From the NCBI GenBank assembly GCA_039654915.1, contig CM077599.1, positions 25,109,501 to 25,173,500 of the forward strand: a stretch of DNA of 64,000 bases, given 5' to 3'. Source of the stretch: Aquilaria yunnanensis. Its lineage: Eukaryota; Streptophyta; Magnoliopsida; Malvales; Thymelaeaceae. Made by a program: the position numbers and the translations under genes. The notes below the pieces were generated by a model that worked only from the letters and a program-made list of their open reading frames with translations, was not told where the DNA came from and ran no database searches. How positions within the stretch are numbered: the first letter of the stretch is position 1; the number at the start of each line of letters is the position of its first letter. Below, piece after piece: positions 1 to 64,000 of this stretch.

Positions 1-139
1 ATTTTTGGGCGTTTTAACAAAGTTGTTTTAACGTAACCGTACTCCCGATCCCCGAACTCTCGCAGACCAATTTTAAGGTGACCAATCGACCTAAGAAAAC
101 TGATTGGTGGCGACTCCCAGAAAACCCGACGTTGCCACA
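1..139 (+). repeat. 3' terminal part of the 5' LTR
   Basis: The first 139 bases of the window match the last 139 bases of the 3' LTR with no difference that I can find, and end in CCACA just before the primer binding site. Identity of the two LTR ends is expected of a recent insertion, because the two LTRs are copied from one template at integration. Confidence 0.93.
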
Positions 140-142
140 GCT

Positions 143-160
143 TGGCGACTCCGCTGGGGA
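143..160 (+). other. Primer binding site, tRNA-Arg type
   Basis: TGGCGACTCCGCTGGGGA starts three bases after the 5' LTR end. Its complement ends in CGCCA, as the 3' end of a mature tRNA should. Ogre/Tat elements of plants are known to use a tRNA-Arg primer with a nearly identical site. The exact tRNA isoacceptor was not checked. Confidence 0.8.
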
Positions 161-880
161 CTCGACGTTAGTGAGTCGAGCCTAAAGTTGATTTGTTTTA
201 ATTTACTTTGCTTATTATGTGGATTTTTATATGCTATATTTACTTAGCGAAAACATGCATTATGCTTTCACAATATGAAGCTCTATACCCGAGCTTACTT
301 AAATCGAACACGATTCTTTCTAAGCGGAATTGGTGTTGTTGTCCTTGTGAGGCCATGGTCTCCAAGCCTTCACCGGTTTCAAAGTAGCAAAGTAGTGTAT
401 TGCCTTCTGAGACGGTTAGTCTCTGCATGGGCCCACGAAAAGCTACGACTCGAATTAATCCATTCCTTACATAAACCCTAGAGGGTAAGGAATCGGGCCG
501 TCACTATAATTTAGTGACGGGATTCGGGAACTATCCCTTGCCTTTTTGATAAGCCACCTTATGCATATAGAACTCCCCACTTAACCATAGAACTGACCAT
601 AGTATTCCTCCCATTTACCAACGCCATAAGCACGTCTTTGTTATGCTATGTTGTTGCTCTACACTTTTATTTTCTTCGTGTCTTATATTTATGGTTTTAA
701 TTCATTTTTCCATAATACTTCATGAGTTGTTAATTGCTATTTAACTTATTAATAACCTTATCTTTCTTGTGCAATTATTTTTCATGCATCAAAACCACGC
801 ATCAAATTATGCTAACTTTTTGGTTTTTATAATGACAACTAAAAGTTTTGAAGTTCTACGATAATGGATGAGCAAACTTA
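161..880 (+). other. Retrotransposon 5' leader, no gene seen
   Basis: Untranslated leader between the primer binding site and the 58-64 bp repeats. It has moderate base composition and short open frames only. I see nothing coding here. Confidence 0.6.
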
Positions 881-1295
881 CTCATTGCATGCATTCCATT
901 ACATTAATCACGTGCATATAAAGTATGATAAAAATAATCTCATTGCATGCATTCCATTACATCAATCACACGCATATAAAATCTGATAAAAATAATCTCA
1001 TTGCATGCATTCCATTACATTAATCACATGCATATAAAATCTGATAAAAATAATCTCATTGCATGCATTCCATTACATTAATCACGTGCATATAAAGTCT
1101 GATAAAAACATAATCTCACTTTATATTGCATGCATCCATTACATCAATCACACGCATATAAAATCTAATAAAAATAATCTCATTGCATGCATTCCATTAC
1201 ATCAATCACGTGCATATAAATTTTGATAAAAACATAATCTCATTGCATGCATCCATCACATCAATCATATACGCATAGAATCTAATAAAATAAAT
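881..1295 (+). repeat. Tandem repeats, seven units of 58-64 bp, in the 5' leader
   Basis: Units start near 881, 939, 997, 1055, 1115, 1179 and 1239. Each reads CTCATTGCATGCATTCC, then TACATYAATCA, then a GCATATAAA segment and a (T/A)GATAAAAA tail. They lie just upstream of gag in the transcribed leader. Variation between units is limited to substitutions and a few short indels. Confidence 0.9.
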
Positions 1296-1359
1296 ATTCC
1301 TTTAAAAAGGTAAAATTGGACCTCAACACCGATATTCAATTCGGCTCCAAATAAGATTA

Positions 1360-2256
1360 ATGGCAGAACAAATCGAAGGACGTCTCATAAAGATAGAGTC
1401 CAAGATAGAAAGTATGGCCGAACAAATGAGACAATTGATCGAGCTAATCAAGGTGAAAGCAATTCAAGAAGCACAAGTTCAGCCACCCATGACAGAAAAA
1501 GAAATGGTCACTTTGTTTGTCCAGACACTGAAGTACCTATATTATGACGAACTCATTGGCAATTCGGCAACTAATTTTTCTAACATTGTCATGTCTGGAG
1601 AAAGAATCGAGCATGAGATTAGGACTGGGAATATTGCTGAATCCTTTAATAATCCTATGAAAAGAGGAGGACCATCCAGAAGAAAAGATGACGAAGTACA
1701 ACAAATAGGACGCGGAAGAAGGATTCCCCTCGTGGATACTGTGGCTATCGGACCTCGCCTATCCTATTTTGCCAATGGGCCCGATAATTACCTTCCAAAT
1801 AGGCCCAATGATTATCCTCTGAATAGGCCCAATAATTATCCTCCAAATAGGCCCAATGATTATCCTTCCAATAGGCCCAACAATTATCCTTTTAACAGAC
1901 CTAATCAGTCATGGCCACCTGCTCCTACTCCTCCAGTACCTGCACCAAGACCAAGAGAAGTTTTCACACCAATTTCCATGACTTATACTGAGTTATACCC
2001 AAAACTCATCGAAAGACAATTTATCCGTCCAATTCCTACAAAGCCATTCAAACCCCCATATCCAAGGTGGTATGACCCTAATATTACCTGCCCATATCAT
2101 GATGGCGTTCCAGGCCATGGCTTGGAAAATTGCATGGCATTGAAGCGTACAGTTCAACAATTAATCGAGTCAAAGTGGTTGGACTTTTCCGATGAGCCAA
2201 ATGTCACCCACAATCCATTGCCGCCTCATCAAGCAAAACCAAGTCCAAGTTGCTAG
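1360..2256 (+). CDS. gag: Shortened Gag protein of Ogre/Tat-type retrotransposon
   Basis: An intact 298-residue frame starting at ATG 1360. Residues 1-45 form a charged, probably coiled-coil segment (MAEQIEGRLIKIESKIESM). Residues about 46-95 match the end of the plant gypsy gag core (PPMTEKEMVTLFVQTL, then GERIEHEIRTG). Residues about 140-185 are a degenerate repeat of the type NRPN(D/N)YPP. Near residues 244-258 is the variant zinc-knuckle-like motif CPYHDGVPGHGLENC, followed by LKRTVQQLIES, which is typical of this gag family. Full-length gags of this type carry roughly 250-300 more residues between the coiled coil and the PPMTEKE block. Those are missing here without loss of frame. The protein could still package RNA or multimerise with an intact partner gag, but that is inference. 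Confidence 0.82.
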   Translation: MAEQIEGRLIKIESKIESMAEQMRQLIELIKVKAIQEAQVQPPMTEKEMVTLFVQTLKYLYYDELIGNSATNFSNIVMSGERIEHEIRTGNIAESFNNPMKRGGPSRRKDDEVQQIGRGRRIPLVDTVAIGPRLSYFANGPDNYLPNRPNDYPLNRPNNYPPNRPNDYPSNRPNNYPFNRPNQSWPPAPTPPVPAPRPREVFTPISMTYTELYPKLIERQFIRPIPTKPFKPPYPRWYDPNITCPYHDGVPGHGLENCMALKRTVQQLIESKWLDFSDEPNVTHNPLPPHQAKPSPSC

Positions 2257-4487
2257 GCCCGATATGATTGATAATTGAAAAGTGAAGATTTCGAGCTAGA
2301 ATTACATTGACTTTGGAAGGCCTCCAAGTCAGATCTGACCTAACAGTCCGCATACATTTTCGAATGACAGGGAATCCTTTGAATAAACTTGTATCTTTGA
2401 AAGCTTGCAAAAGTAATCTAATAGTAAAAATCTCCTAGATTTAGTCCAGAATCTAGGGTGTAGTCTTTGTTAAATGGACACCTGCTATTCTTTTTCTGGT
2501 ACAACAAAAAGATGTGATGCGTGCATTCTACTACTTTCCATTTTTACACTCTTTCCATTATACTATCCATTATTGCTATCATACTTTGCTTTCTAAATGA
2601 TACTACTCGTGGGTGAAAATAAAAAGTTAAGGGAAATTTAATAGTAATGATCTTGAAAGTGCTGCCAAATCTAGTAAGAAGGATTTCATATGTTGCACCT
2701 CAACCCTAAAAAAGAATTCACAGTGGTTATCAACATCCTTGCAAGAAGTTTGGGGTTAGTTTCCAAACAAGGTAGCTCTCATATTAAATGACTTCAGTGG
2801 CCTCCCAATTCTCATAAATGCTCAAAAAAAAAAAAAAAAAAAGGTTCTCAGTTTTCCGCAACACAAACTCCGAAAAGAAAAAGTTCATCCCTTCCATCAA
2901 AAAGCCAACAAGGGAAAATTCAAAACCAAAAAGAACTGAGAACAAGCACGAGCAAGCAAGGCCACTTGAGTCATTTCATTTCAAGAAAGTTATCAAATAT
3001 GTCATCACCATAGCTCACACAAAAAAAAAAAGGAACAAAAAAAAAAAACAAAACAAAAACAAAAAAAAAAAGAGAAAGGAAAAAAAGGGCTCAAACTAGA
3101 GCAAAAGAAAAAAAAGAAAACAAGTGAGCTATGGATTCTAAACTGAAAACCTGCAAAGGCGGTCTAGAATACAAAAGCAACTTTCAAGCCAAGCATACAT
3201 AAAGACCACGATAGTTGGGGGGGGCAACAGATGGGGTTTAACTTTCTGGAAAGAGTGGCAAATTGAGGTCATCACTATTGAGTTTTTCACCATAATCAAA
3301 TTTGCTCACGAGTAGTATTAAAAGACCCTTCTTTCACACCACTCAAACTTAACTTTATTCAGACCTAATATTTACCTCTTAATATCATTCTCATTCAGCT
3401 AAAAGACTGCCACAAAAAAAAAAAAAACATTCAAACTTAACTTTCCTCACACCTAACATTTACCTCTCGATATCATCCTCATTCAGTTAAAAGGCTATTA
3501 TTGTGAATCATGTTTCTACCTTATTGCCTTGCACAGTTTATGTCTTCGAGTTGGAAAGGGAAGAATGGCAGGACATTTTAATTGAAAACAAAGACCGTAG
3601 ATTACTTTGTCAAGCTTTGCAAATTGATGAAAGTTTTTCTTTAAGGCCAAACCATTATTTATTAATGTATGTAGACTTAAAAGTGAGGAGATAGCTTGAG
3701 TCTTTCTTTAATAAGATGTGGTTCTTGTAAGAGAAATTTACGATCAAGTGCCAGCACAAAGGTCTAGAAATGCTCGACCTTCTGTTAAATCAAAGGCGAG
3801 ATGATACCTTTTATCCACATAAATAACATATTCAGGGGGGCAAAGTAGTCTCTACGAAGCGTAAGAGGAGTACTGCCAACAAAGAAACTCAACAGACAAG
3901 GGGGCAAGTCTTATGGATCAAAACTTGAGCTCAAGGAAGAGCAATCATTCAGACTATAACATGGAGATAAATAAGTGTCGACAAGGCCACAAGAAAAGGG
4001 GCAAAACAGACATTGAAAGTAAAGCCTTTGATGGTATCAAATCCATGACAATGGATGAGTACCCGAAAGAGATATAAATTATGAGGCGGGCCAACTTTAA
4101 AGAAATTGAGGCCAAAATTCAAGAACAAGTCAAAGAAAGGGGATTTTGGAAAGAGTTGGGCTTTTGAGGCAATGAACAAAAGCTGGAAAGCATAAAGAGA
4201 TTCAATGATAGTCCAAGAAGGCCATCACAAAGAGGATCCAGTAAAACAAAGACATAAAGAACTAGATCAAAAAAAAAAACAAAACATTAGTTACACATGC
4301 TCTGCATTCATGCATTTCATATTATGCATACATAGCCTTTACATAACAAGGACCAAACGGGAAGCACATCTACGGCACAGCTACAGCAATATAAGCTGAG
4401 ATCTCAATGTCATCAACTCTTACCAATCTATCACTGGATACACAGCTAATATGCGGGACCAACCCGCATCAGGAATTCAAGAATAAA
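2257..4487 (+). other. Retrotransposon internal region without a recognisable gene (pol missing)
   Basis: This is where protease, reverse transcriptase, RNase H and integrase would be expected after gag, but no frame shows any of their motifs. There is a run of 19 A at 2824-2842 and A-rich stretches to about 3110, plus short G-rich tracts near 3218, 3835 and 3900 that resemble purine tracts. A 63-codon frame at 3503-3694 has no family resemblance I recognise. The stretch looks like untranslated 3' sequence of a parent element brought next to gag by deletion of pol. Confidence 0.6.
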
Positions 4488-4835
4488 GTAGACAATATTG
4501 TCAAAAGCTTGGATACCGATTCAATAATCGAGGCTACACCTGGAATGATCGGATTGACGCCAGCTAGTAGTATCCAAGATAAGAGATAGCTATAGCCAAG
4601 GATAAGGAAGATATATAAAAAATATATATATATATATAATAGACAATATTGTCAAAAGCCTGGCAATTGATTCAATAATCGAGGCTACACCTAGAAGGAC
4701 AGGATTGATGCCAGCTTAGCAGCATCCAAGATAAGAGATAGTCAAAGATAAGGCAGACATCAAGAAATATTGTCATTGAAAATTTGTCAAAAGCGGACAA
4801 TGGATTCAATAATCGAGGACTGGATCGACGTCAGC
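4488..4835 (+). repeat. Three degenerate direct repeats before the cargo genes
   Basis: A unit of about 155 bp (AGACAATATTGTCAAAAGC, then GATTCAATAATCGAGG and AGGATTGAYGCCAGC) begins at about 4488 and recurs at about 4643. A shorter, more diverged third copy lies at about 4790-4835. A (TA)n run at about 4618-4638 separates the first two. The units contain the palindrome ACAATATTGT. No open frame spans them. Confidence 0.7.
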
Positions 4836-4996
4836 TCGATGGAATATCAAAAATATCTATCACATCAAAATGAAGTAGGATCCACTTTTCCGGTTAAATG
4901 GCGGATACGGTACTCCGTGACTCTCAAGTCGGTTCTCTCAGTTGCCCATAATAACTGATTCCTTCACCCCTTCTTTCTTTTACTTCCTCCTAGAAA

Positions 4997-5545
4997 ATGG
5001 ATCCTACTTTTTCCGCCTTGCGAAAGTATTTCCCTTCTCTCCCAATGAACATTCTCAAAAAGATCTACCAAGTTCGCTGTGAACGATTAAGAGTTCTGAT
5101 GCACAAAGGAATCCCTGAAGATGTGCGGTGGTTAATCGAAGCCAAGGTTCGTCTGGCAGGTGAAATCCCAGAGGCATTTGTGTCTCACATGCCTGGTATA
5201 GGCAAAAGCTCTTATGCCAAAAAGCGAAGAGCGAAAAGGTTACAAGTCTGCCATAAATGTGGACGGTGGACTTGTAATACTAAATGTCGTTCTTTAGGGA
5301 TAATCTCTGATAATCGAGAAGATAAAATACGATTCATTAAGAATGGACTGAGTAAAGACTCGTTGGATGATATCCAATTGACTCTTGAGACGCATTCTTG
5401 TGGATCTGTGCAACGTGAACTACTTGGTTTGTGGAGCATTTTTCATGAAGAACGAAACCGTTACAGTCCCGGGAATCTGACTGTAAATGACCCTGTTTGT
5501 CAGCTTGTAAGAAAACTGGATGGGAAGCAAATCCTCGACTCATAG
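4997..5545 (+). CDS. Carlavirus NABP-like zinc-finger protein, copy 1 (open frame)
   Basis: An intact frame of 182 residues from ATG 4997, the only unbroken one of three tandem copies. The N-terminal part (about residues 1-70) is helical-looking and basic (LRKYFPSL, LKKIYQVRCER). Near residues 72-85 comes a glycine-serine-tyrosine segment followed by the basic cluster KKRRAKR. Directly after it are four cysteines with spacing C-x2-C-x4-C-x3-C (CHKCGRWTCNTKC). A basic stretch followed by a small zinc finger is the hallmark of the cysteine-rich nucleic-acid-binding proteins of carlaviruses (Pfam Carla_C4), which bind nucleic acid, enter the nucleus in some species and act in symptom induction or silencing suppression. 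The remaining 90 residues have no match I recognise. I see no TATA box in its immediate upstream sequence, unlike the later copies. Homology to the viral family is an inference from motif order. Confidence 0.7.
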   Translation: MDPTFSALRKYFPSLPMNILKKIYQVRCERLRVLMHKGIPEDVRWLIEAKVRLAGEIPEAFVSHMPGIGKSSYAKKRRAKRLQVCHKCGRWTCNTKCRSLGIISDNREDKIRFIKNGLSKDSLDDIQLTLETHSCGSVQRELLGLWSIFHEERNRYSPGNLTVNDPVCQLVRKLDGKQILDS

Positions 5546-5703
5546 AAGCCGTTAATCCCGTTACTGGACGTAAAACCAGTGAAAGATGTGAGCCACAGTC
5601 ACAATCACTGTACATACAATTTATCATATTTAAAATTTTCCATTTTTCTTTTAATAATGTATTTACTCCCGTAAGTGTAATCGACACGTTATCCATTTCA
5701 TCA

Positions 5704-5711
5704 CTATAAAT
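5704..5711 (+). promoter_or_regulatory. TATA box upstream of NABP-like copy 2
   Basis: CTATAAAT, preceded by a TTATCCATTTCATCA block that recurs before copy 3 and, altered, before the LOG-like gene. It lies 121 bp before the copy 2 ATG, leaving a leader of about 90 bp. The shared block suggests the promoter was duplicated along with the gene. Confidence 0.6.
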
Positions 5712-5831
5712 GCGTGTTCTTCCTTCTGATTAAGCAGCGGATAAGATACCTCGTGACTTCTAAAGTTGGTTATTCCAGTCTCCTACAATAACTGATTCAT
5801 TTCCCTCTTCTCTCAAATTCTTCTCTCATCA

Positions 5832-6379
5832 ATGGATTCTACTCTTTCTGCACTACGAAAATACTTTCCTTCCCTTCCAATAAAAGTCCTTAAAAAGATC
5901 TACCTTACTAGATGTGAAAGAATCAGAGTTTTTACACGCAAAGGCATTCCCGATAATGTGCAGTGGATAATTGAAGCTAAGGTCCGTTTGGCAGGTGAAG
6001 TTCCAGATGCATTTATGCCCCGCATGCCCGGTTTAGGTAAAAGCCGTTATGCCAAAAGGCGAAGAGCAAAGAGACTAGGCGTGTGTTATAAATGTGGGTG
6101 ATGGAATTGTATTACTAAATGTCGCTCTTTAGGATACATCTCCATAAATCGTGAAGATAAAAGAAAATTCATTAAGAATGGCCTGCGTAAGGAATCTCTG
6201 GAAGATATCCGAGAGACTCTTGAAACGCATTCTTGTGGAAAAGTGCAAGGTGAAATTATCAGTTTATGGAGGACTTACCATAAAGAACAAAACCGTTACA
6301 GTCTTGGGAATGTGACTTTAATGACCCTGTTTGTCAGTTTGTGAGAAAACTGGATGGGAAGCAAATCCCCGACTTATAG
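5832..6379 (+). pseudogene. Carlavirus NABP-like gene, copy 2 (broken)
   Basis: A close tandem relative of the gene at 4997-5545, starting at ATG 5832. The N-terminal region, the KRRRAKR cluster and the first two cysteines of the zinc finger are kept. A TGA at 6099-6101 falls inside the finger, just after CYKCG, where copy 1 has an arginine codon. A one-base deletion near 6315-6325 shifts the frame close to the C terminus. Both changes are simple and fairly recent-looking, because the rest of the sequence is still well conserved. The shortened product of 89 residues would lack half of the finger. Confidence 0.72.
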
Positions 6380-6529
6380 AAGACATTGAAGCCGTTACTA
6401 GACATAAACTAGTGGAAGATGAGAGTCACAGTCATGATTCCTGTACATATAAGCTGTCATTTGTCTTTTCTTTTGACAATAATGTACTTGCTTCTGTAAG
6501 TGTAATTAACGCATTATCCCTTTCATCAC

Positions 6530-6535
6530 TATAAA
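6530..6535 (+). promoter_or_regulatory. TATA box upstream of NABP-like copy 3
   Basis: TATAAA within a TTATCCCTTTCATCAC block, 61 bp before the ATG at 6596. Same block as before copy 2. The leader here is shorter than in copy 2 (the AGCAGCGGATAAG segment is absent). Confidence 0.6.
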
Positions 6536-6595
6536 TATGTGTTAGTTATTTTCGTTTCCTACAATCACTAATTTCTTTCTTTGCCTCCTTCATCA

Positions 6596-7144
6596 ATGGA
6601 GTCTTCTCTTTCCACCCTACGAAAGTATTTTCCTTCCTTCCCAATAAATGTTCTTAAAAAGATTTATCAAGCTAGATGTGAACGATTCAGAGTATTTATG
6701 CACAAAGGCATTCCTGATAATGTGCGGTGGCTAATTGAAGCTAAGGTTCGTTCAGCTGGTGAAATTCCAGAAGCGTTTTTTCCCCGTATGCCCGGCTTTG
6801 GTAAAAGCGCTTATGCCAAAAAAAGAAGAGCAAAGAGGCTAGGCGTTTGTCATAATTGTGGATGGTGGATTTGCGGCAATAAATGTCGTTCTCCAGGAGT
6901 GATCACCAGAAATCGTAATGATAGAATAAGATTCATTAAGAATGGCTTGCGTAAGGAATCTCTAGAAGATATCCGAGAGGTTCTTGAAGCGCATTCTTGC
7001 GGAATAGTGCAATTTGAGGTTGTTGGATTATGGATAATTCTCCAAAAAGAATGAGAACGTTACAGTCTTGGGAATCTGACCCTAAACGATCCTGTTTGCC
7101 AGTTTGTGAAAAAGCTAGATGAGATGCAAATCACCGATTCATAG
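6596..7144 (+). pseudogene. Carlavirus NABP-like gene, copy 3 (C-terminal nonsense codon)
   Basis: The third tandem copy, with ATG at 6596 (the frame is open a little upstream but without an earlier ATG). The helical N-terminal region, the KKRRAKR cluster and all four finger cysteines (CHNCGWWICGNKC, spacing C-x2-C-x4-C-x3-C) are present. A TGA at 7052-7054 ends the protein at 152 residues. Clear homology to the C terminus of copy 1 continues in frame to a TAG at 7142-7144. Since the basic stretch and finger are complete, the shortened product could still bind nucleic acid, so calling it dead is not certain. Confidence 0.68.
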
Positions 7145-7194
7145 AAAGCATTGAAGCCGTTACTGGACGCAAAGCCAGTAGAAGACGGAACAAG

Positions 7195-7745
7195 GTCACG
7201 ATTACTGTACGTGCTACCTGTCGCTTTTGAAATTTTCATCCCCTTTTGGTAATAATGTATCCACTCCTGACATGAACTAAAGTCACGATTACTGTACGTG
7301 CTAGCTGTCGCTTTTGAAATTTTCCTCCCCTTTCGGCGATAATGTATCCATTCCTGACATGAACCAAAGTCACGATTACTGTACGTGCTAGCTGTCGCTT
7401 TTGAAATTTTCCTCCCCTTTCGGCGATAATGTATCCACTCCTGACATGAGCCATAGTCACGATACTGTACATGCTAGCTGTCGCTTTTGAAATTTTCCTC
7501 CTTCTTTGGCAATAATATACCCACTCCTGACACGGACTACTGTATATAGCTGCCACTTTTTAAAATTTTCCTTCTCTTCCAACAATCACGTACCTACTCC
7601 TGACGTAAGCTACAGTAGTGACTACTGTACATGCTAGCAGCTATTTTGAAAATTTTCCTCCTCTTTTAACGATAGTGTACCTATACCTGATCAGAGTCAT
7701 ACTCGTGACTACTGTGAATAGCTGGCAATAATGTATCCATTCTTG
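7195..7745 (+). repeat. Amplified upstream module: about seven units of 78-87 bp
   Basis: Each unit runs GTCACGATTACTGTACGTGC, then TAGCTGTCGCTTTTGAAATT, then a TTCCTCCCC(T)n segment and ATAATGTATCCACTCCTGA. The first four begin near 7195, 7282, 7369 and 7456, and later ones are more diverged. A single diverged unit lies in the same position before copy 2 (about 5595-5690) and copy 3 (about 6424-6520). It is therefore an upstream promoter-type module that has been amplified in front of the LOG-like gene. The TGTACGTGC/GTACATGC segments are near-palindromic. Confidence 0.8.
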
Positions 7746-7777
7746 AAAATAAAATTATTGCCTTATCTCTTCATCTC

Positions 7778-7783
7778 TATAAA
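7778..7783 (+). promoter_or_regulatory. TATA box upstream of the LOG-like gene
   Basis: CTCTATAAATATA, preceded by CCTTATCTCTTCATC, matching the block before NABP-like copies 2 and 3. It lies about 40 bp before the ATG at 7818. Transcription starting 30 bp downstream would leave almost no leader. An out-of-frame ATG lies at 7808. Confidence 0.55.
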
Positions 7784-7817
7784 TATATCCTCTTTTCTCA
7801 CAAGGGTATGGATAGGA

Positions 7818-8447
7818 ATGGAGAAAACCCCAACTCGTAAATCCTGAAGTATTTGTGTATTTTCTGGGGCTTTTCCTGGAAAAGATGAAGAGTATTTAAA
7901 GGCAGCCAACCATTTGGGTAGAGTATTAGCTGAGCGAAAAATACATTTAGTTTATGGAGGAGGTAGTGTCGGATTAATGGGAGGTGTAGCATCAGCAGCA
8001 TCTCTAGGAGGAAGTCAAGTTCTGGGCATTATCCCTGGACCTTTGAAATTTATTTCTGGGGGCACGATTGGAGAAGAATTAGTGGTTAAAAATTTGCAAG
8101 AGCGTGTGTTACAAATGCTTTTAAATGCTGATGCTTTTATCGCTCTACCAGGTGGTTTTGGCACATTGGGAGAAGTCTTTCAAATTGCTTCCATGGCCCA
8201 ACTTAATTTGCATAAGAAACCCATTGGGCTTTTAAATGTTAACAATTTCTTTACAGGTCTGATAGCTTTTATGGATTATGCTATGCAGAAGAATTTCATA
8301 TCAAGAGTGGCACGGCGAATCATAATATCCGCAACAACTGCTGAAGAATTGCTAGATAAAATACAAGCTTTTGTTCCTGAACCAGATCCAACAATGATTC
8401 AGATAGACTGGACACGACAGTCTTTCCCGACCAGTTCACTCCCATAA
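7818..8447 (+). pseudogene. LOG-like: LONELY GUY-like cytokinin riboside 5'-monophosphate phosphoribohydrolase, intronless retro-captured copy
   Basis: From ATG 7818 the frame matches LOG enzymes, which release active cytokinin bases from cytokinin nucleotides in one step. A TGA at 7845-7847 (codon 10) interrupts it. From codon 11 (SICVFSG) the frame stays open to TAA 8445-8447, so total length is about 209 codons, normal for LOG. Visible family blocks are ICVFSGAFPGKDEEYLKAA, LVYGGGSVGLMGG, the conserved arginine in LQERVLQM, the catalytic PGGFGTLGE (PGGxGTxxE), PIGLLNVNNFF and FISRVARRIIIS. Plant LOG genes have several introns and this copy has none, pointing to capture of a spliced transcript. 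Apart from the early TGA no damage is seen, so the mutation may be recent, bypassed by readthrough, or absent from sister copies. It sits downstream of an amplified promoter module and its own TATA box. Confidence 0.85.
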
Positions 8448-8960
8448 TGGTCCTCTACTCACCCTGTTGAAGTATTGTGGAAGAAAGAAGCGATCTGATC
8501 CGTTTTTCTTGTCCTTTAGTTTTATTATCAGCATTTTCTTTCGCGTTTCAGTTTTTCCTTTCAGGGAATTTCTTTTTTAATATAGTTTCGTCCATGCTGA
8601 TATTAAAACCATAGGACAATGCCTTTAGGTTGGAATGGCTGAGTAAAGAGTAATTTTTGTTACTCTTGAGATGCATCCTATTAGGTCTACTAGGCATAAC
8701 ATTTTGGGGTAGTTAAGCTTTAACCTTATTCGGATGACATATCTCACAAGGAAATTTATATTTACTGAAGAAAATATTAGATGAACCTTGAATATTGATT
8801 CCAAACATCCGTTCCCTTTACATAATTTGTCAGTGTTATTGTCATCATCAAGATTCACTCGTTTTATCGAAGTCTAATTCTTTGCGCTCGCCTATTATGA
8901 AAATTCACACTTTCGAAGAAAATTATTCCAATTTCAATTGCTTTCATATAAATTTCGCTC
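8448..8960 (+). other. Spacer between LOG-like gene and hairpin array, no gene seen
   Basis: Probably the 3' untranslated region of the LOG-like gene followed by unique retrotransposon sequence. Only short frames in all directions and no repeats. Confidence 0.5.
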
Positions 8961-10495
8961 GAGGTCCTAAGGAAAGCTCCTTAGCCTCAAAATCAATTTT
9001 CATCATCAGGGTTTTAAGGATGGAACCTTTGCCTTGAAAAGAATCAATTTTCATCATCGGGGTTTTAAGGATGGAACCTTTGCCTCGAAAACAATCAATC
9101 TTCATCATCGGGGTTTTAAGGATGAAACCTTTGCCTCGAAAACAACTAATTTTCATCATCGAGGTTTTAAGATGGAACCTTTGCCTCGAGATCAATCAAT
9201 CAATCCGGGGTTTTAAGGATGGGACATTTGCCTCGAGATCAATTATCAATCCGAGGTTTTAAGGATGGAACCTTTGCCTCGAAAACAATCAATTATTAAT
9301 CCGAGGTTTTAAGGATGGAACCTTTGCCTCGAACTCAATCAATCGTCGAGGTTTTAAGGATGGAACCTTTGCCTCGACATCAATTAATCAATCCGAGGTT
9401 TTAAGGATAGAACCTTTGCCTCGACATCAATCAATCAATCCGAGGTTTTAAGGATGGAACCTTTGTCTCGACATCAATCAATCAATTCGAGGCTTTAAGG
9501 ATGGAACCTTTGCCTCGACATCAATTATCAATCCGAGGTTTTAAGGATGGAACCTTTGCCTCGAAAACAATCAATTATCAATCCGAGGTTTTAAGGATGG
9601 AACCTTTGCCTCGAAAACGATCAATTATCAATCCGAGGTTTTAAGGATGGAACCTTTGCCTCGAACTCAATCAATCGTCGAGGTTTTAAGGATGGAACCT
9701 TTGCCTCGACATCAATTATCAATCCGAGGTTTTAAGGATGGAACCTTTGCCTCGAAAACAATCAATTATCAATCCGAGGTTTTAAGGATAGAACCTTTGC
9801 CTCGAGATCAATCAATCAATCCGGGGTTTTAAGGATGGAACCTTTGCCTCGAGATCAATTATCAATCCGAGGTTTTAAGGATGGAACCTTTGCCTCGACA
9901 TCAATCAATCAATTCGAGGTTTTAAGGATGGAACCTTTGCCTCGACATCAATCAATCAATCCGGGGTTTTAAGGATGGAACCTTTGCCTCGAGATCAATC
10001 AATCAATTCGAGGTTTTAAGGATGGAACCTTTGCCTCGACATCAATCAATCAATCCGGGGTTTTAAGGATGGAACCTTTGCCTCGAGATCAATCAATCAA
10101 TCCGAGGTTTTAAGGATGGAACCTTTGCCTCAAGATCAATCAATCAATCCGAGGTTTTAAGGATGGAACCTTTGCCTCGAAAACAATCAATTTTCATTCA
10201 TCGGGGTTGTAAGGATGGAACCTTTGCCTCGAAATCAATCAATCAATCAGAGGTTTTAAGGATGAAACCTATGCCTCGAAATCAAGATCAATCAATCTGA
10301 GGTTTTAAGGATGGAACCTTTGCCTCGAAATCAATCAATCAATTCGAGGTTTTAAGGATGGAACCTTTGCTTCAAAATCAATCAATCAATCCGAGGTTTT
10401 AAGGATGGAACCTTTGCCTCAGAAACAATCAATTTTCCTTCAACGATAGGAGAGCTCCTATCGCCGGGGTTCTAAGGAGAGTTCCTTAACCTCAG
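8961..10495 (+). repeat. Array of about 32 hairpin-forming tandem repeats (45-52 bp)
   Basis: Each unit has the core CGAGGTTTTAAGGATGGAAC followed by CTTTGCCTCG and a spacer rich in ATCAATCAATC. The core can fold: CGAGG pairs with CCTCG and, inside, AAGG pairs with CCTT around the loop ATGGAA. I count about 32 units, with spacing about 51 bp at the left end and 45-48 bp afterwards. The first (8961-8990) and last (about 10463-10495) units differ in sequence but keep or lengthen the inner stem. Open frames across this stretch are by-products of the repeats. The array ends about 90 bp before the polypurine tract. Confidence 0.92.
10444..10463 (+). repeat. Perfect 9-bp inverted repeat near the 3' end of the internal region
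   Basis: CGATAGGAG and CTCCTATCG flank a two-base centre, forming a strong hairpin just before the last diverged unit of the repeat array and about 120 bp before the polypurine tract. Its position suggests a structural RNA element, but no function can be assigned. Confidence 0.7.
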
Positions 10496-10584
10496 GATTT
10501 AGGTGGCGAGAAGGTTTTCAATACCTAGCTAAGCCGGACGAAATTTGGTAACTAACTTTGCATACATCATGTCCCATGAAGCAT

Positions 10585-10599
10585 GCAAAGGGGGGCAGC
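10585..10599 (+). other. Polypurine tract
   Basis: GCAAAGGGGGGCAGC lies immediately before the TGTTGACACC start of the 3' LTR, the expected place for plus-strand priming. Confidence 0.8.
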
Positions 10600-11097
10600 T
10601 GTTGACACCCAATTTCGTCCAACCATAAAAAAAAAAAAAAAAAAAAATTTTAAAAGAAATTAAACAAAAGAAATTAAATAAAAAAAATTTATTATTATTA
10701 CTAAAAATTTTAATTAGCTTAAAATACATTTTTGTTTTGTGAATATTTGATTTAAAATGATATATATGTGTATTTGAAAGAAAAAAAGAAAACTCCATAA
10801 AAATGACAAAATTTAAAAGTTTGAGGTAAAAATGACAAAATTAAGAAGTTTCAGGCAAAATTGACAAATTCTGAAAGTTCCAGGAGCATTTGGCAGTTTG
10901 TCACATAAAATTTTGAGCCTGCCGACGTTTTTGGCTCAAATTGACAGAAAACGACAAAATTGTCAAAATCAGAAGCTTCAGGAACTTATCCAGAGGCTGA
11001 GAGACGTAAAGGACTAAAACTGTCATTTTACCAATTTAAGAGATAAGTTTGAAATTTTTTATTAATTTATCCATCAACAGTTCAGCTAAACTTCCTC

Positions 11098-11106
11098 TAT
11101 AAATAG
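11098..11106 (+). promoter_or_regulatory. LTR TATA box
   Basis: TATAAATAG in the 3' LTR, about 500 bp from the LTR start, followed by a pyrimidine and C-rich stretch. It is the only strong TATA motif in the 5' half of the LTR and should mark the U3/R border about 30 bp downstream. Confidence 0.7.
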
Positions 11107-11319
11107 CCCCCCAAATTTTGTGCTGAAGACAGAAAAAAATAGAAAGAAAACTTAGAGCTCCGTTTCAAAAAAAAGATAAAATTACAGCCTTATTCCCTAG
11201 CTTATCCTTTCTCTACCCAGAAAGTCCCAAAAATTCCTTTTCTTACGATTCGACCATCTTCTTCGTTTGTTTTTTTTCTTTTCTTCCGTTTTCTCTCTCT
11301 CTCTCCGTTCACCGTTTTT

Positions 11320-11640
11320 CTCTCCTCTGCCGCCGTCGTCCGGCCCAGCCACGCCCGCCGTCGTCATCCCGCCGCCGCAGGTAGCTCCCACGCCGTCCCG
11401 CCACCGTCCGCTTCCCTTCCCGTCGTGTCCCGTCTCTCCCTCCGCCGCGTCTCTCTCTCCTAGTTCGCCGGCCGCCGCCCCTCGCCTGGCCCGCCGTCAC
11501 CCCGCCGTCCCTCGCCTGGCCCGCCATCGCCTCGCCGCCCCATTCCTGGGCCACCGTTGCCTCGCCGTCCCTCGCCTGGCGTGCCGTCACCCAGCTCCGC
11601 CCCCTTTCCCCCTCGCGCGCGCGCGCGTCCCTGTTTTCTT
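11320..11640 (+). other. GC-rich island inside the LTR
   Basis: A sharply GC-rich segment (many CCGCCG, GCCCG and CGCGCG runs) in otherwise AT-rich DNA, about 200 bp after the predicted LTR transcription start. It is made of degenerate repeats around TCGCCTGGCCCGCCGTC. Long open frames on both strands encode only Pro/Ala/Arg-rich low-complexity sequence and are probably not genes. It may be CpG-rich leader with strong RNA structure. Confidence 0.7.
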
Positions 11641-11849
11641 GTTCTCAGAATTCAAGTTTTAATTTCAAGGGTACAACTCTCATTTAATCCTTCATCTTTT
11701 CAATTTCTTTCACTTTGGTCGCTAACTTTGTATTTTATTCTTGCAGAATTAATTACTAACCCTTTTAATTTTTACTTGTTTGTTTATTATTTGTTTATTA
11801 CTAACCCCCTTTTTTATTGTTGTTATTAACTTACTAACAACTAACTTTT

Positions 11850-12290
11850 AATACTATTATTGTTACTAACCTTTTAATTTTTGCATTATTACTAACTTTT
11901 ATAATTGTTGTTAACAATTAATTAACTTTTATTATTGTTGTTAATTAATTAATTTAATTAACTTGGCTAGCTTTTTATTATTTTTGTTAATTAATTAATT
12001 TAATTAATTTGGCTAACTTTTTATTTATTGTTGTTAATTAATTTAATTAATTTGGCTAACTTTTTATTTATTGTTGTTAATTAATTTAATTAATTTGGCT
12101 AACTTTTTATTATTGTTGTTAATTAATTAATTTAATTAACTTGGCTAACTTTTTACTGTTGTTAATTAATTAATTTAATTAACTTGGCTAACTTTTTATT
12201 ATTGTGGTTAATTAATTAATTTAATTAACTTGACTAACTTTTTATTATTGTTGTTTAACAATTAATTTAATTAACTTTGCTAACATTTAT
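11850..12290 (+). repeat. AT-rich tandem repeats inside the LTR
   Basis: About eight units of roughly 45-55 bp with the pattern TTGTTGTTAATTAATT, AATTTAATTAAC and TTGGCTAACTTTTTATT. Units differ by small indels. No coding potential. Confidence 0.8.
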
Positions 12291-13076
12291 TATTATTTTT
12301 AAAGTGGATGGCCAAAAAGCCCCACTTTATTATTATTAATTTTTTTTCTTTATATAATTTTTTTTATTTAATTCACCTTTACCCTTTACTAATTAATAAA
12401 TAAATGAAAATTAAAAGAAGATTATTTTGTAATTAATTATTAAGGCAAATAAAAATTATTTTTAAAAGAAAGCCAATTATTTTTATTTTTACATACATGT
12501 TTTTAATTCTTTAAAGATAACAAAAAGTTAAAATTAATTTTAATAGTTATTCTTATCCAGTAAAAATAATAAAAAAATAAAAATAAAACCTGTTAAAAAA
12601 AATACATGAAAATTAAGACTTTATATTTTACTGATTTATTTAAAATATAACTTTTAAATCCACTAAAATAATAAATATTTTTCATTAAACAAGAAAACAA
12701 AAAGAAAATTAAAACAAGATAAGAAAGATAAGAAAAAGATAATAAAGATAAGAAAGATAAGATAAGATAAGAAAGATAAGAAGGAAAAGAAAGAAAAGAA
12801 AGAAAAATATAGAAAATAAAAATTTTTAGATTATTAATGAATCTAAAAATTCTATAACAAAAAGAATTACGAATTAGTAATTAAACTAATAATTAATTCC
12901 ATAAAAATAAGAATTAAATAATTAACTATAAATTAAATCAACTTACATATCCGGATGATCCGTCAGGATCTGCGGTTTAAAAAAAAATATCACCCTTTTA
13001 ATTAAATAAATTAAATAAAAAAAAGATAAAAATCCATATTTACAATATGGATTAAATTATTTAAAAGTTCACCAAA

Positions 13077-13165
13077 TTCCGTGTCCAAATGACTCGGCAG
13101 AGTCCATGGTTCGGAATCAAAAATCTTCCGTGTCCAAATGACTCGGCAGAGTCCATGGTTCGGAA
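13077..13165 (+). repeat. Duplicated 40-bp motif near the LTR end
   Basis: An identical 40-base unit at 13077-13116 and 13126-13165. It begins TTCCGTGTCCAAATGACTCG and ends GAGTCCATGGTTCGGAA, so its two ends (TTCCG and CGGAA) are also inverted repeats. Confidence 0.85.
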
Positions 13166-13440
13166 GTATAAAATTTCATACAAATTAATTAATTTAAAAA
13201 TCCACATTTCGACTAATCCAGTTAAAATTTCTAATTTTGAAAATTAACTGAGAATTATTTAAAAGCAAAGCAAAACAAAATTAAAATCAACTAAGGTGCC
13301 AATTTTTGGGCGTTTTAACAAAGTTGTTTTAACGTAACCGTACTCCCGATCCCCGAACTCTCGCAGACCAATTTTAAGGTGACCAATCGACCTAAGAAAA
13401 CTGATTGGTGGCGACTCCCAGAAAACCCGACGTTGCCACA

Positions 13441-13664
13441 AACCTATTATTATTTATGTTCACAAACGTGTTCGTTCGTTTGTGTTTGTTTATGTTCGTT
13501 TAAGCTTGTATAAACGAACGAACACAAACACATACTAAAACTAAACGAACGAACACGAACAAGGAAAATATGTTCGTTTATTGTTCGTGTTCGTGTTCGT
13601 TAAACATTAAATGAACGAACACGAAAAGGGTTTGTCCGTGTTCGTTTGATTCATTTACATCCTA
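13441..13664 (+). mobile_element. Right end of a hAT-like MITE interrupted by the retrotransposon
   Basis: Dense copies of the subterminal motif GTTCGTT and its complement AACGAAC end in CATTTACATCCTA, the kind of terminus seen in the better preserved element at 36701-37413. The left half is not visible and should lie beyond the 5' LTR outside the window. Confidence 0.6.
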
Positions 13665-15535
13665 CTCCTAACATTCTTTCATAAAAACTTTGCCCCCGAC
13701 TTTAATCTCATAACAAGAAACTATCTCTTCATCTCTTATTTTTTCTACTGGAGAGTTACAGGTCAGTAACGGGAGAGGACGACACAAGAGAGATCGAATA
13801 GGAGATTGAATCGGATTGGAGAGAGGCACCACGCGAGAGAGATCGAATCGGATGGGATAGAGGCCAACCCACCAAATCATCCGACGGTGCCTGGGAATCG
13901 CGGCATCTCTGATTCCGCCGCTGTCAATCCACTTCTGGGTTTCCGAAGCAATCAGCTTTGAATAGTCGAATCTTTGTCACCTCCTCCTCCTCCTCGATCT
14001 CCATCGCCTTCCTCGTCCACCGTTCTCGATTACAGCCGTTCACGACTCCAGCTATTCTCGTCGGTCGTCCTCGATTTGTTGGCCACTGTTTGCAATTCCA
14101 GCTTATTTGTTGCTCAGATTCGTCCTCGTCGTTCGTTGCCTCATCTTCCTTGTCGGCTGTGAGAGAGACGAAAACGGGCAGCTTTGGAATGGCTCAAATC
14201 CAAGCCGAAGAAAGGCCACCTACTGTGACCGAAACATTGATGAGGAGGGAGAAGGGATTGAGAAACGGAGAAGAAGGGGGAGGGAATGGATGAGTGCGGC
14301 GGGGAAGAGGAGGGAGTGTTCATAAACCTTGTTTCTGGCAATGTGGAAGGTAGAGACAGACTTGGACAAAGTTTTCTTGTGTTTGGAGCACAAGATGCAG
14401 AAGTTTAAAAGAAGTACTAGACTCTGCAACATATGGTGCCACTCTAAACCCCCATTATTCTCCTCCCAAAACCCACTCTCACTTCTGGAAGAAAGTAGGC
14501 ACGATATGACAAAAGAACAATCTTTGACTGATAGCAACGCAGTGAATCCTCAGGGCAGAGTCCTATGTTCCCAACCAATCACGACCCATTCGAAGAGTCG
14601 TACAATACAATTAGTTTCACAGAGAAAATTCCCTACGAGAACATTAGGTTGGTGAGAGTCTCCTGAACCCCAGCCAGCTATCTTGTCAAAATTGCAATAA
14701 GATGCAATAGTATTTGAAACTTACAAGATCCATCAGCTTTTCACCAATGCCAGATCCCCAGCTAGAAGTTTATGTTCATGAGCTCCACCGAGTGCATAGA
14801 AAAGAATACCAGTAGCAGAGGCATTTCTGTGACAAATGAATTGAAGAATGAATCTAATAGTTATCTGTTATCTGCATTCATTAGATAGTTTAAAGCTGGA
14901 GATGAAGCAAAAGTTATCCAAATGAAGCGCTCCTGCTTTTGTCAGAATTATCCGCAATATAAGAATGAAATTACACCTATTAGAACATGCTCAGAGAACA
15001 CTGCGTTGCGTCGCAAAAGACAATTTTGCAATCGGTCTATGCCGGCCTCACATGATTGCTGCAATCTTAAAAAAGGCTATGGAAATCTACTCATTATCTC
15101 CTTGTGCAAAACTAGAAAAGCCATCAACAAAAACTTGGAGCAATATCATCTTCATATATCATATCCAACCATTGACAGTTATAAAATTGGTCCCATCAAG
15201 AGGGGCACCAGCATAAAGCTAAGAAAGAATTTTAAGATACACTTACAGATATGCACCATTTTGCAACCTATATCAGTTTCAAGCATCATGGCTTGAGTGC
15301 AAATAAATTTCCCATATCAATGCCAAGCATTCTGAGTGAATTTCTGAATTTCACCAATGTGCTTTGTTATAAAGCCAAGATCATAATGAAGCAAAGTGAC
15401 TGGAGATCTTTCACCACATCCTCAGATACATGGCATGAAGTTGCACTTCATGAATAATATGAAATAGTTGGTGGACAGAAATCATCAGGAATCATAGAGC
15501 TTTCCTGGAAATAAGGGAAAACACCAAAAAAAAAA
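13665..15535. other. Region beside the F-box pseudogene, no confident gene
   Basis: Several frames of 60-125 codons exist on both strands, for example 13958-14293 (+) and 14922-15296 (+), but none shows a domain I recognise. A minus-strand stretch near 14755-14830 has a protein-like composition. The sequence may include decayed downstream exons of the F-box gene at 15540-16352, or an unrelated low-copy sequence. Confidence 0.4.
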
Positions 15536-15539
15536 GAGA

Positions 15540-16352
15540 AGAAAAATGAAAATGACCATCTTACCAATATCAACATGCAGCACACTGACATCATCAATCT
15601 TTAAATAACTTAAAGTTTCCTTCCCAGTAAGTTCAAAAAGTTCAAGAGCACAATCCCTCGAGTGCCAATACTCAATAAAATCTGCTTCAAATATAAGCTT
15701 ATCCAAACTAGTTGCTTCAACTTAAATACTATTCAATGTTGGAATAATTAGTTCCACAGTCACCTGAGCAACTGGCATTGCTATTTCTGGACTAAAGACC
15801 TCCAATTTCTCAAGCTTTGAACTAACAGTGAGCCAAGAGATTCAATTCCCGAGCTGATATACTGACATGACTCAGATAGAATTTCAAGCAAGGAATCTCT
15901 GAAAATCAACCTCATGCTATTGAATTGTGAGATAAGACCAAAATTTCAAGCTTCTGCCAGCACATATTTCAAGAATGTTAGCAACCAGATAGCTTGGACA
16001 GTATAAAACAACTGGTTCAAGGTTTCCATGGCATGCATAAGCAATGCTGTTACAGTTGACGCAGAGAACTGTTCAGCAATGTCATCCATTGAAATTGACA
16101 AGCCTTGCAACCAGTAGTCTGAAATATGTTCCAATTTATAGGAATCTCTAGTCACCTTGTTATCATCTAATGATAAATAGGCCATTCGTTTGAATTAAAT
16201 GGTACTATGGAAAGGTGTGAATTTGTTAGCGACAAGCTTCTAGCTCCCCATTTTCTGCATGCTGCTGAAGCTATAACTACATCTCGTGCACCTCCAACCT
16301 GGCACAATACGTTTCCAATTACTTCAACAGGAAGTTGTTCCATTGCCACCAT
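15540..16352 (-). pseudogene. F-box/LRR protein pseudogene (At1g67190-like)
   Basis: Read on the minus strand from ATG 16352, the N terminus MVAMEQLPVEVIGNVLCQVG followed by ARDVVIASAACRKW is a clear F-box, the domain that docks to SKP1 in SCF ubiquitin ligases. It breaks after FNSNEWPIYH. The match resumes in other frames with LQGLSISMDDIAEQFSASTV (about 16115-16050). A leucine-rich-repeat-like stretch follows, ending with ALELFELTGKETLSYLKIDD and VSVLHVDIG (about 15650-15560). The order and spacing agree with the Arabidopsis At1g67190 F-box/LRR family, but at least two frameshifts and stops separate the parts. No intact reading frame remains, so it is a decayed copy. Confidence 0.72.
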
Positions 16353-17764
16353 AAATTAGAAGTTTCAGACCAACCAATCAGACTCTCAAGTCTCAACGTT
16401 TTATCTTGAATATGCTCAATTGAAAATGGACAAACTACGAAATTGGTCCTGAAGCAAATGGTAATAAAGTTGAAGTCTTTCTCACCAAAAACACAAAAAT
16501 GCTCCGAAAGGGAAAAAGACCCCCATACATCTTCAAACAGAATCCACGAATAGCAGAATAGTCTCAAGCATAAGCAACCAAACAAAACTGAAACCTTTGC
16601 AGCTGAATCATAATCGAAATCAATCTGCGACGCAGTTCGTAAAGCACTACAGTAAACTTCCAGAAGTAAAACATCCAAACTCAAGGAAGAAAAAGCAAAC
16701 TGATCAATCACCGTAAACTACATGAGAGCATGTGAGGAACTTCTGTGATCAGGTTCGTGTTTTATTGGACTTTTTGAGATCACTGACCGAAATACCAATA
16801 AATTTTAAGTTGAATAACCTCTGGAACAGTTCTGAAAAGCGTTATAAGGTCCAGAGAGTGATAGCCACTGATTCTGCTGCCTGCTATTGTGAGGCGTCCT
16901 TGGAGAGGATGATCCAATCGAACGATGTAAAACAGCAGGAAAGTTTTTGAAAAATACTTGCCGAGTTAGTTCAGGAAGGTTAGGCCATTGGTGAAACCTT
17001 AATTCTAGTCCCAAAGTTCCTATGTTTTCGCATATCGGACATTAATTTGTTTGCACCATCCGATCTGAGAATCTTTTCCATCACGTTCAAACGAAGGACA
17101 CTACGCACAGAAGCAAACGGCAAAGCCAGCGGCCATCCGCCGATCTCAGCACCTTGTCAAGCCTCGGAAAGGTCCTTGCACGTTGTTGACATCGCCAATT
17201 TTGTTGCGCATCGTACCCCACCGCTTCCTAGGCCGTCTCAGACATTATATGGTGCAGCAAGATGCCGTATTCATCGCAAACGCTGTCCCCGGACTCGTCG
17301 TCGCTGACCCACCCGCCCTTCTGCTGTCGCTGTTGGAGAACGAGGACCATGCGAACCGCCAATTCAAAATGGTGGCGTTGACAATGGGGGTTAGAGTAAC
17401 CCTAAATTTTTAGAAAAAAAATTACTACTATGCCATATTTACAAAGAAAAAAATATATTAAGATAACATATTATAATATATTGAGATACATGAGTCGTAA
17501 AATTAAAGCAACAACAGTTGAACTTTTGTTGGCTCGGCCAAGAAGAAATACAAATTTCACAAAGCCATGTGGACATGGAAACAAAATTAATTAAAAATTA
17601 TAAAAATATGAATTATCATAAAAATTGTAAAATACTAATGTTAGAAACTTGTTTAATTTTTAAGGATTGTCATGAATTGTTGAACTATGTTAAGTTTTAG
17701 CAATTACTAGAAAGTTGAGCTATTAGTTATTTTCTTATTAACAAATTAATAATCTTGTATTGAC
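16353..17764. other. Unassigned low-copy region
   Basis: Upstream side of the F-box pseudogene. A plus-strand frame ending at 17413 (VPHRFLGRLRHYMVQQDAVF, then NAVPGLVVADPPALLLSLLE) has a protein-like composition and locally raised GC but no family I recognise. It lacks a clear upstream ATG in frame and could be a gene fragment. 17420-17764 is AT-rich and may be an older part of the transposon remnant that follows. Confidence 0.35.
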
Positions 17765-17962
17765 TTTTCTTCAACTGAAACAATTGAACGTATTTTTTCA
17801 GCTATGAAATTGTAGAAACTAAATTGCATAATAGAATGAAAGGTAATTTTCTTGATGATAGTTTAGTTTTGTATATTAAGGAATATATTGCAGAGAAATT
17901 TAATTTAGATTCGATACTTGATGATTTTATATATTTAAGAAAAAGTCGTGTTAAATTATGAA
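17765..17962 (+). pseudogene. hAT transposase C-terminal dimerisation domain remnant
   Basis: TIERIFSAMK followed, after a one-base frame change, by VETKLHNRMKGNFLDDSLVL and YIKEYIAEKFNLDSILDDF matches the hAT-family C-terminal dimerisation region found in plant TTF-type zinc-finger transposases. The rest of the transposase is not visible. A fossil. Confidence 0.7.
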
Positions 17963-18601
17963 CTTAAAAAACTATTCTATCTTTCCTGAAATTTATTTTT
18001 ATTATATTTTATAATATTATTGGATATGGTTTATTATATTGTATTATATTGTTTAGACCTTAAACTTATCTTGTACCCCAACCCTAAAATCCTTGCTTTG
18101 TCACCACCAATTTGTGGATTGTCGGCCGAATCATTGAACCACCGTAAGCCGAGGTTGTAATGCCTGAAATCTATTGACATAAGCCCATGCCATCATCGAT
18201 TTCTTCCCTCCTGATTTGCATCACCATGTTCAACTGAAAAAGATTGGAAGACGGAGAGGAGACTCGAATGGTGACACATTCCCATTAAAAAGATGAGTTT
18301 CAGAACTTTTGGGGCAAATTTGTTTCGAAAATCATTCATCTTATAATTTATTGGCATTTCAACCCCAAAACATCTTGAAACGTTCAAAAAGGATGAGCTT
18401 CGTTCATTATGGAAGTTTCCCACATGCTCACACGTCATTATCAATAACTGATGGAAGCACTTAGGTGTCTGATTTCACAGAAATTGAGGTTATATGTATT
18501 GAGCTACTGCTCGAGGGGCTATGCATCAATTTTTCATGTGTTTACGGGCTGATTACAGATTTGGGCTGAGATGAGCCTAATTAAATAATTATTATACTAC
18601 A

Positions 18602-19983
18602 AACATATGTCTAATTAGATATAGTAATGTATCCCTAATTCTCCCGTATATAACCTACAACCCAGTCAAAAAATTGACTAATTTGCCTTTGGAACAAAAC
18701 TCATCCTCACATTCTCAAAAACCTACCTCGCTACTATTATTGAGTTCCCGTTTGCTGCCTCTACCATTGTTGCCGTCACCTCCAACAAACCGTCATTGCC
18801 TCCAGATCTTGTTGTAATCATCTGCCTACAAATCTCACAGCTGCTTGTCTTCGAATCTCATCATCGCTAGCTGCCTTTTGCCTTTGGATCGCATTGCAGC
18901 TCACATCCATATCTCGCATTGTCGCTCACCTCCAAATCTCGGTATTCTCACTTGTCAGATTTTGTATTGTTCACAAAAATAACCTATAGAACTATCAAAG
19001 GCAAACAAAAAGAAATGTCTGACACAGTGCATAAAAATGTTTACAATAAAATGTAAATGTGTCTAACATAATATATCGAAGTGTTTGCAAAGTAATATAA
19101 AAACAATTTATTATAATAATAAATTAAAAGTGTCTGAAGTAATAAGATAAAGTATCTGATTGAATATTGAAAATGTCTAAAAAAATATATAAAAGTGTCT
19201 GAATCAACTTATGAATAATTTGTCATCTTTAAAAAGTAACTGTTTAAAATAACAAAAAAAATGTCTAACTAAATATGTAAAAGTGTTCAAATAAAAATGT
19301 AAAAGTGTCTAAAAAAATATACAGATAAATAAGGGTATATAATTCAATGAATAAAGAAGTGTCTAAATAAATATCTAAAAATGTTTAAAGTGAAATACAA
19401 AAATGTCTTAACAATAACTAAAAAAAATTATTTTTTTGGAAAACAAATCACAAATTACCCGCTTCCATCTTTTATCTCTTATTCGCTCGTGATCTCTTCT
19501 TCAACCTCCTGACGTTGATTGTCATCCAATCATCTGATCATCCTTCACTTGTTGATCTCTCCTTTGTCTTCCTTTACTCATTGTTCGATCGTCCGTCATC
19601 CATTGTCTGATGGTCCTTCTATAGCTCATCGTTCGTTGTCCTCCCGCATCTTACTCGCCACTCCGATCTACCTCTTCTCTTTACTAGTGACTGAGATTGC
19701 AATTCGATTTTTCTTTTCTTGGCCAGTGACTACAATCATAATCGTTATCTCTTCTCTTAGTCAACGATGTCCGGCTTTAATGCGATTGTGGGTTTATGGA
19801 ATCAAGGAACTGGCAGTGTAGGAATTGGAGCAACTAGCGATGGCTAATTGGCAGTTAGCTTAGGGCACCATCAGGAAAAAAAGGCAAGAGAGAATCGAGG
19901 AATGTGGCTTGGGAAAACCAAAGTGATTTAGGGTAAGGGATAAATTTGAAAAATCACCTCTTATGTCTAATTAGACATATGCT
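18602..19983. mobile_element. Possible 1.4-kb terminal-inverted-repeat element
   Basis: AACATATGTCTAATTAGATA at 18602 is matched in inverse orientation by TATGTCTAATTAGACATATG at 19962, 20 of 22 positions in the paired segment. The interior has a C-rich, gene-like stretch (about 18720-18960) and then about 400 bp of degenerate AAAGTGTCTAAA units (19010-19410). Part of the match arises because TGTCTAATTAGACA is itself palindromic. No transposase and no clear target duplication is seen, so the call is weak. Confidence 0.4.
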
Positions 19984-19989
19984 CACCGT

Positions 19990-22900
19990 ACCTATAGTTA
20001 ATTAAATGGAGAGGGGGGAGTTCTAAAGAAGGTTGAGATGAATTTGGAAAACTTGATGCTCATAAGCAAGAATAGTGTAGAAACCATTAATATTTTTGAG
20101 TTGGCTCAAATCAGTCACAATTTTTTTTAAGCTAAATAAATCATTAATATTACTAAATTAGTCTAAATCTGCCACTAGAGGGAGAGGGGTTTGCATATTC
20201 TAGAACTTGAATAAAATGGTGAATCAACATAAAAGACCAAGTTGTCTTTCTCATATATAATGTTCTACTTGGGCATAAAAAGCATTGCAACTCGTGACAT
20301 CTACTTTCACCACAATTTTACTATTGCTAGCCTTCAGTCATTAGCCACTAGACGCAAAATGAAGTATAATTTTATATCAATCTTTTAGAGAAACAATCGA
20401 ATAAATAATATCTTTGTCCTTTTACTTATAGAAGTGATAAGATATGTGAATAATAACGTTCAACTCGTTTTTTATTTTTTTAAAGACAATAGTTTTTGAA
20501 AAATAGAAAAAGTAAATATTTCATAATTAACTTTCAGTAGAATAATTAATATGCCAATTTTTTTTGTTTTATTTATAAACTAGCCAATGGCACAGCTTCA
20601 CTAAGTCACTAACTTGGGGGTTTAATTTTTAAAAATCATTGTATTGGATGATGAGTTAGAAATTTGGCAAGTATTTTTTCTACAATTGTCTTATTAGCCG
20701 GCTATTAAGGTAAAAGGAGCCCGTTTGTTGGTTGAAAAATTTTCAACGGTGAGGGAATCTATTCCAGTACTTAATAAACAATAGATGTATCTCATTGTCC
20801 ACCTGTACTTGAGCCATATATCAATAGAAAATTGCACCTTTTGTGCAGGTCTTTTCGGCATCAGGTTAGTTGAGTATAAACCAAGCCACCAACTAGCTTT
20901 TAACCCAGCCACTGCCTTGGCTTGAATGCAACTTCAAAGCTAACCTGATTCAACAACGTGATATTATCATGCAACAGCTTAGTAGCTGGGTTCATCACTG
21001 TTTAGTCCACATTAAATGATATGATAGGAAGACTTTTTGCTATAGAAAAAAATCTAGAACAAAAAATTCCTATACATATCTAGTACTGAAAACAAAACAA
21101 CTCATACATCAACCAAACAATGGAAAACAATGACAAACTATAATAGTAATTCTTCAATGACGGTATCATAGTAACATCGGAAAACCCAATACCCTTATTA
21201 GCATAACAAAACAAATACAGAGATGTCGCCGTCATTATCCCCATTAATGTGGACATGTGGGCTGCTCGAAAAGAAGGTTCAATTGTAACTATGCAAACAG
21301 CCGCCCAGGACGCACCAGCTACAAAAAACAATGAACCAAACCCATCATTATACCATAGGAAACATGCCACTTGTCGCAACCATACCCACCTTTTCCACTA
21401 TAATATAGATTCCCAAATGTTTAGAGACTAAATGTGCACTTTTTAATGACCATTTCATAAATTTTAGAATATTAGCTGACTACATATGCAATTTTATGGA
21501 CTCTTTTATAAACCTTTAAAATTTTAGGGACTATGTTGTAAATATGTAAAGTTTAGGTGTTGCATTATAATTATACAAAACAGTGATATTTTTCTTTAGC
21601 TTAAATGCAATGTTAAACCTCATAGCTTTTCCAATTGAGTCTAACTTTCATATTCAGACAAAAATTGATAGAATATCCCATATCAAAATAGAACATTCTC
21701 TGTAATTAATAGAGAGTGGCCAATTTGAACTAACTCATAAATATTAAGGGAAAGTTACAAAACCCCTTTCAAGGTATAGGCTAACCTACATTTGCCCTAT
21801 CTATTTTTAGAAACCTTCACTTATCTCATGAGTGCTACACCATAAAATGGAAAAACCTAGCTTTTATCTTTGGCTTCTTCGTCCAAAAATTATGACCCAT
21901 AAATTTTGACATCTAACAAATTAGCACTTATCCTCAAGTGAACAATTTCATAGTTTGACTTTAAGAAGAGGAAAGGGAAAATCAGAAACTTTAAAATAAA
22001 AAATTTGTATAGTTTATATTAGTTTTTAACTTTTGTTTCAGCCCCATAAACACATGTATGCATACTTGATGCTTAAATAACAACTTTTTTTTTCATATCA
22101 AAGTAAGAAGGAGGAAATTTAGGGTTTTTGGAGGGGGTTGTTTAAGTGGTTGCCCCAAAACATACACTCGATAACACTAGTCTCCAAGGTATCATAGCTA
22201 CCATAATTGAATTACCATACTTAGACAATAGTATGGAGGCTGTAGTGGTTGTAGCTATATGGCTTGATCGGAGGCGAAGAAAGAGATTGAGCCACTATTG
22301 GCAGTTGTTTTATTCCCCTTGTTATTTGCCTGCATCGATTGCTTCAATTGAGTGCTCATAATCATTAGATCAATCACCTTTGCGGCTCATGGCCCATTTG
22401 TATGTTACTAGTTACTATTGCAAGATCCATCAACGGTAGATTGCAAGACTACTCCAATAGGTGGAGGTAGAGGTATCTTGTTTATGAAACTACAATAACA
22501 TCTTTAATTGACAATAACTGGGAATGGGTAAGTGAGGGAAAATATTTCAAGGCTATGTAGGAGGAAGAGGGAGATTGAGGACAACCACTAAAAATATGAG
22601 TTGATTTTAATTAAAGATAAAGGTGTAGAAAAATTCAAAAGTTTACAGTCATAAATGAGAAAGGGGGCAGGCTAGTTTTATATGGGAAAGTTTAGTTTTC
22701 AAGGTTTGTAGGTAGAGAAAGCCAAGGAAAAACATGGGTTTTTTGCTATTTTTGGATTAATAGAATTGACGGAGTTTAGAATTTAGGGATAAATTGTAGG
22801 CTTTTGAAAATAGATGGGGTAACTGTAAGTAAGGTCAAACCTCAAAGGGGTTTCAAAAATTTCTCTAAATGTTAATAACTTATTTGACAAAAGAAAAGGT

Positions 22901-25543
22901 TAATGCCCAATTTGGGCCAACCTAAGAACAGTAGTGGTTAATTCATTATGTAAGCCATGCTGGCACTGGGAATTCGATGGGTACAATTGCCAACTCGCAC
23001 AATGAACCTTTTCATTGGTTGCCCAATCGCACTTGTGCGCTGATTTGGAATGCAGGTTCCAAGTTCCTAGGCCATACATACGCTGTCGTATTTATGAAAA
23101 AAAATCATTCAAAAATGAGCTAGCTTATTCGCTATTTCTAAAAATGCATAATTATATATATATATATATATTTGTTAATAATCAATACAATTTCAAAGTT
23201 AATGTAGATTTTTATCATTTTTTTAGCTTACTTAACCTAAAAAATAAAAATTCAAAAAACACTTGCCTTTACAAAAAATATTTTATTTGAGATTTTTAAA
23301 GTATAATGTTTTGTAATGGGTTACAATGGCCTTTTCAAGTCTGAAATTAACCAAGTCCGAAAAAACAAACAATGACCTTTTCAAGGGGAAAACAGAACTG
23401 CAGTTTAACACAATGAAAAGAAATACATGTTGCACAGAAAGGTCAAGTGGTAGTACTTTCTAATAAGGATGTCGACGGATATTCGATCAAATGGATATCT
23501 AGTTGCATCCAATTCGATATATAAGTCATGTTTTTTATTTTGCTATTGATCGAGTTTGGATTGAACATGGCTTAATTTTTTTTTCACCTATCAGTGGGTT
23601 TGGGTAGGATGCAGGCTTGGGGTTCACCCACCCCACATTCGACCTATTATGTATGTGTCACACAATAGTACTATTAGTTATGTGATGGAAATAAAAGTAT
23701 AATGGATAAGTTACATGGAATTAAGAACAAGTCAGGGTCAGTTTAATAGATAAGGTATAATAGATGTTTCTAATAGTAACAAATTTATGACTAAAAATGG
23801 TATAATTGAATAAAATTGTGATTGTAGCAGTATAGTAGGTAGATAGGTTTTATTCGACCAAACCCCATCTAAAAATAGGTAGGATATGAATGTGAAAATT
23901 GTCTATCCAAATAGTGATGAGTAAGATATGAGTAAGGCGTTCAACGTAGCGAATAGGATGTGAGAGTACCTTTATCCAACCTAAATTAGACTTATTGATA
24001 TCTCTACGACTAAAGGGTGATGGGAATTTCTAATCGATGTTTTTTGTGTATAAAAACAAAAAATTGATGTTTTCCATTTACCATCATTCGGTCACAAAAT
24101 ATTAGGATATTGATTTTGACGATTTGTTAAAATTCTGGTATAATAAATTTACCGCAAAATAGACTATGTGTACTTGCAATCCATCATAAAATAGAAAATT
24201 TGCAACACCATTCTGAACGTTATAGACTTAGGGATTGATGGCAATCGTTTTCCCCTTCGGTACGTAGAATTGCTTTTCAAGTAGAAGTGTTCATTATTTG
24301 AATAAACATGAATTATTTAAATTGAAAAAAAATCAGTTATTTAGTTATTTGGTTTAGATTTGATCAAATTGAATTTCTTATTTAGTTTTCAAATCAATTA
24401 TAGGTTTTTAAACTTAAAACCGAATAAATTGAAAAATAATACTTATTTTGTAACTATACTTATCAACCATATATTATAAGGTCATTCTTGTTTAATTTTA
24501 GACTATTAATTATGAATCAACCCTTAACTTTAGGAATAAAATAATAACAATTTTATCACATTTTTTCAAGTGTATATTATATATATATATATATATATCC
24601 AATTACCTTGTGTTTAGTTCTAATGAAAACGAATCAAATTATAAAAATTGGATAAATTGAATTATAATTTAGATTGTTTGGATGGTTTAAACCTCATATG
24701 GTTTATATCAGTTTTAATATATGTAATTCAGGTGGTTTAAATTGAATTTATAAAATTTGAAAGTAAATTAAATTATTCAATTTCCAAGGTTTGGCTTGGC
24801 TATCTCTCTAGACTAGCGGTTAGTTTTATTTTTTAGCATTTTTTTTTGTGGCCTTCATTTTATTGCATGTGCATCGCTTCCTTTGTGTGTTACATCCAGT
24901 TTGTTTTAACTTAAGTGAATTCACTTTAGAATAACTTATTTTTATTTTTATATTTTTTTACCTTGAACTAATTTTAATTAAAAACTAATATTATGTAGAG
25001 GCATAATAATTCATTGAAAATCTAATTTTGGTAATCTTACTAAATTTTTATGAATTTTTCTAGTTTAAGACATTTAAAAAGAAAAATTCATAAAAATTTA
25101 ACAACGTCATAAAAATTTACTTTCAAATAGATTATTGTATCTACATATTATTAGTTTTCAAATAAAATTAGTTTTAGACAAAAAAAAAAGTAAAAGTAAA
25201 AATAAGTCAGTTGACTTAAATTAAAATGAATTGATGGTTAGTTTCTTTCCCTTTGTGCCCTTCTTGTAATTTTTAGTGTTCCAAAGTTTTTCTTTGTGTG
25301 CGCTCCAATTGCAAGTGTGGGAATTTCTGTGGCAAGTAATTTCCATGCAAAACTCGCTAGCTGTCGCTATATGTTGTTTTAATTTCTCAAATGTTGGAAG
25401 GTAGGTTGTTAAGATCATGATTAAGATATTAGGATCTTAGGATCTTGTGATCTTACAATCTAATATAATGAAACATTTCTTACAATTTTTTTTAAAAACT
25501 CAAAACTGAAAATATAGGATGAGACTTTTCACCTCTTTGCAAT
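19990..25543. other. AT-rich intergenic DNA without a convincing gene
   Basis: No spliced or long open gene found. A minus-strand frame at 21080-21379 encodes a hydrophobic, membrane-like segment that I could not assign. 23465-24010 has ends resembling the TAGGGATGTCAACGGG type of hAT MITE but no convincing target duplication. 24285-24790 looks like another decayed MITE. (TA)n tracts occur near 23155 and 24570. Confidence 0.45.
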
Positions 25544-25610
25544 CAAAGAGTGGATTTAGGTTAAATGGATTAAGGTCTAAGGTAAACTTATTAATAGCAT
25601 TCTTCCTGTA

Positions 25611-25666
<56 letters not shown>

Positions 25667-25682
25667 CTAAATCCACTCTTTG
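25544..25682. repeat. 19-bp perfect inverted repeat flanking a (TA)n tract
   Basis: CAAAGAGTGGATTTAGGTT at 25544-25562 is exactly inverted at 25664-25682. Between them is a (TA)n run of nearly 50 bp (about 25614-25662). The arrangement could extrude as a cruciform or be the ends of a small palindromic MITE. Confidence 0.8.
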
Positions 25683-26373
25683 GCACAATGAGGCTACGAA
25701 TCCGAATGAACCTAAACAAAAACAGTTGCTTAGTACTTTGTCCTAAACTCTAAGACAAGGAATGCCAACAATAAGAGTTGATAAACTAAGCCAGAAAAAA
25801 CTGGAAATGTCAAAATGCAGTTACAAGTTGCTGTAATATGATTTCCGCAATTCAGATTAATCAATCATTACGATATAAACTTTTAATAGTTAATTATGAA
25901 ATTTTACTAATTAAATTCAATCTCCCTTTTCTAGCTTCAGGAAAGTCTAGAACATACATATATCATGTTTCATGCGGGTGCTTTTAATATCTGGAAATTA
26001 GGGGTCAAGTCAAAGTGGGGGCAAGTTATTAAATAAAAACGTTACTTTTCTAGCAAGTATATTTTGGTCTTCATGTCCCACAAATATCTGCTTTTGTTTG
26101 ATCCACGTCCACATCTTTGGCCAGGGGCACCAAGGGCTTCATGTGTCCACTTATTTCACCTCAAATCTCCACAGAGTCAGATTCACCAATTTCACTGGAA
26201 CACAACTAAAACTCACTCCCATCAAAGTCTAACATTCTACATTTTCTCAACATTCTTCTTGTTCTCCCCCTTCAAAATTAAATGAACCAATTGCATTAAT
26301 TGATATTAGCATAGCAACAAGCAAAAACTTCACATAATAAACCATATAAAATCTTAACTTAATTTAGGTAAAT

Positions 26374-26396
26374 ACACACACACACACACACACACA
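26374..26396. repeat. (AC)n microsatellite
   Basis: About 11 uninterrupted AC repeats, upstream of the BIC-like gene. Confidence 0.95.
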
Positions 26397-26575
26397 TCCA
26401 GATAAATAGCTAACCAACGTAAATTGGTTTCAGTAAAAATCATTTAGATACCCTAAATAAGAGAATAACTATAATTCTGCACGCGCTCGCGCGCAAAGTG
26501 ACTAATCACAAAATTTGTATGGAAGAGATCACTGCTTTAGTGCTTGAAGTACTAAACCAAAAATTGTGATGAAGC

Positions 26576-26579
<4 letters not shown>

Positions 26580-26613
<34 letters not shown>
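26580..26613. repeat. (TA)n microsatellite
   Basis: Uninterrupted run of about 17 TA units roughly 260 bp upstream of the BIC-like start codon, so within its likely promoter. Confidence 0.95.
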
Positions 26614-26615
<2 letters not shown>

Positions 26616-26869
26616 CTAAAATCTCCCAAAAAATTGCTGCAACTGACAAACCACACAAATGTTGAGAATAGCTAGCAAAAAGCCAGCAAAGTGACGTAGA
26701 AGTGTCCAAAGCCATATATGAAAAACAAACACCTTTCTTTTCTTACGTGTACCCCATCTCCCCACTCATTCTATATGCGCGCGCGTCACCCTTGCTGGCT
26801 GCCACGACCTTATTATATATCTCACGGTTTCTCCTCGGCACTTCTGTGGCTACGGCAACAACAACAAAG

Positions 26870-27331
26870 ATGAAGAGCCACAGTTCCCACATTTTTGTAC
26901 CCGAAGATTTCGCCGCCGGCACCACTCAGAACGCGGTGGCCCCGGGCCGAAAGCCCTTTCCACGTATCTTGCCTGCGTTCTACTCCAAGCAAAGCAAGGC
27001 AAGCCTCGACGAGATGAATCGTGTTCTTCATCAAGATTTTGGCAACAATTTGGGAGCTGATCATGGCAATATTATTTGTGAGCATACAAGTAGTAATAGT
27101 AGTAGGAGTAGGAGTAATGGGCGTGAGAGGCTGAAGAGGCTCCGAGAGGAGGTCTCCGGCCGGATTTCGATACCGGAAAAGTGGGGGAAGGAGGAGTTGC
27201 TCCGAGATTGGATGGATTGTAATTCGTTTGATGCCTTGTTGGCTCCTAAAGGACTTGCTTCCGCTCGTGAGGCCTTGATGGCGGAGGCCCGTCGGAGTGG
27301 CGCTTCCCCGCATCGGCGGCTAAGGATATAG
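26870..27331 (+). CDS. BIC-like protein (blue-light inhibitor of cryptochromes)
   Basis: A single-exon gene of 153 residues. BIC proteins are small, light-induced plant proteins that bind photoexcited cryptochromes and block their dimerisation. The C-terminal half carries a block resembling their cryptochrome-interacting domain: GRERLKRLREEVSGRISIPE (about residues 84-103), then KWGKEELLRDWMDCNSFDAL and a basic SAREALMAEARR tail. The N-terminal half is low-complexity and poorly conserved, as in the family. I chose ATG 26870 because the upstream open frame has no earlier ATG that fits. A TATA-like TATTATATAT at 26811-26820 would place transcription start about 25-30 bp before this ATG. Identification is from memory of the family pattern, and an unnamed related protein is the alternative. 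Confidence 0.7.
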   Translation: MKSHSSHIFVPEDFAAGTTQNAVAPGRKPFPRILPAFYSKQSKASLDEMNRVLHQDFGNNLGADHGNIICEHTSSNSSRSRSNGRERLKRLREEVSGRISIPEKWGKEELLRDWMDCNSFDALLAPKGLASAREALMAEARRSGASPHRRLRI

Positions 27332-27690
27332 AGTACGTGTTAACTATTAGTACGTACGTATCGTATGTATGAGGGTAATCATTTTCTCATGATCATGCAT
27401 AGTAATTAAGAGAGATCAAATATTTGGTTGTTTTGTTTGGAATTTTTGTGCTGGTCTGGTCTTGAATGAAATTACTTGCTCTAAATTATGCTTCTATGGA
27501 ACTGTTTAAGTTCAAATAGAGGTTCCGTTGCAGGCATATGGGCAAAATGATGGGAACATTACATCGCCTCGTAGCCCACATAGGTTTAAGGCATGCTACC
27601 CCCACTCCCCTTCATCCCTTACTCCTAAATACTTATACTTATATCTATATTTTACTTTTGAGTTGAAAACAAAGTTTTTTTTATTAAAAA

Positions 27691-27828
27691 AAACCTAGGA
27701 ATAACATCAGTTTGAATTGATTTATTATATTGGTTTATTTGTGGCCTTGATTTATTGTATGGTTGAGCAACCACATGAAATAAGATTTTGGAGGCTGTAG
27801 CTAGCCTATGGCCACTACTAGGTTTGAA
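27691..27828. repeat. About 137-bp repeat, copy 1 (MITE-like)
   Basis: Begins AAACCTAGGAAT and ends CTACTAGGTTT, so its ends are inverted repeats (AAACCTAG/CTAGGTTT). A second copy with about seven differences lies at 28823-28960 inside the CACTA element. No target duplication is evident. Confidence 0.65.
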
Positions 27829-28309
27829 TTGGAAGCCTAGCCCCTGGCCAAAAGGCAAAGTGGACATATGAAGTGAGAAGTGAGAAGTGAGAACCTCTCC
27901 ATAGACACAAGCCAGTTTTGCTGAGTCTCACATCTTTGATATTTCTAATCCAAGAGTTGAATTCAAGTCCCCCAAATACGAAGATTGTTTAAGTTTAATA
28001 GCTTGAAATTAACACATTTTTTAAGGGGTCTGCATTTGACAAAGCTAGCTTGAAACTAAATGTCACCATTAGATGGTCATATTTATGATAAAGCCACTTT
28101 AGGAGCAAGGGAGCCGCCCACATCATCGCCAATGGTGTGTACTGCGCTATTGAAGTAGCAAAAAATTACCTCAGATCTCCAAAAGCTGTTGAGACCAAAA
28201 ACAGTGGTCCTCGAGGCTGCTTATATGGGCTGGGCCGTAGATTGGAGGTCAGGTTTGAAACACAAATGGAGAATGCCTTATCGGCTAACAAGATGAAGAG
28301 AAAAATGAA

Positions 28310-29992
28310 CACTACAACAAAACTCATTTGGAGCAATCAGCATTTTGGTGGCCAAACTTACTTTTAGGTGATAAAAAAAGATGGTGGCAAAATGGTGGCT
28401 AAAAGCCTAATCGCCAAGGGATGACCACCTTCTAGTGATTGAATAAAAAACCAAGGGATGACGACCATCTTGGAGACCAAACCCAAATTGACATTAAATA
28501 AAAAAATTATTTTAGGCCAAAATTTAAATTTAAATTCAAAAATTTAAATTTAACATCAGTTCAAATCTACAATTTAAATTCTTAATTAATTCAAATATTT
28601 TCAAACTTATTTCATGTTTTTAGAAGTTCGGTTGTTTCGATCTTCGTTGTTGAGAGTAGTAATGCTCGCCAGTAGAGCAGCTGCCACAGTTGGAGACTGA
28701 TGATCTCCTCCACCTTAAGAATAGCTTCATTCAAAGGTCTATACATAAAAAAACAATCTAAGACAAAAAAAAATATTGGTTTATTATTTCTAATCCAACA
28801 ATCTGAGACCAAAAACAATCTAAAACCTAGGAATAGCATCATTTTGAATTGATTTATTATATTGGTTTATTTGTGGCCTTGATTTATTGTATGGTTGAGC
28901 AATCGCATGAAACAAGATTTTGGAGGCTGTAGCTAGCTTATGGCCACTGCTAGGTTTGAGTTTGACAGCAATAATGCTTACCAGTAAAGCAGCTGCCGCC
29001 ATTGGAGACTGATGATCTCCTTCACCTTATGAATAACTTCATTCAAAGGTCTATATATAGAAAAACAATCTAAGACCAATAAATATAAAAGAAACAGATA
29101 AGAAAGTTGGACTTTAACTTAAGATATATAAAAATCTAAAAGGAATGTGAAGATAGTTATTTAGGAAAAGTTAAAGATGAGAAAAATCATAGTTAAACCA
29201 TATAATCACCTGCTTGAAGGCCACCATGGACAACGGCCGGATATCACTCTAGTGAGACCATCACCGACGGATCCGCACTTCTTTCCACCTTATGAACAAC
29301 TTTCTCCAATGGACCATACTTAGAAAACCAATCTACAACCTAAAACACAAAAGAAACAGTTAGGATATAAAAATTTAACTCAAAATCTAGTAGATTTTGC
29401 AAGGAATTTGAAGATAGTTTTTTAAGAAAAGTTAAAGATAAGTAAAATAGGAATCAAACCATGTAAACGGGTCCTTGAGCCCACCATGGACGGTGGCCGA
29501 AGATCACTTGAAGCTGCGACGGCTAGCATTGGCTAAGGTTTGAAGGAGAGACGCGACAGACAAAACATATACTAGAGGGACAAAGAAAAATGAAAGAACA
29601 TGGTCTTGTTACACAACTTTTAAGCTTAATATACATGCTTGGTCCCCAAATTTAATAACGTGTTACAATTTTACCAGCTTCTATGCAGCACTTGTCAAAT
29701 TAGTCCTTATAGTTCGAAAATGTTTACTTTAACTTAAAAAACTTATGATTAAGTCACTATTGAGTTTTTTGCTTAGCGATCGTTTGGCGACCGAAACATA
29801 GGGACCTCAGATATGGTGGCTAAGATGGTCGCCATAGCGACCAACCTATCGACCGTATTTGCCATTAGGTTCTAACTTTGGCCATATGGTCACCAAAAAG
29901 CTACTTCTGCTTTTTGGCCATTGTTTGGGCGTCCTATCCACCATTTAAATGGTCACCATCTCCAATCACTATAACCTAAATATGTTGTAGTG
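28310..29992. mobile_element. Non-autonomous CACTA (En/Spm) transposon
   Basis: The left end is CACTACAACAAAACTCATTT and the inverse of the right end is CACTACAACATATTTAGG. The flanking 3-bp duplication GAA (28307-28309 and 29993-29995) fits CACTA integration. Subterminal regions carry many GGTGGCCA/GGTCGCCA-type motifs. No transposase is present. The interior contains repeated segments (28612-28830, 28960-29060 and 29270-29340 share blocks) and a second copy of the 137-bp repeat. Confidence 0.85.
28823..28960. repeat. About 137-bp repeat, copy 2 (inside CACTA)
   Basis: Nearly identical to 27691-27828, which lies outside the transposon. It shares the AAACCTAG...CTAGGTTT ends. Confidence 0.65.
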
Positions 29993-29995
29993 GAA

Positions 29996-32900
29996 GGCTA
30001 AACACTAAGAAATAAGAGACAAAAACCTTTCCTTTAGAGACATTTTTTGGAAAATAATTTAACATTCTATTATAGAGGAACACCATTTGACGATTTATTC
30101 TTAATCAAGTCAGTGCTTGATCTTCGAAGGAATCTTTAGGTGAAAAGGTTTGACTTCGTGGCACATTTTGGTGGAATTGGCAAAGGGCGTTGGTGCTGAT
30201 TCCATTTATGCATTGTGGGGAAGTGAGTCATGGTGAGGTTAAGGTAGAGCTGCAAAGGAAACAATAAGAGGCAGAAGCAATTCGGGATGGGTTAAGAGCA
30301 AATAAGGCACAAAAAAAATTGGACCCCACACCTACTTCATTGAAACTTACAAAAATGCATTAAGAGGGCCATAAAAAATTGAAACAAATAGTTCATAAGA
30401 CATAAATATTGTCAATTGTAATTTAATATCTCCAAGGTTTAAGAAACAGGTAGATTCTCATGATATGGTGTAAAAATTATCTGGCATGACATCCTCCATA
30501 ATTTAAAAAATAGAAAAATTGTCACACAAAACACTGCCAATTGTGGATTGACATTTTTTAGGTTGTAAGATAAATTCCCTTCGACCTTTACTATGTCCAT
30601 CATCTAATACCTTGTATTTGTACATGTTTTTGAATTTAAAAAAAAATAAAATGAAATGAAAAAGAAAAATAACCTCTTCAATCTTAACCATCTTTCCCTC
30701 GGACCTACCTAAGGAGATTCTCAATTCTTCACCTCCAAATACAAAACCCTTACTTTCTCCGTCAAATTTCTAAGAGTTGATGTTTCTTGTTTAGGTATTG
30801 AAGTCCAATTCCCCAAGATCTAAAATTTCTCAACTCATTAATTATCCTAATTGTGAACCTTAGTCATAATCTAACCAATGTATTTAACATTGTTATCGCT
30901 AAATATGCCATATCATACAAATTATTGATATACTATATAATATACCGTACAACATATTATTATTTTTTTTATAAAAAAAATAGTGAAAATATTATTTTAA
31001 GATAGAAAAATGAAAAATGTAATTTTTTGCACATTTTATATGTATTTTAATTATTTTTAACATAATGTCCTTATATATATATATTGTGACAATTAAGATA
31101 TGTATTAATTATATTTTTTCATTTATATATGTCTATTAATTATATTTTGGTATTTTATATACATATATATGTGGTACATTGATGTAAAATAAAAAAAATT
31201 ATAATTAACTCATGGCATGTGGTAGATCATATTGTATACCGTGGTAAATTGTCTAAAACACATTAAAAATTAATGGTAAGTGTGACATATCATGGTATTC
31301 TGAAAAACTGCAAAAACTAGTATACCACATACCAAATACCCGTGGTAAGTGATAAAACACAACCCCAACTTACCGACAAAAGATCAAGACCATATATTAT
31401 ACAAAATTTAATACTTAAATTGCTGTAGTGTCATCCATCCTTGGGGAAAGTGAGTGAAAAATCAATATATTCTTTTAAAAACCTACACTAAATATTTAAA
31501 CAAAATCCATGTTTAACAAATAGTTTAGTTTCTAAATACTATATGCAATTGTCAATAGGGACATATCTTAAAATTGTTTCTATGGGTATATATAATTAAC
31601 TTTTCATATACAATATATTTATAAAATAAATTATGAGAATTTAATTTACTTTCAATGTATGTACAAAAAATAAGTTTATTTATTCATTTTTCTACTTTAT
31701 TTTATTCATTTTCTTAAATTAATGAAATCATTTGATAAATTTTAATAGGTCCATATAAAGTTACTTAACATTTTTTAAACAAATTAAAAATTTTAATGGT
31801 GTCCTTGAACCCTACAGTGGTCTATGTGGATCCGTCCATGGTTGTCATCTAATTATTATCAACTTTCAACTACCAAAATCTACTAGACCTCAAAAAATGT
31901 CATTTTTCTTAACACACACACATAGCTCCTTCATAAACATAAGTGTATTGAATATCAATCGCAAAAAGTTTTTAGACTTTTAGATTAGGTGCAACTAAAG
32001 GGGTTGAACTAGTCACTTTAAAACTTTATTAAATCAGAATGTGAAACTAAATTCAACTAAACCAAGGATGAAGAATAAAGTATCTAATGATGAACACAAA
32101 TATAAAAAACAAGGCAACCAATTATTGCAATAAGTAAGAGGAGAATGAGAAAGGACAACAGGATTTACAGAGATTTGGCTCTTTCTAATGACAAAGTCCA
32201 ACATCCCATCTCCAAGTTTGCTCACTTGAAGGTTTTGTTACTATCTCTACAAAGAAACAAGAACTTCTTGGTAGCACTCTCTATCTAAGTGACCTACAAT
32301 GTGAGAGAGTAAGAGTAGGAAAGCCAAAGTAGTAGCAAGAAAACATCATATTTTAAAACTTAAATAGGTAAAAATGTTATAAAAAAATTAAGAGTAAGAG
32401 AGGCAATTAAGAGTAGAAGTGAATGCACAAGAATGTGGAAGCGACATCTAAAATAGAAGAATTATGTCACAGTGTTCTCTACCACACTCTCCTTCTTGTT
32501 TCCTCGTAGGCTGATTAGAAAATCTAACCCATACACTTTACCCCTAAGGAAAGAAATTGCTCACACCTTGATAGTTAGGCATGCATAGAGTTATGAAAGG
32601 CCAACATAATAACACTAACTGCTTAGCCAGTGAAAGCACAATTCTTGGAAAATTCTAAAATTGTGAGTAGTTTTGATTAGTATTTGGTGATGAAGTTTCA
32701 TACCAACATTCAAATGAAACTTCAATAATAAATACATGGATAATGAGATTGTCCAAGAGACATAGTTACATTTGTATGTACGTATGTACATACATACATA
32801 CATACATACATAAATATATTAAAATAAATTGAACTTTAGATTTTCATAAAACTCAGGATCCAAAACAAGATTTTAATTACTTCATTTGGGTGGATAATGT

Positions 32901-33159
32901 ATGAAGAACATTTGAAAAGAAGCATAACAACACCTTTGTCCTTTCAGTTGTTTGTAAAGAAATCATTTTTTTTTATTCAGAATCAGGTATACAAGTACAA
33001 AGGTAATCGAACTAGCATTTAGTGATATTGTGTAAAACGACAGAGACAGGAAGTTTTAAATCCCGGCCATTAACAAGGCCGAGTGCCCCTTTTACCACAT
33101 GGGCTAGGTAACGGGAATACAAAGAAATCATTCTACAAGAAAACCATTTCATGTTACTG
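29996..33159. other. AT-rich intergenic DNA, no gene seen
   Basis: No frame with a recognisable domain. A (TACA)n microsatellite lies at about 32788-32812. 33040-33115 contains a tRNA B-box-like segment (GTTTTAAATCCCGG), possibly an old SINE fragment. A decayed repeat with ATACCGTGGTA-type motifs lies at about 30900-31360. Confidence 0.5.
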
Positions 33160-33255
33160 CCCGGAGGCCCAAAAGATGACACGTCGAAATGTTAAAAACT
33201 AATATTTGCCCGGCCCATACAAGTCAGCCCAAACCGGGTTTGGTACTAGGGTTCT
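33160..33255 (+). promoter_or_regulatory. RPL10A promoter elements: site II and telo-box motifs
   Basis: GGCCCA at about 33167 and 33212 and GCCCAAA at about 33227 are site II (TGGGCY) elements on the complementary strand. TAGGGTT at about 33247 is a partial telo-box. This combination is characteristic of plant ribosomal-protein gene promoters, and it lies about 300 bp before the RPL10A start codon. Confidence 0.6.
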
Positions 33256-33541
33256 TAAACATTCGATAAATTCTCAGACCTCAGACCCTTCTGTAGTTCT
33301 GTTACGGCCGAAGCTAAACTGCGGCGAGGTTTTCGTTCTTCATTTTCTGGTAATGTTCTGCCTCCAAAGCGTTTCATCAGATCCGTAATCCTATTCTGTT
33401 TTGTTTCCGTAGAAGTTTGTTATCTGTGAATTAGTTTTCGTTGCTGTGAGTGGTCTTGGTGATTGGTTAGTGACCGTGGTTCCAGGGTTTGGTTGCAGAT
33501 ACTAAGCCGTAGTTTTCAGTGGGAAGAGCAGAGTTTCCAGG

Positions 33542-35395
33542 ATGAGGTATGTTAGAATTGTTTCAAATTTCGTTGCCATTTTAGCTGATTGTTCGTTACC
33601 TGCTGGGTTTCGATGACTGGTTGTTGTTGGTGTAATATTGTTTTTAAAAGCAAATGAGTGTTTATAAATGTAAATATGTAGATTAGATTCGGAGGTCCAT
33701 ATATCATGTGTCTTGGTTAAACCTTCATAGGCTGGACGAGTGCATGTTTATTTGTAGATTGCTGCGTGCACGTATTATTTTCTGGTTTTTGGCAATGATT
33801 TGGTTATTGCAAGTGGGAGAGGAAGCATAAATTTTGTCTAGGCTAATCAATTTTCTTTCTAATGGTATTCATCTTGCTATTCGTTTCCCCGAGCATATGT
33901 TTTGATCAAGTTGCTGGTTTAGATGCATATGTTCGGTAATTGATTTTGGTTTTGTTGTTAGCAAAACCTGTTGTTTCTGTTTAACTGTCTTTGTGTTCAC
34001 ATTTACTCAAAATGTGCTACCAATTTCTTTATTGCTCAATGGTCTGCATGCTAAGTGTTTGATTTGTTGTTGTCATTGTCAACAGTAAGCTTCAGAGTGA
34101 CGCGCTCAGAGAAGCGATCTCAGCCATTATGGCTCAGAGCAAAGAGAAGAACAGGAAATTCACTGAGACTATTGAATTACAGATTGGGCTGAAAAACTAT
34201 GATCCCCAAAAGGATAAGCGTTTCAGTGGTTCTGTGAAGCTGCCCCACATTCCCCGCCCAAAGATGAAAATTTGCATGCTTGGAGATGCACAACATGTTG
34301 AGGAGGTAATTATGCTGCCATCTTGTGAAATTTGTGTGGTGACCTGTGATGATCATTAGTCAATTAGGCCAATGAAAAAAACATTAAGTCAATGAGATTT
34401 GTGATATGTGCTTTAGCAATTCCATAACTTTTGGGATAGTATTTTGAGATAATTAGAACTGATGATGTTTGTTAGTCACTCACGTGTTCATGTTCTCATC
34501 TTCAAGTACCACTTGTATTTCTTTATTTTTATTATGTCTGTATGTTCTCCTTGTAACTGCATTGCTAACAAACTTGTTTTTGTAGTTTCAGAAATGTTGG
34601 TCTTTGAAAATCGTTTTGAGGGCTGATAAATTTTTTATTTGATCCGGAGAACAGGCTGAGAAGATTGGTCTGGATTACATGGACGTTGAGGCCTTGAAGA
34701 AGCTGAACAAGAACAAGAAACTGGTGAAAAAGCTTGCTAAGAAATACCATGCTTTCTTGGCATCTGAATCTGTCATCAAGCAGATTCCTCGTCTTCTAGG
34801 TCCGGGTCTCAACAAGGCAGGCAAGTGTTGTTATAACTTATTCCTTTGACAAAGGAACTGCTGAAGAATTTGTACTTGTGGAAGGGCCATGTTTTAACAT
34901 CCATCTGTCTCAACTTGTCTGTAGCATTTAGTTATTTGTATTAGTAGATGGATTATGTTTGCTGACCTTTGGTATCCATCAACTGGTAATTGCAGGTAAA
35001 TTTCCAACACTTGTTACCCATCAGGAGTCGTTGGAGTCTAAGGTGAACGAGACAAAGGCAACCATTAAATTCCAATTGAAGAAGGTTCTCTGCATGGGAG
35101 TTGCTGTGGGGAATGTGGGCATGGAAGAGAAGCAGATATTCCAGAATGTGCAAATGAGTGTAAACTTCCTTGTATCGCTGTTGAAGAAGAACTGGCAGAA
35201 CGTGAGTTTGCTCTTTGGTTTTCTAAGTTTGCAATCTGAGCGTGTCTATAGTTTACTTGAACTTTTTCTTGTTGATGCATTCTGAATTGGCAAGTGTTGT
35301 AGGTGTAAATGTTGATGCCATTGTTTTTCTACATGATGTAGGTGAGATGCTTGTACCTGAAGAGCACCATGGGGACCCCGAATCGCATCTTTTGA
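33542..35395 (+). CDS. RPL10A: 60S ribosomal protein L10a (uL1)
   Basis: Five coding exons: 33542-33546, 34086-34305, 34655-34820, 34996-35201 and 35342-35395, giving exactly 216 residues, the normal length for plant RPL10A. The protein is a large-subunit protein of the L1 stalk, involved in release of deacylated tRNA. Recognisable blocks include [71 protein letters not shown] and the C-terminal end [10 protein letters not shown]. The first exon codes only ATG plus two bases, as is common in this gene. The third intron starts with GC (AG|GCAAGT at 34821) and ends TTGCAG, a GC-AG intron. No other donor keeps the frame. The other introns are GT-AG. No damage is seen. Confidence 0.97.
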
Positions 35396-36692
35396 GTTTG
35401 TGTTTCTGACACGGTCTGTTGCAAGTTGTCGGGACTTCCGGATTATTGGATCAAAATTTCCTTCGCTCCTGTTGTGAGAATTGTTAGAATGAAGATCAAA
35501 GACATCAATTTTTTTTATATATGACGTTTCGTTTTCTCTGCTATGCCAGTTCTTGTTTTATTGGGTTTCTATTCACTTTTAGACTACGAAATTAAATCGA
35601 AAGAATCTGGAGGAAGGCAGAGTTGAAAGATTAGCGAGGAGGCTTAAAACGCTCCTATAGAAGGTCATACATGTTGGTTAATTTTTATAAATGACCAAAT
35701 TGCAGTTTAAGAGGCAAGCAAGATGAACATCACTGAAGAGGAGAGCTGATTCAAGGTCTTGATTTGGGTTTCTATTGGCAGCCTTTTCTCCATTCTTTTT
35801 CGATTTTCAGAATATTTATCATATACGTATAGTAAGCACATTGTCTTGTTGAGAATATATGGCCGTCAATACAACCACCAATTTATTTTGTGGCGTACAA
35901 TTTTTCAATTTTGGCACTTATATTTTTTAATGTCGTCTAGACCCAAGTTCCCTTCTAAGTGAAGTGGCATTAGTTCGATACATGCTCCAGTGGAACCCTT
36001 ATATTTTAGCATTTTTTTTTTATACTTTTGTGTAGGGACCCCCCATTTTGTTTTGTCATACACATATTCTTTTTAGCGCTTATAAGTTCGATACTTGACT
36101 ACAATGGAATCCTCATTTATATTTAGAAGCTAGTATAATATAATAAACACACAAACACGCAATTTTAGCAAGTATAGTTTTTAAATAAATAATTAGTTAA
36201 TTAGTTTTGATTAATAATTTCGCCTTGCTTCCCTGTCCTTAGTGATCTCTCTTAAGGGATTTATAAAATCCCCAACAATGCGCACTTTTGTATCTTTATT
36301 TTTGAAAATCTACATTTTATTCCCTACTTTATTTTTCACATTGTCTGATAGCAATTTTTGAAATTTTAATTTAAATTGTATGATATTTATCTTTTAGTAA
36401 TTTCAATATCTCCAATTTTCTCTCTACAAAAGTAAAATAATATATTTTTTAAAATGTTAGCTAATTAAAAAAAACATCAGGCAACCTAAAATTACTATAA
36501 CATAGTTACAAAAATGCAGTTTAAATTAGGGTTATTAAAATTACTAATGGAGATTATAAAAAAATAGGAGATAAAGTAAAAATTTTTAAAAATAAAAAAA
36601 AATAAAAAATAGGTTAGACCAAACCAAAATGTTCTGTAACCTCATTTTTGTTCTTTATTTTTTTTTTTTTGTGATGTCAAAAGACCGGTTGG
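35396..36692. other. RPL10A 3' untranslated region and AT-rich intergenic DNA
   Basis: The first 150-200 bp are probably the RPL10A 3' UTR. The remainder shows no gene or clear repeat. Confidence 0.45.
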
Positions 36693-36700
36693 TCTACTGC

Positions 36701-37413
36701 TAAGGCTATAAATGAACCGAACGAACATGAATAAGCCATGCTCATGCTTGTTCATTTAATTTTTAATAAACACTAATTGTAAACGAACTGAACGAACATG
36801 AATATCGAACTCAAATAAGTCATATTCATGTCTATTCGTTTAACTTTTAACAAACACGAACAATAAACGAATATAACTTCTCAGTTCGTGTTCATTTGTT
36901 TATTAATAAAAAAATACGAATACGAACAGGAACATGAACAATTAAACCTGATCTAAATTGGAGCAACCACTAATTTAAATTTTAGAAAGTCTAGTAATAG
37001 CCAATAAGGCAATGGGCGATAGTGAGAGAAATTATGGGTTTTGGTAATAGGATTTGGCTTAATACTATAGTAGGTTCAAGCTATGAGGGAAATCACTGAG
37101 TATGTTTAGAGAAACAAGTACAATAGATTAATTTGGGAGATAAAATGCATGATCTTTAAAATATATGTAATAATAAATGTACAATTAATATATAAATAAA
37201 CAAACAAATAGATATAAATAAATAAATAAATATAAATAAATAATAACCAAATAGTTTGTGAATGTAAATCAATAAACAAGATCTTATTTATGTTCGTGCG
37301 TTTAATTAATCGAATAAAAAATTTATTCATATTCATTCATTTAACTAAATAAATAAATATAAACAAATTTTTTCCAAACAGTTCACCAAACACTCCATTT
37401 ATTTACACTCTTA
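36701..37413. mobile_element. Non-autonomous hAT MITE
   Basis: The ends are TAAGGCTATAAATGAACCGA at the left and, inverted, TAAGAGTGTAAATAAATGG at the right. Flanking 8-bp sequences TCTACTGC (36693-36700) and GCTACTGC (37414-37421) differ at one base, consistent with a slightly aged hAT target duplication. Subterminal GAACGAACATGAA motifs are repeated near the left end. Interior is AT-rich with AAATAAATA repeats and no gene. Confidence 0.75.
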
Positions 37414-37955
37414 GCTACTGCTCCCACCTAAAAATATCGAAGGCAGTAAAGGAAGTTCGTTAGAAGTAATATCCAAACGAGAGCCCAAAAATATGCAGTT
37501 ATGTTGTATCCGTTGCATTCGGATGAGAATTCTAATTTCACGCAAATAATGACGGCCGTCAGCTCGCAAAACTCCGCATGTATCAATCCACTTGATATCT
37601 TTTCTTTTTCCTTTTTTGTTTGTGTTGTTCATTTTAGGTGGGACTAGATTTGTCAGATAATAAAATAAAATAAAAACAAAAATGAAGGGTTGATGATACA
37701 TTCATTGCAAGAGCAAGAGAAAATTCAGATAAAAGTGAGCAGTGGCGAAACTTCGTTCGTTTTTAACTTCCAGTAATCAAAACATAACAGTTTGCTTGAA
37801 TTGTAAAATTAAGAAGCCCACTTCGTCTCTCATTATTATTACTGCATCATTACTAATTATTTTTATTTTATATCACTTTATCTAAAAATTAATGTCATGT
37901 GAAAGAACTGTTTTATATTTTTAATAATTATTTGAATAATAAATTTTAAAAAATA

Positions 37956-38182
37956 CTTCCTCCGTTTCAGAAGTTTTGATACATTTAACTTTTTTTTTAT
38001 ATTTTGACTTAATTTTATTCATATTTTTTTAAAAAAAATAAAAAAATATTTAGAAACGACATATCTTAAATTATCATTCATATACAAAGATTTTTTATTT
38101 ATATATTAAAATGTTGAAAATAAAAAAAATCCTAGATTAATTATAAAAAACAAATAGAGCAAAACTTTTGGAACGGAGGGAG
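37956..38182. mobile_element. Stowaway-like (Tc1/mariner) MITE
   Basis: CTTCCTCCGTTTCAGAAG at the left and, inverted, CTCCCTCCGTTCCAAAAG at the right, each bordered by TA (37954-37955 and 38183-38184). Length of 227 bp, AT-rich interior and CTCCCTCCGTT-type ends fit Stowaway elements. Confidence 0.85.
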
Positions 38183-38189
38183 TAATTGT

Positions 38190-39103
38190 TTTTTTTTTAA
38201 TGAATTTTTAACTTATCCAACATAAAAATAAAATTAAGTAACTGCATTTTACAAAAAATGCTAATGATAAGCTACACTTAGTGCAGATTATACACCCATA
38301 CTTTCCTATTATTTACAATTTTACCATTGATTATAAAGACAATTGTTTCTTGCTTATTTGCCTCAACTTTGTCTCTCTTCTTCAACTTCTCCTCCTATAC
38401 TTGGCTGGCAACCATTGCCAAATCAACTTTCCGTTGATTGATTAGGGTCTCATGGAGAGCCACTAGTCTTACTTTCTTGAAGCCATGGTCAATCCTTCTA
38501 TCTTAGCTCCATAGTTTAAGATATGCTTAGATTTGGGTTTATAATTTGTGATTTTTCTGGATTCTTGCTTTTTTTTTTCCCAATAAATTTGGGTTAATAA
38601 TTCAAGTTTTGTTATGGTTCTTGCTTCTTTTGCTTAGACTTGGGTTTATGATTCGTGCTTTGATCTAATTCATTGCTTTTGTTTATGTTCCAGATTCATT
38701 TAGGATTTTTTTTTTTTGTGGTTTTTTTTAATGTTTTTGGATCTAATTCATTTTTCTGATTCTTATTTGATCTAATACGTTGTTTTAATTTTTGCTTCTC
38801 TCACTTAGATTTGGTTTTGAACACTTACTTTGATCGAATTTGTCATTTGCTTTGATGTTTAGATCTTTTAGTTATATCTAGTTTGGAATTCACATGAATT
38901 GTAAATGAAATCAGAAACTTGATTAGTAAATAGCATTATGAAGCAAAATGAACAATGATTTTTAACTACATGCAAAAATTGGAATTGGAATAACAAACTT
39001 GACTGAATGAACAACCGTCTGCAGTAAAATGAATAACAATATTGACAAACTGAACAAATAATAGTGAATGGATCAATAATATGAATAAAGAACAATAATA
39101 TCA
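38190..39103. other. Degenerate repeat region left of the LINE
   Basis: Contains imperfect repeats of the form TTAGATTTGGGTTTATAATT and later TGAACAATAATAT-type units. Similar units reappear right of the LINE (about 44260-44600), so the LINE appears to have inserted into one repetitive element. No gene. Confidence 0.5.
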
Positions 39104-42100
39104 TTTTTTTTACGAAAATGTTATTCATTTGATTAGATCGAGTTTAGAATGGAGAATAACCCATTCAGGAAAAGGAACTTCAGAGCTACTTTACCTAAAG
39201 ACCTAATGTCGTATCTAGCAAGGACATGAGTTTGAACAATGCACAAATAAAAAGGAACATTAGTTAAAAAAACTACCAAACATGTGGGCTTTATTTAAGA
39301 TTGCCCTAAAATAAAATAATGATGGGGAGGTCCCATTCTGAAATTCATTAACTAAAATCAAAGAGTCTGACTCCAAAACAATCCTCTCAAAACCACAACG
39401 TTGAGCTTCTATTAATCCTCCAAGAATAGCTAAAGTTTCTAGGTAAGAAGCATCACGTCCGGGGTATTCTAACCATAGGATATGGCAAAGACATATTTAC
39501 AAATAACCCATGTGCTTCATCTTTACTTTTCTTTGTCCATTGTTCCATCAACATTAATTTTCACCACATCATCCACTGGAGGACACCATCAACTGGGGCC
39601 TATGTCATGACGAGTCATCACCTGGGCAGGGGATTTTCCATGCAGCAACAAGTCCTCTCTAGAAACCACCAATAGGTAGTTGTTAAGGGAGATAGGTGTT
39701 CATCTTTCTTTAGGAATGACCTAATGCCCTCATGTCTCTTTTCACGGATATATGGAAGTTGTAGTCCTAGCTCTTGCCACACCCGAGCCAAGAATGGACA
39801 TTCAAATAAAAAAGATATGTAGTCGACTCTCTAGCCATGTCACAAACCAAACATACCTACACAATATCCAAGGCCCTCATTCTAAGATTGTCCTATGTAG
39901 GAAGTACCTCTATACAAAGCTAACAAAAAAAGCATTTGAACACGAGGTTGTAATGACAAACTACATAGCCATGTCTAGAAAGCTGAACGCACCATAGGAT
40001 CAGGTTTATTCATAATTATATAAGAAAAATAATATATGGATTTTACTGAGAACTTACCATTATCATTCTTTCCCTAAGTAAGCACATCTTTCTGGAACCA
40101 AGGGAAAAGTGGGATAGATTTAAAAATAAAATTATTGGATAAGTGTAAAGGAGCATCAATAATCTCGTAGTTCCATTGGCATGATTTATGATCAATAAAA
40201 TGACCCACCTTCCATTTTTTGTCCCTGGGACTGGGCTAGTAAATGATTTTGGGTTTACCCGGGAATCCTTGTTATGTTAGATGAATATACTCACTCCAAC
40301 CCCTGTATTCCAAAAAGCACCCGCTTGTACCAATTTGCATTATACTAAAATGCCCTTGTAAATAACTAACATGCTATTAGGCTAAGGGGCCTTGAGGAAT
40401 GCCGTGCATGGGAAATACCTTACATGGAAAACCTAAGCCACTAAACCCTGAAGATTGCTAGGTATCCTCAATGTTTGTTTTACAAGCATTGCCTTGTTAA
40501 AGCTCTCTACATCCTGAAAGCCTAGGCCTCCAGCTGTCTTAGACTGCACATTTTGTCAAACTATTCAGCCTTCATCCTTTCAACATCTAATGACCAAAAT
40601 AAGCAAATAGCTAGAGATTGAAGCTTACACAAACCTTCGTGGGGATAAGAATGCAACTCATTGAGTGAGTTAACATCGCTTGAGCTACCAACTTTATGAG
40701 GCAGTGGCCTGCTTGAGATGATAACAAAACCTTCCACCAAGACAACTTGAAATTCAAACTGAGTTGTCTTTTTACTCCCTAAAAACCTTTCTTCCTATCC
40801 TTTTAAAAATAGAATGTTATCATCTACAAACAACAAATGAGAAATAGTGAGATTTTTTTGACTAATTGTGATACCTTTAATCTATTTACTTAACTTAGCA
40901 CGACAAAATAACACTGACAATCATTTTGCACATAAATGAAAAAGAAATATGGAAAAAGGATCATCTTTTCAATATGAAAAAAAAAATAGGGAGAAAAGAT
41001 CATCTTTTCATAGCCTTCTTAATGATTTAAAGGACATAGTAGGCTGTATAAATTACAAAAAAAATTTTCATTTACTAATGGCTTAAATCCTTTAGTAAAA
41101 GTCTAAAATCTGTTGGTAAAACCCCTAGATGGCTACTCCAATGGATGAGACATCCATTGGTAAAAACATAGTGGCCAAAAAGTTATATCAATAGATGTAC
41201 TATCCATTAGAGTAGGCTAAAAATCACTACCAATGGTCAATAGAGCATGGGGACTTCACGCAGTTTATGATTAAGTCAACCTATTTAGATGAGAAATCCA
41301 TATGAACCATTATTTCTCTTATTCATTCGCCTTGGACATATCCAATTTTATGGTCATCATTCCATCAATTTGACCATATTTGCTATTAATAAGATGACAT
41401 GTCTCAAGGGCTACCAATGCACTATTTATTAACAATTGTCCAAGAACAAAGCCACTTTGGTTGTCTGAAATAATATATGGAAATTCAAGCTTCAAATGAT
41501 TCACCAATACCTTCAAAACTAGTTTATACAACACGTTACATAGGCTTATAGGAAAAAATCTAAAACCTTTTTCACATTTTTAATTATCTGGATCAAAACT
41601 ACAAAAGTAGAGTTGAGTTACTTTGGGATAACCCTTGAATTTAGTATTTCCAATACATACTCAGTGACCCCTTTACTCAACAAGTGCCAGTACCTCTAGA
41701 AAAATAAGGATGGTAGACCATTTGGCATTGGTGATTTCATTGGGTGCATTCAAAACAAAGCCTGCTTGAATTTCTCTGAATAATACAAATGCTCTAACTC
41801 TCTATTCATATGATCAATGGCAACAAACTCTACCAGTAGAATAACCTCCTCCACATGAGATGGTTGAGAAGAAGCATAGAGCATAGAAAAATATCTATCT
41901 TTTTTTGAACAGCCTGTTGCTTTAAGAGTTCAATTCCATCCTTTGTCCAAAGGCTATGTATGAAATTTTGATTTTTTTTTCCAAGGTCACCTATTGAAAT
42001 TAGCAAATATTATGATCTTCATCTTTCAACCAAATGATGTTTGCTCTCTAATGCCAAAACTTTTCCTCTATTTCAGACAATGTGACTAACTCTGTTTCTA

Positions 42101-43990
42101 GCTTGTTTTACATGGCCGCTAATATCTCACGTCACTGTTGGCATACAATCCGCTTTAAATTTCTTCTCAATGGTTTGAATTTTCTTTTGGATAGAGTTTG
42201 AGTTCTGCTTTCATTTTTTTAGACCTCTGCAATAAACCTCCAATCTATCAATAAGAAGAACACCAACATCGGCCATCAGATTCATCCGGATTACATTCTC
42301 GCATTCGAATTCCTTGGTCCAAGTAGATTCAAAGTGCCAAACATGTTGATAGAATAACTTCATCCTCCCTGTTAAATGGATCTGAAGGCCACTATGATCA
42401 TAGCAAGCAAACATAAAGTGTTAACACATACAATTTCGGGAATATCCTTTTTAGGACCAAATTCCTTAAACCCCTATTCAACCTCTCATGCACCAAGACC
42501 CTTCTTAGGCATTCATGTCTTTATATTTAATTTGAGCCATGAAATCTAAGGTCCATGAGACTTATATCCTTTTCTGCTTTTCAATATACCTCAATTTGAC
42601 TTAGAGATTTTACACTGCAACCCTCATTCTCTGAAGACCACATAAGTTATTGAAGTCTCCTATCACCAGCCATAGAAGATATATTTGAGTCACCAATGTA
42701 TATAGCTTATTAAAGTCTCCTATTACCCTTTCCTTTTAGACAATGTGAGAGGCACTTGAATTGTAAGAGCTATCGAAACACTAAACCATCTATTAGTTGT
42801 TGATTAGCAATACGTAGCTGCCCAATTCCTGTTATTGTCGCCTTGACATTCCTTAGTTGAGTGTTAGATTGAAGCTTCCTTATACCTATTCTCATGATAG
42901 TATTCGTTCCAAAGGAAAAACCTTTACTAGTGGGCATTGATGGGGCCTGATGAGGGATTACTTCATCTTCTGAACAATTGCACCCGTTACATTTGGACAG
43001 CTTGAACTGTATGTCCCATCTTCTCACTTGTACCCTCTCTTCAGATCAGCACCACATGAGGGAAGTTGATAATCACCACCATCTTCATCTGTGGTGGCAG
43101 TTCTATATCTTGATGCTTGGATTGCCCCGTGGTCTGCTGCAAAGTGTTGTTAAAAAACCTTGCCTGTCGCTTCTTCTATAGTTGTCTGCCATAGCCATGA
43201 ATACAACATAGGTACTTAAGCCACTCACCATATTGTCTTAATTTTCCCTTCAGCTTTACTAGATGATCTATATTTCTACTCCAGATGGTCCACTTTTCAT
43301 AAAGTTAGCAAAAGTCAAGGAGTCACTCATACTTTATGGAATACCACCTCCTACCATCCTTCCTCACCACCATCAGTTGCCTATAAAAGTGTCAAACAAA
43401 CATTCACCGAAACATGAACATATAAAGAAGGTCTTGAATAATTAACCTTAAGCATTGTGCCCAGTCTACTTCCCAAGGTTTCTACCACCTCTGGTTTAAA
43501 CCATTCAAAAGGGGCATCCATGATGTGAATCCAAAAAGTCACCTATTGAATTGGAGGGAAGAAGAAATATCACCATGTTTGAGAATTCCTAGCATGATGA
43601 TCCTATTATTGAAAAACCATGGACCATTTTGAAAGATTGAATCTTTATCTTCCTCCTCAAAATTAATAATGAACAAATTTAGATGCGGGTTAGGGCTCAC
43701 TGCCTTTACGATAAAAGTCAATGAGAACCTTCATGCCTTGCGTAGAACATCTCTAAAATTTTTTACCTGGACCACCTTATTCGGTAAAATCTTCACTGTT
43801 ACTGGCAAGTTAGAGAAGCCTCTGCAAGATTTATCTTTCATAACTACTCAGCAAGTTGTTGCCTTCTCTAACATCAAGCTCATACTAGTAAAGCTAGTGC
43901 CTAGATCTTTTATCGCACTTTCAACAGATGAACCAAGCTTATTCTCAATAAGAACTTGACAAGATCAATCCACCCTCCACCAAAAAAATT
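39104..43990 (-). mobile_element. Degenerate L1-type LINE, inserted antisense
   Basis: Minus-strand fragments appear in LINE order. ORF1-like DUF4283 sequence lies near 43540-43720 (FIINFEEEDKDSIFQNGPWF). An endonuclease-like region with frameshifts spans about 42000-42900. Reverse transcriptase lies at 41319-41534 (VLYKLVLKVLVNHLKLEF pattern and motif A-like TIKLDMSKA). An RNase H-like C-terminal part lies at about 39350-39470 (ETLAILGGLIEAQRCGFERI, then VLESDSLILVNEF). A run of eight T at 39104-39111 is the short poly(A) tail on the minus strand. Many stops and shifts make it inactive. The right border is approximate, and the target duplication cannot be separated from surrounding repeats. 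Confidence 0.8.
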
Positions 43991-45293
43991 CTACACCTTA
44001 GATGCTAGTGTTGAGAAAACGTATGACCTCAAAGACCCAAAGCAAATAATCAACAACTAACATCTAAGGCACAATCAAAGTGTAACTAGAAAATAAAACA
44101 AACCAAACACTAACCCAAATTAAATTGAGTTAGATTTTAAGAATCTTTAGAGAATAAGGAATCAAGCTCTCATTTGGAAAGAAATTCTAGTAGAATTCTA
44201 GAGAAGGTTCATGAACTTCTTACTTTTACACCACTTCACTCTTAATAGTAATGTCAACTAAAAAGTATGAAAATTGTGTATGGAACATCAAACTTGATTA
44301 AAAGGAACAAAAATATGGACAATTATGAATAGTGAAAGGAACAACAGTTCTGAAAGAAACAACAAAATCAACTAAAAGAACAATAATATCAACTAAAATG
44401 AAGAAATTGTATATTCAAACAACAAACAGGACTAAATAAACAGTAGTTTGGACCAAATGAACAACAATATCAACCAAATAAAGAATAACAATGAATGAAC
44501 AATAATATCAACTAAAGGAATATCAATCTCAAGTTGGAACTACAATATCAACTAAATGAGCAACATAACCAAATAAAATGGACAACAATAGCGATTAAAT
44601 GAACAAGAAATGACAACTTTAGTAAATATTAGAAATCGTAACCCTATATATATGAAAACAACATTATTCCTAGGTTTTATCGTTCTTGTTCCCCACATAC
44701 TAGTTGATGTTCTTTTATGCCACAAGTGATGTTTCTCACATTTCAATTGGTACTCTAAAATAATTGTTGTTCTATATAATGTTATTTTTTTCATACAAAT
44801 TTGTTGTTTCATAAAATATTGTTCATTTAGAAAGAAATGTATATAGTCGGTGATTGTCTTGTATTTAGTAGGTTACCAATACACACACACACACACACAC
44901 ACATAAGCAAACAATATTTTTTTTCCTAGTTTTGCTAATGTTATCCTTACATGCTAATATATGTTCATTTTAGTAATAGATGCTGTTCCATTTAATAAGA
45001 ATTTACTGTTCAATTCATTCTATATGAATGTTGTTCCAGATGAGATAGCAGTCTTGTAAGTAAGACGACTCAGAGCTTGTTGACATTTTTATAAATAAGT
45101 GATATATATGAATGTATAGGTGCACTTCATGCATTATATAAGTACTATTGTAAAATTATTTTAAAAGTATTTTTAGATTTTTAAAGTGTAAAATTTCCAT
45201 ACACTAAAGATATGCCCAATAATATTACATAATTAATTAATTTAAAATGAACCACCTACTGTAATGTGATGTGATTGATAAAGTCGAAAAAAT
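43991..45293. other. LINE 5' side and repeat-rich flank
   Basis: Likely LINE 5' untranslated sequence to about 44250, then degenerate GAACAACAATATCAACTAAA units to about 44600. An (AC)n microsatellite lies at 44881-44903. No gene. Confidence 0.5.
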
Positions 45294-45301
45294 GGTGGCT
45301 C

Positions 45302-46226
45302 CAAGGTTGTCAAGATTAGGATCTTATCCTGGATTGTTTTTCACCGTGCAAGATTGAAATTGCAAGATTGGATCATGGATCATAAAATCCTATTAAAACC
45401 TAAAATTGCTTATCTAAATAATATAATTCAGGTAAAAGATTAATTATATTGGACACCCATATATAGCTTGAGTGTCATAATAATTTTACAATACAACACA
45501 ATTATTTTCTAAAATGAAAAAAAATATTTTATATAATTTAATTAAAAGTTGTATGTTACTTTTGTTTAAAATTATTACCTAAAAAAAAAAAATTATTACC
45601 ACATTTTATTTCTCTTTTTTAATATTTTTTTATTTCTTAAAAAAATTTATTGTAACAGACGAGTCAAATACTAACTCTTGACCGGCTCTATTTTTTTTTG
45701 TTTCTTTCTCCTCTCTCTTCTTGTCTCTTTCTCGATCTCACCAACCCATCACAAATCAAGTGTTTTCTCCCTTTCTCGCAACTCCCCCCCTCTGTCTTTT
45801 TCTTCCTCCCTCCCTCGTAGCTTCCTCTCCTTCCTTCATCTCACCCCATCTTTCTTCCTCTACCTTATAGTTATTTCTCTGCATCTGTTATTGCAGAGAA
45901 TGAGAAGAAAAATGAAAAGGGGCAAATGAACTCTCCCATATCAATTATTTGTCATTCGGTAGGGAAAAGATCTAGAGGAAAGTGATTTTAATCGGCCGAC
46001 GGTGATGGAGTAAGACAAGCATGGGCAAGGCGACGGTGATGAAGCTTGATTCCAGTGACCACTAGGATCAGTAGGATCCTACTTTTTTACGATCCTATAA
46101 TTTTAAACAAAATCCCATCACGATCTTATTACGACATCAATCCGACCACAATTTAAATAGATTTTCTAGATTCAGATCGTAGGATCGCACGATCCTACGA
46201 TCTGAATCACATTTTTAACAACCTTG
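45302..46226. mobile_element. hAT-type non-autonomous element with perfect 8-bp target duplication
   Basis: Flanked by GGTGGCTC on both sides (45294-45301 and 46227-46234). Terminal inverted repeats are CAAGGTTGTCAA at the left and CAAGGTTGTTAA read inward from the right. Subterminal regions are rich in AGGATC and GATCCTA motifs, some forming near-palindromes (about 46180-46210). The 925-bp interior has a C/T-rich stretch but no transposase. Confidence 0.85.
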
Positions 46227-46234
46227 GGTGGCTC

Positions 46235-47184
46235 AATTGAAAAGTTAACTGAATTCATCAGATGATTATTGTGCAATTATAATGTTTTTTCGGAAATGAT
46301 AACAGCACTGCCAAATAGCAACACCGCCGTTTACCACCTGAGCTGTCCTATGTTTATTGGTCCCTTTGGGAATTTGTCTAATTATAGTTAAAGTTCTAGA
46401 ATTTTGATAATCTAGTTATTCTAGTCCTTTAAGTTTATTTTTTCACCCTTTTACAAGTAATAAGAAATAGTCATCTTTTAGATGATTTTATCATAAGGTA
46501 ATTAAAGATCACTGTTAAATCATTTTCTAGTCTATCACACATGTTGTTTACAGTAAGATCTATATGCCAAAAAACATCAATTTTTAAAATGATTAACAAT
46601 TTCTTGGATGTTATCATAAAATATGAATTACTTTGATCTGAGACTTTTTGCTTAAATATTTGTGTTTAACAATGCCTATGACAATTTTGGTACCAAAGGC
46701 AAACTAATATCGTCTGCATGATTGGTTCTCGTCAGTAATAAGAGTGTAAATAGAGGAAGCTGACTTTGTAAATATATGAAGATTTTATAAATATTTTAAT
46801 TTTACTAGAATAGGATTCTTTACGTAAATATGCCTATATATGCGATCTACGTTTTGGAGAAAATCAATTGAAGAAGAAATTCATTGTTTCCAGAAAGTAA
46901 TTATTTCACATTTCTTGCGTAACTATTGTCCCTGTCCATCTTCAAACATAGGGTCCTTATTTGTAAAACAATTTGAAGTTTGAAATTACAAAGGTATTTT
47001 GGTACTCGGTAGCAGTACTTATGTTTTTTTTATGAATTCGAAAACAGTGTGCTGGCCACAGTTTCGGCTTGTGGCGCTTTGGGCATCGTTTGAGCCTTAT
47101 ACCCTTTCCATGGCTCCCAAAGCCAACAAACAAAGAGACCAATCCAATTTTTTCACTACCAATACCAACAAACATAAATTCCCC
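46235..47184. other. Intergenic DNA upstream of the ferredoxin gene
   Basis: No gene seen. Includes the probable distal promoter of the ferredoxin gene. Confidence 0.5.
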
Positions 47185-47190
47185 TATAAA
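47185..47190 (+). promoter_or_regulatory. TATA box of the ferredoxin gene
   Basis: TATAAA in CCCCTATAAAGTTG, about 120 bp before the predicted first splice donor at 47308, giving a short non-coding first exon starting near 47215. Confidence 0.5.
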
Positions 47191-48635
47191 GTTGTCATTT
47201 CCGGACTTAGTTAGGTCACACTTGGATTACCTCGTTTGTTCCGCTCCCGTCTCTTTACCTTCCAAAGCCCGCCCCGTTACCCTTTCCGCCAAACAACTGC
47301 TCACTCGGTAATAATTTCTCTCCTACATTCTATTATTGTTGCATGCGTAGCTCAAATCGATAAAATTTCTCCCTTTTGTTGATTATTTTATCTGGGATCT
47401 TCGAGTTTTTGTTTGTTTTGAGTTGATTGCTTTTTTTTTTTTTTTTTTTGTTTCTGGGTTTTGATTTGGGGTTTATCTCTGTGGGTTTTGATCTGTGTTT
47501 GATTTATGTTGGAAGTTGGGTTCTTTAGAAGGGACGATCTTTTTAAAGGGCATCACGGGCTTTTCTATAAAGCTTTCATCTTTTAGTAGCTTTTCTTGAA
47601 AATGACCCGATCCTTTGCATATCAGCTGAAATGGTTCGTTTAGTATCTAGAAGTCCTCGTGAAATTTTAAAATTTTTGTATTGGATTTGGAGGCATATTG
47701 CTGAAATTGGTAGAGGAGGAGAAAATGGGCATGCTTTCTGTTGCTTATGTTTTTGCGTAGTTGCAGCCTCAGAAGACTTGGCTGGTGAATAGATTTCAGA
47801 CGTCCTGTGTTAGAAACTGATTGATCATAAGTGTTTATGCATAGGATATTTGCAGTTAGTGGTGGTGATTACTCTGTAATAAAATTGTACATAATTGTTG
47901 AAGAGATTTTGTTATGCAACTAATGGTGTAGTCAGGCCATGTGCACGTGGAACAGACCACATCAGGATCAAGAAAAGTCATTTACTCCTCAACATAGCTC
48001 CTTTCCTAGTCCTTAGGATGAATTGATTTTTATCTGAGATTTTGCCTGTGTCTGTTTCATTATTGTGCTAGCTTTTGCTGTTGTTTGTGAAGTGGAGCAT
48101 CGAGTGAAGAGCAGAGAGCACTTAGCTTGCATCTTCTCATTTTGCTCCAGACATTGATTGCCTTGTTAATCTAGAAATGGATGATTTGGTTCCATTTCTT
48201 TAACGATTTTAACAAGATACATTTGGATTGTGAATCCCTGATTTTAGGGTGATCTTCATAGTCTGCTTGCCACTTTCATCATTCTTTTGGCTCGCCCATG
48301 TGGTAAAAAGAAACTGGCACCATGAGCTACTTGCAATCTGTTAGCTAATATTGCTTTTTAAAAATTGTGGTTTTACTTGTGACATGTTCCCTTTGGTGTC
48401 GTCCTGTGACCTGACTTGTGCTTTTATTTCATTCAAACCATATAAAAGCAGAGAGTTGGGCATTGGCTTTTCTGGCTCCAGTTTCATCGACATCCCTGTC
48501 GTTTGTTTTATTTGTTTCTTCATGATATTGCAGTCTATTTTCATCGACAGTCTCCTATATACAGCAGTACAAGTTTCGTGTATTTGTGTAACTGTATGGA
48601 AGATTCATGCAGTGGTCTTCTATTTGCTTTCAGAG

Positions 48636-49085
48636 ATGGCAAGCTTGGGACTGACCAATCCATGTGCTGTACAAGCTGCACCACCAAAAAAATTCGCTAG
48701 TGCTTTTGTAAAGAGCCCAGCATTACTACGATCCACGGGGAACTTCTCCAAGTCGCTTGGGTTGAAATTGTCCTCAAATTTCAGGGTATTGGCAGCATAC
48801 AAGATTAAGCTAATTGGACCGGAGGGCGAAGAGCAGGAGTTTGAAGCCCGTGATGATGAGTTCATCCTTGATGCAGCTGAGAATGCAGGGATGGACCTGC
48901 CATACTCGTGCAGGGCTGGGGCTTGCTCAACATGTGCGGGGAAGATCGTTGAGGGAACAGTGGATCAATCTGACGGGTCATTCCTTGATGACGACCAAAT
49001 GGAGAAGGGTTATGTGCTGACATGCGTTTCATATCCAACTTCGGATTGTGTGATTCATACCCACAAGGAGGGTGATCTTTACTAA
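48636..49085 (+). CDS. Plastid [2Fe-2S] ferredoxin, root/non-photosynthetic type
   Basis: An intron-free coding exon of 149 residues, transferring electrons to plastid enzymes such as nitrite reductase, sulfite reductase and glutamate synthase. Residues 1-52 form a serine- and lysine-rich plastid transit peptide ([20 protein letters not shown]), with the mature protein beginning near [13 protein letters not shown]. Cluster ligands are seen as C-x4-C-x2-C in CRAGACSTC and a fourth cysteine in [30 protein letters not shown] and [13 protein letters not shown] resemble root-type (Fd3-like) rather than leaf ferredoxins. The start is set by the ATG just after the acceptor TTTCAG. The frame is open farther upstream, but that part is intron. 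A 5' UTR intron (47308 to about 48633, GT-AG) separates a non-coding first exon. Confidence 0.95.
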
Positions 49086-49778
49086 ATGTGTTTGTGTGGC
49101 TAGAATGGGAGGTTGGTCTGTTTCTTTGTAGTTGCCTAGGTGGTCGTCTAGAACTGTCACAAAATCTGCTTGTAGTGAGTGAGATTAAAGCACTCATGGA
49201 CTCTTCTAGTGTCGTGTTCGTGTGTTTAGTGCTGTGCCATTTGTATTGGAACCTAATAGCCAAGCTTTTTGTCACCAAAAAATGAAATAAAATTAGCATC
49301 AGAATAAATGGATTTAAGACAGTGACAGCGAGTGGGAGACGTAGAGATGGAACAAATTTAGTCCTGTTTAGTTTAGGAAAATTTGCTCATTTTTCTGAAT
49401 AATAGGAAATAAAAAGTACAAATTTTCATCTTCCTTGCACCTCTGCTGACGCCAAAATCTTCCAGCCACCATTGCAGATCTTCACATAATCGCGATTAAG
49501 GTTATTTACTTTGAGAACAATAACCCTGAAAGATCATTGGCTGGATTATTATAAAGGGCCTTGTGACATCTATACAGATGTTATGTACATGAAAGATTGT
49601 TTGGTTCTTTGAAAGACAGGAAGGATAGGAATGTTACACAAGTCATGTCCGCCATTGGGAACAATAGTAAATTGCAAAGCTCTGCCCCAGGATACAAACT
49701 TTTACATGAAAATCCACCCACCTGTGAAATTTGAAGATAGCCATGTGTGTCTGAGGTTAACCTTGTGAGTGTACGTAT
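49086..49778. other. Convergent 3' ends of ferredoxin and PAP16-like genes
   Basis: Ferredoxin 3' untranslated region (with AAATGAAATAAAATT near 49280, a likely polyadenylation region), then the 3' untranslated region of the minus-strand phosphatase. No other gene. Confidence 0.6.
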
Positions 49779-51411
49779 TCAACTTAGGGTAACTTGGCTG
49801 TGTACAGTGCCGTCTTCCATCCTTATCCAGGACCGTATAGTGAGAGGATTCTCACTGATTTCCAGTATTCTGGCTCCTCTACTCCAATCCCCATAGCCAC
49901 CGTAACCCGTATGTCTTGCGAAGCATAGCCATAGCTTCTTGTATGGGCAGCACCAGTCCAGCCCATGATTATGCCCCACAAACACTGCCTGCGCAGAAAG
50001 CAAGCAATTTTAGATGACAATGTGAATTACTAAAACTATGACATTCAAGGGGAAAGCTTCTCTGAGAGAGAGAATTTACCTTGACAGAAGGCCTTCGTAG
50101 GAGCAAGTCCATGATACCTAATTCATCTGTTTGAGCTGCAACACGTTCTTTGTTGATCGAACCCACACAAGGCTTGTGGACTCCAAATATTGGAGCTACC
50201 TTCTTAAATGCTTTACTGGGTATGTGCCAGAAAATTAGCTCTGGAACCCTGTCAAGAGCAATACCCTTTTCTGCATAAAACCTCAAAAGAGAGGATTTGG
50301 ATGTGGTTGTGTGTGTGGGGGGGAGTTCATTTTTGGGATCTCCTTTTCTTTCTTGGAACCTTGTACTAAGGCTCAACACATACTCAGACCTTCATTCATT
50401 ACCTCCAAAAACAAATTTTTGGTAAAATTGATGCTGGTAATGTTTTAACGAATGTACCTTGAATCAGGATTGATCTCGGTAGACTTGTGCCTGAACCACT
50501 CTGCTTGAGCATTTGATATAACTTGTGGATAGGAACCACCACCCGAGTCCAGAAAGTAGAGGTACACGAGAGGTGATTTTGATTTATCATCTGAAAAAAC
50601 TTTGAGAACATAGTTGGACAAACTAGGCCAGAGCTCACTAGGACCAACCTTAGAATATGATAAGTCATAAGCCTCAACCTCCTTCCTCATCAACCCCAAA
50701 CGTGACGTGCCTCTAAAGCTACATTCTTCTCCCCCTAGCACAAACAATCAACTAGGTCAAGCTAATACAACTAACTAACAACAGCATCATTTAGCAAGAC
50801 ATGAGTAGGCGCCTGGTACAATACCCAGATTCGGTGAATTGGCATTAGCGCAGTTAATTTGAGGAATTCCAGGGGGCCAAAACCACTCCATCGGCCACTC
50901 AAATGCTGCATCATCATGGTTCCCGAACACGGATGCCCAGGGAATTCCTCTGGCCCTGGTGGGAGAGATGGCTTGACCCCAGTACAGACTTGCATTCTGA
51001 ATTGGGATATTGTTGGCCGTGATAACATCTCCCAGATACACGACCAAATCTGCAATTACAACAAGGGACCAATAAAAAACGAGTAGAACAACGAATTGCT
51101 GACTCGTGTAACGTTTTCAGACAGCTAAGAACAGAACCTGGAGCTTCGTTGTCGAGCACAGTAGACATGACATTGATGGAGTTCACATCTTGCTTGGGAC
51201 CCCAATCAGTCCAGGCGTCTTCCCCAAAGTGGAGGTCTGCAAAGAGAGCGATTTTGTACGGCGAGCCCGGCCGAGCGCAAAGGCCGTCGTCCGACGAGGC
51301 TCGCAGGAAAATGAGCTCGCGAGGTTGGTTCTGGCGATCACATCCGGCAGCCCATATTGGTAGCTGGCATAGTAAGCAGAAAAAGGGTAGAGATAATATG
51401 TACAAGCTCAT
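49779..51411 (-). CDS. PAP16: Purple acid phosphatase 16-like metallophosphoesterase
   Basis: Minus-strand gene of five exons: 51138-51411, about 50820-51049, 50458-50735, 50080-50248 and 49779-49988, totalling about 386 residues. It begins with a hydrophobic signal peptide ([20 protein letters not shown]), so the product is probably secreted or vacuolar. Calcineurin-like metal-site motifs are visible in order: [31 protein letters not shown] and VGHNHGLDW. Arabidopsis PAP16 is labelled 'probable inactive', yet all five motifs keep their metal-binding residues here. The family usually hydrolyses phosphomonoesters. The donor of intron 2 is uncertain: a phase-0 GT at 50818-50819 keeps the frame, whereas the stronger-looking GT five bases upstream (50823-50824) would not. 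It runs convergently to the ferredoxin gene and in the same direction as the hydrolase gene behind it. Confidence 0.9.
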
Positions 51412-51590
51412 TATCTGCAGTCTGTCTGGGTTCTCTTCCCTGCTTCTTCTCCTGCCTACTTAACAACTCTTATTGCTGGCCTTTTTCTTTTTAAAAATCT
51501 CAACGAATTTACTTTATTTATTAAGGAATTTTTTTTTTGAGTTTTCTATGGGGAATTTGATATAACAATCCTCTACAATGCTACTATAAT

Positions 51591-51829
51591 TACTATTCCA
51601 TTCATCTCATATTCTTTGAAATATTTGATTTTTTTAATAATTTAGTTTGAATTTATTTATACTATTATTTATTGAATTTTTTTTTAAAAATATATTTAAA
51701 AACTATAGGCTTTTATTTATCATTTATATATAAAGATTTTTCATTTATATACTAAAATATTGAAAATAATAAACAATAAATTAATTACTAAATAGTAGAT
51801 ATTGTAAAGAATTTGAAACAAATAGAGTA
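51591..51829. mobile_element. Second mariner-type MITE, diverged
   Basis: TACTATTCCATTCATCTCAT at the left and TACTCTATTTGTTTCAAATT inverted at the right, with TA borders. Interior segments (TTTATATATAAAGATTTTTC, TACTAAAATATTGAAAATAA) resemble the element at 37956-38182. It lies 180 bp upstream of the phosphatase start codon. Confidence 0.65.
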
Positions 51830-52015
51830 TGATTTAAATAATGTTCAACTACCAAGAATTTTATGAAATGATTTTACGAAGGTTATATAGCAAACAATTA
51901 GAGCAGAATTTTGCACAGGACCAATTAAATTTATATTATTCAATTTCTGCTGGTCACATGAATTTATCTAATTTATTTTTGTAAAATTTGTTTGAGGTGT
52001 ACCACTATTCTGTGA

Positions 52016-52048
<33 letters not shown>

Positions 52049-52818
52049 CTGGTGGGAATGGATTTAAATTCAATGGGATACTTGGTGTGATCATGATTTT
52101 GTTTTATGTCCTTGAAACTTGTTCACCTTTTAATAATTTCTCCTGTGTTTATTCAATTGCATATTCAAGGAATATACTTGGTGAGTAGAAATTATTCTAT
52201 GAAATTAGTTTGGTTGTTAGCATCTTTCTTTAATCTTTCGCAACACATTTGCTACGTAGCGTATGGGATTCATCCTGCTTCACTTCATCCGATTATTAAA
52301 ATTATCCCTTTTCACTATTTCTTATCCATCATTTCAATGATAATAGCAACAATTTAAGATCCTTGAAAACGTTATCAAAAGTTACAAACTTGCACCAAAT
52401 CCTTTCTCCCGCACAACTTTTACTTAGACAAAAAGCAATAAACTGATCAAATTTCCGACTCTTTAATGAAGAAATTATTTAAAGACATGACAGAATAGTA
52501 GCAATGGAGATTAATGTCCTATTGTTGCATCCCAACTTCACAGGGAAACAGAGAGCACAGCTACTTCAAATTGTGTAACAAAATTATGTCCGTAACGTCC
52601 CACGAAAATCAACTTCTACCAGTAATAAAAAAATTGGTCAGTCAACGTAATTGCCCCTGTAACAGGAGAAAATATATATTGCAAACAAACGGGGAACACT
52701 TGATCCATCAGAAAAACAAAAACAAAAGGGAAAAACATTCTTTTGAAGATAAAACAAAAGAAGGAAGCTTCCCCTCCAAATGGGCCCTAAGACCATACAA
52801 GATACTGACACCTTCCAG
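51830..52818. other. Intergenic DNA between PAP16-like and hydrolase genes
   Basis: AT-rich with no gene seen. The right end (about 52500-52818) is probably the 3' untranslated region of the hydrolase gene on the minus strand. Confidence 0.5.
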
Positions 52819-55107
52819 TCACGTTGGCAAGGTTTGAGGTCTCAAGTGCTTGTACTTTTGCTCAATATTGAACAGCCTCGCACTCTCTGCCAAGCCTTTG
52901 GACAGAAGGACCTTCAGTACCCCGACTCCTTCCTGCAAGGCTGTATTGATCTGTCCCGTAAACATAAAACTTCAATGATGTTAGGTCACTTTTCACGGCT
53001 TGAGTAGGCTAAAGATGCCGTGCTACAAGTGCAGGTTCAAATAAAACTCAGAAGTTGCCAGCCATAAGGGAAAAATAAACATAATTCGTGATTGCTATGA
53101 ATCTTACTCGTTCTTGAGCTGATGCATTGAACTTCTGTAGCACGAATGCCTTAGGGTCCATTTGACCAGGTGGCCGCCCAATACCTGCCACAGATGTTGA
53201 AGGAAGCTTGCTGAAGAAAGATATACATGGAACATATTCAATGTAACAACCAAGCCTTGGATTAATGGTTAAAGGCTTGTGGTTGGCTTCTTCACATGCC
53301 CCCCCCCAAAACAAAGAAAAACATATATACAATGTCAATGAGATCTGAACAAACCAATTCTTAGCCGAGCAAACTCTTTGTTCCCACGGAAATGGTGGAT
53401 CACACTCTTAAGCCTTGTAAAATATTCAGACATATTAGTTAACCATGAAAATATTCAAAAAATTAAAAAATAAAAACACACAATTCAAACAAGAATTTGA
53501 ACTTTCAGATAATGCGTGCACAACTTTGACATGCAAATTGGAAACTAAAATAAATCAAGATAAGTTATTAGCAGAATGCAATTTTCCTTCAGTTTTGGAT
53601 TTGAAACCACAATGCATTAGAGCACATAACAGGCCATCTATATGCACAGAATATATAATAGGGTCTAGAGAAACAAGGAAATTGTGCAGGGATTCCATTG
53701 ATCTGAATTTTGAGGTAAATATGTATATAACCAAGACTCAACTTCCCAGCCCTGCCTATTTGAAATTGCATTTGAGTCAGTGGAGAGCTTGACAAAAGAG
53801 AAGAAAATTCACAAATATGGTAATTCAGCCTCTTAGAAGTTTTGAGTTTTAAACAGCAATATAAACAAGGGGAACAACACAACATGCCCTAAACAGTAAT
53901 CCTCATAACATTCGGTGCAACAGATAATCTAGACTCATGCATAACAAGTGCATACAGTTATTATGTTCATTACGACAAAGATATTTTCCTGCAACTCTTG
54001 TTCAGGCATACCAGCCAAACAAAACATCTTCGCTCCAGAGACACAGTGGTATTACACAGTACCTAAGTGCAGTGTGGAACCAAGTTTTAAAAGGAGTTGC
54101 AGGAACCATCCATGAAGCTATGCCAAGCTCTCAAGAGAATGCAATATATGTTCAAAGCCAACAGTTAAAAGTGGCTGGTGAAAAAACATAATCGTCAAAC
54201 ATCAAAATGACATGAGGAGAGGGCATGCCCAGTAAATGAAAGACAACTAATGCCATGCTTGATGGTTTAGGGGCAAACATTCATGGTGCTAACCCATTGT
54301 GCCGGTCATGACCTCCTTTTTCTTGAATGCGAAGCACTCCACATGGCAAGTTCATGTCATCGTGAAACTGCAACGGACACGATGAAATGAGAAGTTTCAG
54401 TTCATATACTATGGTAAAATACAGATGACCTTTTCCAGGAAATATCAAAAACAATTCTTATGAAAAACAAAGCCAAGAGAAATAATACAGTTGAAGAAAA
54501 ACTCACCACTATGACACGATTAAGAGGTAACTTATAATAAGCTGCTAAGGGCCCAACCTGAAAGTTGAATGATATAACTAGTAAAACATGGAGAGAAACA
54601 GAAAAGGACGGATTAGGCAAGAACATACGGATTCACCACTCAGGTTCATGTACGTTTGAGGCTTGGCAAGGAGAACAGGAGCATCCCCAACAAAACCTTA
54701 GGCATCAAAGAAACTACAAATGAACTGGGACCTTAATGATAACCATTTCAGTAACAAGAAAAGAGTAGTTGAAAATGGACAGACCTTGTCCAAATAAGGC
54801 TTTGCAGTTAAGCGAGTTCACACGAATCCCTGCGGCTTCAGAAAACGCATCAACCATTTCGAATCCGACCTGCGATACGAAACAATGAATAGGTTGATTT
54901 GAAATCGTAAATGGGCGTTGTTAATTAATTTCAAGTATTCCACTTTACATTGTGTCTGGTTCCCTTGAATTTATCACCGGGGTTGCCCAAACCCACGAAC
55001 AGCCATGGCCGAGAAGCACCACTGCAGAAACAACGGCGGTGGATCACAGGAACCCCAGCGCGTATAAGCTTCCGAATCGGAACAAACTTTCCATATTGGA
55101 GGATCAT
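52819..55107 (-). CDS. PTH: Peptidyl-tRNA hydrolase, organelle-targeted
   Basis: Minus-strand gene of eight exons: 54949-55107, 54785-54869, 54629-54696, 54507-54557, 54294-54367, 53355-53413, 53108-53184 and 52819-52950. All junctions are GT-AG and the phases add up to 234 residues. The enzyme frees tRNAs from stalled peptidyl-tRNAs. An N-terminal basic stretch ([20 protein letters not shown]) looks like a mitochondrial or plastid targeting peptide. Family motifs are [20 protein letters not shown] with the catalytic histidine, [20 protein letters not shown] with the catalytic aspartate, [30 protein letters not shown] and [13 protein letters not shown]. The loop GGHDRHNG carries an aspartate-arginine pair where GGHxGHNG is usual. 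ATG 55107 is chosen as the first in frame. A much longer 5' frame is not supported. Confidence 0.93.
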
Positions 55108-55641
55108 CAGGGTGAGAAAAAGTGAACAATTTTCCTCCAATACCCTTCTACTTCTCAGAATCCATTACCGTGCTTCTAAATGTACAAGTATCAAAATCGC
55201 TCACCGGAACGGCCAAATTAGAACTTTCGGAATCGAACAAGAGTTGTAGGAAGTACGGGACGAAATCGGTGGAATCCTGTTAGACCAGTGAGATAAAGTT
55301 CACCGGTTTCGTGCGTAACAGCGGTCGGACGCTAAATCCTGCGGTGGCCTGATGGATCGACTGCTGCAAGTGACTGACGAGAGAATCTTTTAAAGTAGGC
55401 TAAAACCTCAATTTGGTTCCTTAACTTTTAGATACGGTCCTACATTACCACTGAATTCTGTTACTCGTCAAGCTTGTAAGTTCAAACCTTCAATAGCAAA
55501 TCCGTTTTTTTTTTTCCTTCTTCTTTTTTGGTAACGAGGGATATAGTCAAACAAGCAACAGCCCTTCAAGGGGTTAATGCAGAAAGCTAGTTCACAATTT
55601 TAGGGATATTATACAACTAAGTGACAAAGAATCCGAAAGCA
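55108..55641. other. Upstream region of the hydrolase gene
   Basis: Moderate GC near 55250-55380 fits a 5' untranslated region and promoter of the minus-strand gene. No other gene is seen. Confidence 0.45.
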
Positions 55642-55649
55642 GGAGCAGG

Positions 55650-58600
55650 TAATGGTGAACATTGGGCCGGGTCAGGACCGGCCCAGCTTGGGACCGGCTT
55701 GCGTCAAGCATGGCCCAGGCACGGTCAAGCCCGGCACGGCACGGGCCCGGTAAAAATACGGCTAAGGGTGGGCTGGTTACGGGCTCTAATGAGAAGAGGG
55801 AGGCAAGTGGGCTCGGCACGGCCCAATTCGCAATTGGGCCCGGCACGGATAGAGACCGGCACGGGTGGCGCCCAACGGTCGCCTGCCACCAACGTTCCGA
55901 AATTTAAAAAAAAAAAGGCAAATAACACAATTAGTCCCTCTAACGGTTGACAGCCATTTTTTGACCCCAGAAATTACCCCCCCCCCCCCAAACAACTATT
56001 TTGTAAGGGTTTTTTAGTAAAAAAAAAAAGAAGGCATTCCCCTATAAATAGGGAGGCCATTTCCACCATTTCTTCACACCAATTTTAGCAATCTCTCATT
56101 CTCTACTAATATATTCTCTCATTTCTTTGAATCACTCAATATTATTTTCTTCATTCTCAATCAATTCTCAATTACTTTCGAAGCTCGTGATCTGCTCAAT
56201 TTTTCCTCACACAAATGGCATCAAGAGGAAAGGGAAATGCCTCAAGCTCTTCATCCCGTATCAGTTTGAGGTCATTTTTCCGTGGCCTTTCCCGACCGGT
56301 GACTCGTGGGACTCATATCCAACAAACTGACGATGACGAGCAATTCGATATGAGTCAATACGACTTAGGGCTCGACGATCAACTTTCTGATGATGACGTT
56401 GAGGAGGTGGAGCCAACGGTAGCAGGGAATGTTGGTGGAGGAGATGGTTCTCAACAAACTCCGACAAGCCATCAAGCCAAACTTCCGCCACAAGGTAAGA
56501 CATCGAGGCTCATTGCATGGGTTTGAGAGTATTTTGACCAAGTTTTTGAGAAGGATAGTCATGGAAACGATGCGAGGTTCACACATTGCAAACATTACAA
56601 GCAAAAGCTCGCGCACAAGAAGAACTCTGGCACAGGAACACTGAGACGTCACATGAAACATAAGCATCCGAATTTATGTCCAGATGCAGCTACTAGTACT
56701 AGCGGTCAGACACAGCTTGCAAGTAGTGCCAGCGGATCAGGTATTTTTAAATTTAATCAAAAAGATTGTAGAGAAGGCATGGTAGAATGAATGATGTTAA
56801 CTGAAAAACCATTTACACAATTGGAAGATAGACACATCGAAAAATGGATTACATCATACTTAAACCCTGCTTTTAAAAGAACATCTAGGACTACTGCTAG
56901 GAGGGAGGCATTTAAAATTTATGAAGCTGGTAAATCAAACTTACAAGCATACTTATCTGCTTTTGATCATTCTATCTTATTCACTAGTGACATGTGAACT
57001 TCATCACTATGACAAGATTATTATTGTATAACTGTACATTGGATTGATGATAGTTGGGTTATTCAAAAATGTATCATTGTATTTAAGTGGATGGAGGTCG
57101 ATCATACTGGTTGGAACATATTCAATGTAATTTCAGAAAGTTTAAAAGAATTTTTTTGTCATGACAAGGTTTTTAGCATAACATTTGATAATGCATCAAA
57201 CAATGATGTCGCGGTTGAGACATTGAAGAAATCACTAGAATCACTAGAACCTATCCGTGATGCCGCATTTTTTCATATTAGTTGTGTATGTCATATTTTA
57301 AACTTAGCTATCCAAAAAGGTTTTCAAGTTTTGAGTAATGAAATTACTCCAATTAGGTGAGCAATCCATTATTTTAAGTCAAGGACTAAAGTTTTTAAAG
57401 AGTTTAAGCAATATTGTCTGGAAAATGGCCTCGATTTTAGTTGAAAACGTTTTAAACTTGATTGCCCTACCCGATGGAACTCGACTTACGAGATGTTGAT
57501 GGATGCGATGTCATTTGCTGCACACATGACATGTTTTATAAATGTTAGAGAAAAGAAAATGATTTTGAAACAAGAGATGTGGGATAAACTGTCAAAATTG
57601 GCTGCTGTGCTGCGATATTTTTATGATGCCACTGTTTTTTGCTCCGGTGTATACTATCCCACATCGTACAAAGTTTTATTGCATATGGTCAACATTGCAT
57701 GGGTTTTTTAACCAATACAAAGATGACGAGTTCTTAAAAGACACAATTAAGGCCATGAAAGATAAATGGATTTTATATTTTAGTATTATACCCCCGATCT
57801 ACTTACTTGCATCTGTACTAGACCCGACCGTAAGAATCACGGATACACAACAGCTACTTGAGGGTTATTATAGTTTCTTATAAATGACACATATTTCTGT
57901 TCATGCTATAACTGCCTCTATTGATGAGCACTTGCGAGAGTTATTTAAGATTTATGCCGATCGGTATAAAGATAAGGTTGCAAACACTACTTCCACTACC
58001 ATCGGGTCTTCATCATTGTCGGACTCATTATCATTCAATCCGGCTGAACAACTTCCCAAACGGCCCCGTGCTGCAGCATCCAGTCTTGCTGAAGTGGACG
58101 CATACCTCAACTTTGTTTGGGAGAATAGTGAGACCGACATTCTAGAATGGTGGAAAGCAAGAAGCAACAAATTTCCAATACTCTCCATCATTTCCAAAGA
58201 AGTTCTAGTTGTTCCCGTCTCAACCGTTGCATCGGAGTCCGCTTTCAGTGCCGGGAAGCGTGTAATTTCAAAGAAACGCACAAGGTTATCACCAGATGCA
58301 GTTGAAGTTTGTATATGCAACCGTGATTGGGGTCTTGCAGCTTTAAGATTACAAGACCACAAGAGTTCCGACGAGGAAAACCCCGATGAGATAGAAGCGT
58401 AAATCCACAGTTTGCTCATTATTTACTTACTTTGTATTTGATCTGATTTTGCTGTTTAGCATAGATCGTAGTTTTTATTTTGCATTTATTTTTATGGAAC
58501 GTTTCGCTATTGAGTAATGTAAAGCCCATTCCATGGTATGTAAGTGCCGTTTGGCTTTAAAATTAATAAAAGTTCACACCGGTGGTGATGTTTTACTCTT

Positions 58601-59540
58601 AAAACAAGTAGTTATAAAAATATAAAGATAAGCTTAAAATAACGAAATCTAACGAGATCCTATCTGAGCTAAGATTATCAGAAGAGTTAATTACTACCAA
58701 CCGAGCTAATTATAAATGCAAGATTCATGCAACCGACCCTAACTAGATGAGATTAAGGCTTAGTTGATTGATTAATTGATCAATTATTTTTCTTTCAACT
58801 CTAAAATTTTATATCATTCAAACGCTTATCTTTAAATTATTTCCAAAAAAAAGTAACGAATCCTTTTAAATTTTCTGTTTGGAAAAGGAACCAAAAAATA
58901 TTTATAAAAATTCATTTTTTAAAGAACATAGTTTATGTTTACTGACATTACATAATGCTGGCTTTTAATCTAATAAAATTTTATAACATAATAACACAAA
59001 GATTAGAAAAACCTACTGTTTTTTTTTCTTTAACTTGTTAACTAATTTTCCCCATTAAGCACCTTTTAGGAAAATAAGATCTAAAGTACCTATATTAAGG
59101 AAAAATGATATGTTATCATACCTATTCGAGGAAAAACTCATGAAGTAAGAGCACGTTGATTTGGAGAGCTAAGAATGGGCTATTATGCTACCCTTTTCCC
59201 AAAACCAAGTTCTCGTTAGCCAACCTTCCTTAGATTTTGTTAATTTAACATACCGACAATAATATTTTTATATTATTTTATTTTAATATCAATTTTTAAA
59301 AATATAAAATGAAATTAAACTTAAAATTAGAAATTAAAACTAAAACTTAAAATAAAAATAAAAATTACAAATTTGAAATTTAAAATTAAACTGGCCAGCT
59401 CGGATTCGGCCCAGCTTAGCACGGGACCGGGTCAGGCCCGGCACGTGTCAACCCGGGTCGTGCCTGGGCCCAATTTCCTTAGGACTGGGCCTAGCCGTCC
59501 GGTCTGGTCCCAAGCCGGGCCGGCCCACTATGCAACATTA
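55650..59540 (+). mobile_element. Decayed autonomous hAT (Ac-like) transposon
   Basis: Bordered by near-identical 8-bp sequences GGAGCAGG (55642-55649) and GGAACAGG (59541-59548). Terminal repeats pair as TAATGGTGAACATTGGGCCG and, from the right, TAATGTTGCATAGTGGGCCG, 17 of 21 matching. Both subterminal regions (55660-55870 and 59395-59530) are dense in GGCCCGG/CCGGGCC motifs, which are typical transposase-binding repeats. Between them lies a broken transposase gene with a TATA box (CTATAAATAG at about 56042). A C run at about 55977-55990 is a local oddity. Confidence 0.88.
56215..58402 (+). pseudogene. hAT transposase pseudogene
   Basis: Starts at ATG 56215 with a serine-rich N terminus, then a BED-type zinc finger (ARFTHCKHYKQKL, then TLRRHMKHKH) in which the second cysteine is replaced by tyrosine. 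The catalytic core is recognisable by FSITFDNASNNDVAVETLKK and ISCVCHILNLAIQKG. The C-terminal dimerisation block is intact in 57884-58402 (EWWKARSNKFPILSIISKEV, then PVSTVASESAFSAGKRVISK). At least five in-frame stops (ending at 56526, 56790, 56997, 57360 and 57711) and a frameshift near 57700 disable it. Confidence 0.9.
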
Positions 59541-59548
59541 GGAACAGG

Positions 59549-60017
59549 GAAGCAGACAAGAATAGGAAAATGTTACTTTTTAAAATTTAAATAAGTAAAA
59601 GTGTTATAAAAATAACACTGAAAGTGTGAGTGAGTGTGAGAACTTGAAAGTGTAAGTAGCCTATAAAAATAACAGGATTATGTTGCCTAGTTATAAAATT
59701 GAGGAGTATAAATTCCTCTAGCATCGTAAAAAACAACATTATTTAGAAAGGAGGACAAGTAGTAAAAGTTTATTTTTCCGTCAATAACTTAATTATGCAA
59801 GTTAGTTTGGTTAAAGGTTTTACTTTTACTTTATTACATCTATTGCATATAAATTTCATTTCGGTTGAAATGAGTTATGATCTTAAAAAACCATGTGTTT
59901 ACACTTAAAATTAGAAGTTACGAAATATACCACTATTATAAACAATATTCGATATTGATAAAGACTATGTTCATAATTAATATATACTATGTTTAGATAT
60001 GAATTTGTATAAGTTCA
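59549..60017. other. AT-rich spacer between two transposons
   Basis: No gene or clear repeat seen. Confidence 0.5.
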
Positions 60018-60020
60018 TAT

Positions 60021-61929
60021 CACTACTAAAAAAAAGGCTTTAGCAAAAACTATTAATGACGACTAGCCTTTGCAAAATTAGATGAAGCGACAGCTAACCG
60101 TCGCGACTAATTCACTTGCTATTAATAATTTAGCGATGGTCAGCCTTCACAAAAGCGATGGTCACTAATTTTCCAGCACTGGCCTATAGGTTGTTAGTTA
60201 GCAATGGGTATCCGTTACTAATTTAGAGAATATTAATTAGCAACGGTTAGCCATCACTAACTTAGCGAAAACTAACCATCACTAACTTAGCAAAGGCTAA
60301 CCGTCACTAACTTAACAAAGGCAAACAGTTACTAAATTAGCGATGGTTGACCTTCACTAATGCCTGTTCCCATTTTGACATTGTTTCCTCTTCTGTCTCC
60401 TTCTTTTGTTTTCTGCCCCCGTTATGATTGGATCCAAATTACAGCCTATTCTTGCCTCACCAGCTTGAAATTCTTTGGAGGAGCTCACATCAAAGTCATC
60501 ATAGCAGCCGCAAACACTTCATCAACCATGAAAGGTGAATTGGAGAGGGTTTGAGCCCTTTTGATGAGCTCCCCCATAACCTCCATTTCTTCTTATTTTC
60601 TCCCATTTTCTCCTGCAAACATGATGAGAACAACCAAAGTTCAAAAAATTGAAGCAGAAAATTAGGCAAGTGTTTGAAACTTCATTCAAAAAACCAAGAA
60701 GAAAAAAATCTAAATTTTTTTTCTCAAACCTTAACCAACCAAAGAAACACCATAGAAATGTATGAAATACTTGAAAAAGATACTAATCTACCTAATTTTT
60801 TAGTAGAAACAGCTCAAGATGATGTAGAGTTACATGAAAATGGACCGATTTTAAGGTGGGTGGGGGGAGGGACGAACCCCTCTATTTTAGCGAGCTTTAC
60901 AAAATGGGTGAAGGGAAGGGATGATATGCAATTAAAAAGAAATTTAAAGTTAATTTTTAAAAGTTTTTGAATTAGTAACGGTTAACCACCGCTAAATTAG
61001 TAAAGGCACATTGTCACTAAATTTTAACAACAAACAACCGTCACTAATTTAGTGAAGGCAAGCCGTCACTAAAAATAAAATGGAATAAAAATCTCATCAG
61101 CAACTAGTTAGGATATTAGGGAGGGTAGGTCGTCGCTAATTTTTGTCTTATTAAAGAGGGTAAGTTGTTACTAATTTAGCGACGACTAACAGTTACTAAA
61201 TTAGCAAAGACAAGTCATCACTAAAAATTAGTGACAGCCAGCAGTCGTTAAACTTTCATCGGATTTTTAAGTATACGTCTCCACTACATTACACATAAAA
61301 CAAAATGGAATAAAAAATCCCATCAGCGGCTGGTAATTAGGATATTAGTGAAGGTAGATCGTCGCTAATTGTTGGCATATTAGCAAGGGCAAGCCATTAC
61401 TAAAGTAGCGAAGATAAGTCATCACTAAACATTAATGACAGCTAGCCGTCGCGAAACCTTTACCGAACCTTTACGTACAAATCTCCACTACATTACATAT
61501 ATTAGAAAAAGTTATCTATGTTAAAAGAGATGGTAAGTTAGCATAAAAAATGACTAACACACAAGAGCTCTTATGCAGCTAGCATGAGCAAGTCATTTTT
61601 AATTGGCACATACTTTAGTGATGACTGGTTGTGGATACTTCATCGGCTTTTAGTGAGGGCTACGTGTCCCAAAATTCAGCCAAAATTTAGAAAAAGCTAA
61701 CCGTTGTTAATTTTTGAGTTTTTAGTGAGGGCAAGTTGTTACTAAATTTAGCGAGCCGTTACTAAATTTAATAATGACTAACCGTCACTAAATTAAAGAG
61801 GGCAAGTCGTCACTCAAATTTAGCGACAGACAACCATAGCTAAACTTTCACCAGATTTTTAACGATCATTTGCCATCTCTAATTAGCGATTGTTTTTAGT
61901 TGTTGCTAAATTATCTTTTTCTAGTGGTG
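60021..61929. mobile_element. Non-autonomous CACTA element with palindromic subterminal repeats
   Basis: The left end is CACTACTAAAAAAAAGGC and the right end, inverted, CACCACTAGAAAAAG. Flanked by TAT on both sides (60018-60020 and 61930-61932). The subterminal regions, and much of the interior, are filled with units such as TTAGCGACGGTTAGCCGTCA and their inverse, in both orientations. A short non-repeat core (about 60360-60960) has no recognisable gene. Confidence 0.82.
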
Positions 61930-61932
61930 TAT

Positions 61933-62575
61933 CAATAATTATTTCATATAATCTTTTTATCTTGTTTTTAAACTTTAATTAGCTATAGTTACAGTTCATT
62001 GTTATAAACATATATAGAGACAAATTTGAATAAAATATATACTTTTCACATGCATATCAGCATTAATTAATTATCCAAAGTCAATATAAATAAAAAGAAG
62101 AAGAAAAAGAGTAAAAGGGTAATATAAATGTGGATGGTCTTAGGAGACCGGTGAATCTAGAATTTATTTTTTTTGATTTTATTACTTGTTATGGATGCAT
62201 AATTTAATGCCCCGTAACCGTAAGAATTATTTTCTTCCAGTTTGTTTTAATTTCACCCGGTTCAAGTTTTGGAGTTTTGTTATAGCAACGGACGGAGCAG
62301 AAGACTTGCAGATTTGATTCGACCAGTTAAGGAAAGCAAGATCTGAAATTTTGAATCGACCATTAATCTTTAAATCTTTAACCAAAGCTTGGCCATGAAA
62401 ATTACGGGAAGCAAATTGATGGACAATTAATTCATGCTGGAAAAAAGGGGGGAAAAACCAAAAAAGGGGAACCAAGCAAGTCAACCACTAATTAATTTCA
62501 AGTACATATATTGAAGCCAAGTTCTTCTTCACTCTCGGTTCTGGTTCATGTTCTTGTCCCCGATAACCAGAAACA
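61933..62575. other. Promoter region of the glucanase gene
   Basis: AT-rich with no gene seen. The last 100 bp (from about 62480) are probably the 5' untranslated region. Confidence 0.45.
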
Positions 62576-63955
62576 ATGGCTAGAGCTAGCAACTGCACAT
62601 TTGGGCTCTTGCTTCTCTCTCTTGCAGGTTAGTTCCTATTGTTCCATCCTTTTCTAACTTCTGTTTTTTTTTCTTATATTCTTGTATTAGATTAATTTTA
62701 AGCTTGCTTAGTTCACTAATCCTTTTTTTTTTTTTTTTGGGTTTACTTTTATGTTTTACATACAGTGCAAAGCTTCGGCCTCAGGGTCGGAGTAAACTAT
62801 GGAAGAGTAGCGGACAACATCCCCCCGCCGGCTCAAGTCGCCGCCTTCTTGCGGTCCATCGGTGTCCAGCGAATCAAAATCTACGATGCCGACCCCGCCG
62901 TCCTCGCCGCCTTCGCTAACACTGGCGTCTACATCGTCATCGGACTCGGCGACCAGACCCTCCAAAGCATGACAGACCAAGCTACAGCTCAGAACTGGGT
63001 CCAACAGAAGGTCCAGCCTCATCTTCCCCAGACACAGATCACCAGCATCATTGTCGGGAACGAGGTTTTCGCAGCAGACGACACCGTTTCATGGTCCAAT
63101 ATCCTCCCCGCAATGCGGAACGTTCACAGCGCTCTGGTGAACCTGAACCTTGACAAGCAAGTAACCGTCACAACAGCGCACGCTCTGAACGTCCTCGCCA
63201 CCTCGGACCCTCCTTCAACGGGGGCTTTCCGGCAAGACATTGTTCAATATATGCAGCCAATCTTGGAATTCCAGTCCCAAGTAAATTCCCCTTTCATGAT
63301 CAATGCTTACCCTTTCTTCGCGTACAAGGAAAACTCGAACCAGATACCGTTACCCTACGTGTTGTTCGAGCCTAACCAAGGGCATGTCGATCAAAACACA
63401 AACTTGGTTTATGACAACATGTTGTATGCACAAATTGATGCTGTGTACGCAGCAATCAAGGCACTGGGACATGAAGACATCGAGGTTCGGGTAGCGGAGA
63501 CCGGGTGGCCTTCGAAAGGGGATGCAGATGAACCAGGGGCTAGTCCAGATTACGCCAGAAGGTACAATGGTAACTTGATCCAGAGGATTGAAAGGGGGCA
63601 AGCGACACCAGCCAAGCCTAATGTCCCAGTTCAAGCTTATGTCTTCGCTCTTTTTAACGAGGATTTAAAGCCTGGACCGACATCTGAGAGTAACTACGGT
63701 CTATATTATCCGGATACTACGCCGGTTTATGATCTTAATCTATACAAGGGTTCACCACAACTAACATATTCATCGTGTCCTAAGATAAATGTAAGAAAAC
63801 TGCTGCAATATTCTCGTAGTCAGATTTTATCTAGCCAATTACTTGTTAGCGTTCGGGATCTAATATTTTGAATTGCTTTTTCTTTTCAGGGGTTTCACAG
63901 AAGCAGCCTTCTGGTAGTTGTTTTGGTATATTTTCTTTCTACGTACTTGAGCTGA
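62576..63955 (+). CDS. Glucan endo-1,3-beta-glucosidase (GH17), probably GPI-anchored
   Basis: Three coding exons: 62576-62627, 62766-63790 and 63890-63955, GT-AG introns, 380 residues. Exon 1 and the start of exon 2 encode a signal peptide (MARASNCTFGLLLLSLAVQS). The GH17 domain begins with LRVGVNYGRVADNIPPP. The proton donor lies in SIIVGNEVF and the nucleophile in VRVAETGWPSKGD. Exon 3 encodes RSSLLVVVLVYFLSTYLS, a hydrophobic tail typical of GPI-anchor signals. Without the last splice the frame would run on to a hydrophilic tail, which fits the family less well. Such enzymes hydrolyse callose at the cell surface or plasmodesmata, or act in defence. There is no C-terminal X8 carbohydrate-binding domain. 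The gene looks intact. Confidence 0.93.
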
Positions 63956-64000
63956 AAGATTTGTGCTTTTGTATCAGCAAAATATCAATTCTTTAGATGA

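Follow-up and report, generated by a model that had tools for sequence, protein, structure and literature searches.

Genes related to carlavirus nucleic-acid-binding proteins and a LOG-like gene carried together by a non-autonomous LTR retrotransposon family of Aquilaria yunnanensis

LOG/YgdH domains in plant LTR elements were reportedly described by Steinbauerova et al. in 2011. Such domains have been found in LTR elements of Citrus and, with a looser filter, of Populus (PMC9289625, in the part available to us). Their likeness to the element described here lies in a LOG-type gene within Gypsy-type elements. However, their consensuses were built around RT, and NABP is unmentioned in the available part of that paper, whereas the present family lacks pol. 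According to the same part (PMC9289625), the Ogre-like elements of Phalaenopsis are likewise large, Ogre-related and equipped with an extra ORF thought to act against host control, but this ORF encodes another domain, an AlkB-type RNA demethylase, and gag-pol is present, in contrast to the element studied here, which has no pol. The TRP28 ORFs of Retand elements, as far as the accessible text of PMC11963269 describes them, are accessory ORFs between pol and the 3' LTR, with predicted nucleic-acid binding and tandem repeats nearby; unlike the genes reported here, they are antisense, encode another domain and belong to another lineage. The cysteine-rich NABPs of carlaviruses and flexiviruses (PF01623, PF05515) share with the present genes a basic cluster followed by a cysteine finger, as well as a profile match over cut-off. 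The present genes differ in lying in a retrotransposon, in their length of 182 aa and in their tandem arrangement, and the function of the plant family is putative. No viral replicase or coat gene was seen near the NABP genes of the window.

The window, that is, the whole stretch of 64,000 nucleotides analysed, contains at positions 1-13440 most of an LTR retrotransposon of 16.2 kb. The element is recognized as such by a near-identical LTR pair, TG...CA ends and a 5-bp target duplication, AACCT, flanking both outer sides. Over the 2852 columns of their alignment, the two LTRs show 3 mismatches and 12 gap columns, and the element is thus a very young insertion. Three NABP-like genes and a LOG-like gene all follow gag (1360-2256) and precede the 3' LTR (10600-13440); the gene order and coordinates (4997..8447) given for them in a preliminary description were correct on re-reading. 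The features, all on the + strand, are the following.

1..139, + strand: 3' end of the 5' LTR, identical to 13302-13440; the remainder precedes the window (locus L010, 589-3439)
143..162, + strand: candidate primer binding site directly inside the 5' LTR, beginning TGG
1360..2256, + strand: gag remnant, an ORF of 298 aa; sister copies have longer frames
4886..4996, + strand: conserved leader of NABP1, common to L001, L049, L050 and L052, where it lies 3' of an integrase
4997..5545, + strand: NABP1, intact, 182 aa, over the Viral_NABP and Carla_C4 cut-offs; open in 27 of 29 sisters
5832..6380, + strand: NABP2, interrupted in the window copy; open in 24 of the 28 sisters having it; CTATAAAT at 5704
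6596..7143, + strand: NABP3, interrupted in the window copy; open in 25 of the 28 sisters having it; CTATAAAT at 6529
7191..7532, + strand: tandem repeats of 87 bp, 5' of LOG, degenerate past that range
7818..8447, + strand: LOG-like gene (PF03641, TIGR00730); tenth codon an in-frame TGA in the window copy
9010..10433, + strand: tandem array of about 30 copies of 47 bp
10600..13440, + strand: 3' LTR, running TGTTGACACC ... TTGCCACA, with a purine-rich tract just 5'

The longer gag frames of the sisters comprise a gag-protease of 732 aa (L011) and a gag of 583 aa (L017 and L019). No pol-like ORF is present in the ORF list of the window element or among the ORFs listed for nine sister copies over 9.2 kb of upstream sequence, in agreement with the earlier proposal that the cargo belongs to an element without pol. 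With gag truncated and no pol ORF found, the window element is classed as non-autonomous. The gag-protease ORF of L011, the long LTRs and the type of primer binding site suggest an Ogre/Tat-like backbone.

NABP1 is the only intact cargo gene of the window copy. Its protein has a basic cluster, then C-x2-C-x4-C-x3-C, and scores 30.9 bits against Viral_NABP (cut-off 23) and 26.8 bits against Carla_C4 (cut-off 20.9). The open pieces of NABP2 and NABP3 likewise exceed both cut-offs; NABP2 is broken by a TGA at 6099-6101 and by a frame change further on, and NABP3 by a TGA at 7052-7054. The NABP genes belong to a large family in plants whose clusters each hold hundreds of members, and relatives were found in Populus, Xanthoceras and Orobanche. 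Length is constant across plants, the basic cluster and cysteine finger are kept across the relatives, and 26 of the 27 aligned relatives match Viral_NABP, the same fraction matching Carla_C4. The lengths of the contigs suggest that NABP and LOG occur together in other plants too. A PDB profile search with NABP yielded no convincing match (best E 0.3), two viral contig scans gave no confirmed relatives, and the AlphaFold2 model of NABP, with a mean pLDDT of 58, was too poor for use. A separate listing of glucanase relatives is made up mostly of rosids, its best rows belonging to Malvales and Malpighiales.

Comparison with the sisters places the start of LOG at the ATG at 7818, upstream of the listed frame start at 7914; a further CTATAAAT is found at 7777, 41 bases 5' of this ATG. 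Separate mRNAs beginning past these TATA-like boxes would be expected, together with a spliced mRNA of NABP1. The window copy is interrupted by an in-frame TGA at 7845-7847, and of the 27 sisters in which the gene is fully in reach, 21 have an open frame of 209 aa. It scores 107 bits against PF03641 (cut-off 27) and 149 bits against TIGR00730 (cut-off 96), and the homologies first proposed from the letters, of NABP and of LOG, are thus borne out. Phosphoribohydrolase LOG proteins have the motifs PGGxGTxxE and MHxRK. In the alignment, PGGFGTLGE and the arginine of MHxRK are kept, and the lysine is replaced by valine, which places the enzyme activity of the window-family LOG in doubt. Against the NCBIfam LOG equivalog, a model made for prokaryote annotation, the score is 98 (cut-off 300). 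Identity between the window LOG and the five LOG relatives that were compared with it is 60-64%; with two Arabidopsis LOG chains it is 46-47%. Most LOG relatives among the matches listed have a basic stretch at their C-terminal end together with an LxLxL tail, the tail being present in 103 of 120; host LOGs are not known to have it. The tail is absent from LOG of the window family and of L050, and therefore it cannot explain the window element.

Both NABP1 and LOG have at least 150 genomic matches, with identities among the best-scoring ones of 98-100% and 99-100%, respectively. All 29 sister copies read have at least two NABP genes, 27 hold a whole LOG, and most frames are open; these copies were all picked through NABP1, and cargo-free copies fall outside this sample. 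Of 9 copies, 4 have no gag match, and the module is kept in these. The window element belongs to a high-copy, recently moving family without pol, in which NABP genes usually number three. Sister elements sharing this gene order, for which the preliminary description proposed a search, do exist, and the arrangement is not a one-off. Neither a lack of profile similarity nor sisters without cargo, which the preliminary description had named as grounds against its reading, was encountered, the sisters being those picked through NABP1.

Within the element family, no DNA is better conserved than the four cargo genes. Median pairwise substitution is 1.3% for NABP1, 1.1% for NABP2, 2.7% for NABP3 and 1.3% for LOG, as compared with 10.0% for gag, 9.0% for the LTR, 7.2% for the 5' UTR and 6.4% for the mid region. 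Pooled dN/dS is 0.06 for NABP1, 0.12 for NABP3, 0.21 for LOG and, without the window copy, 0.18 for NABP2; inclusion of that copy raises the NABP2 figure to 0.56, which reflects its frame change. At the sequence level, these pooled values of 0.06-0.21, from sisters picked through NABP1, show purifying selection on all four genes. NABP1 compared with L001 gives 0.18. Shared variants have N:S ratios of 7:13, 14:26 and 22:32, the neutral expectation being 3.3-3.6, and shared and singleton variants contrast weakly (Fisher p 0.08 for NABP1, 0.05 for LOG, 0.04 for NABP3). The silent divergence of the cargo (median dS 3.4% for NABP1 and LOG) is about half of the UTR and mid substitution level; therefore, recombination or younger ancestry may account for part of the conservation. 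Since three of the four cargo genes are broken despite only 3 LTR mismatches, the cargo is not required in every copy.

The same genes occur in older, integrase-bearing elements. From conserved wording we take L001, L049, L050 and L052 to be of the Athila lineage, an inferred but well-supported assignment. All three decayed elements read 3' of the integrase have the same leader and NABP; L050 has NABP then LOG at this position, and in the other two no LOG is in reach next to NABP, and NABP is therefore not dependent on LOG. In L001, for which integrase domains are documented, NABP is intact behind the integrase. Given this leader and NABP, and once LOG, in Athila-type elements, the module probably passed from such an element into the Ogre/Tat-like non-autonomous backbone.

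We favor, with moderate confidence, the explanation that the cargo is a selected accessory module of Athila-type origin, with NABP acting against silencing and LOG as its helper. NABP would have multiplied once inside the Ogre/Tat-like backbone. It would be an accessory protein that acts in trans, probably in the nucleus, and binds nucleic acids; by analogy with carlavirus cysteine-rich proteins it may shield the nucleic acid of the element from host silencing. LOG would alter the host cell via cytokinin nucleotides or another, non-enzymatic route, and the replication enzymes would be supplied in trans by another element. The conserved basic cluster and cysteine finger would also suit an RNA chaperone or packaging protein that takes the place of the lost nucleocapsid of gag and carries the RNA of the non-autonomous element into the particles of a partner, silencing being uninvolved; the retention of the module where a gag match is absent accords with this. 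We regard such a role as possible but doubtful, because NABP also occurs in pol-bearing elements such as L001, expected to have their own gag, and because its known viral relatives are silencing suppressors, as stated in the available part of PMC12172455.

The same part of that source (PMC12172455) reports that p12 of chrysanthemum virus B causes hyperplasia, which, together with LOG family membership, would fit a growth module of the kind first proposed: active cytokinin would come from LOG in cells of the meristem or germ line, division would be promoted by NABP, and inheritance of the element would thereby increase. This is unlikely in view of the replaced MHxRK lysine and of the two older elements in three sampled where NABP lacks an adjoining LOG; the low equivalog score, from a prokaryote-built model, is a weak argument in the same direction. 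It also seems quite improbable that the module is a neutral passenger swept along by a recent burst, its conservation being only apparent and due to youth or backbone exchange. The very young insertions, the low cargo dS relative to the flanks and the broken genes of the window copy are consistent with it, but the dN/dS values within the family and against L001, the skewed shared variants and the constant NABP length across plants argue otherwise. Homology to Viral_NABP and Carla_C4 could indicate an endogenous carlavirus remnant, or a one-off chimera that had captured LOG from the host, yet this is extremely improbable given the large plant family and the shared leader. The former was rejected on the retrotransposon context and the latter on the 29 sisters. 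That the window element took its LOG directly from the host was likewise rejected, since NABP and LOG are already joined in L050 and the window LOG is closer to the compared relatives than to the Arabidopsis chains.

Beyond the favored explanation, we tentatively suggest, as a possibility we would not rate highly, that NABP and LOG constitute a mobile module for counter-defense and host manipulation crossing plant retrotransposon lineages. NABP would suppress silencing, and LOG, whose LxLxL tail in most listed relatives resembles TOPLESS-recruiting EAR motifs, would act in the nucleus. Flexivirus NABP genes would have a common origin with the plant NABPs, and the gene may have passed from a retrotransposon to the virus, not the other way round.

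LOG domains are already known from LTR elements; neither the NABP family nor the NABP and LOG pair turned up in literature searches. The claim that the combination is undescribed in a plant LTR element does not stand as first worded, LOG/YgdH domains being already in print (PMC9289625, available part). According to the portion of PMC6317226 available, most extra ORFs in plant LTR elements have neither known homologues nor a known function; 250 codons was the minimum length for an extra ORF to be counted in that survey, and genes of 182 aa and of about 209-217 aa would therefore be overlooked. Screens anchored on RT would miss the window family, which has no pol. In the family described here, elements that have lost their replication genes retain under selection a relative of viral silencing suppressors, and the same module is present in older elements of another type. 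Whether plant retrotransposons, like viruses, carry anti-silencing genes, and whether such genes were exchanged between them and RNA viruses, thereby becomes testable.

The carlavirus NABP-like and LOG-like identities proposed for the cargo in the preliminary description were borne out by profile searches, and the ORF positions it gave were recovered in the window sequence. NABP1 exceeds the cut-offs of Viral_NABP (23 bits) and Carla_C4 (20.9 bits), as do the uninterrupted parts of NABP2 and NABP3, and LOG matches PF03641 (107 bits) and TIGR00730 (149 bits). In the window copy, in-frame TGA codons break NABP2, NABP3 and LOG, and NABP2 has a frame change in addition. The features of the window are as follows.

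4997-5545: NABP1, 182 aa (Viral_NABP 30.9 bits, Carla_C4 26.8 bits)
48351-49085: host-type gene with a 2Fe-2S ferredoxin domain
57884-58402: dimerisation region of a hAT transposase (PF05699, 83.9 bits)
62765-63871: host-type gene, glycosyl hydrolase family 17

The window element is about 16.2 kb long and represents a complete, recent insertion: its LTRs are nearly identical, with 3 mismatches and 12 gap columns over an alignment of 2852 columns, and AACCT is present on both sides. The remainder of the 5' LTR lies immediately upstream of the window (locus L010). The gag is truncated, and no pol was found in the element, which the preliminary description had also described as lacking pol. The gag layout, long LTRs and candidate PBS suggest an Ogre/Tat-like backbone for this element without RT. 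The PBS is tentatively taken as the tRNA-Arg type, which the available part of PMC9289625 gives for Ogre. Among sister copies, a 583-aa ORF is present in both L017 and L019, and in L017 it matches Retrotrans_gag; the gag ORF of L011 ends in a weak aspartic protease match (22.1 bits against a cut-off of 24.3). LTR pairs were compared in nine sisters fetched with flanks, gap columns excluded: six pairs have 0-1 differences over 1.9-3.2 kb, that of L011 has 0 in 406 columns and that of L023 38 in 2653, and no pair aligned within the stretches examined for L017. Target duplications are also visible in L013 and L025.

The cargo is not a one-off arrangement. The 842-Mb host assembly holds at least 150 scored matches to NABP1 (all stop-free; the best of 8,281 first-look candidates) and at least 150 to LOG (the best of 3,653), both lists being lower bounds biased towards intact copies. 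The short 199-aa LOG frame of the window recurs in 5 of the best 150 LOG matches. We examined 29 sisters, all chosen via NABP1 (nine from its list and twenty near the lower end), and 28 have three NABP places. The other, L040, has two places and no LOG in reach; in L044, LOG runs past the end of the stretch examined. Full-length open frames were found for NABP1 in 27/29, NABP2 in 24/28, NABP3 in 25/28 and LOG in 21 of the 27 sisters with the gene fully in reach. One extra NABP copy is seen in L023, and the NABP-LOG spacing suggests others in L034 and L044; these distances suggest that the copy number of the array varies among sisters.

Median pairwise substitution among the window and nine sisters is 1.3% in NABP1, 1.1% in NABP2, 2.7% in NABP3, 1.3% in LOG and 0.9% in the leader. 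The spacers stand at about 3%, the mid region at 6.4%, the 5' UTR at 7.2%, the LTR at 9.0% (3/9 sisters matched) and gag at 10.0% (5/9 matched). Pooled dN/dS is 0.06 for NABP1, 0.12 for NABP3 and 0.21 for LOG (nine copies, L023 excluded), and 0.18 for NABP2 with the window copy excluded. Variants present in at least two copies give N:S of 7:13 (NABP1), 33:29 (NABP2, where divergent forms are mixed), 14:26 (NABP3) and 22:32 (LOG), compared with neutral ratios of 3.3-3.6. Singletons give 18:10, 40:33, 30:22 and 42:28, respectively; shared and singleton variants contrast weakly (Fisher p = 0.08 for NABP1, 0.04 for NABP3, 0.05 for LOG). However, the dS of NABP1 and LOG (3.4% each; NABP3 8.8%) is about half of the flank divergence, which counts against reading this conservation as selection. 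Recombination or younger ancestry may therefore contribute to it.

The motif CTATAAA occurs within 200 bases before NABP2 (29/29 copies), NABP3 (29/29) and LOG (27/28), mostly at fixed distances of 128, 67 and 41 bases. Because the copies are near-identical, this recurrence counts as one observation, not 29. Before NABP1 it was found in 0/30 copies, with only 100 bases in reach for ten. The window contains 8 occurrences of CTATAAAT against 5.6 expected, not above chance. A pyrimidine tract and TAG directly precede the NABP1 ATG, and a spliced NABP1 mRNA is therefore possible.

Integrase-bearing elements point to a probable origin of the module. L001 (DAIEQH010000041.1), a 3.3-kb plant-like contig recorded as part of a Candidatus Nomurabacteria MAG and probably plant contamination, encodes a plant-type Gypsy integrase (rve, Integrase_H2C2), which we take to be Athila-type, followed by an intact NABP. 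Its DNA homology to the window extends from 111 bases before the NABP1 ATG to about 60 bases past the stop; the leader core is identical at 63/73 aligned bases, the preceding stretch at 34/92. This integrase has at least 91 scored matches in the host genome (best of 26,992 candidates). Of these, 14 are 66-72% identical and all contain one or more stops; the other 77 are 58-63% identical, and 48 of those are stop-free. Within 2.5 kb behind three of the 14 (L049, L050, L052), the leader and an NABP 70-80% identical to NABP1 were found in all three. In L050, LOG follows (74-82%, two frames), and then the region that trails LOG in the window; L049 and L052 have this region, with no LOG match in the 2.5 kb. 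Downstream of the integrase of L051, one of the 77, neither NABP nor LOG was found. There, at 1285-2499 behind an intact integrase, a 405-aa Transposase_32 frame (PF20167, 115 bits) occupies the place where the other group has NABP. L050 shows that the order NABP-LOG existed downstream of an integrase in the host genome; therefore, the non-autonomous family most likely got the module from such an element, a direction that we infer.

Relatives occur in other plants. Of 266 NABP relatives, 120 were listed, and the plants named there include Populus, Xanthoceras and Orobanche; among 120 LOG relatives listed, the names include Reevesia, Paulownia, Populus, Xanthoceras, Diplodiscus and Melia. Comparing 113 NABP and 70 LOG contig sizes, chromosome-size contigs excluded, gave 7 in common against 2.8 expected by jittering, and above 2 kb, a limit chosen post hoc, 3 (8723, 4511, 2128) against 0.16. 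This suggests, without proving, that P0008/P0143, P0012/P0152 and P0090/P0148 each share one contig. An LxLxL C-terminal tail, resembling the EAR co-repressor motif, ends 103/120 listed LOG relatives (P0121-P0240), many after a basic stretch; P0143, P0152 and P0148 are among the 103. The LOGs of the window family and L050 have other C-terminal ends, lacking LxLxL.

LOG/YgdH in LTR elements is already in print, according to the part of PMC9289625 available. A link between NABP and retrotransposons was not found in titles and abstract starts of the open-access papers listed, which is weak evidence of absence, and no mention of the family occurs in the available parts of PMC7264820, PMC11963269, PMC6317226 and PMC13317346. 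The betaflexivirus sequence that PMC3136472 reports in cucumber is replicase-like, not NABP. Carlavirus proteins are described as silencing suppressors, and chrysanthemum virus B p12 as causing hyperplasia, in the accessible text of PMC12172455. We propose that NABP would most likely shield the element from silencing or handle its nucleic acid, and that LOG would most likely be a helper whose chemistry is uncertain. The observation is confirmed, and more strongly than the window alone could have shown: the accessory module is conserved and mobile, and two kinds of retrotransposon carry it.
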